Origin: Deltaproteobacteria bacterium
Lineage (GTDB): Bacteria > JAGRBM01 > JAHCIT01
NCBI GenBank assembly: GCA_026129095.1
Contig: JAHCIT010000010.1
Span: forward strand, 62,001 to 126,000
Length of the DNA stretch: 64,000 nt
Direction: 5' to 3'
In this document: piece by piece, positions 1 to 64,000 of the stretch
Numbering within the stretch: position 1 is the first letter of the stretch
How the letters are laid out: each line of letters starts with the position of its first letter
Program-made: the position numbers and the translations under genes
The notes under the pieces: generated by a model
What the model was told of the DNA's origin: nothing
Database searches by the model: none
Seen by the model: only the letters and a program-made list of their open reading frames with translations

Positions 1-1
1 C

Positions 2-568
2 CACAGTGCCGGAAAGTTCGATACGAAAGCGGCGGTGGCGATACTGGGGCCCGCAGTCGCTGGTTCCCTTGCCGGCTCGGTGGCCGCAGCCTGGCTTCCC
101 CCAGGAATCCTCAAACCCGCTCTGCTGGTTTCGATGGTGGCGATCACGGTCCTCGTTGTTGCCCGTCCCGACTGGATGACTCCGCCGGAGGATCAGCGGC
201 CCTATACCGTGGCAGAGCGGCCGTCGGCGGTCTTCTGGCTGTTTGGTGTCGGAGTTTACGGCGGCTTCGTGCAGGGTGGGGTTGGCTTCCTGTCGCTGAT
301 GCTGCTGTGCGGACTGCTTCGTTATGATCTTGTCCGTGCCCACGCGCTCAAGATTGCCATTTCTGGAGTATTCGGTGTCGTGCCACTGGCGGTGTTCCTG
401 TTCGCCGGGCAGGTCCTCTGGATACCCGGGCTCATACTCGCCGCAGCGACCGTAGTGGGCTCGCGTCTGGGTGTCCGGTTCGCCATCGGTGCCAGCCAGC
501 AGGCACTGAGATGGTTTCTGCTCGTCGCCGTCGTCGTGGCGACAGCGGCGGCGTTCATAAAAGGGTAG
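2..568 (+). CDS. TauE/SafE-family membrane permease, C-terminal part
   Basis: The frame is open from the window edge, so the true start lies upstream and only about 188 residues are visible. The sequence is strongly hydrophobic with several membrane segments. It carries the family's second-half pattern: a Gly-rich stretch (GVYGGFVQGGVGF) and a late segment (GSRLGVRFA) typical of the TauE/SafE (DUF81) group. Members are inner-membrane exporters or importers of sulfite, sulfonates and other organic anions; the substrate cannot be read here. The stop codon abuts the stop of the convergent oxidoreductase gene with no spacer. Confidence 0.85.
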   Translation, partial: HSAGKFDTKAAVAILGPAVAGSLAGSVAAAWLPPGILKPALLVSMVAITVLVVARPDWMTPPEDQRPYTVAERPSAVFWLFGVGVYGGFVQGGVGFLSLMLLCGLLRYDLVRAHALKIAISGVFGVVPLAVFLFAGQVLWIPGLILAAATVVGSRLGVRFAIGASQQALRWFLLVAVVVATAAAFIKG

Positions 569-2755
569 TTACGCCCTTACCACTTCCACCGGTACACCGT
601 TCAGGATGGCGTTGCCGACAATCGGTTCCAGCAGCCTGTCATCGGTGAGATCGTTGCAGCTCACCCCGGCAAATTCGCTGGCGACGCCAAGTTTGACACC
701 TGGCCGTGCATGGCCCCATCCGTGGGGCAGACTCACGACTCCGGGCAGTATCTCGTCGGAAACAGCAATCTTCGTTGTGACTTCTCCCACGCGGCTTTTG
801 ATACGGACACTGTCGTGATTCCTGAAACCGAGCCTTTCGGCATCGTCCGGGTGCATGATGAGATCGCACCGGACGCCGCCTTTCACCAGCGATCTGGCGT
901 TGTGGGCCCAGGAGTTGTTAGTCCGCAGGTCACGGCGGCCAATCAGCAGCAGCTTGCCGTTGGGCTTCTGCCCGTTGGCCGCAGCGAGTTCACGCATCTG
1001 GCCTTCCAGGCGCCTGAGCTCGCCGAGCATCAGCTCGTGATCAAGGTGGATTTTCCGGTCCTTGCTCTGCAGCACCCGGTCGAGCGCGGGGCGAAGCGGC
1101 CCCAGATCTATTCCCTTGGGATTTTCCTCCAGCTTTTTCAGCGACAGGCCGCGCTTCCACGGCAGGAACTTGTCGCCATAGGGACCGGTGCGGAGCAGAA
1201 GATCCAGGATCGTTCGCGGAGTGGGCATCACCTTTGCCATCCGGGCGGCCCTTGCCGCCAGTTTTGCGGCCGGGTTTTTCGACTTTTTCTCGATGAGGCG
1301 CAGGTTTAGGTCAGTAAGGATATCCGATTCATGCATCGTGCCGGGTTCGGGCTCCAGCACCGGCGGGGAGTATTTCGTCGTATTCCGGACTGCGAACATA
1401 TGGAAAGCGAACTCGTAGTTGTCGTGCTCCAGTGACCACGTGGGCGGCAGGATAATGTGCGCGTGGCGGGTGGTTTCGTTGGTGTAGATGTCGAATGCCA
1501 CATAGAACTCAAGCTGGCTGAACGCCTTGTCGAGCTGGTTGCCATTCGGCGTGGAGAGCACCGGATTACCTGCGATCGTGACCATGCCGCGTATCTGCCC
1601 GTCACCGGGGGTGAGAATCTCCTCGGCGAGACAGGCGACCGGCAGTTCGCCGTTGAACTCCGGGACGCCACGTACCCGGCTCCGCCAGACGTCGCGGTGA
1701 CCCTGAAGCCCCAGACGCGGGGCGTTGGGGAGCAGATCCACCGCCGGATGGGTGAACATGGCACCGCCCTCGCGGTCCAGGTTACCTGTGACCAGATTGA
1801 GCGCATCCACCAGCCACGACGAAAGCGTGCCGAACTCGTGCAGACAGGTGCCGATGCGGCCGTAGCAGACGGCCGATGGCGCACCGGCGAAGTCCCGTGC
1901 GAGTTGCCGGATCTTTTCGGCGGGGAGGTCCAGCGCCGGAGCCACGGCTTCCGGCGTAAAAGGAACCGTTTTCGATCTCACGGCGTCAAGGCCGGTCGTC
2001 AGCCGCATCGCGGGGCTGTCTTTCTCCAGCTTTTCAGCGAAGATCGTGTTTAGAATTGCCGCGATCAGCAGCGCATCTGACCCTGGCCGGATGGCGATGT
2101 GGTCATTGGCGAGCCTGGCGGTTTCGGTGCGCCGCGGGTCCACGACGACGATCTTCCCGCCTCGCCGCTGGATGTCCTTGAGACGCGTACGGATATCGGG
2201 CGCAGTCATGATCGAGCCGTTGGAGGTCATGGGGTTGGCGCCAAGGACCAGCAGAAACTGGGTGCGGTCCAGGTCTGGTATGGGCATCGAAAGGATGTTG
2301 CCGAACAGGAACAGGCTGGAGGCGTGCTTGGGGTTCTGGTCCACCGAGCTTGCCGAAAACTTGTTCTTCGTGTGCAGGGTCTTGAGTAGCTGGATGCCGA
2401 ACATCGCCGTCCCGAAGTTATGGGCCGACGGATTACCCATGTAGGCGGCGACGGCGTTCTCGCCGTGCCGCTTCTGGATGCCGGCGAGCTTCTCCGCCGT
2501 CTCGGAAAGCGCCTCTTCCCACGAAATCCGCTGCCAGCCGCTCGCCGTTCGCCGCATGGGGAATTTCAGGCGGTCAGGGTCTTCCTGTATCTCCTTCAGG
2601 GCGAATGCCTTGGGACAGATATGGCCGCGGCTGAAGGGGTCGTTCTCGTCGGCACGGATCTTGACGACCCGGTTGTCCTCCACGTCAATCAGAAGGCCGC
2701 ATGTTGCCTCGCACAGGTTGCAGGTCTTGTGAACGGTTCTTGCTTCGCTCGTCAT
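569..2755 (-). CDS. Molybdopterin-dependent oxidoreductase, 4Fe-4S
   Basis: A protein of about 728 residues of the DMSO reductase / formate dehydrogenase superfamily. The N-terminus has a 4Fe-4S motif (CNLCEATCG, then a fourth Cys in GHICPK). It is followed by the molybdopterin domains, with cofactor-binding stretches such as VLGANPMTSNGS and VVDPRRTET, and a C-terminal dinucleotide-binding domain (LLIGRRDLRTNNSW, LPHGWGHARPG). No Tat signal is visible, so it is probably cytoplasmic. I chose the ATG at 2755 because a GGGGGG Shine-Dalgarno lies 5 to 6 bases upstream; a TTG seven codons earlier is in frame but sits on that site. The substrate is unknown and no partner subunit gene is adjacent. 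Confidence 0.88.
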   Translation of the reverse strand: MTSEARTVHKTCNLCEATCGLLIDVEDNRVVKIRADENDPFSRGHICPKAFALKEIQEDPDRLKFPMRRTASGWQRISWEEALSETAEKLAGIQKRHGENAVAAYMGNPSAHNFGTAMFGIQLLKTLHTKNKFSASSVDQNPKHASSLFLFGNILSMPIPDLDRTQFLLVLGANPMTSNGSIMTAPDIRTRLKDIQRRGGKIVVVDPRRTETARLANDHIAIRPGSDALLIAAILNTIFAEKLEKDSPAMRLTTGLDAVRSKTVPFTPEAVAPALDLPAEKIRQLARDFAGAPSAVCYGRIGTCLHEFGTLSSWLVDALNLVTGNLDREGGAMFTHPAVDLLPNAPRLGLQGHRDVWRSRVRGVPEFNGELPVACLAEEILTPGDGQIRGMVTIAGNPVLSTPNGNQLDKAFSQLEFYVAFDIYTNETTRHAHIILPPTWSLEHDNYEFAFHMFAVRNTTKYSPPVLEPEPGTMHESDILTDLNLRLIEKKSKNPAAKLAARAARMAKVMPTPRTILDLLLRTGPYGDKFLPWKRGLSLKKLEENPKGIDLGPLRPALDRVLQSKDRKIHLDHELMLGELRRLEGQMRELAAANGQKPNGKLLLIGRRDLRTNNSWAHNARSLVKGGVRCDLIMHPDDAERLGFRNHDSVRIKSRVGEVTTKIAVSDEILPGVVSLPHGWGHARPGVKLGVASEFAGVSCNDLTDDRLLEPIVGNAILNGVPVEVVRA

Positions 2756-2854
2756 GACGGTCCCCCCAAGGTTCAACAGGGAAAGCCTAGCCCGGTCCGG
2801 CGGCTAAAGGGGAGGGGGCCCGGAAAGAGCATGGGGGCAACAGGAGGGAGAGTG

Positions 2855-3127
2855 CTACACCCGGTCCATCCACACGAGTACGCCGATCACTATAAAAGCT
2901 GTCCCGGCGATTTTCTTCAGGACCGGAGCGGGGATGGCGCGAGTGAGTGCCTCGCCGAACAGGACGCCGAGGAGCGTGACGACAACGAGTGCGAGACTCG
3001 CGCCCAGAAATACGGCGACAGGCTTGTGGGTTTCAGAAACGGCGGTAATGGCGGCGAGTTGGGTCTTGTCTCCAAGCTCGGCAAGAAAGATGACGCCAAA
3101 GGTGGCGCTAAATACCTTCCAGTCCAT
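2855..3127 (-). CDS. Half-size GDT1/TMEM165 (UPF0016) transporter
   Basis: Ninety residues with three membrane segments. The signature E-x-G-D-K-T (AELGDKTQ, residues 16-23) is that of the UPF0016/GDT1 family of Mn2+/Ca2+ exporters. The usual protein has two such halves; here there is one, so it presumably acts as a homodimer. An AAGGAG site lies 8 bases before the ATG at 3127. The frame stays open upstream, but that extension lacks the family fold. The gene is divergent from the kelch lipoprotein, with a 171-bp gap that must hold both promoters. Confidence 0.85.
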   Translation of the reverse strand: MDWKVFSATFGVIFLAELGDKTQLAAITAVSETHKPVAVFLGASLALVVVTLLGVLFGEALTRAIPAPVLKKIAGTAFIVIGVLVWMDRV

Positions 3128-3298
3128 AAAACAGGCTCCTTCGTGGACATGCCGGGCCAAACCGCAGCAGCCAGCAACAATAGCGGGCTGAAGCTGGGAA
3201 ATCCTTAGCGATTCCACCGGGCTGTAAACTTTTAACAAATCCCTGTGAGCCGTCTCGCAGGTCATTGCTGGGCCGTGGCATACTGCCGTTAAGTATAT

Positions 3299-6200
3299 AT
3301 GGACGGGTTTTCTCGTTTGAACAGGCTCTCGCAGCAGGGCTGCGGACGTTGGCGTACGGCCCGGTGGCTGGCCGCGATGGCCTTGTTCGCGCACACGATG
3401 GCCTGTGGTGGGCGCTTGCCTGAAATACCTGTCGAGCCCGAAGCTGTCTCCGTCGGCGCCTTTCTGGTGAAGCCCTATACCGGTTCGACACCGCCAGCCT
3501 GTGACGCCTCTGCGCCGCCGGCGTTCGGTCCACTGGCGGCCGGTGATGCCTACAACGTGCTGGTGGTTGCCCTGGGAGAGGGTGGCAGCGGGTTCTCCCC
3601 GGTCTTCAATGGCCTTGTGGAGCTTTCCAGCTCAGATCCCAACGACGGAACGACTGCGCCACGTGCGGCATCTGGCGGGTGCGTCACCTTCCTGAACCAG
3701 CGGGCCGTCACGGCAGGGACCGGCCTCACCATCACCGCTGACACACCGGCGGTCCGTGGCGCACGCAGTCCCAGCGCACCGTTCGATGTGACACTGGGGC
3801 CGGCGGCCCGCCTTGCGGTCCGGGTGCTGGGCATCAGTCCCGGTGATCCGCTCAATCCGGCGCAGGTGATCCTGCCGTCGGCTACCGGCCCGCAGGTTGT
3901 GGGCAGCCCGCTGGGCTTGAGGGCCGGGGTGCCATTCGACGTCGAGGTGATCGTGACCGATGCTCTCGGCAATACGGTTGTAGATACGCCTACGGTGTCG
4001 GTCGAAGCCCCGTTCGACCCGAATGTCGCGCCTCAGTTGGGTGCTCCCGGCATCTATACCATGACGATCTACCGGGCTGCGCCTACCCAGCGGGTGAGCG
4101 TAGTTGACCAGGCACTCTTGCTTGCCCGGGGGGATACGGCATTTTTTGCTGTCGGCGCCGAGCCGGGTGGTGCGGCAGAACTGGCTGTTGCCCTGCCGGG
4201 GCAGGTGATCCAGCCGACACCGGGCGGTTTCCTTCTGACCCCGTTTGCCAACACTCTCAAGGTGGGACAGAGCTTTTCCGTCCGGGTGGCGGCGGTCGAT
4301 ATTTTTGGCAACGTGGTTTCCGCAGCTACAGATACCATCGAGCTTTTCAACACGTCGGCACCCGGCACGCAGATACCGGTCAGCCGCCTGAACCTCACTC
4401 TTGGGCAGGCATCGTTCACGGTGGCAGCGCGCTCGGCGCAGGCAGGCCAGCAGCTTGATGCCTCGGGTAACGTGCTCCCTGTTGCTTCATCTGAAATGTT
4501 TGATATCGATCCACCTGATCCGGTCCTGCTGACGCTGAACTTTACGGGTGTTACGCCGGGACAGGCATATCTGGGTGGCCCTGCCGCCTACAGGCTGGAT
4601 GCAGCCGCGCAGACACCGACCCCCACGGAAACCGGCGAGGAGTTCACCTCGGCCGACTACCGCGCCGTTAAGGTGGCGGGCGACGGCCTCGTCACGTCGT
4701 CAGGGGCACCCGACACGCCGCGCCGTCTGCTGCGCCTTGGCGGGGCTCCAACAGCCGAGTTCATGTTCCCGTCCCGGACAGGTACGTCCTGCGCGTATGA
4801 TTCGGCGCGTTCCCAGATGGTCCTGTTCGGCGGCCAGAACGGCTTCGACCTGTTCGAGGACACCTGGGAATGGGATGGCAGTGTCTTGCAGCAGGTTTCG
4901 CCGGGGAGTGCCGGGGATACGCGACCCGAAGCACGCACGGCACACGGTATGGCCTACGTACCCGGAATGGGAGTGGCGGTATTCGGCGGTCTTACGGCAC
5001 GCGAGCGGGTCAACGACCTGTGGTTTTGGGATGGCGCCACGTGGATGCAACCCGCCCAGACAGGTGCGCCGTCCCCCCGGCTGGGTGCGGCGGTTTCCTA
5101 TGACCAGAATGCGGGCGTACTTATTGTGTTCGGCGGCGAGACGGCCACGGGTGATAGTGCCGAGTTATGGGCATGGGATGGTGCGGCATGGTCGCTCCAG
5201 CCAGTGACCGGACCACCACCGGGAGCGCGTGCTGGTGCGAAGCTGGTGTATGATCCGGTCCGTGCAACACATGTGCTGGCTGGGGGGCGTTCGCCGTCCG
5301 GGCTTGCGCAGGATCATTACGAGCTTTCCTATTCCGGTGTCTGGCCTGGCGGTACCTGGATATGGGCCAGGCGCAACGGGGTTGATATCAGTACCGTCCC
5401 ACCCGGCCGGACTTCACACGTAGCCGTGTTCGATACCGGCCGGGAAGTGGTCATGGTGCAGGGCGGGATTACCGGTTCAACCAATCCGGCGGTCGCTGCA
5501 AATCTGTGGGAGTTCGACGAGAACAGCATCAATGGCCCCGAGTGGGCGACCTCGGGCGGCGCCGGTGGGCTGCCGCCGCTTTCCGGAGCAGCCGGCTGCT
5601 TTGACGAGATACGCGGCGTACTCGTGGTGGCAGGTGGCGGTATGCCTTCGGCTGCACTGAACCGCAGTATTTACCGATGGAATTCAGCCACACGGCTGGC
5701 CGTAACCGACCTTGCCCCAGGCAGTGCCGGGCCTTCTGAACGGGGTGGCGCGGCAATGGCCTACATGCCCGATGATGAAAGCGGATTTGCGATCGGCCGG
5801 ATCCTGCTGTTCGGTGGGCGTGATGGCACAAGCGGCACGCTCCGGAACGACTTGTGGATGTTCGACGGGAATCTCTGGTCGCCCGTGGCTGTGGAGAGCG
5901 ATGGAACGTCATTCCCGCCGCCCATGTCTGGCGCGAACCTGTCGTTTGACTCCGGCCGCGGACGCCTGGTGTTGTATGGCGGCACCGCTGCCCATGGCCC
6001 GGTCCGGCAGATATGGGATCTCCGGCGGGTGCCAGTGCCGCTGACGGGAATCCAGTTCCGGATGAATGCGGATGAGCTGATCGTGGAGTCCGGTGACGGC
6101 AATTTGGTGGCGGAACTTTCGCCCGGGGAATTTGTCGAGGTAGATGGAACCAGTGCCGTCGTGTCCGAAGTGGTTAACGGCAACCTGGCACGGCTTTCGA

Positions 6201-7252
6201 CTGTAGTTGCCGATACCGGATCGCAGCCATCAGCGAATCGGCTTTTGTGGCAGTTCAGCGCATGGGTAGATCCGGGTGCGGGCGGGTTCGGGCTTCCGCC
6301 GGAAAGGCATGGCGCCGCCTCGGCGTACGACGAGGTAAACGGAAGTATCGTGGTTTTTGGAGGCGCTCTTACCAGCGGACTGTCCGCCGAGACGTGGCTC
6401 TGGGACGGTTCGGCATGGTCTTTTGTTCCAGTATCGGGATTTCCCCGGCCGCGCCACCGCGAGGGAGCAGCGATGGCGTTCGATCCGGTATCGGGCGCCG
6501 TGCTTCTGTTCGGTGGACAGGGAACTTCCGGCCTGCTCAGCGACACCTGGTTGTGGGACGGCGAGTATTGGACCGTGCTGGCGACGACCGGTTCCACGCC
6601 ACCTCCCATGCGCGACGCTTCGCTTGCGCGGGCCGGCGGACTGGGGCTCATACTGGCCGGAGGAACGGATGCATCCGGGGCCTCCGTACCGGGTGAGTGG
6701 TTCTGGGATGGGATGGACTGGCATCAGCTCGGCACGTTTGATTCATCCGCTGGCCGTGGGCTCGCGGCGGTCGCCTATGATGAAATGACCGAGATGGTAG
6801 TGATCGCCGGGGGAACCGGAGGCACCGCCAGCGAGACGATCCTGTTCCCGCTGCCGCAGGCAAACCCTTGGGAAGCGGGCCGGTTTGCCGTTGAACTCTA
6901 TGAGTTTCCGGTGAACCTGCCTTCATCGACAGTCGTGACCAATGTGGCGGTCACAGTGCGGGGTGCAGGCCGCGGCAGCGGTGGAGACGGGACCGACGTC
7001 TACGTCCAGGATAGCAGCGGGGCATGGACCTACGCCGGAGGTCACAGCGAAGCGCCAAGGCTTTGTGCACACGATGCCGATCCGGGCCAGTGTGCGCTGG
7101 ATCGGACGATCACTGCGTCCCTGCCCGGATCCGGCCATATCCGGAGGGGCCGGGTTCATGTGGCCGTCTCCTCGGCGTCCAGTTCGTCAGCAATGGTTCG
7201 AGCGCTTCAGTCTACCGACTTCATCGAAGTTGTGGTCAGCTATCTTCCCTGA
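3299..7252 (+). CDS. Giant kelch-repeat surface lipoprotein
   Basis: A 1317-residue exported protein. The N-terminus has basic residues, a hydrophobic core and a lipobox ending at Cys36 (HTMAC), so it should be lipid-anchored. Residues about 40-480 look like beta-rich Ig-like modules. From about 485 to 1190 there are roughly a dozen kelch/galactose-oxidase-type repeats, each with a YD..., a hydrophobic strand ending in FGG/AGG, and W.WDG...W. That would make one or two beta-propellers. The tail after 1190 is beta-rich and unassigned. Such proteins bind ligands or surfaces; no enzyme motif is visible. The start at 3299 lacks a clear Shine-Dalgarno, so initiation is uncertain by a few codons. 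Confidence 0.85.
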   Translation: MDGFSRLNRLSQQGCGRWRTARWLAAMALFAHTMACGGRLPEIPVEPEAVSVGAFLVKPYTGSTPPACDASAPPAFGPLAAGDAYNVLVVALGEGGSGFSPVFNGLVELSSSDPNDGTTAPRAASGGCVTFLNQRAVTAGTGLTITADTPAVRGARSPSAPFDVTLGPAARLAVRVLGISPGDPLNPAQVILPSATGPQVVGSPLGLRAGVPFDVEVIVTDALGNTVVDTPTVSVEAPFDPNVAPQLGAPGIYTMTIYRAAPTQRVSVVDQALLLARGDTAFFAVGAEPGGAAELAVALPGQVIQPTPGGFLLTPFANTLKVGQSFSVRVAAVDIFGNVVSAATDTIELFNTSAPGTQIPVSRLNLTLGQASFTVAARSAQAGQQLDASGNVLPVASSEMFDIDPPDPVLLTLNFTGVTPGQAYLGGPAAYRLDAAAQTPTPTETGEEFTSADYRAVKVAGDGLVTSSGAPDTPRRLLRLGGAPTAEFMFPSRTGTSCAYDSARSQMVLFGGQNGFDLFEDTWEWDGSVLQQVSPGSAGDTRPEARTAHGMAYVPGMGVAVFGGLTARERVNDLWFWDGATWMQPAQTGAPSPRLGAAVSYDQNAGVLIVFGGETATGDSAELWAWDGAAWSLQPVTGPPPGARAGAKLVYDPVRATHVLAGGRSPSGLAQDHYELSYSGVWPGGTWIWARRNGVDISTVPPGRTSHVAVFDTGREVVMVQGGITGSTNPAVAANLWEFDENSINGPEWATSGGAGGLPPLSGAAGCFDEIRGVLVVAGGGMPSAALNRSIYRWNSATRLAVTDLAPGSAGPSERGGAAMAYMPDDESGFAIGRILLFGGRDGTSGTLRNDLWMFDGNLWSPVAVESDGTSFPPPMSGANLSFDSGRGRLVLYGGTAAHGPVRQIWDLRRVPVPLTGIQFRMNADELIVESGDGNLVAELSPGEFVEVDGTSAVVSEVVNGNLARLSTVVADTGSQPSANRLLWQFSAWVDPGAGGFGLPPERHGAASAYDEVNGSIVVFGGALTSGLSAETWLWDGSAWSFVPVSGFPRPRHREGAAMAFDPVSGAVLLFGGQGTSGLLSDTWLWDGEYWTVLATTGSTPPPMRDASLARAGGLGLILAGGTDASGASVPGEWFWDGMDWHQLGTFDSSAGRGLAAVAYDEMTEMVVIAGGTGGTASETILFPLPQANPWEAGRFAVELYEFPVNLPSSTVVTNVAVTVRGAGRGSGGDGTDVYVQDSSGAWTYAGGHSEAPRLCAHDADPGQCALDRTITASLPGSGHIRRGRVHVAVSSASSSSAMVRALQSTDFIEVVVSYLP

Positions 7253-7443
7253 GATGCGGCTTCCATAAGTTGCCAGTGCCTGCCAAGGCCGAAAACCGCT
7301 TGAATATTCGCGGCTTCCGCGTAAGATATGATCTATACTTGGAGTGTGAGGGCGCTCGTCCACGTCAGAGTTTGGCGGGACGGCATGATGCTTCCAGGCA
7401 GAGCCATGGGTCTGTCGGGAGCGGAACCGGTGCACCCTCTAAG

Positions 7444-8598
7444 ATGCCTGAAATCCCGTCCACTGCTTCCGATGGCGGCGCAACGGTACAATCGCCGCCA
7501 CAGCCGGCCGCGCAGGCGGTACCGGCAAGTGTGGAACCATCCTTCCGGATTGGCCGTTACGAGATACTTCCGCCCGAACTGGGCAAGGGCGGTATGGGCG
7601 TGGTTTACCGGGCACGGGATCCGCACATCGGTCGGCACATTGCCATCAAGACGATTCCAACGACGGTAACACCGGATCACGAGCACTTCGAGGAATTCCG
7701 CCGCCGTCTCTTCCGCGAAGCACAGGCCGCGGGAAAGCTTAACCATGCAAATATCGTCACGGTATACGATGTGGGCGAGGCCGACGGCCAGCTCTATGTC
7801 GTGATGGAACTGATTGACGGCCGTTCGCTTGACAAGGTGATCCGCGCTGGCGAGGCCCCTCCTGCGGATGAAGTGTTTCATTTCATCGGTCAGGCAGGAG
7901 CGGCGCTCGACTATGCCCATGCACAGGGGATCATTCACCGTGATATCAAGCCGGCGAACCTGCTGGTGTCAGCGGATCGCCAGCTCAAGGTGGCCGATTT
8001 CGGCATTGCCAAGCTGTCGACGAGTACCATTACCCAGGAGGGCGGCCGCCTCGGTTCTCCGTCGTACATGTCCCCCGAACAGGTGGATGGCCGCGTGATT
8101 GATGGCCGCAGTGATCTCTGGAGCCTTGGTGTGGTTCTTTATCAGCTCCTCACTGGAGAAAAGCCGTTCAAGGGATCAACGGTGGCGGCCATCACTCACC
8201 AGATTGTGAATGGAACATTTGTGCCGCCGTCGGAGCTGAACCCGCGCCTTCCGCGTCGTATTGACCGGATTGTGGAAAAGGCGCTCCAGAAGGAGCCTGA
8301 GCGGCGTTTCCAGTCCGGTGGCCAGCTGGCATCCGAACTCCGGAAGATCGATCTGGACGAACTGCGGGGGCTTAAGCTTTCCTACGCCAAAAAGGGCCGT
8401 GAGGGTTCCGAACCCCGGCGATCCAGGGATTCGACGCCTGTGCCGCTTGCACCCTCGCAGATTGAGAGTGTTTTCCAGAATCTCACCTACAGTGCCCGGA
8501 CCGTTGGTATGGTCAGGACCCGGCAGGACTGGTGGCCGTGGGCTGCACTGGCGGCCGGGACGGCTATTTTGCTGGCCGGCATCTGGCTGATGCGGTAG
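7444..8598 (+). CDS. Serine/threonine protein kinase, C-terminal membrane anchor
   Basis: A Hanks-type kinase of 384 residues from the chosen ATG. All key elements are present: glycine loop GKGGMG (48-53), the ATP lysine in AIK (Lys69), HRDIKPANL (Asp167), DFG (185-187) and SPE (210-212). A Pro/Ala-rich lead precedes the kinase domain. A single membrane segment lies at the extreme C-terminus (about 361-383), so there is no extracytoplasmic sensor and the protein is tail-anchored. The frame is open well upstream into the kelch gene; TTG or GTG starts between 7266 and 7444 cannot be excluded. An FHA gene follows after 13 bases, suggesting co-transcription and a kinase/phosphopeptide-reader pair. 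Confidence 0.9.
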   Translation: MPEIPSTASDGGATVQSPPQPAAQAVPASVEPSFRIGRYEILPPELGKGGMGVVYRARDPHIGRHIAIKTIPTTVTPDHEHFEEFRRRLFREAQAAGKLNHANIVTVYDVGEADGQLYVVMELIDGRSLDKVIRAGEAPPADEVFHFIGQAGAALDYAHAQGIIHRDIKPANLLVSADRQLKVADFGIAKLSTSTITQEGGRLGSPSYMSPEQVDGRVIDGRSDLWSLGVVLYQLLTGEKPFKGSTVAAITHQIVNGTFVPPSELNPRLPRRIDRIVEKALQKEPERRFQSGGQLASELRKIDLDELRGLKLSYAKKGREGSEPRRSRDSTPVPLAPSQIESVFQNLTYSARTVGMVRTRQDWWPWAALAAGTAILLAGIWLMR

Positions 8599-8611
8599 GA
8601 GATCCGAACCC

Positions 8612-9691
8612 GTGGTTATCCTCTGCCCCTCCTGCCGCGCCAAGCAGAAGGTCGATGTGAATTCACTCGTGGATGATGGCCTTGTCCGTTGTTCCGAGTG
8701 TTTTAACGTCTTCGTTGTTTCGCTGGAAAACCTGAAGGAGTTGTGGCAGCGCAAACAGGGGCAGGCTGGCGAGGATGCCCGGCTCGCCCGGTTTGAGCGC
8801 GCTGCAGTGGGCGATTATCTGCCCCCGGCACGCCGCCGGGCTCTCAGTGAGGCCCGTTCACTCCAGGAATCTCCAGACGCAATTCTGGACCGAACGGGTT
8901 TCGATGAGAGGTCGCAGGAACCCGACATCGGTGCGGCGACGATCCTGGGGCAGATCGTGAGCGAACCTGACGCCGTGGCGGCCCGGAAAACCGGTGCAAA
9001 GTCGTGGGGAACGCTCGTTGTGATGGACAGCGGCGGAGGGCAGGGCCGTGCGGTTCAGCTCCGGGCATCACCTTTTGTGATCGGTCGTGAAGGATGTGAC
9101 CTGAACCTGCGGGACATCGAGATCAGCCGCCGTCATCTGGAACTGCTCTGGCGGGACGAGCCATTCGCACGCGACCTCGGTTCAACCAACGGTTCGTTTC
9201 TGAACGGGAAACGGATCGGCGAAGTGCAGCTCCGGCATCAGGATCAGATCGAACTGGGACGGTCCCGGATGCTTTTCCTGGCCTCGGAGCCGGTCCGGAT
9301 TGCACCCGTACCGGCTGGGGACTTGCCGGTATCGGAGCTGACGCTCTCGCTGAGCCGGCTCCGGCCAGTGAAAGCGGCCGCACAGGGGGACACCCCGGTC
9401 TGTGCCGGACTTGATGTGATTGAGGGTCCGGATACGGGACGTCACTACCGGTTTGAACAGGCGAGCCTCCTGATCGGGCGTGAAGCCCCCGACATACGGC
9501 TCTCCGACCGGCAGGTTTCCCGCAAGCACTGTCAGGTCGAGCTGCTGTCGCGGGACCAGATATTCGTCAAGGACCTCGCCTCTCGCAACGGAACGGCGGT
9601 TAACGGGGTGATGGTGAAATATGCCCGCCTCGCACCGGGCGACCGGATAACGGTGGGCGATACGACACTTGTGTTCCTGATGGAGGGATGA
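8612..9691 (+). CDS. Zinc-ribbon protein with two FHA domains
   Basis: A protein of 359 residues. The N-terminus has two CxxC pairs (CPSC at 5-8, CSEC at 27-30), a small MJ0042-like zinc ribbon. FHA domain 1 spans about 133-225 (VIGRE, SRRH, GSTNGSFLNG). FHA domain 2 spans about 264-358 (LIGRE, SRKH, ASRNGTAVNG). Both keep the Arg, Ser and Asn residues that bind phosphothreonine. The GTG start has AGGAG 9 bases upstream, overlapping the kinase stop region. Its likely partner is the kinase encoded immediately before it. The two FHA domains may bind different phosphosites; that is inference. Confidence 0.9.
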   Translation: MVILCPSCRAKQKVDVNSLVDDGLVRCSECFNVFVVSLENLKELWQRKQGQAGEDARLARFERAAVGDYLPPARRRALSEARSLQESPDAILDRTGFDERSQEPDIGAATILGQIVSEPDAVAARKTGAKSWGTLVVMDSGGGQGRAVQLRASPFVIGREGCDLNLRDIEISRRHLELLWRDEPFARDLGSTNGSFLNGKRIGEVQLRHQDQIELGRSRMLFLASEPVRIAPVPAGDLPVSELTLSLSRLRPVKAAAQGDTPVCAGLDVIEGPDTGRHYRFEQASLLIGREAPDIRLSDRQVSRKHCQVELLSRDQIFVKDLASRNGTAVNGVMVKYARLAPGDRITVGDTTLVFLMEG

Positions 9692-9694
9692 CCA

Positions 9695-10204
9695 GTGACA
9701 ACAGCAAAATCGTTCCGTATCAGGGGGCTGGACCGCCGCCGCTCGGAAATACCGGTTGCCAGCGACCGGCGTCGGGGCCCCCGCCGCTTTGAGGATGACA
9801 ATTTAGACGCGGGGGAAGTCACCCGGAAACTGTCCGGTTCGCTGGATATCCTGGTGGATGCCATTGGGGAACGTCTCGGGAAAATACAGGGCCGGATCGG
9901 CCTGGTGCCCGATCTCGATGACGGCGAAGTGACACAGATACCGACCCGTAATCCTCATCTCCGTGAGGCAATGCACACACTGGCAGGAATTGAGGCCGAA
10001 GTGGTCGAATTGGTAAGGAAACTTCGTGCACGGGGACCGGTTCCGGGAGCCGACCGCAAGCGGATTCTGGCGCTGGTTCAGTCCATCATGGGCGTGGACC
10101 GGACACTGGCTGATCTCATGGCGCGGCGGCTGGGGCAGCCGGGGGACTCGCCGGAAATACGGGGGACCAGGTTTCTGGCCCGTGTGGAAAAACTCCTGGC
10201 CTAG
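9695..10204 (+). CDS. Hypothetical protein in the kinase/FHA operon
   Basis: A protein of 169 residues that I do not recognise. The N-terminus is very basic with a DRRRGPRR cluster (about 24-31), resembling the arginine clusters found before PilZ domains, though no PilZ fold follows. The rest is helical with no membrane segment. The GTG start lies three bases after the FHA stop and has GGAGGG 7 bases upstream, so it is the third gene of the kinase-FHA unit. Its stop codon overlaps that of the convergent regulator by four bases (CTAG). Confidence 0.75.
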   Translation: MTTAKSFRIRGLDRRRSEIPVASDRRRGPRRFEDDNLDAGEVTRKLSGSLDILVDAIGERLGKIQGRIGLVPDLDDGEVTQIPTRNPHLREAMHTLAGIEAEVVELVRKLRARGPVPGADRKRILALVQSIMGVDRTLADLMARRLGQPGDSPEIRGTRFLARVEKLLA

Positions 10205-12192
10205 GAACCCAACTGCCCGATCCTTTTCAGCAGTTCGCGGGCCCATGCGGAAGACGGGTTCGTCTGCATGGCGGCCTGGATCCAGATACGTGCAGTTTCC
10301 GGTTCGCCATTATCCAGGGCAATCTCTGCACGCATGAGGTTCGCGGCCTCGCTGCCCGGCTGGTCGCGGAGCACACCATCGATCATGTCCGTCACCTGCC
10401 GGCAAAGCAGCGGCGGCCTGCTTTCGCGGTTTTCCAGATACTGTGTCCAGGCCCAGAAGGCGTAAGACTCCAGTTCACTGGTATTCAGTTCAAAGGCTTT
10501 CTGGAAAGCCTCGCCCGCAGCCATGTACCGTTTCTGTTCCAGCAGGTCACGTCCCTTGGCGAACCATCGCTCGGTTTCATTTGCATGAACAGCGGGAGGC
10601 GGGTTGGTACGTCCCTCCAGTGCATGAAGTTCGGCCAGGTACTGCTTGCAGCGCTCAGGATCGAGAAGCGTGTCCCGGGCCAGCTGCACCCGGGCGAATG
10701 CTTCTTCGGCTTCCTGCCGGGCCTCGGGCTCGATATCCCGCGGGAGGCTGAACGGCGGGTATTTGGATGCTTCGCGCTGATAGGCTGCCGATATTTCCAC
10801 TTCCCGTGAACTGGCGCTCACGCCTAGCACGTCGAAAAGGTTTTTCTTCATCACGTCCACAAAGCGGCTGTGTATGCTGGCGGCAAGCTTCGATTTGACC
10901 GGGGCTTTCGCAGACTCGGCTGGCCGCTGGTCCATCTGCTCCAGCTGGCTCTGGAAATCCTTGCGGAGTGTGGCCGTCTGGTCCCTGACCATCTGCTCAA
11001 GCCTTGCCTGCTCGGCCGCGACATGCCCTTCGGACCGGGGCGGAAGGGATGAACTGGTCTTGGCGGTGCCAGTGCGGTCGGGAATGTGGATTCTCAGGAC
11101 TCCCAGGAGGAGCAGCGCGTAAATGGACTGGAGTGCCGAGAGGAGGCGGTCCTTCCGGCGGTCCAGTATTTCGCCCAGCGTCAGTTTCCCGTCCACGGCG
11201 TCCAACGTCATTTTTTCCGCCGGCATCAGGGAGAGCCGGGAGATGACCGTATCGGATTTGTCCGCCTTCATGAGACGAAGGCTGGTCAGCCGTTTCAGTT
11301 CCGGAAGCAGGATGTCCGCCGTATAGAACCGGCGAATTCCGGTCAGCATGATATCATTGATGTCGTATTCGAATACTTCGATATTACCGAATTCGGCATC
11401 GGTCCGGCGAAGTATGTAGTGTCCCGTGTTCCAGCCAAATGCGTTCAGTATTTTTTCCCGGATATGGGAGCGGAGGGCCTCGTAAAGATCATCTGAAGTA
11501 ATAACGCCCATTTCGATCAGCACATCGCCCTGCCGCCGGGCAGTGCGTGTCATGGTCTCGATGGACCGCTCGTAATCGGCATGGCTGATGAGCCCGATGG
11601 CAACGAGGTGCCGGCCAAGCACTTCACCGGAGATATTCGACGCGGCATACACCGGAAATCCGCCCATCATGTAGATCTTCCGGTAGTAGTCACCCTGCTC
11701 AAGCTGCAGAATGCCGGTTACGCGGTTCTGATGCACATAAGTGAGAAGTTTGCTGGTCGTCGTGCCGTTGATGATCCCGGCGATTTCGCCGCTCACTGTA
11801 CCGGGTTTTTCCGTCTTTACGCCGCCGCCAATAAGGCCCGACACAGTGGAGAGCAGTTCGTCGGTTGGAAATGGCTTGGTGAGATATCCCGATATCCGGT
11901 AGCGTTCGATGGCGTGGGTCTTTTCGCCGGGAGACTTGAACAGACCCGTGGTCATCAGGACTGGAACCGTTTTTCCTTTCTCTGTCATCCGGATGAGCTG
12001 GACCAGTTCGGCACCGGTCATGACCGGCAGGATGACATCGACGATGAGAAGATCGAATTTCTCCGCCTCGAACAGGCTCTGCGCCGTGCGTCCATCGGCG
12101 GCCGTCTTGACCTCGTAGCCTACCCCGGAAAGGGCCTGGCTCACCGTCTCAACATGAGTGGAGTCGTCATCGGCGATCAGGATGCGTTTCAA
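10201..12192 (-). CDS. Response regulator with DUF4388, J-like and TPR regions
   Basis: A multidomain protein of 663 residues. Residues 1-125 are a receiver with an intact acidic pocket, phospho-acceptor Asp52 and Lys106 (LTKPF). About 140-300 match the DUF4388 (PATAN-like) pattern, with repeated small-residue helices. About 455-530 resemble a J-domain (FDVLGV...AYQREASKY...LARDTLLDPE). However, the HPD tripeptide that stimulates Hsp70 is not present at the expected loop. The C-terminus (550-660) has TPR-like helices. No DNA-binding domain is visible. The start is TTG with a weak GGGG upstream. It converges on the kinase/FHA operon. Confidence 0.85.
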   Translation of the reverse strand: MKRILIADDDSTHVETVSQALSGVGYEVKTAADGRTAQSLFEAEKFDLLIVDVILPVMTGAELVQLIRMTEKGKTVPVLMTTGLFKSPGEKTHAIERYRISGYLTKPFPTDELLSTVSGLIGGGVKTEKPGTVSGEIAGIINGTTTSKLLTYVHQNRVTGILQLEQGDYYRKIYMMGGFPVYAASNISGEVLGRHLVAIGLISHADYERSIETMTRTARRQGDVLIEMGVITSDDLYEALRSHIREKILNAFGWNTGHYILRRTDAEFGNIEVFEYDINDIMLTGIRRFYTADILLPELKRLTSLRLMKADKSDTVISRLSLMPAEKMTLDAVDGKLTLGEILDRRKDRLLSALQSIYALLLLGVLRIHIPDRTGTAKTSSSLPPRSEGHVAAEQARLEQMVRDQTATLRKDFQSQLEQMDQRPAESAKAPVKSKLAASIHSRFVDVMKKNLFDVLGVSASSREVEISAAYQREASKYPPFSLPRDIEPEARQEAEEAFARVQLARDTLLDPERCKQYLAELHALEGRTNPPPAVHANETERWFAKGRDLLEQKRYMAAGEAFQKAFELNTSELESYAFWAWTQYLENRESRPPLLCRQVTDMIDGVLRDQPGSEAANLMRAEIALDNGEPETARIWIQAAMQTNPSSAWARELLKRIGQLGS

Positions 12193-12267
12193 GACGGATT
12201 ACCCCGGACCCTGTTTGTAGCCTATATAGAAGCAGCTTTGGAACTGAAGGGCGCCTGAAGACAGCGT

Positions 12268-13284
12268 ATGGCCGAAATCCCCGGCTGTCCAACTTTCGGG
12301 CAATCATTCATGCGGGACGTCTGGATATTCCTGGGGCTTATTCTGGTGCTGGGGGGCGTGGCAACGGCCCAGCCGGAGTGGTTTGCATCTGCCGGAAAGT
12401 GGATTCCCCTGATGCTCGGGGTAGTGATGTTCGGCATGGGTGTAACGCTGGAAACGGGGGATTTTGGCCGGGTAGTCCGGCGTCCGCTCCCGGTCCTTCT
12501 TGGCGCCTGCCTCCAGTATGGAGTGATGCCGGTAGCAGGCCTGGCAGCAGCGTGGCTGACCGGTGCGGAGCCGGTGGTACTTCTGGGGTTCGTGCTCGTG
12601 GGGGCGGCTCCTGGCGGTACTGCATCGAACGTGATCGCTTATTTCGCCCGGGCTGATGTGCCCCTGTCAGTGACGATGACTGCCATCTCCACGATGCTGG
12701 CACCGCTTTTCATGCCGTTCTGGACAAAGCTCCTTGCCGGACACGCGCTTCCGGTGGATTTTCTGGGCATGGCGAAAAGCACGTTCCAGATTGTCGTGAT
12801 ACCGGTTGTTCTGGGCATGCTTGCGGGCAGTGCGGGACCTCGACTGCGCGAACTTTCGGGTAAAGTCATGCCGCTGATTTCGGGCGCGATCGTGGCCTTC
12901 ATCATCGCCATCATTGTCGCCGGAAGCCGGGACCGGCTGCTGGCCGTACCAGTGGCAATCTTTCTGGGAGTCTTGCTTCATAATGGATTTGGTCTGTGTG
13001 TGGGGTGGCTAACCCCCCGGTTGATGGGGAGATCCCCGGCCGAGTGCCGTACGATGGCAATTGAAGTGGGAATGCAGAACTCCGGGCTTGCCGCGGCACT
13101 GGCGGCGGTCCATTTCCCGGCAGGCGCGGGGCTTCCGGCAGCGCTGTTCAGTGCCTGGCAGAACCTGTCCGGGGCAGCTTTGGCATCTATCTGGCGCAGC
13201 CGCCCCGCAGTGGGGTATGGTGAGCCCCGGCGATCTGGGCTATTCGCCAGCAAAAAGAAGACAGGGGAGAACTCCGCTCCATGA
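12268..13284 (+). CDS. Bile acid:sodium symporter (BASS) family transporter
   Basis: A protein of 338 residues with nine to ten membrane segments. The BASS family signatures include a Pro-Gly region in GAAPGGTASN and the late motif EVGMQNSGLA, which in relatives lines the substrate and Na+ sites. Members move bile acids, pantoate or other organic anions with sodium; the substrate is not evident. Start is ATG 12268 or ATG 12310 (MRDVWIF); neither has a good Shine-Dalgarno. The stop overlaps the nitroreductase start by four bases (ATGA), so the two are translationally coupled. Confidence 0.88.
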   Translation: MAEIPGCPTFGQSFMRDVWIFLGLILVLGGVATAQPEWFASAGKWIPLMLGVVMFGMGVTLETGDFGRVVRRPLPVLLGACLQYGVMPVAGLAAAWLTGAEPVVLLGFVLVGAAPGGTASNVIAYFARADVPLSVTMTAISTMLAPLFMPFWTKLLAGHALPVDFLGMAKSTFQIVVIPVVLGMLAGSAGPRLRELSGKVMPLISGAIVAFIIAIIVAGSRDRLLAVPVAIFLGVLLHNGFGLCVGWLTPRLMGRSPAECRTMAIEVGMQNSGLAAALAAVHFPAGAGLPAALFSAWQNLSGAALASIWRSRPAVGYGEPRRSGLFASKKKTGENSAP

Positions 13285-14000
13285 ACGTATTGCAGGCAAT
13301 CGAGGCGCGCCACAGTGTCCGGGCATTTGCGAAGCAGCCGGTTGATCCGGCACTGATCTGGAAAATCCTCGAGGCTGGCCGGAAGGCCCCGTCGTGGTCG
13401 AATTCCCAGCCCTGGGAGTTTGCCGTTATCGCCGGTGAACCGCTGAATGCACTCCGCAAGGAGATGTACGAAACCGGTCGGCGTGGGGTTCCGCGCAATC
13501 CGGATATCCCGCATCCCAAGACCTTTCCCGACCGGCACCAGAACCGCCGCCGGCTGAACGCGAAGATGCTCTTTTCGGCGCTGAATATCCCACGCGAGGA
13601 CAGTGCACAGCGCGAGGAGTTCAACCTGTCGATGCTGAGGTTCTTTGACGCGCCGGTGGGAATAATTCTCTTGATGGATTCGCAACTGGATGGAACCTGG
13701 TCGGTGCTCGACATGGGTTGCTGCCTGCAGAACATCATGCTGGCGGCGGTTGAACTGGGACTCGGCACCTGTGCCGAGGCGTCGATTACCGCCTATCCGG
13801 ATGTGGTGAGAAAGCATTTGCACATGGGCAAGGAAAAACGCGTTATGTGCGGGCTCGCGCTTGGCCACCCGGAGCGGGGGACAGTGCTGGGTGACTTCCG
13901 GAGCATCCGTGTGGCGCTCGACGAGATTTCCTACTGGATCGGAATTGATCCGCCGCTGCGCGGCGGCGAGCACGAGCCGGGTTCAGGGACGGGAATCTAG
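13281..14000 (+). CDS. Nitroreductase-family FMN oxidoreductase
   Basis: A protein of 239 residues. The N-terminal RHSVRAF motif (residues 10-16) is the FMN phosphate-binding element, followed by APSWSNSQPW (about 36-45). Later elements (GIILLMD, and GCCLQNIMLAA with LGLGTCAE) match the dimeric nitroreductase fold. Members reduce nitro, quinone, enone or related substrates using NAD(P)H. Coupling to the preceding transporter by ATGA overlap suggests that imported substrates are reduced here, which is inference. The last 15 residues (Gly/Pro-rich) are not conserved. Confidence 0.88.
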   Translation: MNVLQAIEARHSVRAFAKQPVDPALIWKILEAGRKAPSWSNSQPWEFAVIAGEPLNALRKEMYETGRRGVPRNPDIPHPKTFPDRHQNRRRLNAKMLFSALNIPREDSAQREEFNLSMLRFFDAPVGIILLMDSQLDGTWSVLDMGCCLQNIMLAAVELGLGTCAEASITAYPDVVRKHLHMGKEKRVMCGLALGHPERGTVLGDFRSIRVALDEISYWIGIDPPLRGGEHEPGSGTGI

Positions 14001-14072
14001 AGTCCGTTTTGTAAGCACCCTTGGTTCGGGATTGCCGGGTTAAGGAAGCCTTTGTGAACACCCCGGCCAGGC

Positions 14073-14309
14073 TTACTCCGTCGATTTGGGATGCCCGAAC
14101 GGATGGACGGCCCGGTCCAGATCTGGCGGCATTGGTTCTGGCTGAGAAAGCGGGCGGCTGAGCCGTTCTTGCCGTTCTGCTGCCGTTTCCGGCACACTAG
14201 GGTTGGAAACAAGAATCACGCCGATGGTGGCGATGGTCAGCACGGCCGCGAGGGCGAGCGTGATCCAGAGAGGCGTTCGGTTTGCCGGGGTTTCGTGCCG
14301 GTTCTTCAC
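14073..14309 (-). CDS. Small single-pass membrane protein (hypothetical)
   Basis: A 78-residue frame from a GTG at 14309. It has a basic N-terminus (KNRHETPANR), one strong membrane helix (about 14-33: ITLALAAVLT...) and a polar Pro-rich tail. This layout is typical of small bacterial membrane proteins and the composition fits a real gene. No Shine-Dalgarno is visible, and its start overlaps the start of the divergent barrel gene by about 28 bases. No function can be assigned. Confidence 0.4.
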   Translation of the reverse strand: MKNRHETPANRTPLWITLALAAVLTIATIGVILVSNPSVPETAAERQERLSRPLSQPEPMPPDLDRAVHPFGHPKSTE

Positions 14310-15628
14310 GGCTGCGGAGGTTAGCAGGTCTGTGTGCGGCTGTCGCTTTGACGGCAGGCCCTGGTGCAACCCATGCGAAATCCGTTCCTGACGCCATGGA
14401 AGCCGGTGAAGGGCCGGGCGATAAGGCCTACGAGCAAACACCGGAGCGCCCGGAAAGTAACGAAAAGCCGGTAGACGATTTTCTCGATTCTGAATGGTTC
14501 CCTCTCAACTGGCCCGCAATGGGTTTCGAAAGTGCTGCCCGGCCGGTTATCTGGACCGTGGAATTCATTGACCGGTACCGGATCCACCGTCGGGTTTATG
14601 ATCTTCTCACCAATGACGAACGAACGGCGGCGATTTACCCGTTCGCCAGTTTTGGTAATGAAGGGCTGAACCGGGTCGGCATCCGGGCGTTTCACCGGAA
14701 CCTTTTCAATGAACGCAAGGTGGCTCGGATTTCCATGGACTGGGACATGGACCGTTCAGTCACCCAGCGGTTTCGCTATACCGATCCCTCGGTGCTTGGA
14801 TCCAGCTTTTATGCGGGCATGGATCAGAAGTTCGGGCGTTACATGGACACCCGCTATTACGGGCTGGGCAACCAGAGCCTGAAGGCGAACCGGTATTCGT
14901 TCCGGTCGGATTACGAATCAGTGACGATTCAGTCTGGCTATGGTCAAGGACGTAACCTGGGCGTGGGTATCGCCCTGTCCGTTGACCATTCGGAGATCCG
15001 GCCATCAGTGCCCGCCACGCCAGGGACAACAGCTGGAGTGACACCGGAGCAGCTTGGGGTAATTCATGACAAGACGCTGCTGGGAGTTGCCGGTGTGGCC
15101 AGATTCGACCGGCGTCGTTGGCGGGCAGAGACACTGGAGGGGTACCGGCTGCTGGCGACGCTTGGTATGTTTGCCTCTCCGGGCGGAAACCCCAGCCGGT
15201 TTCTGAAATGGTCGGTGGATGCGGCCTGGTTCCAGCCGCTGATTCACCGGGGGCGTGTCTTGGTGCTCAGGGCATGGATTGAATCCGTACATCCTCTGAG
15301 TGGAGGCGAGGTTGGCTTGTTCGACCTGCCTGCAGCCGGTGGGGACAATTTCCTCCGGGGGTTTCCCACCGGCCGGTTCCGTGACCGGACGGCGATGGTA
15401 TTTTCGCAGGAGTACCGGTTTCCGGTCTGGCGATTTATGGATTTTACGGTGTTTGCTGATGAGGGCCGGGTCATGTCCGGCCCCGGTTCGATCTCCTTTG
15501 CAGACATGCATCTGTCGTGGGGTGCAAGCATCCGGTCCCGGCGGCGGGATCTGTTCCTCTGGCGGTTCGTTTTTGCACAGAGCAAGGAAGGGATTCGGCT
15601 GAATCTTTCCTTCAATCAGGAGTTTTAG
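14282..15628 (+). CDS. Omp85/BamA-like outer-membrane beta-barrel
   Basis: A protein of 448 residues. A signal peptide (basic run, then LAGLCAAVALTAG, cleavage after THA at about 32) starts at TTG 14282, with AGAGG about 8 bases upstream. The mature protein has alternating amphipathic strands and ends in Phe, as outer-membrane barrels do. A segment near residue 355 (LRGFPTGRFRDR) matches the conserved L6-loop motif of the bacterial surface antigen / Omp85 barrel. No POTRA domains are seen before the barrel; only about 60 residues intervene. It abuts the next gene with no spacer, so the two should work together at the outer membrane. Confidence 0.8.
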   Translation: MPGFRAGSSRLRRLAGLCAAVALTAGPGATHAKSVPDAMEAGEGPGDKAYEQTPERPESNEKPVDDFLDSEWFPLNWPAMGFESAARPVIWTVEFIDRYRIHRRVYDLLTNDERTAAIYPFASFGNEGLNRVGIRAFHRNLFNERKVARISMDWDMDRSVTQRFRYTDPSVLGSSFYAGMDQKFGRYMDTRYYGLGNQSLKANRYSFRSDYESVTIQSGYGQGRNLGVGIALSVDHSEIRPSVPATPGTTAGVTPEQLGVIHDKTLLGVAGVARFDRRRWRAETLEGYRLLATLGMFASPGGNPSRFLKWSVDAAWFQPLIHRGRVLVLRAWIESVHPLSGGEVGLFDLPAAGGDNFLRGFPTGRFRDRTAMVFSQEYRFPVWRFMDFTVFADEGRVMSGPGSISFADMHLSWGASIRSRRRDLFLWRFVFAQSKEGIRLNLSFNQEF

Positions 15629-17590
15629 GTGAATCGGGCGATCCAGCTAGTGACAGTTGTGACGGCGGGGCTTTTGGGCATGGCCCCGCCGGTATTTGCT
15701 GGGCATCCTGCACCGGAAATCGGCTGGGTGGCGTCAGTGCCAGGGCTGACTACTGGCGGCTGTTCCCGGCGCGAGATTGGCCGCCGCACCGACATGATCG
15801 ATCAGACGGCTATCAGGCCGGTGCGATCGTTGCTCCGGCCAGTCGAGTGGATGCGGGCGGTGGGGTACTGGACGGCACTCCTCGATGACCGGGAGGCGAG
15901 CGACCTGACGCCATACGGTGAAGTGGAAGATTCGGCTTATTTCATCAATCGCATGGGCAAGCGGCAGCTCACGGCAGACGAAATTGTTCGCGGCCCGCTC
16001 GCGGTGGCTTCCCTCAAAGGGCCGTGGACAGTGGTTCAGGTAGATGAACGCTCGGTTCCGCGCCTGACCGCGATGGATCGCAATGGCAGCCGGTGGGAAC
16101 TGCTCTTCGACTCACGCGCCTATCCCGAGATGGCTACAGGAGCCTATCTGGTCTCATCGCGCCTGCTGTGGGCAGCCGGTTATTTCGTCCGTCCATCGGC
16201 ACTGGTACGCATCCAGACATCCGAATTCAGGACAGCGAAGGAGATCGTCTGGATCGACAAGTATGGCGAGGTGCGCGATCACGGACCTCCGCTGGAGGAG
16301 GTGTTTGCCCGTCTGTCCCGCAACCCGGATGGTTCGCTCCGGGCTGTAGCCGTCTTTGTTCCACCGGGTGAAGTCTGCGGGCCGTGGCCCTTTTCGGGGC
16401 AACGGAAGGACGACCCGAACGGAATTGTGATGAACCAGCACCGCAGATCGCTCCGGGGGCTCCGGTGGTTCGCGGCATGGCTGAATATGATCGGATCCAG
16501 CCAGCATTTCACCAGTTCCCGCTGGGTCAGATCCGATGACGATGGCAATGGACTTCTGATCCATTTCCTTGAACGGCTTGAACAGTCATTGGGATCAAAC
16601 GAAAGCCGTCCCAGATCTCCACGAGATGGGCACGGATACTACTTCAATCCCTGGGCTGTACTCAGGCAGATCGGCACGCTGGGTTTTTACCAGGAGGATT
16701 TCGAGAATGACCGGGCATCCGGAGTTCGCGGGATCGGCCATTTCGAATCGCTCAGGTTCCGCCCGGAAACCTGGCGCGGGTACTTTCCCAATCCGGCATT
16801 CCAGAGCGCCACGGCACTCGACGGTTACTGGGCCGCAAAAATCCTGTCATCCTTTGGCACACGGGAAATAGAGGCGGCTGTCGAGGCTGCGGGATATACC
16901 GATCCGGCCGCCCAGCGCGATCTGGTCCGGATACTTTCCGAGCGGCGTGACAAGATCACCGCCTGGCTGTTCCGTAATTCGCTGGCCGTGGATAATTTCC
17001 GGGTTTCAAGATCACCCGAAGGAAACTGGGACTTCCTGTTTGACGACCTTGCCGTGGACCGGCGGCTGATCCGGCCGTCGGAAGCCAGTTACCGGTTCCT
17101 GCTTCGGCCGCGAGGTTTTGTCGAGGCCGATCTTGCGTCGCTGGGCGGATTGATCAACCGGTTTGCTGACAACGGGTCTTCCCGTCGTATTCTTATTGAT
17201 TTCGAACTGGCCCGTCGCATCCGGTCCTATCCGCCAATCCGGTTTTCACAGGAGCCTGTGCGATGGGAAATGATCCTGGTAGGCCGGTACGGGCGGGTGG
17301 CCCCGTTTTCGCAAGCCGGAAATGTACCGGCGCCAGACCCGGAAGGAGCAGCTGCCCGTATGGTTGAATTTGTCGAACAAATTGAAGTGCCATCACCCGA
17401 ACAGACGCTGCAAGCGATGGGCGGCCGGGTCCGGCTGAGTTACGAGCGCACGGTCAACGAAACGCTGATGCCGGGGCTTCCCCGCGAATTCACGCCGTCA
17501 CTAGCCGGGTCACGTCCGCCGCCGGTACGGATACTGCTGGCCTATGAACCAGAAACCGACCAGCTGGTTATCGAGGGATGGGAACGGTGA
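15629..17590 (+). CDS. Large exported protein paired with the Omp85-like barrel
   Basis: A protein of 653 residues with a signal peptide (cleavage about VFA-G, residue 24). The GTG start follows the barrel stop immediately, with AGGAG 7 bases upstream. It resembles, from memory, an uncharacterised deltaproteobacterial family found beside surface-antigen barrels. That family has a segment RRxLRGLRxFAAWLN, later PNPAF..., WAAKI and RRDKI, and I recall a kinase-like Asp/Lys pattern in the middle. Here the middle stretch (WLNMIGSSQHF... HFLERLEQSLGS) lacks the acidic residues I would expect, so it may be a non-catalytic member. Function is unknown. Confidence 0.7.
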   Translation: MNRAIQLVTVVTAGLLGMAPPVFAGHPAPEIGWVASVPGLTTGGCSRREIGRRTDMIDQTAIRPVRSLLRPVEWMRAVGYWTALLDDREASDLTPYGEVEDSAYFINRMGKRQLTADEIVRGPLAVASLKGPWTVVQVDERSVPRLTAMDRNGSRWELLFDSRAYPEMATGAYLVSSRLLWAAGYFVRPSALVRIQTSEFRTAKEIVWIDKYGEVRDHGPPLEEVFARLSRNPDGSLRAVAVFVPPGEVCGPWPFSGQRKDDPNGIVMNQHRRSLRGLRWFAAWLNMIGSSQHFTSSRWVRSDDDGNGLLIHFLERLEQSLGSNESRPRSPRDGHGYYFNPWAVLRQIGTLGFYQEDFENDRASGVRGIGHFESLRFRPETWRGYFPNPAFQSATALDGYWAAKILSSFGTREIEAAVEAAGYTDPAAQRDLVRILSERRDKITAWLFRNSLAVDNFRVSRSPEGNWDFLFDDLAVDRRLIRPSEASYRFLLRPRGFVEADLASLGGLINRFADNGSSRRILIDFELARRIRSYPPIRFSQEPVRWEMILVGRYGRVAPFSQAGNVPAPDPEGAAARMVEFVEQIEVPSPEQTLQAMGGRVRLSYERTVNETLMPGLPREFTPSLAGSRPPPVRILLAYEPETDQLVIEGWER

Positions 17591-17613
17591 AAGGTCCGGT
17601 CGTGAGCCTGTAA

Positions 17614-17859
17614 TCACTGCTCGTCGGTGCCGCCATCCGTTTCCCGGCGGCGCATGGTATACAAATAGTATCCGGAAAGGCCGAGGATGAGCCACGGCAT
17701 GGCCAGCATCATGTACAGGAAAAACTCCGCGCCGGGATTTCCCCCCTGCTGGTAACTGCAGGTGGGGCATCCAATGAGAAAATCCGCCAACGGTGGAGCA
17801 ACGCCAGTCATGTCAGCGCCGATGGTGCTGGATGCCGCCGGGGTTGTCAAAAGATTCAA
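17614..17859 (-). CDS. Small membrane protein coupled to the coiled-coil regulator
   Basis: A protein of 81 residues with one clear C-terminal membrane helix (FFLYMMLAMPWLILGLSGYY) followed by an arginine stop-transfer and an acidic tail. A CPTC motif sits at about residues 31-34. The TTG start overlaps the stop of the upstream pseudo-receiver gene (TTGA), consistent with coupled translation; an ATG 16 codons later is the alternative. It might be the membrane partner of the coiled-coil protein, but there is no sequence evidence beyond the linkage. Confidence 0.55.
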   Translation of the reverse strand: MNLLTTPAASSTIGADMTGVAPPLADFLIGCPTCSYQQGGNPGAEFFLYMMLAMPWLILGLSGYYLYTMRRRETDGGTDEQ

Positions 17860-19490
17860 TCCACTTGCTGCTGTTCCAGCATGGCCATCGCCTGTGCCAG
17901 GGATTGCTTGGCCCGGGCCTTGGAGTCCTCATAAATCTTTGACAGGTTTTCGTACTGGTTGCGGAGTTCCTCGTACTGGGCAACCAGTTCGTTGTACTGG
18001 TTCGTAACCGCCTCGGCCTGCTTGACGTATTCTTCCATGGCCTGCTGCGACTGCTGCTGGATTTCCTGGATGTACTGTTCCTGCTGCGCCTGGTAATCGG
18101 CGATCTGGGACTGCATCTGTTCTTCGTACTGTTTGGCCAGATCCTCCATCTGTTTCTGGTAGCTGGCCTCGATCTCCTGGAACTGCTGCTGGTAATGGCT
18201 GTCGGCGTTCTGTGCGGCGGCCTGAAGTTCGGCATTCTGCTGCTCCAGGGCCTGCGCGTGGGCTTCCAGTTCGGGAAGCCGCTGCTGGAACTGGACGATC
18301 TGGCTGGCTGCTTCCTCTTCCTGGGCCTGCATTTCCTCGCGAAGCTGTTCGGTTTCGTCCCGGAGCCGGCTTTCGAGTCCCTGGGCGATTTCAACCTGTT
18401 TCTGGAGTTCGGCGTTGAAACTTTCTAGCCGCTGCTCCAGTTCCGCTACCTCGGCGTTCTTGGCTTCCAGTGCCTGTGCGGCCTCTGTGTAGGCCTCTGC
18501 CTGGGCAGAGAGTTCAGCGACGTGTGCCTGCGCCTGTTCCAGTTCGGCAGCGCGGCTTTCAGCCAGCTCGTGGTATTCATTCACCTGGGCCTGAGCCTGC
18601 TCGAATGATTTTTCCCACTCTGCAAGGCTTTGCCTGAGCGTTTCGGCCTCGGCTGCCTGTGCCTGCAACTCCTCAAGTGTCTTGTCATATTCGGCGATGC
18701 GGGCTTCGGCTTCGGCGAGCTTCTGGTTGAGTTCGGCAACCTGTTGCTCAAGCAACTGGCGGTGTTCATCGGCCCCGCCGGCGGCAGCCGCCAGTTCGGC
18801 TTCGAGCTGGCTGATACGTTCCTGTGCATGGACGAGCTCGGTAGCCGTCGCCTGGCTGGCGGCATTCCCTTGGGCCGATTCCAGTTCCTGGACCTGCTTG
18901 GTGAGCTTCCGGTTGGCTTCCTCGAGCTGGAGGATTTTTGCCGATGCCTGACGGCCCGCTTCGCCGGACTGGAGCGCCTTGGCGGTTTCCTCCTTGGCGT
19001 CCTCTACTTCTTTCTTCAGCCGGTCGATTTCCTTGGCCCGTAGCTCCAGTTCCTTGTCAGTGGCGTGTTCCTCGAACATTGCGTCGATCTTCGAGGCGAC
19101 TTCATCCATGTCGATGCCGCCTTCGTCGAATCCGACAAGGTTCTCGATCGACCGGACAACATCGGCTGTATCAATCGGTTTCCGGAGGTAGTCCTGCGCG
19201 GCGACTTTCAGCTTCTTGTGACGTTCGAAATCCTTGTCGGTCGCTTCCTTCGAGACGATGATGATCGGCAGGCTGCTCTGTTCCTTGATTTTCTTGCAGA
19301 TGACGTATCCGGAGGCGTCAGGGAGTTCGAGCGAGAGCAGCAGCAGGTCCGGCATCTTCCCGGCGATACGCTCTGTCGTCTCCTTGCCGGAGGCGACGAT
19401 ATCCGCCTGCACCTTTCGTTTGGAAAGTGCGTCCCTGATAGCCTCGGCAAAAGGCTGGTCGGCATCTGCGATCAAAATAGTTCGGGGCAT
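17856..19490 (-). CDS. FrzS/AglZ-like pseudo-receiver with long coiled coil
   Basis: A protein of 544 residues. The first 120 form a receiver fold with Asp9/Asp11 and Lys104, but the phospho-acceptor position is Ser53 (LLLLSLELPD) instead of Asp. It therefore should not be phosphorylated in the normal way. Residues about 125-540 are an almost continuous Gln/Glu/Ala-rich coiled coil. The combination, its length and the HKKLK...DYLRKP stretch match the Myxococcus motility proteins FrzS and AglZ, which act as cytoplasmic scaffolds at cell poles or adhesion sites. A role in polarity or gliding here is inference. A small membrane protein gene is coupled downstream. Confidence 0.85.
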   Translation of the reverse strand: MPRTILIADADQPFAEAIRDALSKRKVQADIVASGKETTERIAGKMPDLLLLSLELPDASGYVICKKIKEQSSLPIIIVSKEATDKDFERHKKLKVAAQDYLRKPIDTADVVRSIENLVGFDEGGIDMDEVASKIDAMFEEHATDKELELRAKEIDRLKKEVEDAKEETAKALQSGEAGRQASAKILQLEEANRKLTKQVQELESAQGNAASQATATELVHAQERISQLEAELAAAAGGADEHRQLLEQQVAELNQKLAEAEARIAEYDKTLEELQAQAAEAETLRQSLAEWEKSFEQAQAQVNEYHELAESRAAELEQAQAHVAELSAQAEAYTEAAQALEAKNAEVAELEQRLESFNAELQKQVEIAQGLESRLRDETEQLREEMQAQEEEAASQIVQFQQRLPELEAHAQALEQQNAELQAAAQNADSHYQQQFQEIEASYQKQMEDLAKQYEEQMQSQIADYQAQQEQYIQEIQQQSQQAMEEYVKQAEAVTNQYNELVAQYEELRNQYENLSKIYEDSKARAKQSLAQAMAMLEQQQVD

Positions 19491-19631
19491 CCGGAATTTA
19501 CCGCCACAAGACAGAAGGCCAATGAAAACCGAAAGTTAACAGTAAGAAAGAGGACCAACCCCTGTCAATATGGAGCTGTGCATTTGTCGGCTATGGAAGT
19601 GAACCGATCAAGAAGGCACCCGGCATCATCT

Positions 19632-20414
19632 TCAGGCGGCCGGGACACGGACCTCGGAGGAGAGACCGTCGTATCCGACCAGCACATTTCCCGGCATCTT
19701 CCCCTGCAGCTCATCATGGTCAACATCATGCGTCATATGGGTAAATATGCACAGCCGGGGAGCAAGATCCTCCACCACGGCGAGCGAACTGGAAATGGAC
19801 ATGTGCGTGGGGTGCGGATCCCACCTGAGGGCGTCCAGGACCAGTACATCGAGATTCCGGAGCCGTTCGCGAGCGGCGGCAGGCACATCATTACAGTCCG
19901 TTACATATGCAAATGGGCCGATCCGGTAGGCAAAGGTCGTTCCGGCGGGTCCATGAGGCACTGGTATGGCTTCCACTTCCGGGAGGTCGAGACAATCAAA
20001 CCGGCCCGGTTCGATGGGAGTCAGCTTCAGTTTCGGGGCTCCGGGATATGACGACATGCCGAACGCGTATCCAAAGCGGCCCAGCAGCCGTTCGGCAGAT
20101 GGTGTTGGCGCCCAGCAGGGTATGGGCTGGTAACCCTGAAGGTAGTTCATCATCCGGAGGTCATCGATCCCGTGACAGTGATCGGCGTGGTCATGGGTGA
20201 ACAGCACTGCATCCACCCGTTTCAGTCCGTTGTCGAGTGCCTGCCGGCGGAAGTCAGGCGAACAGTCGATGAGAATTTTCCGAGTGCCCGTGTCCAGGTA
20301 GGCAGAAACCCGGAGTCGCCGGTTCTTGGGATTTCCGGATGTACAGACACGGCATGGACACCCGATGACGGGAACACCGGTCGAGGTTCCTGATCCCAGA
20401 ATGGTGACCTTCAT
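19632..20414 (-). CDS. PhnP-like metallo-beta-lactamase-fold hydrolase
   Basis: A protein of 260 residues. The metal-binding motif HDHADH (about 74-79) is intact, with further His/Asp ligands in VPHGP, TDCND and the late FTHMTHD. The N-terminus has a Gly-rich loop (GSGTSTGVP) and a Cys cluster (GCPCRVC, 18-24) like the extra zinc site of PhnP. That family cleaves cyclic phosphodiesters in phosphonate use, but related proteins have other substrates. No phosphonate genes are nearby, so the substrate is open. A terminator just upstream separates it from cysK. Confidence 0.85.
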   Translation of the reverse strand: MKVTILGSGTSTGVPVIGCPCRVCTSGNPKNRRLRVSAYLDTGTRKILIDCSPDFRRQALDNGLKRVDAVLFTHDHADHCHGIDDLRMMNYLQGYQPIPCWAPTPSAERLLGRFGYAFGMSSYPGAPKLKLTPIEPGRFDCLDLPEVEAIPVPHGPAGTTFAYRIGPFAYVTDCNDVPAAARERLRNLDVLVLDALRWDPHPTHMSISSSLAVVEDLAPRLCIFTHMTHDVDHDELQGKMPGNVLVGYDGLSSEVRVPAA

Positions 20415-20432
20415 GGCGGCGATCCTAGCCGG

Positions 20433-20467
20433 AAAAAGATCAGGGGGTCACCAGCCGATGACCCCCT
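20433..20467 (-). terminator. Rho-independent terminator of cysK
   Basis: A perfect 9-bp stem (AGGGGGTCA / TGACCCCCT) with an 8-base loop lies 34 bases past the cysK stop. On the minus strand it is followed by GATCTTTTT. It falls between cysK and the PhnP-like gene and should isolate them. Confidence 0.85.
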
Positions 20468-20501
20468 GTAATCCGCTAACGGATCGTGACGGCCCAAGCC
20501 G

Positions 20502-21434
20502 TCAGTCAAACAGGCCGGTGGACAGGTACCGCTCGCCGTAAGACGGGATGATGCAGAGGACGCGCTTCCCGGCGCCCAGTTCCTTGGCCACCTGAAGGGA
20601 GGCAGTCACGTTCGCGCCAGATGAGATTCCGCAGAGGATGCCCTCTTCCTGCGCAAGCCGCCGGGCCATGGCGAAGGCGTCTTCGTTGGAGACCTGGATG
20701 ACACGCTGGTAGATTTTCGTGTTGAGGATGCTGGGCACGAATCCCGCGCCGATGCCCTGGATCCGGTGCGGTCCTGGCTTGCCGCCAGAAAGTACGGGTG
20801 AAGCGGTGGGTTCCACGGCAACTACCTGAACGTGAGGTCCCACCTCCTGCTTCAGGACTTCACCGACGCCGGTAATGGTTCCGCCAGTCCCGACGCCCGC
20901 CACGAACGCGTCTATCTTCCCGTCCATCTGGCGGATGATCTCGCGTGCTGTCGTCTCGCGGTGAACCTTCGGGTTGTCAGGATTGTCGAACTGCTGGGGC
21001 ATGAAATAGTCGGGCCCGGTGGCGGCGATTTCCTGCGCCTTGGCAATCGCGCCGCGCATCCCTTCCGGCCCCGGCGTGAGTACCAGTTCGGCGCCGTAGG
21101 CTTTCAGCAGCTTGCGGCGCTCCAGTGACATGGTTTCCGGCATGGTGAGGATCAGCTTGTAGCCCTTTACCGCACACACGAGGGCAAGAGCGATACCGGT
21201 ATTGCCGGAAGTGGGTTCCACCACTGTCATGCCGGGTTTCAGGCGTCCAGCCTTTTCAGCGCCCATGATCATCGAAAACCCGATCCGGTCCTTTACCGAT
21301 CCGCCGGGATTTTGATACTCGAGCTTTCCGAACACTTCGGCCGAGCCCGCTTCGACGACGCGCCGCAGCCGGATGGCTGGTGTGTTGCCAATCAGTTCCA
21401 GAATGTCGTTGTACAAGCCGCTGTTCATTGCCAT
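20502..21434 (-). CDS. cysK: Cysteine synthase A (O-acetylserine sulfhydrylase)
   Basis: A protein of 310 residues, the usual CysK length. The pyridoxal-phosphate lysine is Lys48 in NPGGSVKDR. The substrate loop TSGNTG (about 76-81), the phosphate-binding GTGGT and the SSGAN motif are all present. It condenses O-acetylserine with sulfide to make cysteine. The ATG at 21434 has GGAGGG 8 bases upstream. A strong terminator follows. The APS reductase and APS kinase genes that would feed sulfide into this step lie 1.5 kb away on the same strand but in a separate unit. Confidence 0.95.
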
Positions 21435-21566
21435 GACGAAAATCCCTCCGGTCGAAAGTTCGCGCCCGGCGCCGGACTCCTGCAGGTGAGGTTGTCGATG
21501 GGGCGCGTAGCAGGAGCCTAACGGACTGTTCCTTCAATTTGCAACGACAAGGGAATATACAGCCGG

Positions 21567-23003
21567 ATGATGTCGGCATTTATCCCGAGCGGCCGCTCCG
21601 GCCTGCTGTTGGCGGTCTGGGGCCTTGTTTCGGCGGGTGGCTATGCGGTCGCCCGATGGGCCCACGCCTTCCCGGGCAACGACGGGTATGCGGCACTGGC
21701 CCGTGCTGATGGCGGCGCCTGGTGGCTTGGCGCGGCGAGCTATAAGCCGGTGGAACTAGTGCTCTCCTGGCTGGCCGTCCGGATAGGGCCGGACCCTGCC
21801 ATCATGTGGACCCTTTGGGGTGCGGCACATATGGGGCTGCTGGCCGTGATGGCGATACGTCTTGCGGCGGCCTGGTTCGAGGAATATCCGGCATCCGGGT
21901 GGCTGGCAGCAGTTCTCGTGGTGGTCAATCCCCATGCCTGGGAACTGTGTTTTTGCATGAACTCGGTGGCGACGCTTTCTGCCGCAGTACTGTGGTTCGG
22001 GGCGGCCGCCACGGGCGGCCGGCGCCGGGAAGTGGTGGCCGCGCTTGTGCTGATGGCACTGTCGCGGATCGACGGGCTAGCGGTGGCGCTTGCCGTGGGA
22101 CCGGCATGGGCACTGGCAGCGCCTGGGCCGGGTGAAAGCGGAGACGAGAGCGGAAAGGACCAGCGCTTCCGGATGGCCGGTTCAGCGGCCGCACTGGGGG
22201 CATCGCTCGCCATCTGGCTGCTGCTGGGCCGGATCCTGAACGGACAGTGGCTCGGACTCATCGCCAACATGGAAAGCTACTCGCGGGCTGCGAGCCCCCA
22301 CCGGTTCGGCATGGTGGAGCTTCTCGTCTGGATGCGCGGCGCAATCTACACGATGACGAGCGACGGGCTCGTTCTTCTGGCGGCGGGCGGCGCCATCGCG
22401 CTTGTTTCGACCGTCCACCGCAAGCTCCTCTGGCCGGGCCTTGCCCTGGTGGCGCATCTCGGCGTGATCTTTCTGCTGGGGATCACGGGCAGTCCGTTGT
22501 TCCACCGGTTCATGCTGCCGGAAGTCCTGCTCGCTGTGTGCCTCTCGGCCGGCGGGCTGTTCTGGATATCGGCGCGTATCCCGGCGAAGCCAGAGTGGCG
22601 GATATCCGCTTTCGTCGTTCTGTTTGCTGCCGGGGTCGGCGGCTATCTCGGTGATCTCCGGGAGCTTGTGCCGGTGCGGGAGTCGAACCGCGCCGTGCAG
22701 TCGGACAGCCGCGTCGCCGGGGACTGCCTCGAACGGGGCGTTGCGGACTACCCCGGCAGCGCTGCCGTTGTCCCTGACCGTCTCCACGGGCCGCTGCTCT
22801 GGCGATTCCGGCATGACCGGGTGAGGGGAGTCGCCTACTGGCGGGAGTTCGTTTCCCGTCAGCATGAAGACAGGCGTTCGCTGATTGTCCTCGGTTTTCG
22901 GGGCGGTCCTGACCTGCCCGGATGGCTCGGCAAGCCAGATGAAGTACGCCCATGCGGCGGAACCTTCTGGCTGAATCTGTACCTCGCTCCCGCTACTCCT
23001 TAG
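21567..23003 (+). CDS. Polytopic membrane protein, possible GT-C-type enzyme
   Basis: A protein of 478 residues with about ten membrane helices in residues 8-375 and a soluble C-terminal tail of about 100 residues. An acidic residue sits in the first long loop (PGNDGYAALARADGG), as in GT-C glycosyltransferases that use lipid-linked donors. Similarity beyond topology is not clear, so this is only a suggestion. The start is ATG 21567 or ATG 21570. It is divergent from cysK and its 3' end overlaps the convergent aprB gene by 11 bases. Confidence 0.7.
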   Translation: MMSAFIPSGRSGLLLAVWGLVSAGGYAVARWAHAFPGNDGYAALARADGGAWWLGAASYKPVELVLSWLAVRIGPDPAIMWTLWGAAHMGLLAVMAIRLAAAWFEEYPASGWLAAVLVVVNPHAWELCFCMNSVATLSAAVLWFGAAATGGRRREVVAALVLMALSRIDGLAVALAVGPAWALAAPGPGESGDESGKDQRFRMAGSAAALGASLAIWLLLGRILNGQWLGLIANMESYSRAASPHRFGMVELLVWMRGAIYTMTSDGLVLLAAGGAIALVSTVHRKLLWPGLALVAHLGVIFLLGITGSPLFHRFMLPEVLLAVCLSAGGLFWISARIPAKPEWRISAFVVLFAAGVGGYLGDLRELVPVRESNRAVQSDSRVAGDCLERGVADYPGSAAVVPDRLHGPLLWRFRHDRVRGVAYWREFVSRQHEDRRSLIVLGFRGGPDLPGWLGKPDEVRPCGGTFWLNLYLAPATP

Positions 23004-23355
23004 ACTCGCCCTTGATCTCCAGGCTCGGATCGCGGGTATCGGCGATGGGTATGTCGAGAATCTCCTGCCGTCCGTCGGCGTGCTCCAGCGTCCATCGCGT
23101 CCGGGTGTGCAGCACCTTGGCACGCAAGGCCATCCCCTCGTCGGAGATTTCGAGCGGGAGCTTGAGGTCGATCGCCCCCACCGGGCAGTGCTTCACGCAG
23201 GCGGCGCAGTCCCAGCAGTCGGGCAGCCGTTCCAGGATGGCCGCCTTGCGGTCCGGTTTCATGAACAGCAGGTCGCCGGGGCAGACCATGACGCACATGG
23301 CTTCCTCAGCCTTCCCGCAGCCATTGCAGATATCCTCGTCGATGAAGATGCTCAC
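22993..23355 (-). CDS. aprB: APS reductase beta subunit (AprB-like ferredoxin)
   Basis: A protein of 120 residues with two 4Fe-4S clusters. The first motif is CNGC-x7-C-x3-CP; the second is CWDCAAC-x3-CP. This spacing, including the unusual seven-residue gap and the CW pair, is that of AprB. The C-terminal 55 residues (RTRWTLEHADG..., IPIADT) also match the AprB tail that wraps around AprA. It passes electrons to the FAD of AprA. The start overlaps the aprA stop by four bases. Confidence 0.85.
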   Translation of the reverse strand: MSIFIDEDICNGCGKAEEAMCVMVCPGDLLFMKPDRKAAILERLPDCWDCAACVKHCPVGAIDLKLPLEISDEGMALRAKVLHTRTRWTLEHADGRQEILDIPIADTRDPSLEIKGESKE

Positions 23356-25100
23356 GGCCGGCCGCTCTCCAGAGGGCGAGTCACGGCCCGGACCTCGTTA
23401 CTCTTGGTGTCATAAACCGTATTGACGAACTTCAACCAGTTCGCGTCGTCACGTTCGGGATAGTCCGTTCGCGTCTGGTAGCAGGGCCAGCGGGTTTCCT
23501 TTCGGCAGTCCAGGTGCTCGACCAGTGCACGGGCGACGAGAATCCGGTCAATCACTTCGTGGGCGAGCATGAGGTCGTGCATCTGCGGTGCCGCCATGCG
23601 ATCCACCACGCCTTCCAGCTTCCTCAGCGCATGGCGGGCGATGTCGAGCCGGTCGGCCCTGAGTTCGTATTCCTTCGAGATACCGCCCGCATATTCATCC
23701 ATCAGCTTCTGGAGGCGGAGTTCCACCTCTTCAGGGAGCACGTAGCCGCTCACCGGGCCCCGGTATTTCTCGCGCCGGACGAAGGGTTTGTAGACGCGCT
23801 CCTGTTCCCGGCGGGCGTTTTCTTCCAGTTCATCGCGGTCCGCTTTGCCGCTGTTCCCGGTGTCCGGGCGGCTCAGGATGTCATCAACGGCGATCATCGC
23901 CTCGGCCCAGCCGCCGGAGGCGTACTTCTTGGGCGCGCCGCCCGCCACGTCGCCGATAGCATGGAGGCCCGGAATGGTCGTCCGGCGGTCTGTGCCGATC
24001 CAGTAGCCCGACATTCCGTGCCCGCCCTGCACGTAGGGTTCCGACCCGCAGATGCGGACGGGGTTCAGCTTGGGGTCGATCCGCTTGTCGCCCCACATGA
24101 GCAGAATTGAAGGGGACATGTCGAGATATGAGGTCTTGATCTTCACCATGTCCGCCTCGGTGAGGTGGCTGGTGTCGAGGTAGCAGGGGCCCCGCCCGGC
24201 GCGGTCTTCCATGAGCGTCGCCAGGAGGCGGTGCGCGGTGGACATCTTCTGGCCGCCCCAGCCGGAGTAGTATTTTTCCAGGTAGTTCTCGCCAAGACGG
24301 TTCACCTGCTTGCACTTGAATCCCTGCGCCAGCACTCCTGTCGGCGACATGAAATCCCGCACCCGGAGGGCGATGAACCTCATCTCGAACGAGGTCATTT
24401 CAGCTCCGGCCCTGAGCCCCATCGCCAGTCCCGCACCCGTGTTGAAAGGCGAATACCAGACCTTGTGCCGGGCGAGGCCCGTGTTGGTCGGCAGATACAG
24501 CCCGCCGCAGCCGCCGGTGGCGATGATGGTATGGGGAGCCCGGATTCGCACGAACGCGCCCGTGCGGACATTGAAACCGAGGACGCCCGCGACACGCCCT
24601 CCGGCCATCCAGAAGTTTGTCGCCGCAACACGGTTTATTACCCGGGCGCCCGACTGGGCGACGGCGCGAGCCATGATCGGCTTGATGCGCTCGCCGCGAA
24701 TCTTGATCGAACCCCGGCCGCGGGGGGTGTAGCTGCCATCCGGTTCCTTGAGGATGGGCAGGCCCCAGCTTTCGACCTTTTTCACCGCCTCATCGAGGCG
24801 CTTTGCCAGCGAAAGCACCAGGTCCTCGCGGATTACACCAAAGTTGTCGTTGGCGACCCACCGGGTAAACGATTCAGGCGTCTCGCCCTTGTTGACATAG
24901 GCATTGATGGAACTGATTCCGGCGCACAGGCATCCGCTCCGGATGATGTTGGCCTTTTCGACGACGACGACATCGAGCGAAGGGTCAAGGCTCCGGGCAT
25001 GCGCTGCCGCGAAAGAGCCTGCCGCTCCTCCCCCGATAATAAGAAGGCCGGCCTCGATATCCTCGACCGCGGGCGTGAATGTGGAAGGGTCTGACGTCAT
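23352..25100 (-). CDS. aprA: APS reductase alpha subunit (AprA-like flavoprotein)
   Basis: A protein of 582 residues of the fumarate reductase/AprA flavoprotein family, somewhat shorter than the usual 620-660 residue AprA. The FAD-binding motif IIGGGAAGSFAA is at about 21-32. AprA-type stretches follow: SINAYVNKGETPESF, NDNFGVIREDLV, a MISS/Trp-rich flavin pocket (WYSPFNTGAG, GAEMTSFEMRF) and a late GDVAGG. Together with the AprB-like subunit it should reduce adenosine phosphosulfate to sulfite and AMP. The gene follows cysC by nine bases and overlaps aprB. A generic fumarate-reductase-like enzyme is the alternative, less likely given the partner. Confidence 0.82.
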   Translation of the reverse strand: MTSDPSTFTPAVEDIEAGLLIIGGGAAGSFAAAHARSLDPSLDVVVVEKANIIRSGCLCAGISSINAYVNKGETPESFTRWVANDNFGVIREDLVLSLAKRLDEAVKKVESWGLPILKEPDGSYTPRGRGSIKIRGERIKPIMARAVAQSGARVINRVAATNFWMAGGRVAGVLGFNVRTGAFVRIRAPHTIIATGGCGGLYLPTNTGLARHKVWYSPFNTGAGLAMGLRAGAEMTSFEMRFIALRVRDFMSPTGVLAQGFKCKQVNRLGENYLEKYYSGWGGQKMSTAHRLLATLMEDRAGRGPCYLDTSHLTEADMVKIKTSYLDMSPSILLMWGDKRIDPKLNPVRICGSEPYVQGGHGMSGYWIGTDRRTTIPGLHAIGDVAGGAPKKYASGGWAEAMIAVDDILSRPDTGNSGKADRDELEENARREQERVYKPFVRREKYRGPVSGYVLPEEVELRLQKLMDEYAGGISKEYELRADRLDIARHALRKLEGVVDRMAAPQMHDLMLAHEVIDRILVARALVEHLDCRKETRWPCYQTRTDYPERDDANWLKFVNTVYDTKSNEVRAVTRPLESGRP

Positions 25101-25109
25101 GGGAAGGCT

Positions 25110-25652
25110 CTAGTCGAGCAGCTTCATCTCCCGCAATCGGGCGATGATCTTCGCCGTGCTCTCCTGGACCGACTCCTGGTGGGTATTGCAGACGACCTCG
25201 GGGTTTTCGGGCGGTTCGTAGGGATCGGATACGCCTGTGAACTGGGGAATCTCCCCGGCGCGGGCCTTCTTGTACAAACCCTTCACGTCGCGGGCTTCAC
25301 ACACTTCGAGCGGTGCGGCGACATATACCTCGACGAACTTTCCCGCGCCCACCATTTCGCGGACCTTGCTTCGCGTCTCCCGGTAGGGGCTAATGACGGC
25401 TGCGACAGCGATCACGTCATTGCGGGTGAGAAGCTCGCACACCCAGCCGATGCGGAGGATGTTGGTGTCCCGGTCCTCGCGGGAGAACGTCAGGCCCTTG
25501 GTTAGGTGTGTCCGCACCACGTCGCCATCGAGTACCTCCACCTTGAGATGCAGCCGGTCTTTCAGCTCTTTGACCAGTGCAGCCGTGATCGTGGACTTCC
25601 CCGCACCGGAAAGCCCCGTGAACCAGATCGTGAAACCCTTTTGTCCAGTCAT
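25110..25652 (-). CDS. cysC: Adenylylsulfate kinase (APS kinase)
   Basis: A protein of 180 residues, standard for CysC. Walker A is GLSGAGKST (13-21). The APS-binding elements DGDVVR, LTKGLTFSREDRDTNI (about 50-66) and the lid region (KGLYKKARAGEIPQFTG) are all intact. It phosphorylates APS to PAPS. It is the first gene of a cysC-aprA-aprB unit. Having a PAPS-forming kinase and an APS-using reductase together is unusual, because they compete for the same substrate. ATP sulfurylase is not in the window. Confidence 0.95.
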   Translation of the reverse strand: MTGQKGFTIWFTGLSGAGKSTITAALVKELKDRLHLKVEVLDGDVVRTHLTKGLTFSREDRDTNILRIGWVCELLTRNDVIAVAAVISPYRETRSKVREMVGAGKFVEVYVAAPLEVCEARDVKGLYKKARAGEIPQFTGVSDPYEPPENPEVVCNTHQESVQESTAKIIARLREMKLLD

Positions 25653-25839
25653 GTGCTTTTGGTATTACCGCCCGCGTTCTATATATAACCTTTTTGGTGA
25701 TATATCCAGAAAACTTTGAACTAATGGCTTTACTAGCTGAAATAACTGGAGATTCCAGCTGGATTCAGAACAAGGCCGGAAAACCTGCAAACCGTGGCGA
25801 TGCGTGGTGAGCCGTGGTGAGCCGTGGCGGGAACCTTCT

Positions 25840-26940
25840 TCACCCCCCTTCTGGTGCTTTCGCGCCCGGCACCCTTTCGAGACGCCTCAGGATCAGTTCC
25901 GCCCGTTCGATGTATTTGCGGGCCCGTTCGTGGGTGGGGTCCACGAGGATCACGAGCCGCCATTCGCTGATGGCCTGTTCGTGGTCCTCGCGCCGGTAGT
26001 GGTCGAGTCCCCGGCGGTATATCTCCTCGAGCTGGGGAGTGAGCTTTTCCACAATCTCGTGACGGAGCCGCCCGGCCTTCACGCTGTCGGGGTCTTCGTC
26101 GAGTGCCTCGTTGAGCCGCTCCAGCGCGCACCGGAAGTCGCCGCTTTTTGTGCAGGCCTCGGCCCGGGCGACAAGGGCCTGGGTGGCTTGGGCCACCCGC
26201 TGCCGTTCGGTGCGCTCGGCCTTCTCACGGTCAGACTGTACTGGCCCGGCATCAGTGCGGCTCTGCTGGTGGTAGTTCCGCGCCAGGGTATTGCCCGGCC
26301 AACGCTGGAGGACTTTCTCAAACTCTTTCGCCGCCTCGGCGAAGTCACGCTTTGCATAAAAGTCCATGCCGCGTTCGAAGCTGGCTGCCACCTCCCGGTT
26401 CCACTGTTTTTCGGTTTCATCCAGCCGCTTTTTGGTCTGGCTGTCGAATGGGTCGAGGTAGTTGAGGCGAAGCAGGAGTTCGTGCGCGCCCTCAATATCC
26501 TTTGCCGCCAGTTTTGCCTCCGCCTGCGGGAGCAGTTCGGCGCGGCGCTTTTCCAGATCCTTCCTGAGCGAATCCATCCGGGGGACCAGCTCGGTCTTCC
26601 GGGGATCCAGCTTATAGGCCTCCGAGGTCTGCTGGAGCGCCTCCCCGATCCGTCCGCGCCGCTGGAGCGAACCAGCACGCTTGATCCGCCGGGATACCTC
26701 CTCGGCAAGGATCTTCTCGGTTTCCCGCACGCGTTCCTCGGTATCAGCCCCCGGCGGAGCGGTTTGCCAGACGCGGATCGCCTCGTAGTAGTTCCCGGCC
26801 TTGATGAGCCGTTCAGCCTTGGAAGTCACGGTTGAGGGCCGTTGCATCGGGTCGGTCTTGCCGCCACAGGCGATGAGCAGGGCGAGGGCGACGGTCGTCG
26901 CCAGCCACGGAAGGGGGGAACGGTCGGTCATTGTAAACAT
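25840..26940 (-). CDS. TPR-containing lipoprotein
   Basis: A protein of 366 residues. A signal peptide with lipobox LLIAC (Cys25) predicts a lipid-anchored protein. The rest is helical with TPR-like repeats (for example GNYYEAIRVWQ, RDFAEAAKEFEKVL, EDHEQAISEWRLVILVDP), suited to protein binding. Start at 26940 or the ATG three codons on (26931). It ends 187 bp before cysC. That gap holds only a short tandem repeat and no other gene. Partner unknown. Confidence 0.82.
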   Translation of the reverse strand: MFTMTDRSPLPWLATTVALALLIACGGKTDPMQRPSTVTSKAERLIKAGNYYEAIRVWQTAPPGADTEERVRETEKILAEEVSRRIKRAGSLQRRGRIGEALQQTSEAYKLDPRKTELVPRMDSLRKDLEKRRAELLPQAEAKLAAKDIEGAHELLLRLNYLDPFDSQTKKRLDETEKQWNREVAASFERGMDFYAKRDFAEAAKEFEKVLQRWPGNTLARNYHQQSRTDAGPVQSDREKAERTERQRVAQATQALVARAEACTKSGDFRCALERLNEALDEDPDSVKAGRLRHEIVEKLTPQLEEIYRRGLDHYRREDHEQAISEWRLVILVDPTHERARKYIERAELILRRLERVPGAKAPEGG

Positions 26941-26951
26941 GATAGCCGGTT

Positions 26952-27587
26952 TCAGGGGAGAGGGTGGGCCCTAATGGCCTCGATGAGCTTTCGTGCCTTC
27001 AATTCCGGATTTTTCCCGTTCAGTGCGCCGATCACGGCCGCCGCACGGGCTCCGGCGGCAAGGACGTCCGCGATGCTTGATTCACTGATTCCGCCGATGC
27101 CGATGACGGGGATGCTGACTCCCCGGACTGTCCGGGCAAGTTCGGAGAGGCTTCGCCGGGCGCGGAGGTTCCCCTTGCTCGCGGTGGGGTAGAGCGGCCC
27201 GAAGCCAACGTAGCTCGCCCCCAGCCTTTCCATGCGCCGGGCTTCGGCCGGGGTGTTGGTGGATACACCGATAATGGCGCGGGGGCCGAGGATCTGGCGG
27301 ACCGCCTCCAGTGGCAGGTCGTCGGGACCGATGTGGACCGCTGTGCCGAGAACCTTGGCCACGTCTACCCGGTCGTTCACGACAAAGAGCCCACCCTTTC
27401 GGGCGCAGAGCCCCTGAAGCGTCCGGGCGAGACCGAAGTAGTCCTTCGGTGTGGCGGCCTTCCACCGGAGCTGCACGGTGCGGATCCCGGCGGCGAGCCA
27501 GGCCCGGACGGTGCTGACCGTATCAGAACAGTGCTCCGGCCCGGTAATTCCATAAACTCCCGCCGGAATCCGTTGTGGGCGTCCCAT
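26952..27587 (-). CDS. thiE: Thiamine-phosphate synthase
   Basis: A protein of 211 residues with a TIM-barrel pattern. The ThiE elements are VQLRWK (pyrophosphate/pyrimidine contacts), FVVNDR, a degenerate GQ-D motif (IGPDDL, where the usual Gln is Pro), GVSTNT, YVGFGPLYPT-SK and IGGI. It joins hydroxymethylpyrimidine diphosphate and thiazole phosphate to thiamine phosphate. The Gln-to-Pro change and a shortened TxTK loop make it a divergent member, so a TenI-like role is possible. It stands upstream of the TPR lipoprotein gene. Confidence 0.85.
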   Translation of the reverse strand: MGRPQRIPAGVYGITGPEHCSDTVSTVRAWLAAGIRTVQLRWKAATPKDYFGLARTLQGLCARKGGLFVVNDRVDVAKVLGTAVHIGPDDLPLEAVRQILGPRAIIGVSTNTPAEARRMERLGASYVGFGPLYPTASKGNLRARRSLSELARTVRGVSIPVIGIGGISESSIADVLAAGARAAAVIGALNGKNPELKARKLIEAIRAHPLP

Positions 27588-27640
27588 GAGCGCGCTTATA
27601 CTACTTCCGTCACGGCAAGTTTAATGGCGAGGTAACTTCA

Positions 27641-28687
27641 ATGGATGCGACCTGTCCCCGGTGCGGTGCGGCAGTCCCTATACCTGACGCACAGCGGAAC
27701 GCGGCGAAAATACTGCTCAAGTGCGGATCGTGCGAAAACATGTTCGTGCTGAAGAGCGAGGCTTCGCCCCCGGCCGATCCGCCCGCGGCATCTGAACCCC
27801 CTCCGCCGGTGGAGCCTGCCGCGCCCCCGGTTCTGCCTCCGTCAGCACCCCCGGCGCCTGCATCGGCCCCCGCTGCCCGGCCCGCGCCGGTATCTGCGCC
27901 AGTCCCTGCCGCCGCCTCGACCGCCCCCATGCCTGCCGAGGAACCGCTCCCGCCGGTGACGGGCGAGCGGTGGCAGCCGCCCCCTTCCAGCGACTTCGTG
28001 ATCGTCTACCGGCAGTTCGGAAGCGACCGGACCCGGCATCTGTCGGCGAAACTTCTTACCGAACGGGCCGGAACGCGCATCAGTTTCGAGCAGTACAAAA
28101 AGCAGTTCGATGCGCTCCCGAACGTCCAGAAGAAGCTCACCGCCGATCTCTACGCGGCACTGGTGAAGCTTGCCCAGGAGAGCGGGACGAAAATCGAGTC
28201 AGGCCCCACGCCAAGGATGCTCTGCCCCTATCATCCGAATGACATCCGGGCGGGGCATTGCACCGAGTGCGGGAAACCGCTCTGTGCGGTTTGCCTTAAG
28301 GAAGCTCCGAGATGCCGCGACTGCCGGGATCGGGAGGCGAACGTCCAGCGACGCACCCAGGACGAGCAGCGGGCAAAGGTGCGGCTGCTGACCAGTACGG
28401 CCCTCCTGGAAGGCGGCCGGCCATCACGGGTTCTGGGTTTCCTGTCATCCGAGGCCATGTGCGACGAGCACGGCTTCTTCGAATCGCTCACGAAAGCCCC
28501 GAAGCCCGGAATGGCAAGCGCCCTCGATCAGGCGAAGGACCAGGCCTCCTCACGCCTCCAGATCCGGGCGGCGGAGATGGGAGCGACGGCCATTGTCGAT
28601 TTTCGTTTGTCCATTTTCCACTTCCAGAGCGAGGCCTTGGGCAAGTGTTTTGCTGTTGTTCAGGCGTCAGGGACTGCTGTGGAGTAG
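27641..28687 (+). CDS. Zinc-ribbon / B-box / YbjQ-like fusion protein
   Basis: A protein of 348 residues with three modules. Residues 1-38 are a zinc ribbon (CPRC and CGSC) like that of the FHA protein in this window. A Pro/Ala-rich linker spans 45-105. About 186-225 form a B-box-type zinc finger (C..H...C..C...C..C...C..C). The last 100 residues look like the YbjQ/UPF0145 fold: paired helix EMGATAIVDFRL and a final SGTAV. No membrane segment is seen. Function is unknown; the middle region 110-180 looks like a helical domain. Confidence 0.72.
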   Translation: MDATCPRCGAAVPIPDAQRNAAKILLKCGSCENMFVLKSEASPPADPPAASEPPPPVEPAAPPVLPPSAPPAPASAPAARPAPVSAPVPAAASTAPMPAEEPLPPVTGERWQPPPSSDFVIVYRQFGSDRTRHLSAKLLTERAGTRISFEQYKKQFDALPNVQKKLTADLYAALVKLAQESGTKIESGPTPRMLCPYHPNDIRAGHCTECGKPLCAVCLKEAPRCRDCRDREANVQRRTQDEQRAKVRLLTSTALLEGGRPSRVLGFLSSEAMCDEHGFFESLTKAPKPGMASALDQAKDQASSRLQIRAAEMGATAIVDFRLSIFHFQSEALGKCFAVVQASGTAVE

Positions 28688-29011
28688 GGCGGCGTTTTTC
28701 CACAGCATCGTGGGCATTGCCGGACGGGAACCCCGGCGAGGATATGAGGAAATAATTCTTTGATTACAGTTACTTATGCGACTCTCTTGGTCCCTGACGT
28801 TATCAAAATCGGAAACCTTCCGCAGCTTATCCACAGGATGTGGAAACTGGGTATAACACTGCCGAACCCATTGAAATTCCTTGGGATTGTGATCAATCTC
28901 ACGTGTGAGCTATCCTTCTGGACCCTAGACTGGCACCGGTCTTTTGCGGTAAGCGGGGACCGTGTTTTTGGGCTTTGAAGCGGGCGGACTGCGGGTAGCG
29001 GGCACATAGCG
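28688..29011. other. Intergenic region with DnaA-box-like sites
   Basis: A 324-base gap, more AT-rich than its surroundings. It contains one exact DnaA box (TTATCCACA, 28827-28835) and one degenerate box fitting TTWTNCACA (TTTTCCACA, 28696-28704). The exact box overlaps a small palindrome TCCACA-GGA-TGTGGA (28830-28844). An AT-rich stretch (28743-28775) lies between the boxes. Genes mostly run left on the left side and right on the right side. It could be a replication origin or simply a promoter region for the lipid operon; the evidence for an origin is weak. Confidence 0.3.
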
Positions 29012-29761
29012 TTGAGAGCGATCATTCTGGCAGCGGGACAGGGAACCCGGCTCCTTCCACACACGGAACGGACGCCCAAGTGTCTGCTCGACCTGAACGG
29101 TACTACCGTTCTGGAACACCAGATCCGTAACTGCCGGCGGGCCGGTATTTCCGACACGGTCGTCGTGACCGGTTTCCAGTGGCAGCTCGTCGAGGCATAC
29201 GTCTCCCGCTGGCGGCAGAACGGGCTGGCCCGCATGCGGATCGAAACTGCCTACAACCCGTTCTTCAGCACCACCAACAACTTGATCTCGCTCTGGTCCG
29301 CCCAGAAATACATGGACGAGGATTTTATCACCATCAATGGCGATAACGTGTTCGACTGGCGCATCCTTCAGCGGCTCAAGGAAACGAACAAATATCCTAT
29401 CCACGTCACAACCGCCCACAAGGACGCCTATGACGAGGACGACATGAAAGTCCTGCTGGACGGGGACCGGATCCAGGCGATCAACAAGGGGATTCCACTG
29501 GATCAGGCTGACGGCGAATCGATCGGGATCATGAAGTTTACCGGTGAGGGACGCGAACGGCTCAAGGCGACACTGGAGGACATGGTGCGCGGCCAGTCGG
29601 CCGCGACGGACTGGTACACCCGGGCCATCGAGTGGATCGCCCGGCGTGGGTATCCGGTGGGCATATGTCCGATCGGTGATCTCAAGTGGGCGGAGATCGA
29701 CTTCCCGCAGGACCTGGCCCGCGTCCGTGAAAACAGCTCGTTGTATCTGGGCGATTCCTGA
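29012..29761 (+). CDS. Polyol/choline-phosphate cytidylyltransferase-like enzyme
   Basis: A protein of 249 residues of the sugar-nucleotidyltransferase superfamily. The signature LAAGQGTRLLP (7-17) is followed by TPKCLL (catalytic Lys). The metal-binding segment is INGDN (about 109-113). The best family match by motif is the phosphocholine / inositol-1-phosphate cytidylyltransferase group, which makes CDP-activated head groups. The next gene encodes a CDP-alcohol phosphotransferase, which fits that reading. The start is TTG with no strong Shine-Dalgarno, but MRAIILAAG is the usual N-terminus. Confidence 0.82.
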   Translation: MRAIILAAGQGTRLLPHTERTPKCLLDLNGTTVLEHQIRNCRRAGISDTVVVTGFQWQLVEAYVSRWRQNGLARMRIETAYNPFFSTTNNLISLWSAQKYMDEDFITINGDNVFDWRILQRLKETNKYPIHVTTAHKDAYDEDDMKVLLDGDRIQAINKGIPLDQADGESIGIMKFTGEGRERLKATLEDMVRGQSAATDWYTRAIEWIARRGYPVGICPIGDLKWAEIDFPQDLARVRENSSLYLGDS

Positions 29762-29849
29762 TTCCTCCTTGCGGCTCCTGCTCCCGTGGGATAACCACCT
29801 GCCCCGGTCCGGTTTCCCCGGCTGTACTAGAAAGGTCAAGAGAGCCCCG

Positions 29850-31037
29850 TTGGCATTCCGCCTGATCATCCGGCTTCCTGAAACAGAACCCAGCCCCGCA
29901 TTTGTTCGCGTGGGGGGAGTTCCCGTCCTGCTGCGCCTCCTGATCGGAGGATATCGCCAGGGCGCGGAGCAGATCGAGGTGACGGGGCCGGGTGTTGAGG
30001 AGGCCCGGCGTCTCTTTGCCCAGGACCGGCGGCTGGGTGGGGCGGATATCTCATGGGGCCCCGCGGCCGGGCCGCGGAAAGAACTGCCGGTCGTGGAGAC
30101 CGAAGCGAATGTCGTGGTGGGTGGCGGTGTCTGGGAGCTTCTGGACAAGGCGACTGGCCCGGCGGAGGTTCCCGGCGCGCCTCTCATGCGGCGGCTGGGG
30201 GAAGGCAAGCCGGAGCCCCTGTGGACCGGCGAACCACCGTCGAAAAACCACTTCGCCATTCCGGCAAGCGACTCCGCCGGTGCGTGGGCGGCCAAGCGGG
30301 CAATCTTCCGCAATGTGTTCAAGCCGACATCCGGGCCGGTATCCATCCATTTCAACTCGAAACTCTCGATTCCAGTGAGCTGGCTGCTCAGTGAAACCCC
30401 GGTGACGCCGAACCAGATCACGGTGTTCACGACACTCATCGGCTTTGTGAGTGCCTGGGCGTTTTCGCTGGGTACCTTTGCCGGGTTTCTCACCGGCGGC
30501 GTGCTGTTCCAGCTCTGTGCGGCGCTCGACCGGTGCGATGGCGAGATCGCCCGCAGCAAGTACATGGATTCGCCCTCGGGCGCATGGGTGGATACGGTCG
30601 GTGATAATGTGACCTACGTGGCTTATCTGACAGGCCTTACTCTCGGATATGCGCGGTTTGCGGGGGAACGTGGCAACGCATGGGCCCCGTACGTGCACGC
30701 GATGGGTTTCGGCACGCTGGGGCTGACGGTGTTTCTCCTCGGCGGGATGTATCTCTATCTCTACCGGAACAAGAAGTCGGGCACACTGGTGGCGGTCTAC
30801 AAGGATTTTGAATCGCGGGTGGACGGAAAGAAGGCGGGCTTCGTCTACCGGTTCCTGGACAGCATCAAGATACTGGGCAAACGCGATTCCTGGTCGCTCG
30901 CCATCGGTGTGGCGGCACTTCTGGGCGGGCTTTTCCAGGCGGCGTTTTTCTACCATCTCATATTTTTCGCCACGGTCGGGACCATTGTGCTGATGAACAT
31001 CTACTTCACGGTGGCCCGCCGGAACGTGTCGGGGTGA
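29850..31037 (+). CDS. CDP-alcohol phosphotransferase with N-terminal extra domain
   Basis: A protein of 395 residues. The full catalytic motif D-G-x2-A-R-x8-G-x3-D-x3-D is present (Asp230 to Asp252), in a domain with six membrane helices (185-390). This enzyme class condenses a CDP-activated compound with an alcohol. The N-terminal 125 residues include GVPVLLRLLIGGYRQGAEQIEV, which is like the start of a nucleotidyltransferase fold but lacks the GxGTR loop. A similar cytidylyltransferase/phosphotransferase fusion exists in archaeal di-inositol-phosphate synthesis. The start is TTG with a weak AGAGAG upstream and is uncertain; the frame stays open above it. Confidence 0.85.
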   Translation: MAFRLIIRLPETEPSPAFVRVGGVPVLLRLLIGGYRQGAEQIEVTGPGVEEARRLFAQDRRLGGADISWGPAAGPRKELPVVETEANVVVGGGVWELLDKATGPAEVPGAPLMRRLGEGKPEPLWTGEPPSKNHFAIPASDSAGAWAAKRAIFRNVFKPTSGPVSIHFNSKLSIPVSWLLSETPVTPNQITVFTTLIGFVSAWAFSLGTFAGFLTGGVLFQLCAALDRCDGEIARSKYMDSPSGAWVDTVGDNVTYVAYLTGLTLGYARFAGERGNAWAPYVHAMGFGTLGLTVFLLGGMYLYLYRNKKSGTLVAVYKDFESRVDGKKAGFVYRFLDSIKILGKRDSWSLAIGVAALLGGLFQAAFFYHLIFFATVGTIVLMNIYFTVARRNVSG

Positions 31038-31043
31038 TGCGAT

Positions 31044-32069
31044 ATGGCTTTCTCCAGGGGAAAGCTGGTCCGGACGGCACTTCTGGCCGCCGGTTTCGTA
31101 TTCCTGGTAGCAGTGTTCGCCCACGAAGGCTTTGGCGAGATGTGGGCGCGCATCTCGCGGATCGGCGTGGCGGCGTTCGGCCTGATGCTGGCCCTGTCGT
31201 TCCTGTGGAATGCCTGCTCGACGCTCGGCTGGTATCTGACGTTTGACGGTTCAGGCGGCGTGGTGCGGCCGGTAAGTTACGGGCGGCTGTTTTTCGTTCG
31301 TTGGGCGGGAGAGAGCATCAATACCATTACTCCACTCATGAACCTGGGCGGCGAACCCGTGCGAATCGCGCTGATGCGCCGTCATCTGGAAACCCACCAG
31401 GCGGCGGCAACGGTCATTCTGGATAAATCGATTTTCACAATCGCCGGAATCATCCACATGGTGAGTGGCGTTGTCGTCGGCTTTTGGGTGTTTGATCTGC
31501 CCGAATCGGTCGCCTGGATCGAGGCTATCGTGGCGGGCATTTTGATGATGGCAGCAGTGATTCTGGTCACGTTGATTCGCAGGGGAAAAACGCTACTGTC
31601 GCTCGTGGGATGGCTCCGCCGCGCTGGAATCCGGTTTTCGGACGATACACTGGAAAAGGTCGAGCAGATCGACGACGAGCTCACCATCTTTTACCGGACA
31701 CACCGGGCGCGGTTCTGGACGGCGCTCACGGCACACCTCGCCGGGCGGATGAGCCGGATGCTCGATGTACTGGTGGTGGCGTGGGCATTTGGTATCGGAA
31801 TGTCGGCCTGGGAGGCCCATGCGATCGCAGCGGCGACCGTCATTATCAACGTGAGTTTTTCGTTCATTCCGCAGCAGGTTGGCGCCAACGAGGGCGGGCA
31901 TGGGCTGCTGTTCAAGGCGGTGGGTCTCGGCTGGCGCGACGGGCTCTCGACCGGGCTTGTCCGGCGGGCACGCACGCTGGTGTTCGCGCTGATGGGCTAT
32001 GTTGTGCTGGTAATCCACCAGTGGCGTTCGCCGGACGGCACCGTCATGTCCGGAAAGGCGGCCGCATGA
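31044..32069 (+). CDS. Flippase-like integral membrane protein (UPF0104)
   Basis: A protein of 341 residues with about eight membrane helices. The family pattern of lysylphosphatidylglycerol-synthase transmembrane domains and HpnL is visible: NTITPLMNLGGEPVR (about 92-106), a long hydrophobic hairpin, and FSFIPQQVGANEGG (about 271-284). Related proteins move or flip lipids across the inner membrane. It lies six bases after the phosphotransferase gene and overlaps the TolC-like gene by ATGA, so it is coupled on both sides. Confidence 0.85.
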   Translation: MAFSRGKLVRTALLAAGFVFLVAVFAHEGFGEMWARISRIGVAAFGLMLALSFLWNACSTLGWYLTFDGSGGVVRPVSYGRLFFVRWAGESINTITPLMNLGGEPVRIALMRRHLETHQAAATVILDKSIFTIAGIIHMVSGVVVGFWVFDLPESVAWIEAIVAGILMMAAVILVTLIRRGKTLLSLVGWLRRAGIRFSDDTLEKVEQIDDELTIFYRTHRARFWTALTAHLAGRMSRMLDVLVVAWAFGIGMSAWEAHAIAAATVIINVSFSFIPQQVGANEGGHGLLFKAVGLGWRDGLSTGLVRRARTLVFALMGYVVLVIHQWRSPDGTVMSGKAAA

Positions 32070-33568
32070 GCGGTTTGCTGCGCCTCTCTTGCCTGCTGGT
32101 GCTTTTGCTGCTTGTAGCGGCACCGTTTTCTCCCCTGCTTGCCCAGGCGTCAGATCCGGATACCGGAGCAGTTCAGGCTGGTAAGCCGCGGCAGGACCGT
32201 TATCCGGGGCCACCGCTGCCGGATATCGACACCCGTATCTACAATCTGGATGCCTGCCTCCGGATTGCCGATCAGGTGTCACCGGAGGTGATGATCCAGC
32301 GGCTGAAGATCGCCGAAAGCCATGCGCTGATGGGGCAGGCACAGGCGGCGGGCATACTGCCGGAGTTCACCGGCCGGGCCCTGGTCGGGCCCGCTCCCGG
32401 TCAGGAGATCCGGCGTGTGCCGGACCTGGCGGCTGCGCCGGTCTGCCTGACCAATCCGACCGATCCTGCCTGTCCCACCATCAAGGTGGAAAAATCACGT
32501 GCGCTCGACAGGCTGGGGCCGTTCTTCCGGTTCGAGCTGAACCTGGTCCAGCCCCTTTACACCTGGGGCAAGCTGGAGTCGGCCAGAATGCTGGCACAGG
32601 CCGGAATCCGGAATTCGGAACTGGAACTGGCGCTCAAGCGGGCAGAGATCCGCAAGCGGATACGCGAGCTCTACTGGGGACTGCTTGCCGCTGGCGACGG
32701 GATCGACCTGGTCGCCGATGTCGAAAAGCAGCTCGCCAGCAACCGGGACACAATCAAGGAAAAGGTCGAGATGGACGACGGGGAGTTCACCCTGACCGAT
32801 CTCTACCGCGTGGAAATCTTCCTCGGCCAGCTCCGGATGCAGATCGAGAAGGTACGGGCCCAGCAGGAACTGGCGCGGACGACGCTGGCAGTGATGCTCG
32901 GCCTCGATCCGGAGGACGAGTTCCAGCTCGCCGAGGAGGACATCGCCCCGGTGGAGATCGATCTGGACCCGGTGACATTTTACGAGGACTCCGCATCCAT
33001 CAACCATTTCAATGCCCGCCGGGCAGGTGTGGGTGTCGAGGCCCGCCGGGCACAACTGGGAACGCTCAAGTCATGGATGAAGCCGGATGTGTTCGTCGCC
33101 GGGCAGGGGTTTGCCGCCTACGCCCCCCGGCGTGAGGTCCGTTCGATATTCGCCGGTGACTATTTCCGGTCGGTTGGTGGTGGCGTCGTGCTGGGCCTGA
33201 ATTTCGATTTCAGCGGGTGGATGCACGAGGCCAAGCGCGACGAGGCACTGGCGCAGTACGAGCAGGCGCGAATTGGCCAGGAGGCAGCCATCATGGGGCT
33301 CCGTATCCAGGCGCGGCAGGCCTACTACGAGATGCTCCGCGCGCAGCGGACTGTGGAGGCGCTGCGTGAGGCTAACCTGTCCAGCCGCCGGTGGTTCCGT
33401 TCGGCGAGCCTGAACTGGGGCGTCGGCGTCGAGACGACCGATAACCTCCTGATTGCCTACCAGAACTACCTCCAGACGCGCGGAAGTTTCCTGAGTGCCA
33501 TATTCGAGAACAACAAGGCCTGGGCCGAACTCATTGAGGCGGCCGGTTTGGAGGACACCAGTCCATGA
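32066..33568 (+). CDS. TolC-like outer-membrane channel protein
   Basis: A protein of 500 residues. A signal peptide ends at LLAQA (about residue 28). The rest has the two long helical hairpins of the outer-membrane efflux (OEP) family: an N-terminal ACLRIADQ stretch, then VQPLYTWGKLESARMLAQAGI, and a mirrored second half ending LSSRRWFRSASLNWGVGVETT. No membrane-fusion protein or inner-membrane pump is nearby. The start and stop are fused by ATGA overlaps to the flippase-like and MlaC-like genes. Confidence 0.85.
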   Translation: MSGLLRLSCLLVLLLLVAAPFSPLLAQASDPDTGAVQAGKPRQDRYPGPPLPDIDTRIYNLDACLRIADQVSPEVMIQRLKIAESHALMGQAQAAGILPEFTGRALVGPAPGQEIRRVPDLAAAPVCLTNPTDPACPTIKVEKSRALDRLGPFFRFELNLVQPLYTWGKLESARMLAQAGIRNSELELALKRAEIRKRIRELYWGLLAAGDGIDLVADVEKQLASNRDTIKEKVEMDDGEFTLTDLYRVEIFLGQLRMQIEKVRAQQELARTTLAVMLGLDPEDEFQLAEEDIAPVEIDLDPVTFYEDSASINHFNARRAGVGVEARRAQLGTLKSWMKPDVFVAGQGFAAYAPRREVRSIFAGDYFRSVGGGVVLGLNFDFSGWMHEAKRDEALAQYEQARIGQEAAIMGLRIQARQAYYEMLRAQRTVEALREANLSSRRWFRSASLNWGVGVETTDNLLIAYQNYLQTRGSFLSAIFENNKAWAELIEAAGLEDTSP

Positions 33569-34200
33569 CAATGAAACGGTTTGTGGCTCTTCTGCTGGCG
33601 GTTTGCTGTCTTGTACCCTCTCTGGTGATTGCTTCGGACGCGGGTCCGTTGCCGCTCATCCAGTCGCGGGACCAGGAGATACGGGCGTATATTGGCAAGC
33701 GGACGCTGCCGCTTTCGGCCAAGGACAAGGAGCCGCTCAAGCAGCTGCTGAATGACCTGTTCGACTACGACCGCATCGCGCTGGACGCACTGGGCGCACG
33801 TAACCAGAAGCTCGCCAGCAAGAAGGAACTGGACGAGTTTCTCTCGTTGTTCCGGCAGGTCACTGTCAACAACTCGGTTTCGGACAAGGCTCTCGAGTAC
33901 TATTCGGAAGGGCGCATCCAGTACCGCAAGCCGGAGGAGGTGGGCCGCCGCACTGTGGTAAGTGCAAAGATTACCTACAAGGGTGAGGAGATCCGGCTCG
34001 ACTACTATTTCGAGAAAAACCCCAAAGGTGAATGGCGGATCACGGACTACTCGGTCGATGATGCCTCTCTCGTCGATACCTACCGGGTGAGTTTCAGCAA
34101 GATCATCAAGGATAACGGCTTCGGCGAGCTGCTTCGCCGTCTGCGCAACCGTCTGGAAAGCCCCGACGACACCAAGCTGGGCGGCGCCACCAAGCTGTAG
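33565..34200 (+). CDS. MlaC/Ttg2D-like periplasmic lipid-binding protein
   Basis: A protein of 211 residues. A signal peptide (MKRFVALLLAVCCLVPSLVIA) is followed by the MlaC fold pattern: a helical first half (LNDLFDYDRIALDALG, close to the family's FD...) and a beta-sheet half (VVSAKITYKGEEIRLDYYF, GEWRITDYSVDDASLVDTYR). MlaC carries phospholipids across the periplasm. None of mlaA, B, D, E or F is in the window. HpnM of hopanoid clusters is a close relative type. Last gene of the operon. Confidence 0.9.
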   Translation: MTMKRFVALLLAVCCLVPSLVIASDAGPLPLIQSRDQEIRAYIGKRTLPLSAKDKEPLKQLLNDLFDYDRIALDALGARNQKLASKKELDEFLSLFRQVTVNNSVSDKALEYYSEGRIQYRKPEEVGRRTVVSAKITYKGEEIRLDYYFEKNPKGEWRITDYSVDDASLVDTYRVSFSKIIKDNGFGELLRRLRNRLESPDDTKLGGATKL

Positions 34201-34302
34201 GCTGGCAGTTAACCCCTCCCCGTTGACCTCTTGCGGGCCGGACGGGTAACTGTTCCCTTCCGCTGAATGGCCATTCATTTACGGAACGGAGATAACCTGA
34301 AC

Positions 34303-35862
34303 ATGCCGACCATGCGTGAGCGGATTGCGGAACTCGACAAAAAGCGCGCCGATACCCTGCTGCTGGGCGGGGAAGACAAGATCCAGAAGCAGCACGAACG
34401 GGGCAAGCTGACCTGTCGCGAGCGCATTGACCTGCTGCTTGATCCGGGGTCGTTCATGGAGTTCGGGCGGCTGGGCTATCACCACGGTGACAGCAAGGCA
34501 CGCTCCCCGGCCGACGGCTGTGTTACCGGTTACGGAACGGTGAACGGCCGGAAGGTGGCGGTGGCCGCCTACGACTTCACGGTCTTCGGCGGTTCTATCG
34601 GAGAGGTTTCCGAGAACAAGATGGCCCGGCTGCGGGAGATGGTCCTGCGCTGGCGGATTCCGATCGTGTGGCTGATCGATTCGGCCGGCGCCCGCATCGG
34701 CGGCGGCAGCCATGACCGTGAGGCGTCGAGGTTCGCCGGCACCGGGTTCCTGTTCCAGGAACAGGCAGTGCTTTCAGGCGTCGTGCCCCAGGTGTGCGCG
34801 ATGGTGGGACCGGGAGCGGCGGGGACGGCCTACATTCCCGGCCTTGCCGACTTCGTTCCAATGGTGAAGGGCACGTCCAGCATGGCGCTTGCCGGTCCGT
34901 ATCTGGTGAAGGCGGCCGTGGGCGAGGACGTGTCGGAGCAGGATCTCGGCGGTTCGCAGATTCACACGGAAATTTCCGGCGTGGGCGATCTGGAAACCGC
35001 CAGCGATCAGGAGTGCATCGAGAAGATCAAGCAATACCTTTCCTATTTCCCGTCGAACTGCGAGGAAAAGCCCCCTGTCGTTCCATACACCGGAAAGGAC
35101 GGTCTCATTGAGGACAAGATCCTTGATGTGATTCCCGACAATCCCAAACGGGCTTATGACGTTCATAAGGTGATCGGGTTCATCGCCGATGAAGGCTCGT
35201 TCTTCGAGATGAAGCCCAAATGGGCGCGGAATATCTGTACCGGCTTCGCCCGGTTCGGGGGCCGTCCGGCGGGAATCGTCGCCTCGAACCCGATGTTCCT
35301 GGGCGGTGCGCTGGACGTGAATGCCGCGGACAAGGCCGCACGTTTTGTGTGGCTGTGTGATGCCTTCTCGATTCCGCTTGTCTTTCTGCAGGATACTCCG
35401 GGGTTTGTCGTTGGCTCGAAGGTTGAGCAGCAGGGGATCATCCGGCATGGCGCAAAAATGCTGCATGCGGTAGCGACCGCCACGGTGCCAAAGGTGACCA
35501 TACTGCTCCGCAAGTGCTACGGCGCGGGCTATTACGTGATGAATGGTGCGGCCTATGAACCGGACGCGATCCTCGCCTGGCCGCTGGCGGAGATTTCAGT
35601 CATGGGGCCGGAAGGAATGGTGGCGATCTTCGCCCGGAAGATGCTCGAAGCCATGCCGGAGGCCCAGCGGCCGGATGCCGCCAAGCAGATGGCAGACAAG
35701 ATCCGGGAAACGATAGATCCCTACGTTGCCGCCGGCTGGGCGATGGTCGATGACGTGATCGACCCCCGGGAAACCCGGCAACGGATCATCCAGGCCCTGT
35801 TCTTTTCGGAGTCCAAGCGGATGCTCCGTCCCTATCGGAAACACGGAGTTTATCCGGTTTAA
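34303..35862 (+). CDS. Acyl-CoA carboxylase, carboxyltransferase subunit
   Basis: A protein of 519 residues, the usual size of propionyl-CoA/methylmalonyl-CoA carboxyltransferase beta chains. The N-terminal crotonase-like half has LIDSAGARIGGG (oxyanion region). The C-terminal half has QDTPGFVVG and KCYGAGYYVMNG. It transfers carboxylate from biotin to an acyl-CoA. No biotin carboxylase or biotin carrier gene is nearby, so its partner lies elsewhere. I chose ATG 34303 (MPTMRERI) because CGGAG precedes it by 11 bases; an ATG at 34267 has no such site. Confidence 0.92.
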   Translation: MPTMRERIAELDKKRADTLLLGGEDKIQKQHERGKLTCRERIDLLLDPGSFMEFGRLGYHHGDSKARSPADGCVTGYGTVNGRKVAVAAYDFTVFGGSIGEVSENKMARLREMVLRWRIPIVWLIDSAGARIGGGSHDREASRFAGTGFLFQEQAVLSGVVPQVCAMVGPGAAGTAYIPGLADFVPMVKGTSSMALAGPYLVKAAVGEDVSEQDLGGSQIHTEISGVGDLETASDQECIEKIKQYLSYFPSNCEEKPPVVPYTGKDGLIEDKILDVIPDNPKRAYDVHKVIGFIADEGSFFEMKPKWARNICTGFARFGGRPAGIVASNPMFLGGALDVNAADKAARFVWLCDAFSIPLVFLQDTPGFVVGSKVEQQGIIRHGAKMLHAVATATVPKVTILLRKCYGAGYYVMNGAAYEPDAILAWPLAEISVMGPEGMVAIFARKMLEAMPEAQRPDAAKQMADKIRETIDPYVAAGWAMVDDVIDPRETRQRIIQALFFSESKRMLRPYRKHGVYPV

Positions 35863-35984
35863 GGCAGTAACCGGGACTTTGCCGTGCCGCGCCAAGAGCG
35901 GTTTTCACAGTCTCTTGACGCGGCGGGCATATATTTGTCGTGAAATTTTGAATATAGTGAAAGGGCGCGTGGAGGGATTCTCGC

Positions 35985-36359
35985 TTGGGCAAGGGCAAGA
36001 CGATCCTCGTGGTGGATGACGATCCGGAAACCCGGACAATGCTCCGGGAGATGCTGGAACCGCAGGGATATGCGGTGGTTCTGGCAGAGGATGGCGTCGA
36101 GGCGCTCAACAAGCTGGAAAAGTCGAAGTTCGATCTTGTCCTGATGGATCTCGCCATGCCCCGCATGGATGGAATACAGGCCACTCGCGAAATCCGCCTC
36201 CGGTCCTATGGCTCGAAACTCCCTGTGGTGGCGATTTCGGCCCACACCTCCGGTACCGCCGAGGAAGAGGCGTTCGATGCCGGGATGGACGGCTATCTCA
36301 GGAAGCCCTTTACCCGCGACCTTATTCTCCTTGAAATCCGCCGCCAGTTCGGCGGATGA
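35985..36359 (+). CDS. Single-domain response regulator
   Basis: A protein of 124 residues consisting only of a receiver: acidic pocket VVDDD (9-13), phospho-acceptor Asp in LVLMDLAMP (about 55), switch residues (VVAISA) and YLRKPF. It has no output domain, as in CheY or DivK. The TTG start has GGAGGG 9 bases upstream. No histidine kinase is adjacent, so its partner is unknown. Confidence 0.9.
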   Translation: MGKGKTILVVDDDPETRTMLREMLEPQGYAVVLAEDGVEALNKLEKSKFDLVLMDLAMPRMDGIQATREIRLRSYGSKLPVVAISAHTSGTAEEEAFDAGMDGYLRKPFTRDLILLEIRRQFGG

Positions 36360-36479
36360 GTTTCCCTCCCAGTTGTCCCGCGCCCGGCGCGTGCTACACA
36401 CGTCCTGGGTGTGCCGCAGTTTCAGGGGCTGGGGCACCCATGAAGGGCGGCCCCATTCAGGTGGCCGGTAGATACGGTT

Positions 36480-37361
36480 ATGGACCAGTCGAACAGGCAT
36501 CGTGTGATCGAATTCGCCCGGCGGGTGCTGGGTGACGAGCGCGTGGACCTCATTCTGAATGCCCCGTTCAACGATCTGGGTTTCGGCTACGACCAGTTCG
36601 GCATGGAGCGCGAATCAATCCTGCTGGGCTACCTGCTGGCACGGCCGCTTTACCAGAGCTGGTTCCGCGCAGAAAGCACGGGACATGAAAACCTGCCAGC
36701 CAGGGGCCGGGCGATGGTCGTTCCGAACCACTCCGGCGTGCTGCCGATCGACGGCCTGCTGATTTACATTGACATCATGGAGAAGGCACCCAATCCCCGG
36801 CTGATGAGGGGGATCATCGAAAAGGTGTTTTCGGGGATACCTTCGGTCGGAACATTCATGCAGCGCTGTGGCCAGGTGACAGGCACCCGGTACAACTTCG
36901 AACAGCTTCTCGAATCGGAAGAACTGGTGACGGTTTTTCCAGAGGGGGCCAAGGGCCCCGGCAAGCCGTTCAGCGACCGGTACAAGCTGGTCAATTTCAA
37001 TGTGGGTTTCGTGGAACTGGCGATCAGGCACAAGACGCCGATTATTCCAACATCGGTGATCGGGGGCGAGGAACAGTATCCGGCGCTCGTCAATATCAAG
37101 CCGCTCGCCAAAGCCCTGGGTGTTCCGTATTTCCCCATCACGCCCCAGATGCTGCTTCTGCCCCTTCCCCTGTGGGGGCTTCCGCTTCCGACCAAATACC
37201 GGATTCGCTATGGAGCGCCAATCGAGCTTCATCGGGAATACCCGGAGCATGCGACCGAGGATCCCGAACTGATGCGCCGTATTGCACGGGAGATACAGGA
37301 CACTGTCCAGGAAATGGTCAATGAGGATCTCGCCGGGCGTGAGAGTGTCTGGTTCGGCTGA
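36480..37361 (+). CDS. Lysophospholipid acyltransferase-like protein
   Basis: A protein of 293 residues with a PlsC-type catalytic block. The motif is NHSGVLPIDG, where His84 and Asp91 are separated by six residues rather than the usual four. Block III is VFPEGAKGPGKPF. The wider spacing is shared by a subgroup (MGAT-like or 'HxxxPxD' type), so the acyl acceptor may not be lysophosphatidic acid. A C-terminal stretch is hydrophobic and may touch the membrane. It is followed 29 bases later by the SRPBCC gene. Confidence 0.82.
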   Translation: MDQSNRHRVIEFARRVLGDERVDLILNAPFNDLGFGYDQFGMERESILLGYLLARPLYQSWFRAESTGHENLPARGRAMVVPNHSGVLPIDGLLIYIDIMEKAPNPRLMRGIIEKVFSGIPSVGTFMQRCGQVTGTRYNFEQLLESEELVTVFPEGAKGPGKPFSDRYKLVNFNVGFVELAIRHKTPIIPTSVIGGEEQYPALVNIKPLAKALGVPYFPITPQMLLLPLPLWGLPLPTKYRIRYGAPIELHREYPEHATEDPELMRRIAREIQDTVQEMVNEDLAGRESVWFG

Positions 37362-37390
37362 CACCGGTAAATGGAAGCGGAGGTAGTCCC

Positions 37391-37957
37391 ATGATCAACC
37401 CGCTGGATCAGTTCATCGTCGGGCCAGTCACCGGAGAACTGGAACTGGAGCGGTACGTGATCGGTATCGCGTCACCGGTGGAAGACGTGTTTGAGGTAAT
37501 TGGTGGATACCGGTTCCTGCGCCAGATGCTCGGATTGCCCCAGGAGACAACCGGCAGCGGAGAAGTGTCGGCTTCGCGGATGGGCTACCGCTTCACCTTT
37601 CCGGACCGGGACAGCATGGACAAAGGGGACGCTATTTCGCTGAACCCGCTGTTCGAGAGCCTGAAGATCGGATTCGAGGTGAGCAAGGTCCAAAAAGACC
37701 ACCGCGTGCGCCTGCGCTATACGGACGGGCCGCTGGAGGGGAAGCTGACCTGGACCCTGGAGCCTGATCCCAAGGACGACAACCGGACCATTCTCGAGTT
37801 TACCGCCGACTGTTCTATCGAAGACCCATGGTTCCGTCTCGTGTGGCTGCTGTTCTTCCAGTGGGTCCACTATTTCGTGATCGGACTGATGCTGCTTGAG
37901 ATAAAGCGCGCTGCCGAGCGGCAGCGGACCGGGGAGCCTGGACTTCAGCCAGCCTGA
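37391..37957 (+). CDS. SRPBCC/START-like protein with a C-terminal membrane helix
   Basis: A protein of 188 residues. The first 145 have the polyketide-cyclase / START-like pattern (YVIGIASPVEDVFEVIGGYRFL, and later strands ending FTADCSIEDP), a fold that binds lipids or hydrophobic ligands. Residues about 147-170 are hydrophobic (LVWLLFFQWVHYFVIGLMLLE) and could anchor it in the membrane. The ATG at 37391 has GGAGG about 8 bases upstream. It follows the acyltransferase closely, so a lipid-related job is plausible. Confidence 0.72.
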   Translation: MINPLDQFIVGPVTGELELERYVIGIASPVEDVFEVIGGYRFLRQMLGLPQETTGSGEVSASRMGYRFTFPDRDSMDKGDAISLNPLFESLKIGFEVSKVQKDHRVRLRYTDGPLEGKLTWTLEPDPKDDNRTILEFTADCSIEDPWFRLVWLLFFQWVHYFVIGLMLLEIKRAAERQRTGEPGLQPA

Positions 37958-37969
37958 GAAACTGACCGG

Positions 37970-38779
37970 TTATCCCTGGACGAAGACGATCTCGCCGGAA
38001 ACGCCGTCGTAGCTCGACAGTTCCTTCGAGACCTTGAACTTGGGGACCGGGCTCTTGCGGGACCAGCCCTTCGGGTCGAACTTGCCCGCTTCAAGCACGC
38101 TCCGCACGAGCTGTCCGCGCAGGACTTTCGCGCCGTGGGTAATCGAGGTGAACCTGACCTTGGAACCCTTGCCGCTCGTCTTGCCGAACTTCACCTGAAC
38201 CCAGGCAATCGCACCTGACGGCGGGGCAATGGTCTTGGCATGTTCCTCGGGTAGAAGGTCGAGAACGCCACGGCCCTTCAGCTCACGGATCCACAGATGC
38301 GCCAGTTCGCCCTTCCAGTACCGGGTCAAAGGCCCCACGTCGGGGAGCTGGGCACCGATCTTGAGCTTGTAGTCAGGAATGAGATCGCCTGGCGTCACAA
38401 TCCCCAGCAGTCCAGAAACAATGAGGCCCGCCTTTTTAAAGAGCTGAACCGCATCGGAGGGCAGGCTGGACGGATCAATCGCCGCATACATGTCGCCCGC
38501 GTATCGTTCGAGGGCAGTCATTGTGGGCGCATTGGCCAGATCGAGATTCGTTTCAATGGCCTTTTCGAGGGCCTTGCCCTTGAGGTCGAACAGGTCAGCC
38601 AGACGAACCTTGGCGGTTATGGCCTGCTTCAAAGCAGTTGCGACGCGATCGCGTTCACCTGCCAGCTCGGCAAACCGGTTTACTTTCGGGTCCGCCTTGA
38701 CCTGGCTCCAGGGTGTAGTGCCCCCGGGAGCCTTCCGTTCGGAAGGAGCGATCAGGATTCGGAAACCGGGGTCTGCCAT
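37970..38779 (-). CDS. YaaA-family (DUF328) peroxide-stress protein
   Basis: A protein of 269 residues. The family start RILIAPSERK is at residues 7-16. Later family stretches include FKKAGLIVSGLLGIVTPGDLIPDYKLKIG and the DLLPEEHAKT segment. YaaA lowers free intracellular iron during peroxide stress; the mechanism is not settled. The ATG at 38779 fits the family start; a longer frame (to 38860) adds a non-conserved lead. It faces the SRPBCC gene tail-to-tail with 12 bases between. Confidence 0.85.
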   Translation of the reverse strand: MADPGFRILIAPSERKAPGGTTPWSQVKADPKVNRFAELAGERDRVATALKQAITAKVRLADLFDLKGKALEKAIETNLDLANAPTMTALERYAGDMYAAIDPSSLPSDAVQLFKKAGLIVSGLLGIVTPGDLIPDYKLKIGAQLPDVGPLTRYWKGELAHLWIRELKGRGVLDLLPEEHAKTIAPPSGAIAWVQVKFGKTSGKGSKVRFTSITHGAKVLRGQLVRSVLEAGKFDPKGWSRKSPVPKFKVSKELSSYDGVSGEIVFVQG

Positions 38780-38938
38780 CTGATACTGACTGCTCTCTCC
38801 CTGGCTCACCGCTGGCAAACAGGGGTCGGCATTAAGACCATGGATGGCCAGTAAAATCAATACCGCGCCGCGTTAATACTGGCTGGGCAGGGGATTCCGA
38901 GCCCCAAGCAGCGGTGGATAATGCCCTGAAGAGGACCG

Positions 38939-39259
38939 TCAGCCGCTGTTTTTGCCTACCAGCTTGAGGGGTTGCCGCGTCCGGACAGGGATTCCCCGGT
39001 CCTTGAGGGCATCCTTGAGCAGACTGCCGGCAGCAAGAATGGCCTCACGCCGGTTTTTCTGCCGGGATGCCTCGTAGGGATCCCGCCGGGGCCGGGAGAG
39101 GGTTTCCTCCTCCTGCGGCAGCGGCAGGTTCTGCCAGGCCATCGTGCTCGCAACGCCGTTGGGCGGAGCGGCCGGTTCCAGCCGGGCGCCGAGCGATGAG
39201 GCCGGTGCACGGAACGGAACATCGAGTTGGTTGGGTTTTACAGGGTGGTTGAGTTTCAT
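38939..39259 (-). CDS. Small basic protein coupled to the giant lipoprotein
   Basis: A protein of 106 residues, Pro- and Arg-rich, with no signal peptide or membrane segment. Residues about 68-85 are helical (QKNRREAILAAGSLLKDAL). It is translationally coupled: its ATG overlaps the lipoprotein stop (ATGA), with an AAGGAAA site upstream inside that gene. No family is recognised. Position implies a role with the lipoprotein, and both would be under the sigma-54 promoter. Confidence 0.65.
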   Translation of the reverse strand: MKLNHPVKPNQLDVPFRAPASSLGARLEPAAPPNGVASTMAWQNLPLPQEEETLSRPRRDPYEASRQKNRREAILAAGSLLKDALKDRGIPVRTRQPLKLVGKNSG

Positions 39260-42200
39260 GGGAGGTTTCCTTTCTCCATGAATTGGCAGGTGTGGCCTTC
39301 GGCCACGGTGAAGACCTTGGGTTTGGACTCTGCCCGGGCGGAAGCTGGCCGCACGGATGAATAGAGGGAACTGAAAAGGCCCCGCATGGCGGCCTTCGCC
39401 TGACGGAGCACCCGGTTCCACAGGTTTTCCGGACCGGCATAGGCGTACGCAGTGCGGTCAGGATCGAAGCGGTCCTGTTCGATCCATGGGGCTGCCCAGG
39501 CATAGTTGACCGGGCGCGGGTAGGTGCACCCATTCCGGAAATCGATGACCGTGACGGTGTGCTCACCGGCCACGTACAGCAACTCCCCGTTGGGATCCGC
39601 CGCCACGCGCTGGAAATTCCCGTCTGGCGGCGTCACCGGGATGTTGATCTGGAAGGCCCGGTGGTTCTGCGCGGGACTGACAAGGAATACCCGGCGGCCG
39701 CCGTCCGTGACGGCGACATAGTTACCGATCACATCCAGCGACGTGATGGGAAGCAATGCAACGGGCGTGATGACTGCGGGGCTGGAGCCGCTGCCGGAAA
39801 GCTTCAGCAGGTTCATGCCGGAGGACAGGTAGAAGAAACCGCTCGCCGGGTGATAGACGAGCGACCGGCGTCCAATGCCCGCAGGGTCGGTGGGAGCCGG
39901 AATGTTCGTCACCGGGATCGCATGCTCGGCGATGGCGGCAGCACTGTCGACGTCGATGACCAGCGCCCGGCTCGTAGTCCGTTCCCTGACGATGAGGCGG
40001 CTCCCGTCCCCATTGAAGACCAGTTCAGCCGGTCCTTCTCCGGTCGGGATCAGGTATTCATCATCGTCATCGTCCAGCCTGTAGAGGCCCGCCATCCGGG
40101 CATCCGGATCAATGGCGGCGAGGGTATCGCCGCCGGGCGAGACAGCCAGCCGGACCGGGCTGATCGTGACGGCAATGACCCGGTCCAGGATGCCGGTATC
40201 GTTCAGGTAAACCTCGATCTGCTCCTGTCCGTGCCGGTATGAGTAGGTGCGCGTCCCATCGGTGACGGGCGGGGTAATATGCGTACCGGTGTAGCTGTCG
40301 GGACCAGACCAGACGGTTCCGGATCCGTCAGCCATGAGCAGCGTGTAACGCCCGCCACTACGGCCTGTATCAATCTGCCCGACGACCGGTTCTGAGCCGG
40401 CTGTGGCCAGTGCTGCCGGCAGGCCCGGCAGTTCCTGCCGTGAGACAGTAATCGTGGGACTCTGGCCCGCAACCTGCCACAGCCGCCGTGCCCGGCGGTC
40501 GGTGACCTGCAGCCGCCCGGTGTCGTCAACGGCAAGTATGCCTGCCTGTGCCGCAGGCCGGTCGATGGAGATGACGTCGCTCTCGCCGGGAACGACCCGA
40601 ACGAGGTCGCCGCCCGCCGTGAGCACATAGTAGCGGCCTCCGGCGGCACGAATGGACAGCGGCTCGTCATTGGTTAGATCAATCGTCCGGGTGTCGTACG
40701 GAGCATCGGTTCCCGTAACGATGGTCAGGCGCGAAGCGCCTGATTTCCTCGCCTCCAGGATGGCAAACTCGTCTACGCTGGCCGTGGCGATGAAATCCCC
40801 GGCGCGTGAGGGGGTTTTCGCCGGAAGGTTCAGCGCGACATCTCCCAGATCGGGCAAGTCAGTCACCGAGCCGGTGAAGAAGGCCAGCATTGACCGGTAA
40901 AGGCTGCGGCTTGTGGTGGCCTCACCGGAGCCCAGACCACGGACAGCCACCAGTTCGCCTTCAGGCGTGTATATGGCGTCGTAACGGCTGGGCGGATCGT
41001 TCCCGAGACTCCGGTGCACGATTACCGCGCCGTCATCGGAAACCTCCGTGATCCCTGCGGCATGTATGACCGCAATGACCCCGGTATCAGGGTTGGCAGT
41101 CACTCCGGTGATCTCTGTTTCCGGTGTGAAGGGAACATCGAAAAGCACTGCCGGGATGGCGGGGTTCACGAAGTCGATCCGCCGGTTGTCCCGGTCGGCG
41201 ACCACAAACCGGCCGGACCAGGGTGATGCGATGAGCGAGAGCGCGCCGGGGTTCGCACGGTCCAGATCGACCGAGCCGGTGCTGGGTCCGCCTGTGGTAT
41301 CAAAAAAGACGAGCCGGCCTCCGGTGTTGCTGGTGAGCACACCCACCCGGCCGGTGCCGGTATCAACGGCGATGTCGAGCGCTGGCGCGGGAAGCGTGGC
41401 GGCCGTCGTGACCGACAGGTCGTCCAGGTTCACCCGATCAAGAGACGCATCGCCTGCTATCCACAGAAGCCGGCGGACGGTGTCGTGCGCCATCATTTTC
41501 CCGGCGCCGCCGGGCAGGGCGAAATCGTGCCGGGTGCCTGCCGCCCAGTCCCGGTAGAACAGCGAGGCAACACCCTGCTGGAGGACGAATTGCAGTTCGC
41601 CATCAACAGCCTGGTTGAGGGCGCGGCCATACTGCCTTGAAGCGCTGGTCAGGCTGACCGGCTGCACACACAGCCGTTTCACGTTGACCGTCACCGTGTC
41701 CGTGTGCGTCTGGAACTGGTTGTCGGTTACCTGAAGCTGGAATGTGAATGCCGTGTCCGTCCCGGCATTGATCGCAGCCAGGGTAATGGTCGAGGTCGTC
41801 TTGTTCACGGCGGCCCAGCCGGGAATATGCGCGGGATTGCCGGCGGTCATGCTCCAGAGGTAGGTGAGGCCGCCGCCTTCCGGGTCGTAGGAGGCCGTGC
41901 CATCAATAAACAGGGGCGTCGTGTCGAAAACGAACTGATCGGGACCTGCATTGGCGACCGGCGGGTAGTTGGAAGTCGATATCGTGATAATGACGGTATC
42001 CGATGCGCTGGCTGTAAAGACGTCGGTCGCGGTGAGCTGGAAGATGAGCGTAATGTCGCCGCCCGATGCATCCGGCGGGTTGAACGATGGATCCGCAGTG
42101 GTCTGTCCGGTGATGCCCACGTCCGGTCCCGAAAGCTGGGTCCATAGAAGCGAGTAGGAATCCCCTTCGGGGTCCACGGCCGAACCGGAGAGCGAATAAG

Positions 42201-44790
42201 GCGCGCTATCCGGAATTGTGACGTCTGGTCCGGCACTGACGAGTGGGGGCTGATTGACATTGGTAATCGTCACAATGACTGAGTCCGACGCCGAAGCGCC
42301 TGCCGGGTCAGTCGCTGTCACCTGAAACGTGAGCAGGACAGGTGTGTTGCTCAGCAGTTCCGGCGCAAAGAAACTCACAATGGCGCCCGCCCCCTGGATG
42401 GTCACGAAGGGAGAGCCGCCGGTCTGTACCCATTCGAAGGTGACGGCACCGCCCTCGGGGTCGCTGGTACCAGAGGCGTCGAGAATCACCATCGTGAGTT
42501 CAGGAGCGGAGAAGTTCGGGCCAGCATCTACCGCCGGGGGCATGTTGGCCGTCAGGGTGACCGGTCCGGCGGCGAGGTCTGACGTATTGCTGCGCCCGTC
42601 TGCTGCCTCGACGAGGACCGTATAGGCACCCGCCTGGTCAACATCATCGAGGGTTCCGCCCCACAGACCTTCGCCAAGGGCTGCCAGCTCGAAGCTGTAG
42701 GGCCCGCCGGGGCCTGACACTGCTGCCGTTACAGCGGCGACTCCAGAAAGCGGATCGCCGGCAAGCACGGTCACCTGCAAAGAAACCGATCCGCCAGTCG
42801 AGATCACCGTCGAGGAGGCGGTGAAGTCGAGGTCCGAAAGCTCCGGACCGGTGGTGTCGATGGTAAAACCGCCGGTAACCGGGACGGGGTCAGCATTGCT
42901 GAACAGGTCAACCGCATAGACGGAAAATTCATAGTTTCCGTCATCGAGACCAGTTGCCTCGTAAGCAGCGGTGAACCCGTTTGCCGATTCGGCGCTGGCG
43001 TCAGGCTCGGTGATGCCGGTCGTGAGGTTGTGAAGCTGGATCGTGAACGAGGCGATTTTCCCCGCCGGGTCGGATCCGCCCTGGGTGTCATCGCCGTAAA
43101 GGGTCAGGCGAAGGTCGTTGCCGTTTGTTTGCGGAACTCCACCCGCCAGGATCTCGATGTCCGGGGAATAGGTTTCTGGCGCCAGCAGGTCGTTGCTGGC
43201 CCGCTCAACAGCGTCCACCTTGGCGGGTGTGTTGTCGTTCAGGGCGATGGTCACGTACCGGTAGAGCGTCCCGTCACTGCCCGCATCGAGAGCGAACCGG
43301 CCGGAGCCGATCGAACCGGAGTTGGGAGCCTGTGCAAGCGCCAGCCGTGCAAGCGTGGTAGTGGTCTGCGACAGCCATACCAGCACCGACGACCGGTAGG
43401 GGCCCGCCATATCGAGCCAGGCGTCGGCTGCCCGTGAGGGACGGGCCTGAATCCATTCGCAGGGATCGGGGCCCATGTCGAGGAGAAGATATGCTCCATT
43501 GGCAAGTTGCGAGACGAGCGAGAGATTCGCCGGAGCAAGTCCCACGACCGGAGGCTGCGAGCCGCTGAGAACCGCCGTGACGGGATCGGGCGCGCCGGTG
43601 GCGCGGTCGGCCTCCTGGGTGCCGTTCTGGGCGGCGACGGAATCGGCAAAGGCATCACAGGGAACCAGAAGTGCATCACGTCCGTCGCCCGGCGGCGGGA
43701 CGATGGTGAGCAGGAACGTGCGGCGATCCTCATTCAGATCCTGGTCGCGGACTGAGAGGTCAAATACATAAGTACCAGCAGTCGCTGGTGTGCCCGACAG
43801 GAGCCCTCCGGAGCTGATGGTCATGCCCGAGGGGAACGAACCGCTGCGGAACGCCCAGCTGACCGCGCCGGTGCCGCCGCTGGAAAGAAGCTGGAACGAG
43901 TAGGGAGTCCCCTGGTTTCCGGCGGGAAGAGTCAGCGACAGGATCGCGGGTTTTGTTATGTCAATAACGGTGATCCGGGCAAGCTGGGTCACAGGGGAAA
44001 GCCCGCCCGAACCAAGCAGCCGAAGGGTTCTGTGACCGGGCCCGGCAGTGGAAGCTGCGGTCAGGCTGATTTGCACCGTGTCGGCAGTGGCACCACTAAT
44101 GGAGTCGACGGTGAGTCCCGCCAAGCCTTCCATCACGCCGGCAGTGACCGTTTCCAGATTGTGTCCGGTGACGGTGATCTCAAGCGTGTTGCCCGGCAGC
44201 ACTGCTGCTGCCGACAGGCTCACGATCTCCGGCTGCGGCATGGAACTGTCGAGCACGTTCGTCTCGTCCCAGGGGGTGTCGGCATCGATGCCGGCTGCGA
44301 GGATTCGCCCGATAAGCCGCAGCGAAACCTGATCCGCGCCGTGCGCGGCAAGACGCTGCCGGATCGTGCCGCCTGAGGTGGCGGGGCCATCAAGCAGTGC
44401 CGCCGTGTCGAACTGGCCGGTAAAGAGATTTTCCCGCGCCGGATCCTGCAGCGTCATGGTCAGCAGATCGGTAGAGATGATCTCGCCGGTTTCATCGGGC
44501 GACAGGTAGGAGAGCCGGGCCTCGGCCTGAAACAGGATGCTCTCGGGATACAGGTCGCCGCGCAGCTTCACCTCGACTGTGATTGAGGCGGGCGGGTTGG
44601 AAGCGGGGAAGATCGACGGGGCGACAGCGATCCGTTCGGCCTGGGCGCGGAGCACCGGAGGGCCCGGCTCGACGATTGGCGGCGGGCCGCCAACCTGGCA
44701 GGCTGGTATCACGGCGGCAGCACAAAAGAGGCCCGCGAGAGCGAGTCCTCGCCCCGTGCGTGATGCGGCTCCGGTGAAAATTCTCAGCAA
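39256..44790 (-). CDS. Giant modular lipoprotein with Ig/PKD-type domains and propeller repeats
   Basis: A protein of 1844 residues. The signal peptide ends in lipobox IPAC (Cys31). Residues about 60-190 are unassigned; about 275-365 include a putative Ig-like fold (GTPYSFQL...LSGTPATAGTYVFDLSVRD). About 760-1095 hold three tandem PKD/cadherin-like repeats, each starting ...PP-V-AGP and carrying DPEG. The last 700 residues look like beta-propeller blades (VDTGTGRVGVL, FFDTTGG, YVAGEHTVTVIDFRNG). The start is TTG with GGAAAGG upstream. It is the likely surface output of the adjacent sigma-54 system. Confidence 0.85.
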   Translation of the reverse strand: MLRIFTGAASRTGRGLALAGLFCAAAVIPACQVGGPPPIVEPGPPVLRAQAERIAVAPSIFPASNPPASITVEVKLRGDLYPESILFQAEARLSYLSPDETGEIISTDLLTMTLQDPARENLFTGQFDTAALLDGPATSGGTIRQRLAAHGADQVSLRLIGRILAAGIDADTPWDETNVLDSSMPQPEIVSLSAAAVLPGNTLEITVTGHNLETVTAGVMEGLAGLTVDSISGATADTVQISLTAASTAGPGHRTLRLLGSGGLSPVTQLARITVIDITKPAILSLTLPAGNQGTPYSFQLLSSGGTGAVSWAFRSGSFPSGMTISSGGLLSGTPATAGTYVFDLSVRDQDLNEDRRTFLLTIVPPPGDGRDALLVPCDAFADSVAAQNGTQEADRATGAPDPVTAVLSGSQPPVVGLAPANLSLVSQLANGAYLLLDMGPDPCEWIQARPSRAADAWLDMAGPYRSSVLVWLSQTTTTLARLALAQAPNSGSIGSGRFALDAGSDGTLYRYVTIALNDNTPAKVDAVERASNDLLAPETYSPDIEILAGGVPQTNGNDLRLTLYGDDTQGGSDPAGKIASFTIQLHNLTTGITEPDASAESANGFTAAYEATGLDDGNYEFSVYAVDLFSNADPVPVTGGFTIDTTGPELSDLDFTASSTVISTGGSVSLQVTVLAGDPLSGVAAVTAAVSGPGGPYSFELAALGEGLWGGTLDDVDQAGAYTVLVEAADGRSNTSDLAAGPVTLTANMPPAVDAGPNFSAPELTMVILDASGTSDPEGGAVTFEWVQTGGSPFVTIQGAGAIVSFFAPELLSNTPVLLTFQVTATDPAGASASDSVIVTITNVNQPPLVSAGPDVTIPDSAPYSLSGSAVDPEGDSYSLLWTQLSGPDVGITGQTTADPSFNPPDASGGDITLIFQLTATDVFTASASDTVIITISTSNYPPVANAGPDQFVFDTTPLFIDGTASYDPEGGGLTYLWSMTAGNPAHIPGWAAVNKTTSTITLAAINAGTDTAFTFQLQVTDNQFQTHTDTVTVNVKRLCVQPVSLTSASRQYGRALNQAVDGELQFVLQQGVASLFYRDWAAGTRHDFALPGGAGKMMAHDTVRRLLWIAGDASLDRVNLDDLSVTTAATLPAPALDIAVDTGTGRVGVLTSNTGGRLVFFDTTGGPSTGSVDLDRANPGALSLIASPWSGRFVVADRDNRRIDFVNPAIPAVLFDVPFTPETEITGVTANPDTGVIAVIHAAGITEVSDDGAVIVHRSLGNDPPSRYDAIYTPEGELVAVRGLGSGEATTSRSLYRSMLAFFTGSVTDLPDLGDVALNLPAKTPSRAGDFIATASVDEFAILEARKSGASRLTIVTGTDAPYDTRTIDLTNDEPLSIRAAGGRYYVLTAGGDLVRVVPGESDVISIDRPAAQAGILAVDDTGRLQVTDRRARRLWQVAGQSPTITVSRQELPGLPAALATAGSEPVVGQIDTGRSGGRYTLLMADGSGTVWSGPDSYTGTHITPPVTDGTRTYSYRHGQEQIEVYLNDTGILDRVIAVTISPVRLAVSPGGDTLAAIDPDARMAGLYRLDDDDDEYLIPTGEGPAELVFNGDGSRLIVRERTTSRALVIDVDSAAAIAEHAIPVTNIPAPTDPAGIGRRSLVYHPASGFFYLSSGMNLLKLSGSGSSPAVITPVALLPITSLDVIGNYVAVTDGGRRVFLVSPAQNHRAFQINIPVTPPDGNFQRVAADPNGELLYVAGEHTVTVIDFRNGCTYPRPVNYAWAAPWIEQDRFDPDRTAYAYAGPENLWNRVLRQAKAAMRGLFSSLYSSVRPASARAESKPKVFTVAEGHTCQFMEKGNLP

Positions 44791-44835
44791 TTTCCGGCCT
44801 TTCCTGCTGTTTCGTGCGCTTCTGTACTAAGGATA

Positions 44836-44851
44836 CGCAAATCCCGTGCCG
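44836..44851 (-). promoter_or_regulatory. Sigma-54 promoter (-24/-12) of the giant lipoprotein gene
   Basis: On the minus strand the sequence is CGGCACGGGATTTGCG, matching TGGCACG-N4-TTGC at every position but the first. GG and GC are separated by the required ten bases. The predicted transcript would begin near 44825, giving a 35-base leader before the TTG at 44790. A sigma-54 activator is encoded immediately upstream. Confidence 0.8.
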
Positions 44852-44940
44852 CTGGCCGAACCGCCCCAATGCCAGTATTCAGTAATTATTTCAAGTAGTT
44901 AGCCTACACCTGTAAGGCTGTCGTCATAGCATGATCTGCT

Positions 44941-44980
44941 ATGTCCGGAAAACCGGACATAGCCCACTCCAAACGGACAT
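44941..44980. promoter_or_regulatory. Palindromic operator / upstream activator site
   Basis: A perfect palindrome ATGTCCGGAAAACCGGACAT occupies 44941-44960. A second CGGACAT half-site lies at 44974-44980, exactly 20 bp (two helical turns) from the right arm. The palindrome centre is about 125 bp upstream of the predicted sigma-54 start, the usual place for an activator binding site. The stem has no T-tract on either strand, so it is unlikely to be a terminator. Confidence 0.65.
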
Positions 44981-45014
44981 TCTTGCCGCTCTGAGGTGCG
45001 GAGCCAGCGGGAGT

Positions 45015-47888
45015 CTAGTTGGCCTGACCGGCCTCGGGCTCCAGCGTTTTCAAGAGTTCATACAGCCGGGACCGGCTGATACCGAGCAGCTTGGCGGCGG
45101 CCTTGCGGTTGCCACCGGTGATGGCGAGCGCCTCCCGGACCGATTCGGCCCGGGTCTGCCCCAGCCGGTTCTGGTAGCGGGAACCGTCCATGGCACCGGG
45201 CAGGCTGCCCGGTGCGGGCGCGAAGCTCGCCAGCTCCAGGACCGGGCCGTCCTCGAGCAGCAGGGCACGGTGGATGACGTTCTTCAGTTCGCGCACGTTC
45301 CCGGGCCAGGGGTAGTCGAGCAGCGCGGCGCGGGCATGCTCGGAGAACCCGGTTACGTCCCGCCCCAAAGAACGGGCAAGCTGTTCCAGGAATCCACTCG
45401 CGAGCGGCAGGATGTCATCCCGCCGCTCGCGGAGCGGCGGGATATCGATAGAGAAAACATTCAGGCGGTAAAAAAGATCCTCGCGGAACTCGCCCCGCGC
45501 CATCATGGTCTCCAGATCCCGGTTGGTGGCAGCGACGACCCGGATATCGACTGGCGTTTCCCGCGTGGAGCCAAGGCGCGTGATGACCTTTTCCTCCAGG
45601 ACACGGAGGAGCTTCACCTGCCCGGCGAGCGGCAGGTCGCCTATTTCGTCCAGCAGAACCGTTCCACCGGATGCGATTTCGAGCAGGCCGGTCTTGCGGC
45701 GCGTGGCGCCGGTGAAGGCGCCAGCCTCGTGTCCGAACAGTTCGGACTCCAGCAGACTCGCCGGGATGGCCGGCAGATTGATCCGGACGAACGGACCGCC
45801 GGAACGGTCTGACAGGCGGTGGATTTCGCGGGCAAGCACTTCCTTGCCGCTGCCGGTTTCGCCGCGAAGAAGCACGGAGCCAGTGCCGTGCGCGGCGGCG
45901 CGGACCAGACGCAGGGTTTCGCGGAAACGGGCAGACTGGGGGCTTACGACTGCGTACTCCGCGTCCATCTGGTTCTTGAGGTAGCTCAGTTCCGTGGAGA
46001 GTTGTGCCTCATGCTCACGTACGCGCCGGATGCGGTCGGAGTTCGACAGGGCGAGTCCGGCCTGATCGCAGAACGCCTCGATGAGGAACAGGTTTTCAGT
46101 GCTGAAGGCACCCGGCGAATGGCGCTTGTGCAGGTATACAAGCCCCAGCACCCGTCCCAGGGCACGAATCGGCACCACCATGACCGAGAGGACTTCGAGG
46201 TCGCGCATCGTCTGGTCGAGATCGGCCGGTAGCGCGCTCTCGATGCTGAGGGCCGATTCGCCGGTGACGCGGACCTTCTCCGCCAGCGGCTGCACGATAT
46301 CCCAGTAGGCGACCTTCACCTGATGGGGGTTCATGCGGCCCGTTTCGGCCGACATGGCGGCACGCACCTCGTCACCAATAAAGAGGTACCCCTCATCGGG
46401 CTGGGACAGGTTCATCGCTTCTTCCAGTATGGAGAAAAGGAACCCCTCGGCGTCTGTATCGTCCAGTCCAGCGTTCAGCCGCTTGTTGAAAGCGAGGATC
46501 TTGAGCAGCACGAAGCTCGACTTGTCGAGGGCCAGTTGCCGGCAATCGCGCTCGAAGGCGGCAAATTCAGGGCGCTGGTCGAAGCCCTCGCGGGCCGCCG
46601 CCGGCACGTTGCCCCGGATTTCCTCGTGAATGTCGTAGGCACGCATGAACTTCTCGCGGGCAAGGGCTGCCTCCCCGCGGGCCAGCGCCATCCGTCCAGA
46701 CAGGACTTCCGCTTCCCAGAGCTGGGCGAGGTAACCGGCCTTCCGGTAAAAGGTGGATGCCTGGGCGAGCAGTTTCTGCAGCCGTTTGGAAGATTTCGGG
46801 CCGCCGGGGGCAATCGCCACTTTTGCTTCCAGCATGGCCATCTGATGCTGGGCTGACGGGGTGTTGAGTCCCTCGGCCATCGAGCGGAACTGGCCAAGCC
46901 AGTCACTGGCAGCAGCCGTGTCGCCGCTCCGGAGCGCCAGTTCGGTCCGGGCGCCGAGGAGCAGGAGGAAGTCGTTGGAGTTCTTGAAGCCCTGAAAAAT
47001 CTCTCCCGCACGGTCCAGCTCGGCGGCAGCAGCCTCCAGCTCGCCGGTTTCCCGCAGCATTTCCGCCTTGTACACAGCGAGATGGGCCTGGTAGAGACTG
47101 AGTTCCGGTACGCGGGTGATCTCGCCGGCCCGGTTGAAGCAGTCGCGGGCACGGTCGAACTGGCGGATGATCGAGTAGAGATTTCCGAGGTTGCTGAGGA
47201 GCGCCGCCTGGTAGTTGGCCCGCCCCAGCCGGGTCATCAGGGCGAGTGCCTGCTCGTAGTAGGACAGGGCATTCTGGTAGTGGGCTCGGTCCTGGTAGAG
47301 CGACCCGAGGTTCAGGTAAATGAGGCCAAGCGAGAGCGGATCGTCCAGTTCCTCGGCGAGGCGGTAGGCTTTCAGGTACTGCTCGATGGCTGCCTGGGGC
47401 TCGTGCATGAGCTGGCAGGAAGCGGCAATCGATTGCCGGGTGCTGATGATGCCGCGCCGGTTGCCGAGCTTCTCGTAGGTGTCGAGCGCCCGGTTGAAGG
47501 CGGGAAGCGCCTGCGAAAAGTTGCCAAGATAGAAATAGGCCTGTCCCAGCGAATAGTTCAGGACGACACTGTCGGTGTCCTCATGTCCGCCGGAACCCAG
47601 CAGCTCTTCCAGCAGCACGGCGGCATCACGGTACTTGCCCGTGCGGAGCATCAGGTTGGCGAGCGCAATCGTGATCCGGAACCGGTTGGCGTTGTCTGTG
47701 TCCGCCCGGCGTGCGCTGGTCAGCGATTCCCGCGCCAGATCGTACCGGCTGAGATGCAGCTGGCAATAGCCGGTCCAGTAAAGGAACTCCGGCGTACTGC
47801 CGTAACCGGTGCGCAACCCATCCAGAAGCCCCAAGGCTTCCTCGTAGGCGCCCCGGTCGACAGCCTCCTCGACGGGCGTGGTCCACAT
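45015..47888 (-). CDS. TPR-GAF-AAA+-Fis sigma-54-dependent activator
   Basis: A protein of 957 residues. The N-terminal 430 are TPR repeats (for example [24 protein letters not shown]). About 460-640 is a GAF domain. About 660-885 is an AAA+ domain with Walker A GETGSGKE, the sigma-54 contact loop GAFTGA and Walker [11 protein letters not shown]. The C-terminal helix-turn-helix is Fis-like ([22 protein letters not shown]). No receiver is present, so activation is by ligand or protein binding to TPR/GAF. I chose ATG 47888; GTG starts at 47912 and 47897 are in frame. The gene lies directly upstream of the promoter it probably controls. Confidence 0.93.
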
Positions 47889-47929
47889 GTCGCTCACGGG
47901 ACCAGTGTACACCGTTTGCAGGCCGCCCG

Positions 47930-47967
47930 AAAATGAAGCCGCCCGGCCCCTTTCCGGGCGCCGGGCG
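47930..47967 (-). terminator. Terminator downstream of tpx
   Basis: On the minus strand an 8-bp perfect stem (CGCCCGGC / GCCGGGCG) with a 12-base loop is followed by GCTTCATTTT. It is 36 bases past the tpx stop and ends before the activator gene starts. Confidence 0.65.
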
Positions 47968-48002
47968 TCTTCCTTGGGACCTTATGGCAGGAAAATCGGG
48001 GG

Positions 48003-48668
<666 letters not shown>

Positions 48669-48702
48669 TGCTGGCCGGTGCCCAGGGGCCGCGCCGTGCG
48701 AC

Positions 48703-49023
48703 CTAGATCTTGCCCTGCAGCAGGAACGCGATCACGAAGGCGAACAGCACGAGTGACTCGATCAGCGCGAGGCCGAGAATCATCGAGCCGCGGATGTCGC
48801 CGGAGGCCGACGGGTTGCGGGCCATGCCTTCCAGCGCGGCGGTGGCCGCACGGGACTGGCTGTAGGTGCCCGCCGCGGCGGCGATGCCCATGGTGAGGGC
48901 GGCGGCAATGGCGATCCAGCCCTGGCTGGATGCCCCGCCGTCGTGCTCGGCGGCCATCGCGATGGCGGGGGCCAGGACGATGGCGGCGACGATGAATGCG
49001 GAAATACGGTTTAGCTTGGACAT
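48703..49023 (-). CDS. atpE: ATP synthase Fo subunit c
   Basis: A protein of 106 residues. Residues 1-24 look like a signal peptide (cleavage after AMA), an uncommon lead on subunit c. The mature part has two helices around the polar loop ARNPSASGD. The ion-binding carboxylate is Glu89 (ALIESLV), with Ser90 next to it and Gln56 in helix 1. ATG 49023 has GGGAGG 9 bases upstream. It follows atpB. F1 and subunit b genes are not in the window. Confidence 0.92.
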
Positions 49024-49150
49024 TTCAGTGAACCTCCCTGGTTCGTTTGCTTGGTTTATCGGACTGTCTTGGCCGCCGGAGCGTTCGGGGGTCTCATTCT
49101 GGATGGAGCCTCCCGTGCCGCGCCGGAGATAGACGCTTTTGCCTTTCCTC

Positions 49151-49948
49151 TTAGTGGGCGTGTGCGTGCGCGCCCTCGTGGGTCTCCCCGTGGCCATGCT
49201 CGTCGTGGCCGTGCTCATGCTCGGTCGCCAGTGCGACATAGATGAGGGACAGGAACATGAAGACGTAGGCCTGCAGAAGCGAGACGAACAGGCCGAACGC
49301 CATCAGCGGTATCGGAAGCACATAGGCGAAGATGTCCTGGAACGCGCCGAGCACCTTGTGATCGCCGAAGATATTGGCGTAAAGACGCAGCGACAGCGAT
49401 ACCGGCCGTACCGAGTGGGACACGATCTCGATCACGAACAGGAGCGGTCCCAGCCACCACAGCGGTCCCCAGAAGTGGGCCAGATAGTTCTTGACGCCGT
49501 GTGATTTGATACCCTGGTAGTTGTAGTAGATGAACACCGACAGGGCGACAGGAAAGTTCGTGAACAGGTTGTCGGTCGAGGGCAGGAAGCCGGGGATGAG
49601 GCCCAGTGCGTTCGAGAAGAACAGGTAGACGAAGATCGAGCCGAAGAACCAGAACTGGCGGCGGGCTTCTTTCTCGCCGAGCACTGACACGACGATGTTG
49701 TAGAGCCCCTCGACGAACATTTCCCAGAAGTTGAGGAACGTGGTGCGGCCTTCGGGGACCAGTTCTTTCGACCGGGCTACCGAAGCGCCGCGAACGATCA
49801 GCCCGCAGAGGATGATGAGGGTAAGGGCGGTCGCGCCCATCAGGACGTTCGTGTAGTTGTGGGTGATGTGCTCGTCGAGAAACAGGTTGAACCAGGTGGC
49901 ATGGCCGCCGGCCTGGGTCACGATCTGGTGCATCGGAATCAGGTTCAC
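49151..49948 (-). CDS. atpB: ATP synthase Fo subunit a
   Basis: A protein of 265 residues with five to six membrane helices. The essential arginine is in [12 protein letters not shown]. The N-terminal segment and [13 protein letters not shown] loop match the family. The last 23 residues are a His-rich tail (nine His, mixed with Glu and Gly), not a usual part of subunit a. The start is GTG with GGAGGTGA about 7 bases upstream, lying inside the end of atpI. Confidence 0.93.
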
Positions 49949-49949
49949 T

Positions 49950-50342
49950 CTAGTTCACCTCCGGCTTCGCCGCGCCCTGCGGCGCCTGCGCCAGCCCTTC
50001 CCACAGGGAAGCGGCAACGAGGGCCGCGAACCCGCCCATGAAGGCGAGCAGGTGGACCGGCACATAGTGGACGATGAGGTAGAGAATCAACACCATCGCC
50101 AGCAATTTGCCAGCCAGCACCATTCCCCCGCCTGACCGTTTTGTTCCCGACCGGAAGTAGCGGCGGACGATCTGCTCGATAACCCACAGGTTTCCGGCCG
50201 CAAGGGCCGTCCCGGCAGCAATGCTCCCTGCCAGCCGGAATCCGCCTCCGGCAACGATGCTGATCGCCGTGGCGGCGAGCCCGATGAACAGCGTCCGGTG
50301 CCGGATGCGCCGGGCCGCCAGAAGCGGATCATTCGGCGCCAT
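49950..50342 (-). CDS. atpI: ATP synthase subunit I-like protein
   Basis: A protein of 130 residues with four membrane helices (ISIVAGGGFRLAGSIAAGT, LAGKLLAMVLILYLIVHYVPV, LLAFMGGFAALVAASL and one earlier). It fits the AtpI/ATP synthase subunit I family, which helps assemble the c ring or supplies Mg2+. I chose ATG 50342 (MAPNDP), overlapping the atpZ end by 14 bases; a TTG at 50390 would add 16 residues. Confidence 0.75.
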   Translation of the reverse strand: MAPNDPLLAARRIRHRTLFIGLAATAISIVAGGGFRLAGSIAAGTALAAGNLWVIEQIVRRYFRSGTKRSGGGMVLAGKLLAMVLILYLIVHYVPVHLLAFMGGFAALVAASLWEGLAQAPQGAAKPEVN

Positions 50343-50583
50343 CTGGCCGTTTCCCGGGCTGTCTGCTGAAGTATTGGTAGACCCGGACAAGATTCACCAT
50401 TCCCGCCGCGAACCCGGCAAATGCCCCGGCGACAGTGAGCCAGGGACCGGTTCCCCATTTCCCATCGGCCCACTGGCCGCCGAAAACCCCGGCGGCAGTG
50501 GCTATGCCGATCGTCATCCCGACACCTGACAGTGCTCCCAGTTCGGAGGCCCAGTGCGGCGGCGGTTTCGGATTTTCGGGCAT
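50329..50583 (-). CDS. atpZ: AtpZ-like accessory protein
   Basis: A protein of 84 residues with two membrane helices (MTIGIATAAGVFGGQWADG, WLTVAGAFAGFAAGMVNLV). The GGQWADGKWGTGPWL loop is typical of AtpZ/AtpI small subunits that precede Fo genes. It is the first gene of the atpZ-atpI-atpB-atpE set. Function is probably in Fo assembly or Mg2+ supply. Confidence 0.78.
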   Translation of the reverse strand: MPENPKPPPHWASELGALSGVGMTIGIATAAGVFGGQWADGKWGTGPWLTVAGAFAGFAAGMVNLVRVYQYFSRQPGKRPDGAE

Positions 50584-50677
50584 CAGGGATGGCCTTCGGG
50601 CCCTTCGCTGGCCGGGCGGATGTTAGCGGAGCAATGATTAAATGCAACCGGCATAAAACATGTTAAATATCAACTAG

Positions 50678-51997
50678 TTAAGCCCCATTTAGCAGGCCGA
50701 GTGCGTCATCCGCGGCACGAATCGTCCGCTGGTATTCGCGGCTGCCGTGGGCGGCCGACACGAAGGCCGCCTCGAAGGGGCTCGGCGGCAGGTAGATGCC
50801 CAGTTCCAGCATCCGGTGGAAATAGCGGCGGAACTGGTCACGGTCGTTCCGGGCGGCTGTCTCGAAGCTATTTACCTTTCCGACGCCGAGGAACAGCGTG
50901 AACATCGAACCCACGCGGTTAAACGCCGCCGTGAGACGGTGCCTGGCCAGCAGTTCACGGTAGCCGTGTTCCAGCCGCTCCCCGTAGTTGTCGATCCGCT
51001 TGTAAAGGCTGGGCCGGAGCTGTTTCAGCGTGGCGATACCGGCGGCGACGGCCATCGGATTCCCCGACAGGGTGCCGGCCTGGTAGACCGGACCCAGTGG
51101 AGCGATCTTTTCCATGATCTCCCGGCGTCCGCCGTAAACTCCGAGCGGCATTCCGCCTCCCACGATCTTGCCAAGGCAGGTGAGGTCCGGCCGGATGCCG
51201 TAGAGTTCCTGTGCTCCCCCGGCCGAAACCCGGAAGCCGGTCATCACTTCGTCGAAGACGAGCAGCGCGCCGTGCTTTCTGGAGAGCGTCCGCAGCGATT
51301 CGAGGAATCCCGGCACGGGGGGGACACACCCCATGTTCCCGGCGACCGGTTCCACAATCACAGCTGCCACCTCGCCGGCATTGGCCTTGAGGAGTCCCTC
51401 GACGTGGGCGGCATCATTGTAGCGGGCCGTCAGGGTCAGCCCGGCCATCGCGGCGGGAATGCCAGCCGAATCAGGCACGCCGAACGTGAGGGCGCCGCTC
51501 CCGGCCTTGACGAGCAGGTAGTCGGCATGGCCGTGGTAGCATCCTTCGAACTTGATGATCTTGTCGCGGCCGGTGAAGCCGCGGGCGGCCCGGAGCGCCC
51601 CCATTGCAGCCTCTGTTCCCGACGAAGTGAATCTCATCATCTCCAGTGACGGGAAAAACGACTGGATGATGCGGGCAAGTTCGCTTTCCGCTTCCGTCGG
51701 GGCGCCATAGCTGGTGCCTCGTCCGGCGGCCTCGCGGAGCGCTTTCACGACTCGCGGATCGGCGTGTCCCAGGATCATCGGCCCCCAGGAGCCCACGTAG
51801 TCCACCAGCATGTTGTGATCGATGTCAGTGAGGTAGGCCCCGCGTGCCCGGGCGATGAACCGGGGAGTGCCGCCCACGTTTCCGAATGCTCGGACGGGAG
51901 AGTTAACCCCGCCCGGGAACTGGTTCTGGGCGCGGCGCAGCGCCTTGGCCGACCGTTTTGTGGAGACTGCAGCAGGTTTACGCGTTCTGGATGCCAT
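50678..51997 (-). CDS. hemL: Glutamate-1-semialdehyde 2,1-aminomutase
   Basis: A protein of 439 residues, standard for HemL. The PLP lysine is in CLGKIVGGGMPLG. The substrate-binding and PLP-contact stretches include GGVNSPVR, SSGTEAAM, GCYHGHAD, FDEVMTGFR and AGTLSGNP. It makes 5-aminolevulinate in the C5 pathway to haem. The ATG at 51997 matches the family start; a TTG four codons earlier also fits. No other haem gene is adjacent. Confidence 0.95.
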   Translation of the reverse strand: MASRTRKPAAVSTKRSAKALRRAQNQFPGGVNSPVRAFGNVGGTPRFIARARGAYLTDIDHNMLVDYVGSWGPMILGHADPRVVKALREAAGRGTSYGAPTEAESELARIIQSFFPSLEMMRFTSSGTEAAMGALRAARGFTGRDKIIKFEGCYHGHADYLLVKAGSGALTFGVPDSAGIPAAMAGLTLTARYNDAAHVEGLLKANAGEVAAVIVEPVAGNMGCVPPVPGFLESLRTLSRKHGALLVFDEVMTGFRVSAGGAQELYGIRPDLTCLGKIVGGGMPLGVYGGRREIMEKIAPLGPVYQAGTLSGNPMAVAAGIATLKQLRPSLYKRIDNYGERLEHGYRELLARHRLTAAFNRVGSMFTLFLGVGKVNSFETAARNDRDQFRRYFHRMLELGIYLPPSPFEAAFVSAAHGSREYQRTIRAADDALGLLNGA

Positions 51998-52146
51998 GAC
52001 GGAAGGCAAGGTGAATGACCGGCTGCCGGTTCGTCAATGTGCTGAAGCGAGGGAAGGGGGTTCGCCAGACGGCTCTCAACCGGCTAGTATCGAAACCATG
52101 CAGGCATGGCGTTAGTGGCCATCCAGTTACGGGGCGTTGGAAGAAG

Positions 52147-52695
52147 ATGATGACGCAGAAATATCCAATGGGCATGACCAGTGCGGCCATTCTGGCCGCC
52201 ATGTGTTTGCTGCTTGCTGCCGGGTCAGCCGGCGCGAAAATGTACAAATATACTGATGATGACGGGCAAGTACATGTCGTCGATTCCATGAACAAGGTGC
52301 CACCGAAATACCGGCAGCAGATGGAACTCCGCCGTCCGGCTGGAGTGCCGTCTGCTCCACCCGCCGAGGAGGCAAAGACGGAGGGCGGAGAGGAGGGCGC
52401 CGCCAAACCGGCCGAGGGGGAAGCTGCCAAGGAAGGCGAGAAGAAGCCGGATGGTCCGGTCAAAGATGAAAAATACTGGCGGGGGCGGATCGAGAAGTGC
52501 GAGCGCGACCTCCGTACGGTCGAGCACCGCGAGGGTCTGCTCAGTGAGGAACTCACGGGTGCCGAGGCCGGTGCCGAGGAGCGTTTCAAGGAACTCGAAA
52601 AGACCCGGGCGCAGCTCCAGGATTTCAGGCGGCAGTGCGCCGCCATCCGTGAGGAAGGGCGCAAGGCCGGAGCACCTGCGGGCTGGCTCCGCTGA
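52147..52695 (+). CDS. DUF4124-domain exported protein
   Basis: A protein of 182 residues. A signal peptide (hydrophobic core SAAILAAMCLLLAAGSA, cleavage after AGA) is followed by the DUF4124 motif KMYKYTDDDGQVHVVDSMNKVP. The middle is Glu/Lys/Ala-rich, and the C-terminus is a coiled-coil-like segment (residues about 110-165). ATG 52147 and the adjacent ATG 52150 both follow GGAAGAAG. DUF4124 proteins are periplasmic or envelope proteins of unknown job. Confidence 0.78.
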   Translation: MMTQKYPMGMTSAAILAAMCLLLAAGSAGAKMYKYTDDDGQVHVVDSMNKVPPKYRQQMELRRPAGVPSAPPAEEAKTEGGEEGAAKPAEGEAAKEGEKKPDGPVKDEKYWRGRIEKCERDLRTVEHREGLLSEELTGAEAGAEERFKELEKTRAQLQDFRRQCAAIREEGRKAGAPAGWLR

Positions 52696-52739
52696 CAATG
52701 GAAGAAGGGCAGGGCCGCCCTTCATTGAGTTTGATTCAG

Positions 52740-52764
52740 GCGCCGCCGGAATATCCGGCGGCGC
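52740..52764 (+). terminator. Strong hairpin after the DUF4124 gene
   Basis: A perfect 11-bp stem (GCGCCGCCGGA / TCCGGCGGCGC) with a 3-base loop sits 45 bases past the stop. A second, smaller stem (AAGGGC / GCCCTT, 52705-52722) precedes it. Only a short T-poor tail follows, so it is a weak Rho-independent terminator or an attenuating hairpin. It argues that the next gene starts at 52788, after the hairpin. Confidence 0.55.
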
Positions 52765-52787
52765 TGTCATTTGAGGCAGGTATCGGG

Positions 52788-54530
52788 ATGGAAGCCGTAC
52801 GTTTCTGGTGCAGGGAGCCGCTCCGCATGCTGGCACTGGTTGTGGCCCTGTCAATGGTGCCGGTGCTGGAGGCCCGTGCCAGCCAGATAGGCATCGGCGG
52901 TTATGAAGCCTCCGGAGTGGGTGATGCCGGAACCATTGCGAAGTTCCAGTCGGAGTTCGAGAAGGCGCTCCGGGAGGCGGGGATTGCGCCGGTTTCACTC
53001 GCCATGCAGCGGCCGTGCCCGGATATCGGGTGCTGGGCCGCCCGCGCCCGTGCGCAGGGCGTCCAGCAGTTCATCCTGGTGGACATTGAGGGTTTCCGTT
53101 CGTCGGGATTCGTGGTGACCGCCAAGGTATACGAGGTCCGGCGCGGCTCGCAACTGTTCCGGGAAAAGACGGAAATCCCCGACACCGTGCAGTCTGAGCT
53201 GCTTCTGACGCGGATGGTCGCGGCCATTGTCCGGCAGATCGGTGGCGGCTCCGCCGGTTCTGATCCGTCGGCAGCCAAGCGCAAGTCTCAGGTCCGTGTG
53301 CTGGGAATCCCGCCGGGGCGGGGCGTGTTGCTGAACAACATTCCGCTCTCGGAGCCGGACCGGCCGCTCACCGTGGAACCCGGCCGCCAGCGGCTCGTCA
53401 TCAGCGCCGGTGACGGGGCTAAGTCCCGCGAGTTCGATGTCCTTCCGGGCGAGATGTATACGCTGGAGTTCACGTCGCTGGATGACATGCAGGCGGTTGA
53501 CCCGGCCTCGCTGGCTGCCGTTCTGGAACTCCGGAGCCTTCCGACGGACGCACGGGTCCGGCTGGATGGAACCGACCTTCCCAACCAGGCCACCCATGAA
53601 ATCATGGCAGGAGCACACACACTCGTCATCGAGCGGCTTGGATACGAGAAGATGGAACTCCCTTTCCGTGCGAATCCCGGCCAGCAGGTGCTGGTACCGG
53701 TGGCTCTGGTCCCGCTGGGCGGTCCGGTTCCGGCGCAGCAGGCGGCGCAGGATCCCGGCCTCCGGCAGCGGGTCGGCCTGCTACCGGTGACGGGCAGCCT
53801 CGACGGGATTCTGCAGGAACGGGTCATGGACGCCGCCCGGTATGCCGGTGAACTCGCTGCCAAGGTCCAGTACGTGAGCCCCGAACAGGTAGCCGCCGCC
53901 CTCGGCATGGAACCGGTGCGACTCGCATCCGAAAACCAGAAATGCGTGACCGGACTGTGCACGTCGAAGCTCCTGAAACCGGCGGCACTTGCCCGCTATG
54001 TGGATATCCGGGTGCGCCAGTCCGGTCCGGACTGGGTGGTGCGGGCCGTGCTGTATTCCACGGTGCAGGGCGAACGGGTTGATGGCATTGAAATCCCCTA
54101 CGGCGGATCGAGTGCGGATCTGCCGTGGATCGTGTTCGATGCCGTGCGGCACCTGCTCGGTGATGCCGACATGGCTGGAATGACACGGATCGAAATCCCG
54201 GCGGCAGCAGAAGACCTCGCCGAGGATTTTTCGGTCGTCCTGAACGGGGCTCCGCTCACGTTCAGTCCGGATGAAAGCGGCCGCCAGGTCAGCCGCGAGG
54301 TGACGTCCGGCCAGGGCCGGCTTGCCGTGACTGCCGGCGGCGAAACCGCCGAAAGGCGGATCTGGCTGCGGACCGGTGTGCCGTTTGTGCTGGAACTGGC
54401 AGCTTCTCGAACCGATGGAGGCGAGCCGGAGCCGGCTATTGTCCGCCCACCGCCCCCTTCTCCCGCCAGCGCCAAGGCTGTTGATGGCAAGGGCAAGGGA
54501 AAAAACGGGAAAACACAGAAGACAAACTGA
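52788..54530 (+). CDS. PEGA-domain exported protein
   Basis: A protein of 580 residues from ATG 52788. A signal peptide (MLALVVALSMVPVLEARA) is followed by a domain resembling the N-terminus of FlgO/TolB-like proteins (IGIGGYEASGV...). About 240-310 is a PEGA-type repeat (RSLPTDARVRLDGTDLPNQ... AGAHTLVIERLGYE). A later domain (310-470) is alpha/beta, and the last 50 residues are Pro/Lys-rich. An upstream ATG at 52698 is in frame but would place the hairpin inside the coding region and lacks a signal peptide at its start. Confidence 0.75.
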   Translation: MEAVRFWCREPLRMLALVVALSMVPVLEARASQIGIGGYEASGVGDAGTIAKFQSEFEKALREAGIAPVSLAMQRPCPDIGCWAARARAQGVQQFILVDIEGFRSSGFVVTAKVYEVRRGSQLFREKTEIPDTVQSELLLTRMVAAIVRQIGGGSAGSDPSAAKRKSQVRVLGIPPGRGVLLNNIPLSEPDRPLTVEPGRQRLVISAGDGAKSREFDVLPGEMYTLEFTSLDDMQAVDPASLAAVLELRSLPTDARVRLDGTDLPNQATHEIMAGAHTLVIERLGYEKMELPFRANPGQQVLVPVALVPLGGPVPAQQAAQDPGLRQRVGLLPVTGSLDGILQERVMDAARYAGELAAKVQYVSPEQVAAALGMEPVRLASENQKCVTGLCTSKLLKPAALARYVDIRVRQSGPDWVVRAVLYSTVQGERVDGIEIPYGGSSADLPWIVFDAVRHLLGDADMAGMTRIEIPAAAEDLAEDFSVVLNGAPLTFSPDESGRQVSREVTSGQGRLAVTAGGETAERRIWLRTGVPFVLELAASRTDGGEPEPAIVRPPPPSPASAKAVDGKGKGKNGKTQKTN

Positions 54531-54533
54531 CCG

Positions 54534-54938
54534 CTACTCTTCGCTCTCCAGGTGTTCGATCAGTTCCCGGTATTCCTCGGCAGTCTTGAGATCCTTGATC
54601 TCGGAAGCGTCGTCAGGCGTCAGGGTGAACAGCCATCCGTCTTCCCACGGATCATCCACCAGCAGCGAGGGGTTTTCTATCAGGTCGGAGTTGACCGCCT
54701 GGACCTCCCCGGTGAGAGGGGCGATCAGCTCGGTTGAGCCTTTCTCTTCGCTTTCCAGTTCGCCGCAGTCGCCGCTGGCCTCCACGGCATCGCCCTCGGC
54801 CGGCAATGTTATGGAGAGGATCTCCCCCAGCCGCTCGGCAGCGAAAGCAGTAATACCGATGCGCACGGTCGAGTCATCCTCGATATCGCACCAGAAATGA
54901 TCCTCGGTATATTTGAGATGCTTGGGAACCTTTGCCAT
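54534..54938 (-). CDS. gcvH: Glycine cleavage H-like lipoyl carrier protein
   Basis: A protein of 134 residues. The barrel core (HFWCDIEDDSTVRIGITAFAAERLGE) and the lipoyl-lysine hairpin (SEEKGSTELIAPLTGEV, Lys66) align with GcvH. It shuttles aminomethyl groups between the P and T proteins. No gcvP, gcvT or lipoate ligase gene is adjacent, so the assignment of role rests on the fold alone; a lipoyl-synthesis or stand-alone H-like carrier is possible. Start at ATG 54938; convergent with the PEGA gene, three bases apart. Confidence 0.82.
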   Translation of the reverse strand: MAKVPKHLKYTEDHFWCDIEDDSTVRIGITAFAAERLGEILSITLPAEGDAVEASGDCGELESEEKGSTELIAPLTGEVQAVNSDLIENPSLLVDDPWEDGWLFTLTPDDASEIKDLKTAEEYRELIEHLESEE

Positions 54939-54989
54939 GACGGGGCGACGGATAATTGCGCTCTGCGCCGGGGTCAAGAAGGGCTGGCG

Positions 54990-55030
54990 AAAAGCAGGAA
55001 CGGCGGTCCACTTGGGGGCCGCCGTTCCTG
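54990..55030 (-). terminator. Rho-independent terminator of dnaK
   Basis: On the minus strand a perfect 12-bp stem (CAGGAACGGCGG / CCGCCGTTCCTG) with a 12-base loop starts 17 bases after the dnaK stop and is followed by CTTTTCG. It separates dnaK from gcvH. Confidence 0.85.
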
Positions 55031-55047
55031 AAGCCTGATAGTAGGGC

Positions 55048-56961
55048 TTAGTTCACGTCGCGGAAGTCGGCATCGACGACCTTGCCGTCCTTGCCGGTCT
55101 TCTCCTCTGCTGCGGGCTCGCCGTTGCCGCCGCCGGGAGGCGGCGTACCTGCGGCCTGGGCGTTCTTGTACATCAGCTCGGCAGCTTTGTGGGAAACCCG
55201 GGTCAGTTCCTCGTTGGCCGCACGGATCTTGTCCGCGTCGCGTGAGTCGAGCGCCACCTTGGCATCGGCGACGGCCTTTTCGATCTCGACCACTTCCGTA
55301 GCCGGCAGCTTTTCCTTGTTATCGGCCAGCAGCTTTTCCAGCTGCGCGACCGAGCCGTCGAGCCGGTTGCGCTCATCGATCTCCTCGCGCCGTTTCTTGT
55401 CCTCGGCCGCATTTGCTTCGGCATCCTTGACCATCTTGTCGATCTCGTCCTTCGACAGGCCGCTCGACGCGGTGATCTTGATCTGCTGTTCCTTGCCCGT
55501 GGCACGGTCCTTGGCTGAAACCGACAGGATGCCGTTGGCATCGAGGTCGAAGGTGACCTCGATCTGTGGCACCCCGCGAGGGGCTTGTGGCAGTCCGGTC
55601 AGATGGAACCGGCCCAGGGTCTTGTTGTGCTCGGCCAGTTCGCGCTCGCCCTGGAGGACGTGGATCTCCACCGATGTCTGGCTGTCTGAAGCGGTGGAGA
55701 ACACCTCGGTCTTGCGGGTCGGGATGGTCGTATTCCGCTCGATCAGCTTGGTGCTGACGCCGCCCAGCGTTTCGATGCCGAGCGACAGTGGCGTCACGTC
55801 GAGGAGGAGCACGTCCTTCACCGACTTGTCGCCCTGTAGCACGCCGCCCTGGATCGCCGCACCCACAGCGACCACCTCATCGGGGTTCACCGAACGGTTG
55901 GGCTCCTTGCCGAAGAACTTCTTGACCGCTTCGATCACCATCGGTGTGCGGGTGGATCCGCCCACCATTACCACCTCGTCGATCTGGCTGGTGGAAAGCC
56001 CTGCGTCGGCCAGAGCCTTGCGGCAGGGTTCCAACGTGCGCTCGACGAGGGGGCGGACCATTTCCTCGAACCGGGCGCGGGTCAGTGTCACGTTGAGATG
56101 CTTGGGGCCAGTGTTGTCGGCGGTTAGAAACGGCAGGCTGACCTCCGTCTCCTTGGTGGAGGACAGTTCGATCTTGGCCTTTTCAGCCGCTTCCTTGAGC
56201 CGCTGCATGACCATCGGATCGTTCGAGACGTCCATGCCGTTGCTCTTCTTGAACTCGTCCACAAGCCACTGCATGACCACATGGTCGAAATCGTCGCCGC
56301 CGAGCAGCGTGTCGCCGTTGGTGGCCTTCACCTCGACAACGCCGTCACCCACTTCGAGCACGGAGATATCGAAAGTGCCGCCGCCAAGGTCATAGACAGC
56401 GATCTTTTCTTCTTTCTTCTTGTCGATTCCGTAGGCGAGGGCTGCTGCCGTCGGCTCGTTGATGATCCGCTTGACGTCGAGGCCAGCGATGCGCCCGGCA
56501 TCCTTGGTTGCCTGGCGCTGCGAATCGTTGAAGTAGGCCGGAACGGTGATAACGGCTTCGGTCACGGGCTCGCCAAGATAGGCCTCGGCAGCCGCCTTGA
56601 GTTTGCCGAGCACCTGCGCACTCACTTCCGGCGGCGCCAGCTTGCGGTCATGGACCTTGAACCACACGTCGCCATTGTCGGCGCCGATGAGCTGGTAGGG
56701 AACCTTCTTTTCCCGCTCGGGGATTTCCTTCATCTTGCGGCCGATGAACCGCTTGGACGAATAGATCGTGTTCTGCGGGTTCATGATCGCCTGACGGCGG
56801 GCAGCCTGCCCCGCGATGATCTCGCCATCCTTTGTGTAGGCAACCACGGACGGGGTTGTCCGCGAGCCCTCCTGGTTGGCGATCACCTTCGCCTCGCCGC
56901 CTTCCATCACGGCGACGCACGAATTGGTCGTGCCGAGGTCGATACCGATCATCTTGCCCAT
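55048..56961 (-). CDS. dnaK: Chaperone DnaK (Hsp70)
   Basis: A protein of 637 residues, the usual length. The N-terminus [15 protein letters not shown] and the phosphate loop [13 protein letters not shown] identify the ATPase domain. The substrate-binding domain has [14 protein letters not shown], and the C-terminus is Gly/Pro-rich ending DADFRDVN. Start ATG 56961 is the family start; the frame continues upstream to 57033 without homology. grpE, dnaJ and hrcA are not adjacent, and no CIRCE element is seen upstream. A clear terminator follows. Confidence 0.97.
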
Positions 56962-57234
56962 TGCCTTTATGCCTGCCTCTCTGTGAAATCTTGGGCGGAA
57001 CTGCGGCCGTCCCGTCCGCCGTAAACTAAGCACCTGACCGGTGGCGTCAAGGGAAACGGGGCGTATTATTTCGGGAAGCGCCGCCTGTTTTTTCTTAACT
57101 ATTTCAACAGGTTAGGGAGCCCCTTTAGGCCCCTTCCCCGGTCCGGGCCTTTGCGCGTTGCGCTAAACCCGTATAAAAGTGGTTTCCCGCCCGGAACAGG
57201 CGGAAAACCCAAACCGCACGGAACCCTCACGACT

Positions 57235-58152
57235 ATGGTGGACAAGCTCAAGAAAATCTGGATGAACGGCAAGCTGGTGGACTGGGACAATGCCCAGGTC
57301 CATGTGCTGTCCCATGCCCTGCACTACGGAACGAGCGTATTCGAGGGCGTCCGGTCGTACGAGCTGGCTGATGGGGGACGGGGCGTGTTCCGGCTCAAGG
57401 AACACACCAAACGCCTGTTCGAGTCGGCCCGGATCCTCCTGATGACGATCCCGTATACCGAGGACCAGATCAATGATGCGATTCTGGAAACCCTGAAGGC
57501 GAACGACGTGAAGGGTGCCTATATCCGCCCGATCGCGTTTATCGGCGAGGGGGCCATGGGCCTGTATGCCGTAAACAATCCGGTCACCGTGTCGATTTCC
57601 TGCTGGGTGTGGGGTGCCTACCTGGGGGAGGAGGGCGTCCGTAACGGTATTCGCGGCAAGGTGTCCTCCTATGCGCGGATGCACGTCAACACGCATATGA
57701 CCAAATCCAAGGCCGGCGGGAACTACATCAACTCGATCCTCGCCAAGCGCGAGGTGTCGCTTGCCGGTTACGAGGAAGCGATCATGCTTGACACGGACGG
57801 CTACGTGTCTGAGTGCTCTGGTGAGAACATCTATGTCGTCAAGGACGGCGTGATCAAAACCCCGCCCCTTACCGCCGTGCTGAACGGCATCACGCGTAAT
57901 TCGGTCATCCGAATCGCCAGGGACGAGGGACTCACGCTCGTGGAGGGCCGGTTCACCCGGGACGAGATGTACGTGGCCGACGAGGTGTTCATGAGCGGCA
58001 CGGCGGCGGAACTGACGCCGATCCGCGAGATTGACGACCGTCCGGTCGGAACGGGCAAACCGGGACCGGTGACGAAGCTGCTCCAGGAACGTTACCGGCA
58101 GGCAGTCACGGGTGCGCTCCCCAAGTATGCCGACTGGGTGACCCGTTTCTAG
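57235..58152 (+). CDS. ilvE: Branched-chain amino-acid aminotransferase
   Basis: A protein of 305 residues, fold type IV PLP enzyme. HYGTSVFEG (30-38) and the PLP lysine in KSKAGGNY (Lys159) are present, along with SECSGENIY and GITRNSVI. It interconverts leucine, isoleucine and valine with their keto acids. ATG 57235 has no clear Shine-Dalgarno. A weak promoter-like pair (TTGCGC at 57151, TATAAA at 57172, spacing 15) lies upstream. Divergent from dnaK across 273 bases. Confidence 0.95.
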   Translation: MVDKLKKIWMNGKLVDWDNAQVHVLSHALHYGTSVFEGVRSYELADGGRGVFRLKEHTKRLFESARILLMTIPYTEDQINDAILETLKANDVKGAYIRPIAFIGEGAMGLYAVNNPVTVSISCWVWGAYLGEEGVRNGIRGKVSSYARMHVNTHMTKSKAGGNYINSILAKREVSLAGYEEAIMLDTDGYVSECSGENIYVVKDGVIKTPPLTAVLNGITRNSVIRIARDEGLTLVEGRFTRDEMYVADEVFMSGTAAELTPIREIDDRPVGTGKPGPVTKLLQERYRQAVTGALPKYADWVTRF

Positions 58153-58268
58153 GCGGCAGGTTCCCGGGCGGATAGCGGAAAACCCTGCGTCTTTCAGGTT
58201 CCATCCGGAACCGGGATAATCAGATCTGTGCCGGACTGTTCGTCTGCCGGCGTTAAGGAGAAACGGCT

Positions 58269-59090
58269 GTGAAGAATCTCAGGGGCAAACTTGCGGTTGT
58301 GACCGGCGCATCGAGCGGCATCGGCCGGGCGACGGCATTGGCGCTGGCGGACAGGGGTTGCGATCTGGCGCTGGCGGACGTGAACGAGGCTGGCCTCGCC
58401 GAGACGGCGAAACTCGTTGCCTCCAGCGGGAGCAAGGTGAGCCGGCATCTGGTGGATGTGGCCCGGAAGGACCTGATGGAACTGTTCGCCGCCGAGGTTG
58501 CCAGGACCCACGGCCGGGTGAATATCGTCATCAACAATGCCGGTGTATCGGTCACAGCACCGTTCGAAAAACACACGCTCGAGGATTTCGAATGGATCGT
58601 CGGGATCAACTTCTGGGGCGTCGTTTACGGCTGCAAGTTCTTCCTTCCGCACCTGAAAGCGGCGGGTGAGGGCCATATCGTCAATATTTCCAGCGTGTTT
58701 GGCCTGATCGGGCTGCCATCGCAGTCATCCTATGCCGCGACCAAGTTCGCCGTCCGGGGATTCAGTGAATCGCTCCGGGCCGAACTCACGGGCCAGAATA
58801 TCGGCGTTACCTGCGTTCACCCCGGCGGAATCAATACCAACATCGTCAAGAGCGCCCGGTTCTCCGAGGAGATGGCCCAGCAGATGCGCGTCAAGGCCGT
58901 GAAGTTCTTCGAGACGAAAGCCCTGCCGCCCTCGTCTGTGGCGAACGCGATCGTCCGGGGCATCCGGAACAATGAGGCACGGGTGCTGGTGGCCCGCGAG
59001 ACGTTCGCCATTGATCTGGTGAAACGGGTATTCCCGGTCTGGGCGAGCGAACTGGTCGGCCGGAACCGGGACCGTTTCATGGGCAAGTAG
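58269..59090 (+). CDS. Short-chain dehydrogenase/reductase
   Basis: A protein of 273 residues, classical SDR. The cofactor loop is TGASSGIG (13-20), followed by NNAG, the catalytic Ser in VNISS and the YxxxK pair in SYAATK. The Asp-Val after the second strand (LADVN) favours NAD(H). The substrate is unknown. GTG 58269 has AAGGAG about 8 bases upstream. A short hairpin without T-tract lies at 58197-58212. Confidence 0.9.
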   Translation: MKNLRGKLAVVTGASSGIGRATALALADRGCDLALADVNEAGLAETAKLVASSGSKVSRHLVDVARKDLMELFAAEVARTHGRVNIVINNAGVSVTAPFEKHTLEDFEWIVGINFWGVVYGCKFFLPHLKAAGEGHIVNISSVFGLIGLPSQSSYAATKFAVRGFSESLRAELTGQNIGVTCVHPGGINTNIVKSARFSEEMAQQMRVKAVKFFETKALPPSSVANAIVRGIRNNEARVLVARETFAIDLVKRVFPVWASELVGRNRDRFMGK

Positions 59091-59242
59091 CCTGCATAAA
59101 AGCCTATAAGCACCCGCCCGCCGGGCATCACCCTTGCCAGGACGGCCTGGAAGGACGAGTTTAATCCTTGTGGAGATGATACCGGTGCTGTGACGGGAAT
59201 CATCTTCGGGAAACGTACCGGAAAGTAGTCTGTCAGCTGACC

Positions 59243-60457
59243 ATGCCGCTGTTTGATTTCAAATCGGTCGATTCGCGCGGGCATCCCTATGAGGGGCGAA
59301 TGGCTGCCGCGTCCGCATCGGAAGTGCGGGAGACTCTTGAAGGACGGGGTTTTGTCCGGATTTCGGTCCAGGAATACACGCAGGACGACAGGATCCCGCC
59401 TGCTGCCGCCCCCGTCCGCCAGATGGGCCGCCTCAGCCGGGGCGAAGTGGACCGGATGGAGGGGCCCGACAACCCGGCCCCCGGTATTGACCTTGAGACG
59501 ATCGGCACAAGCGATGCCGAAAACGCCGAAATACGCACCGTCATGCAGGGGTTACGCCGGAGCGCACTCTGGTTCCTGGCGCTCCGCATGGCGATTTTCG
59601 GGCTTGTCGCGCTGCTGCTGGCTGCGGGCATGGGGGTGGTGGATATCTCAGTGCCTGACCAGACGGTTCTCTTTGTAATCGCGCTGGTCCTGTTGGTGGT
59701 TCAGTTCGCGCTGGTCCGGTCGGCCCGGCGGGGTCCGCTTGCGCCGCTCGCCGAGTGGCAGCGTTTGAGGCAGAAGGCCCAGTACCGGAAAGCCGCCATG
59801 CTCCTGGAGCGGGTGCATTCACAGTCGGTATTCATCCGCCGTGTGCTGCCCGAGGGGTATTACCACGGCGAACTGGCGATCCTGTATGCGATGGATGGCG
59901 ACCGCTCCCGCGCATTCGAGGAACTCGCCCGCGCCGAGGCGGCCCGGCTGAGGGAACCGTTCCTTTCCTACCGAAAGGCGACCGTTTACCGGGCATTGAA
60001 GGAGTTTGCTGAAGCCGAGCAGCATTACCGGCGGGCACTGGAGATCGATCCCGGCTCGTCGATGCTCCGGGCCGAACTGGCCCTGCTCTATCTGGAGGCC
60101 GGACGGGATTTCGACCAGGCCGAAAACCTGCTCAAGGAGGCGCTCACGCAGGGGGGCTCTCCGCGCAGCATTGGCCTCCTGACCGGGTATCTCGGAGCGG
60201 TGTCATTCCGCCGAGGTCGGATTGACGAGGCGGACCGGAACATTGAGGAGGGGCTGAGGAACCTGATGCCGATACGGGGCCTGTCACCGCTCTCTGGTGT
60301 CGCTGCCGAGCTTTTCTACTACCGGGCGCTCGTCCAGAAGGCCCTTGGACACCGGCGGCGTGCGCTTCGGGCGCTCCGCCAGGCACGGAAGAATACCCAC
60401 GATCCACAGCTCCTGAGCCGCATTTCCAGTGCTGAAAAGGAGATACGGGGCACCTGA
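59243..60457 (+). CDS. GspF-like N-terminus, membrane hairpin and TPR protein
   Basis: A protein of 404 residues. The first 45 resemble the N-terminal arm of type II secretion F proteins (FDFKSVDSRGHPYEGRMAA...VRETLEGRGF). Residues about 108-158 contain two membrane helices separated by a short loop. The rest is cytoplasmic and TPR-rich (for example AEAEQHYRRALEIDPGSSMLRAELALLYLEAG). Start at ATG 59243. No secretion genes are nearby. A membrane-bound TPR adaptor is the most that can be said. Confidence 0.72.
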   Translation: MPLFDFKSVDSRGHPYEGRMAAASASEVRETLEGRGFVRISVQEYTQDDRIPPAAAPVRQMGRLSRGEVDRMEGPDNPAPGIDLETIGTSDAENAEIRTVMQGLRRSALWFLALRMAIFGLVALLLAAGMGVVDISVPDQTVLFVIALVLLVVQFALVRSARRGPLAPLAEWQRLRQKAQYRKAAMLLERVHSQSVFIRRVLPEGYYHGELAILYAMDGDRSRAFEELARAEAARLREPFLSYRKATVYRALKEFAEAEQHYRRALEIDPGSSMLRAELALLYLEAGRDFDQAENLLKEALTQGGSPRSIGLLTGYLGAVSFRRGRIDEADRNIEEGLRNLMPIRGLSPLSGVAAELFYYRALVQKALGHRRRALRALRQARKNTHDPQLLSRISSAEKEIRGT

Positions 60458-60493
60458 ATTCCCTTGGTGCCTGCCAGTTGTTACTACTACGCA

Positions 60494-60814
60494 ATGACCG
60501 AATCCGAATATCTGATAGCCGTTGATGATTTCCTGCGACGCATCGAGGATGCCGTCGATGCGCTGGGCCGCGAGGATATCGAACTGTCGCCCGGCGACGG
60601 CAAGCTCTCCATTGATTTCGAGGACGGCAGCAAGCTGATCCTGAGCCGCCAGCGGGCCGTGCAGCAGATCTGGCTCGCCGAGCCCAGGGGCGGCTGGCAC
60701 TATTCGGCCGGAAGCGGAGGCCGCTGGCTGTGTGACAAGCGGGGGACGGATCTCGTGCGAGATCTGGAAACGCTTGTCGGTGCCAGGCTGGGTAAGCCGG
60801 TAAAGCTCGAATAG
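60494..60814 (+). CDS. cyaY: Frataxin homologue (CyaY)
   Basis: A protein of 106 residues, the family's size. An acidic first helix (TESEYLIAVDDFLRRIEDAVDAL) precedes the sheet with DFEDGSKLILSRQ...QQIWLAEPRGGWHYSAG, the frataxin signature. CyaY binds iron and tunes Fe-S assembly by IscS. ATG 60494 fits the family start; ATG-like GTG further upstream is in frame but unsupported. Confidence 0.92.
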   Translation: MTESEYLIAVDDFLRRIEDAVDALGREDIELSPGDGKLSIDFEDGSKLILSRQRAVQQIWLAEPRGGWHYSAGSGGRWLCDKRGTDLVRDLETLVGARLGKPVKLE

Positions 60815-60856
60815 GCCCGATTGTCCCCGCAGGGCAATCCCGCCTACACTTCCTCC

Positions 60857-61021
60857 ATGTTTCCCGTCGAGGAAAAAGTCCGCCAGCAGAAGCTCAAATG
60901 GGCGCGGCTTGCCGCAGACCGGCTGGCCTGCGAATCGGTCTGCCGGTTCCTGCTGAACCTGAACCGCGGCGAAGCGTGCGAACGTGCCCGCTACCTGCAC
61001 GCCATCCCTGGCGGCAGGTAG
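60857..61021 (+). CDS. Small hypothetical protein after cyaY
   Basis: A 54-residue frame, 42 bases after cyaY, running MFPVEEKVRQQKLKW... and rich in Arg, Leu and Cys (Cys25, Cys29, Cys41). It has no membrane segment and no recognisable family. The frame is short and there is no clear Shine-Dalgarno, but its helical composition and position are consistent with a real gene. Its stop is 15 bases from the stop of the convergent crotonase gene. Confidence 0.35.
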   Translation: MFPVEEKVRQQKLKWARLAADRLACESVCRFLLNLNRGEACERARYLHAIPGGR

Positions 61022-61035
61022 TTCTTTCCGTATCC

Positions 61036-61767
61036 CTACTTCAGGTTCGCAAATGGCCCGGTGGAGAGGAAACCGGAGACTTCCTCGGCGGCCCGGGCGT
61101 TGGCGATGTCTACCGGCGGTTTTCGAAGCCTGAGCTTGGTGGCGATGTAGGCGGCGGGGATCAGCTTCGACAGTTCTTTGGCCTTTTCCATCGCCTTCGG
61201 CATGAGGTCATCCGCCGAGGCCACGAGTTCCTGCGTCACTTCCCGGCGGTGGGTTTCCTTCGGGGGCATCACGCGGGCGTGCACCATCATGTCCATGTGG
61301 TAGCGGTGGGGGATCGTCTGTGCACAGGTGGCGACAACCCATGAAGGCAGCGGCAGGCCGATGGCCGTCTCGTTCAGGCCGTATTTATGCGCGTCGTTGT
61401 CCACGGCGATGCGGACATCGCCCATGAGATAGAGCACCATGCCGCCCGCGAGTGCGTGCCCGTTCGAGGCGCAGATCACCGGCGCCGGGAATAGAAATAC
61501 CCGCTGCATCAGCACGGGGAAGGCAGCAAGGGTTTTTGTCAGCTCATCCTTTTTCAGCATCGGCAGGGCCTTGAGGTCCAGCCCGCCGGAGAAGAATTTT
61601 TCCCGGCCGGTGATGATGAGGGCGGAGACCTTGTCGGCTTCGGCGCGATCCAGCGCCTTGCCGAGCTGGTCAAACAGCTCGCCCTGCATGGCATTGGCCT
61701 TGCCGTCATCGAGGCGGATGATGCCGATACGGCCGTCGAGGGAGTAGTGGACACGGTCAGTCGTCAT
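61036..61767 (-). CDS. Enoyl-CoA hydratase/isomerase-family protein
   Basis: A protein of 243 residues with the crotonase fold: FFSGGLDLK (oxyanion-side motif), SNGHALAGGMVL and NETAIGLPLP. The position of the first catalytic Glu in true hydratases (after AGGG) is Leu here (GGMVLYLMGD), while the second Glu is kept in NETAIG. It may be an isomerase, or another crotonase-fold enzyme. ATG 61767 has GGAGG about 8 bases upstream. A terminator precedes it, so it is a separate unit from the SDR. Confidence 0.85.
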   Translation of the reverse strand: MTTDRVHYSLDGRIGIIRLDDGKANAMQGELFDQLGKALDRAEADKVSALIITGREKFFSGGLDLKALPMLKKDELTKTLAAFPVLMQRVFLFPAPVICASNGHALAGGMVLYLMGDVRIAVDNDAHKYGLNETAIGLPLPSWVVATCAQTIPHRYHMDMMVHARVMPPKETHRREVTQELVASADDLMPKAMEKAKELSKLIPAAYIATKLRLRKPPVDIANARAAEEVSGFLSTGPFANLK

Positions 61768-61803
61768 GATTCGGGCCTCCGGTGGAGCTGGTGGCAGTGA
61801 CCT

Positions 61804-61844
61804 AAAACGGAACCCCGGTGCTCGATGCCGAGAACCGGGGTTCC
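61804..61844 (-). terminator. Terminator downstream of the SDR gene
   Basis: On the minus strand a 10-bp perfect stem (GGAACCCCGG / CCGGGGTTCC), with an inner CTCG/CGAG stem, is followed by GTTTTAGG. It lies 27 bases past the SDR stop. Confidence 0.7.
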
Positions 61845-61870
61845 AGTCAGGACCATCCCAGAAGCAGGGT

Positions 61871-62779
61871 CTACTTCTTGGACAGGTTGGCCATGACGGC
61901 CATGGTCGATTCCTGGATCGTCCGGCACATCTTGGCGTTGGTGAAGTCGGTGATCTTGGAGAAGTTCTCCTTGATCGCATCGTAGGTGATCGGCTCGGTG
62001 ATCTTCAGTCCCAGGCCGGGGCTGCGGTACCAGGCGATCTTCGTGAAGAAGCCGCCACCGACCTCGAAGATGCCGCCGGTTTCCTTGCACTCTTCCGAGC
62101 ACAGGTAGGCCACCAGCGGGGAGACGAACTCCGGCTTGAGGTTCTCCAGCATGGGAGGAGGCATGACGGTTTCGGTCAGGCGCGAGCGGGCGATCGGGGC
62201 GATCACATTCACGTTGATGTTGTTCTTCTTGCCTTCGTGGGCGAGCGTCTGCCCCAGACCCAACAGGCCCATCTTGGCTGCCGAGTAGTTGGCTTGGCCG
62301 AAGTTGCCGTAAATACCGGCGGCCGAGGCGGTCATGATGATACGGCCGTAGTTCTGGTCCTTCAGGCGGGGCCAGGCGGCCTTGGTGACGTAGTACGCGC
62401 CCGTCAGGTGCACGCCGATGATGGCCAGCCAGTCGTCGTCGGTCATCTTGCCGAACGAGACGTCGCGCAGGAAGCCTGCGTTGTTGATGACGATATCGAC
62501 CTTGCCGAAGGCATCGACGGCGCTTTTCACGACCGCTTCGCCGCCCTCATGGGTGGAGATGGTGTCGTAGTTCGCAACGGCCTCGCCGCCCTTGGCCTTG
62601 ATCTCGTCGACAACCTTCTGGGCCGAGGTCTTGTCGGCACCTTCGCCCTTCAGCGAGCCGCCGAGGTCATTCACGACGACCTTGGCGCCCAGCGACGAGA
62701 GCGTGAGCGAGTGGGAGCGGCCCAGCGCACCGCCGCCTCCGGTGACAATGGCTACCCTGCCTTCAAGTGGCTTACCCAT
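61871..62779 (-). CDS. SDR of the (3R)-hydroxyacyl-CoA dehydrogenase type
   Basis: A protein of 302 residues. The cofactor loop is TGGGGALG, followed by NNAG and the catalytic NYSAAKMG. The long insert after the second strand (NDLGGSLKGEG) is typical of the dehydrogenase domain of peroxisomal multifunctional enzyme 2 (17-beta-HSD4). The C-terminal 40 residues extend beyond the classic fold. It probably oxidises 3-hydroxyacyl-CoA in fatty-acid or sterol side-chain breakdown. ATG 62779 has AAGGAG 10 bases upstream. The crotonase-fold gene follows on the same strand. Confidence 0.88.
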   Translation of the reverse strand: MGKPLEGRVAIVTGGGGALGRSHSLTLSSLGAKVVVNDLGGSLKGEGADKTSAQKVVDEIKAKGGEAVANYDTISTHEGGEAVVKSAVDAFGKVDIVINNAGFLRDVSFGKMTDDDWLAIIGVHLTGAYYVTKAAWPRLKDQNYGRIIMTASAAGIYGNFGQANYSAAKMGLLGLGQTLAHEGKKNNINVNVIAPIARSRLTETVMPPPMLENLKPEFVSPLVAYLCSEECKETGGIFEVGGGFFTKIAWYRSPGLGLKITEPITYDAIKENFSKITDFTNAKMCRTIQESTMAVMANLSKK

Positions 62780-62914
62780 GAGCGAGATTCTCCTTGGCTT
62801 TCCGTGGGATATGGACCCTGCCTGGCCTCCGGCCCCTGCCGGTTGACTGGCGAGTCAAACTAGCGCCCGTTTCTAATGAAGGGGGCGGGGCATGTCAACC
62901 GGATTTTTTGAGGC

Positions 62915-63550
62915 CTAGAACTCCCATCCCGCACCCCGGTGGCGGCCGACGGTCTTTCCCGTTTCGTCCACCAGGTCCACATGGAGGAGCCCCTTCTGCC
63001 CCTTGAGGCGGGGGTAGGCTTTCTCCAGTTCGGCCCGGAGTTCATCCACCACGGGGGTGAAGGGGACCGACTGGGTGCTGGTACCCCGGACCGGCTGTAT
63101 CCGGGCAGCAAAGCCGCCGCCCGTGGTCTCCTCCAGCGAGACGAGCACCCAGGGTTTGCCTTCGATAGCCGCCCGGCGGAGGATATGAAGCTGGGTGTTC
63201 AGGAGCAGTGAACTGCCGGTCGCGGCTGCCGTGGGCGAAAGGGCACCGGGTGCCGGTGCCACGGCCGGTTCGGTGGAGAGGGACGCGCCTTCGGGCAACG
63301 GCTCCGTGACGGGTTCGGCGGACTCGGCTACTTCGCTGCCGGCCGTACCGTCCGTGGCTGCATCGGCTGGTGCATCCTTTTTATTGCCGGTGACGACATT
63401 CTTGGCCTTCTCCACCAGCTTTTCGGTATCAACCCGCCCGGCAATGGGCTCCTTGGACCCTCCCGGTTTCCCCTGCCATGAAGTCTGGCTGCCGCAGGCG
63501 GCGAGCATCAGGAGCATTAGTGGCAGGGCCATATGCTTAAACCGGTTCAT
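62915..63550 (-). CDS. Lipoprotein (hypothetical)
   Basis: A protein of 211 residues. The lipobox is LMLAAC (Cys19). Residues 25-115 are a low-complexity Ala/Pro/Glu linker; the last 95 are an alpha/beta domain (LLLNTQLHILRRAAIEGKPWVLVSLEETTGGGFAARIQPV...). ATG 63550 has GGAGG 8 bases upstream, and it overlaps the stop of the upstream gene by ATGA. No family is recognised. Confidence 0.75.
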   Translation of the reverse strand: MNRFKHMALPLMLLMLAACGSQTSWQGKPGGSKEPIAGRVDTEKLVEKAKNVVTGNKKDAPADAATDGTAGSEVAESAEPVTEPLPEGASLSTEPAVAPAPGALSPTAAATGSSLLLNTQLHILRRAAIEGKPWVLVSLEETTGGGFAARIQPVRGTSTQSVPFTPVVDELRAELEKAYPRLKGQKGLLHVDLVDETGKTVGRHRGAGWEF

Positions 63551-64000
63551 GGGGACAACCTCCAGTTCGTGCCGTACAGAAAGCCGCTTACCTCGGGCTT
63601 GATGGCGGGCCAGTTATTCGCTTCGAGATAGCCTTCCGTGAACCGGGAGCCGAAGCCAAAAGCCATGAAAACGTCCCGGCGTTCACCTGAAACCGGATAA
63701 CTGACCCGGAGCAGTCCGTCGAGTGCCAGTTCATGGTGTGGCAGCAGCGTATAGGTTTTGGGGACAAGAAACCGTTTCGAGGCGAAACCGGCTCCCAGCT
63801 TTTCCAGGGACTTGCGGACGGGGCGGACGTGGTTTTCCGGGCCGATCCAGGACCGGGTTCTGACGCTGAACTCGTACCAGTCGGTGCGGAATAGTGGGGA
63901 GGTCTGGTAATCGATCTGCCGCCAGCCTTCCGGTATCCGGTCACCGTCGAAAGCCACCGTTTCCTTCCGGCCGAAGGCCGTGCTCAGGCAATCCAGTTCG
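63547..64000 (-). CDS. Hypothetical protein, 5' part beyond the window
   Basis: A frame open to the right window edge; about 150 residues are visible and the true start is outside. The visible part is Arg/Tyr-rich and beta-prone (VAFDGDRIPEGW, RTDWYEFSVRTRSWI, GLLRVSYPVSGERRDVFMAFGFGSRF). No family is recognised. It is coupled to the following lipoprotein gene by ATGA overlap. Confidence 0.6.
   Translation of the reverse strand, partial: ELDCLSTAFGRKETVAFDGDRIPEGWRQIDYQTSPLFRTDWYEFSVRTRSWIGPENHVRPVRKSLEKLGAGFASKRFLVPKTYTLLPHHELALDGLLRVSYPVSGERRDVFMAFGFGSRFTEGYLEANNWPAIKPEVSGFLYGTNWRLSP

Follow-up and report, generated by a model that had tools for sequence, protein, structure and literature searches.

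The operon at positions 29012-34200 of the window, the 64,000-nucleotide stretch of DNA analysed here, probably couples lipid head-group synthesis to export. The best explanation of the locus as a whole, which we put forward with moderate confidence, is that a CpgD/CpgA-like module for the head group has been combined with a TolC channel and a paralogue of HpnL/M/N, the hopanoid exporter. It is stated as unknown how bacterial sphingolipids reach the outer membrane from the inner one (PMC11324152), and there is an equal gap in the case of other anionic lipids at the cell surface. A conserved locus in which the genes for head-group synthesis stand beside a flippase, an RND pump, MlaC and TolC names candidate parts for such a path, gives a setting in which DUF3047 can be tested, and would add a lipid route ending in TolC beside Lpt, Mla and MCE.

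As shown in Table 1, position and family searches give five co-directional genes. They lie in a 3.67-Mb genome of 23 contigs that is 96.65% complete (G000), with gaps of 88, 6, -4 and -4 bases from gene 1 to gene 5, so that the preliminary description of a head-to-tail series with short or negative spacing is borne out, as are the two ATGA overlaps joining the last three genes (genes 3-4 and 4-5). Scattering of the genes in relatives, which would have spoken against the preliminary description, was not seen: G001, the only same-order relative, has all five together and in the same order. Because of this, and because other phyla show most of these genes again in the same succession, the adjacency of the five genes goes beyond chance. 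A promoter scan of the operon found no sigma-70-like site, and no close relatives were found in viral contigs.

Table 1 Genes of the operon in the window, with the evidence for each assignment
Feature	Position	Strand	Evidence and remarks
Cytidylyltransferase, LicC/PntC/IPCT/CpgD group	29012..29761	+	249 aa, TTG start; Pfam/NCBIfam, PDB profile and fold matches, AF2, alignments, tree
CDP-alcohol phosphotransferase	29850..31037	+	395 aa; Pfam, motif, PDB profile, AF2 fold matches
Flippase-like membrane protein, HpnL-like	31044..32069	+	Pfam, NCBIfam
TolC-like outer-membrane factor	32066..33568	+	Pfam, signal-peptide-like N terminus
MlaC-family periplasmic lipid carrier	33565..34200	+	Pfam, signal-peptide-like N terminus

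The cytidylyltransferase encoded by the first gene matches NTP_transf_3 (7.5e-13, Pfam), its top sequence-profile matches in the PDB are the IPCT structures 4JD0 and 2XME, and all ten best matches in a fold search with its AF2 model (pLDDT 94.5) are CTP enzymes (PntC, LicC and IPCT). From this likeness in sequence and fold we infer that the enzyme uses CTP. The same fold is seen in Caulobacter CpgD, a phosphoglycerate cytidylyltransferase (glycerate contacts: Asn90, Asn110, Ser170 via water) in which Trp201 moves upon CTP binding (PMC13228409, preprint). The residues reported for CpgD (R16, K26, T88, N90, T93, N110, G111, D112, S170 and W201; PMC13228409, PMC12275187) correspond to R13, K23, T88, N90, S93, N109, G110, D111, S170 and W201 of the window enzyme, which also has K146 among its CpgD-type residues and a serine in place of T93; this comparison uses published residue numbers and presumed orthologues in ceramide-type clusters, not a direct alignment with CpgD. 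In an alignment, N109, S170 and W201 are common to the window enzyme and the enzymes of three ceramide-type clusters (L213, L218 and L052), which adjoin serine-palmitoyltransferase-like genes and fall in the same clade of the tree as the window enzyme. That clade stands apart from the PEP-mutase-linked and the IPCT-like (mostly fused) enzymes, with moderate support for the deeper forks. Within the clade T88 and N90 are not kept in every member, and W201 is replaced in the enzymes of Gemmatimonadota and Latescibacterota and is thus not kept in all exporter loci, so that different loci may have different head groups. The positions of the acidic amine ligands, E104/E196 in PntC and D105/D192 in LicC (PMC6697681), are occupied by N109 and T203 in the window enzyme according to the alignment with PntC. 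Judged by this residue match, which does not prove membership of CpgD, the window enzyme appears to be CpgD-like. Since its residues match CpgD and the acidic amine ligands are absent, phosphoglycerate is our tentative choice of head group.

The CDP-alcohol phosphotransferase matches CDP-OH_P_transf (1.1e-8, Pfam), is homologous over its full length to PDB 4MND (profile search, E=1e-65), and has 4O6N and 4MND as fold matches of its AF2 model (pLDDT 94.1). Its best start is the TTG at 29850 (stop at 31037), because the relative L051 begins at the same residue (MTFQLVLQLP / LAFRLIIRLP). L051 is also the closest relative (47% identity) and has a PntC-like enzyme as its neighbour, which implies that different head groups can be paired with the phosphotransferase. 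In the C-terminal membrane domain the D-x2-DG-x2-AR-x8-G-x3-D-x3-D motif is intact (D227 to D252 in P0001), and its four aspartates and two glycines are invariant among 26 relatives. The N-terminal fused cytidylyltransferase-like domain has neither the GxGxR nor the PK motif (nucleotide loop and lysine gone) and is dead, as if replaced by the separate gene. A separate cytidylyltransferase is adjacent in 31 of 62 loci with a degenerate fused domain and in none of the 21 with an intact one (Fisher p=1e-5, a guide only, as related loci are not independent), so that across the loci the two are mutually exclusive; the motif search used for this count is a simple one and missed two intact cases, L036 and L041.

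For the remaining three genes, the flippase-like protein matches LPG_synthase_TM (3e-20, Pfam) and scores against HpnL (TIGR03476) at E=4e-27, with 95 of 196 bits and thus below the curated cut-off. The carrier matches MlaC (4e-26, Pfam) and is closer to HpnM (1.3e-15; 57 of 160 bits, again below the curated cut-off) than to E. coli MlaC (3.8e-6). The earlier reading needs a correction here, as the flippase and the carrier are more akin to HpnL and HpnM, respectively, with MprF and E. coli MlaC further off. The TolC-like protein matches OEP in two stretches (4e-29, Pfam); a longer open reading frame from 31610 was rejected as a frame artefact. With this TolC as query, only the TolC of this locus is found in G000 and G001 (E<=0.01), whereas the TolCs of distant loci are found at about 1e-29 to 1e-52; the databases differ in size and the contrast alone counts. 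The TolC thus belongs to a subfamily specific to the locus, and we read the pattern of conservation as a whole as co-inheritance of one machine.

Scanning genomes with a phosphotransferase profile gave 80 named loci, to which profiles for each gene were then applied. Gemmatimonadota and Latescibacterota also have the module, and KSB1 has part of it. The order in L058, L065 and L070 (Latescibacterota) and in L067 and L079 (Gemmatimonadota) is cytidylyltransferase, phosphotransferase, flippase, TolC, DUF3047, MlaC and RND, with an extra MlaC-like domain ahead of DUF3047 in L065. The contig of L056 begins within the phosphotransferase and has the remaining set, L054 is ordered TolC, phosphotransferase, MlaC and RND, and L088 (KSB1) holds the phosphotransferase, an MlaC-DUF3047 fusion (9054-10307), TolC and MlaC. 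DUF3047 is thus regularly present in the export locus; it has no match in G000 and a single one in G001 that does not adjoin the operon. We found no known function for it and, in full-text searches, one paper that names it, a survey of unknown domains. A full-text literature search found no paper combining CDP-alcohol phosphotransferase, TolC, flippase and sphingolipid. Upstream of the export locus in L058, L065 and L070, on the minus strand, a second cytidylyltransferase and phosphotransferase lie divergently, back to back with it; in L058 and L070 this second set also includes a flippase of Wzx-like type, and related Gemmatimonadota loci have at least the second cytidylyltransferase.

The preliminary description regarded a TolC-type channel with an MlaC-type carrier and no pump as a non-standard arrangement. 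That is the case in the window, in G001 and in L088 (no pump within 16.6 kb), but MlaC is directly followed by an HpnN-like RND in most of the complete loci from other phyla, so the form without a pump is a variant and does not define the system. A linked RND is present in L054, L056, L058, L065, L067, L070 and L079, and all loci that are long enough, apart from the three named, carry it. These linked pumps match TIGR03480 at about 1e-97 (325 of 752 bits, far below the curated cut-off), and in the RND tree they lie near, yet apart from, the unlinked RND homologues of G000 and G001. No membrane-fusion protein or RND pump of the HAE1 type occurs in the window operon or directly beside it, and we know of no partner that bridges MlaC and TolC. 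G000 has three unlinked HpnN-like homologues, at C1, C4 and C5, the last of which adjoins aroE, as in G001; an unlinked RND of this kind could supply the pump of the window system, and no further tie of the three to the operon was found.

Taken together, families and synteny fit the overall idea of the preliminary description, a path from head-group activation through transfer, flipping and periplasmic carriage to an outer-membrane channel, with its pump, head group and family kinship corrected. The CpgD-like cytidylyltransferase would use CTP and a small phosphate, most likely phosphoglycerate, to form CDP-glycerate, and the CDP-alcohol phosphotransferase, CpgA-like in its domain, would pass the head group with its phosphate on to an acceptor lipid at the inner membrane. 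The HpnL-like protein may then flip or deliver the lipid to the periplasmic leaflet, from where the HpnM/MlaC-like carrier would ferry it across the periplasm, presumably outwards, energised by the HpnN-like RND in relatives and perhaps by an unlinked pump here; the TolC-type protein would be the outer-membrane part of the route. More speculatively, and rather doubtfully in its full form, the locus could represent a widespread undescribed trans-envelope exporter, in which an HpnL-like flippase, an HpnN-like pump, an MlaC/HpnM carrier, DUF3047 and a dedicated TolC carry an anionic lipid derived from CDP-glycerate to the outer membrane or beyond it, the order to which the window genome belongs having the form without a linked pump.

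Concerning the lipid acceptor, the only homologue of serine palmitoyltransferase in G000 and G001 lies among biotin genes (bioF), and a ceramide acceptor was rejected for G000 on these grounds; the acceptor is probably not ceramide, and that of Caulobacter does not carry over. A glycerolipid is the plain choice; a match to hopene cyclase in both genomes also makes a hopanoid derivative possible.

The same synthesis and export machine could instead serve a different head group. Inositol phosphate, or another polyol or sugar phosphate handled in the manner of IPCT/DIPPS, would agree with the homology of the phosphotransferase to A. fulgidus IPCT-DIPPS (4MND), with the IPCT structures at the top of the profile matches and with an NGD motif close to the MGD of IPCT. 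We consider it unlikely, because G000 has no match for inositol-phosphate synthase, the synthase is linked in 13 of 52 loci without a separate same-strand cytidylyltransferase and in 0 of 31 with one, and the window enzyme falls outside the IPCT-type clade. Less likely still is an amine (phosphocholine, phosphoethanolamine or 2-aminoethylphosphonate, by a Kennedy-like or phosphonolipid route), for which the best fold matches, PntC and LicC, would speak. G001 also has a likely phosphonolipid locus (L048, 1096-6133 of G001:C347), where relatives of the phosphotransferase and of the flippase accompany a fusion of PEP mutase with a cytidylyltransferase and frames that resemble phosphonopyruvate decarboxylase. 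Against this, the acidic ligands of PntC are replaced in the window enzyme, the PEP-mutase-linked enzymes belong to a different clade, and the only PEP-mutase-family match in G000 is weak and below the cut-off, by which a phosphonate is disfavoured. The inositol, choline and polyol head groups originally proposed thus give way, with the synthase and the amine ligands missing and the residues matching a phosphoglycerate cytidylyltransferase, to phosphoglycerate as the favoured candidate.

A further alternative is that two functions merely share transcription, a lipid module and a TolC/MlaC pair engaged in, for example, retrograde phospholipid return or efflux. Dadabacteria-type loci keep the first two genes with no flippase, TolC or MlaC nearby, and the window TolC and MlaC have no pump beside them; in addition, E. 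coli MlaC is usually assigned to retrograde transport. However, TolC and MlaC accompany the phosphotransferase in several phyla, the TolC belongs to a subfamily specific to the locus, and the HpnN-type pumps beside MlaC suggest export, which together make separate functions improbable and favour synthesis coupled to export.

Among known systems, the closest in synthesis is the ceramide diphosphoglycerate pathway of Caulobacter, where CpgD (CC_1152) works with CC_1159, a protein that is needed for the lipid and has a CDP-alcohol-type domain (PMC11324152); for this reason the pair formed by the first two window genes looks like CpgD/CpgA, with N109 (N110 in CpgD), S170 and W201 as shared residues. 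The Caulobacter system differs in its ceramide acceptor and in its proposed exporters, LptC2/F2/G2 and another flippase, where the window has HpnL, MlaC and TolC types. Two of the ceramide-type clusters, L213 and L218 (G226 and G355), combine a CpgD-like cytidylyltransferase with LptF/LptG-like genes and, read by eye from the sequence, serine-palmitoyltransferase-like, reductase-like, acyl-AMP-ligase-like and acyltransferase-like genes. In the hopanoid HpnL/HpnM/HpnN set (HAE3 RND) the flippase-like, MlaC-like and RND members are homologous to those found here, but the members in the window and its relatives score below the curated cut-offs, come with TolC and DUF3047, and are linked to CDP-head-group enzymes instead of hopanoid genes, with the pump unlinked in the window. 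IPCT-DIPPS of A. fulgidus (4MND) has the same two-domain architecture as the phosphotransferase, whose motif both it and AF2299 (4O6N) share, whereas in the window the motifs of the fused cytidylyltransferase are lost and the neighbouring gene encodes a separate enzyme from another clade. The AmeABCD cassette of Castellaniella defragrans, which is linked to monoterpene tolerance, similarly unites an RND of the HAE3 type and its partners in the periplasm and the outer membrane, but these partners are DUF1302 and DUF1329 (LolA-like) proteins and it has no lipid synthesis genes (PMC6394551). The Mla system (MlaFEDBCA) shares the MlaC-family carrier, which in the window is linked to TolC instead; no MlaD/E/F or MlaFEDB genes lie beside it, the MCE genes of the genome being on other contigs.

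Elsewhere in the window, an acyltransferase gene (Pfam) and one that is weakly SRPBCC-like follow shortly downstream of the operon (36480-37957). By eye, an AprA-like adenylylsulfate reductase subunit adjoins an APS-kinase-like gene on the minus strand (23352-25652), and an 1844-aa frame at 39256-44790, also on the minus strand, contains repeated immunoglobulin/PKD-like stretches.
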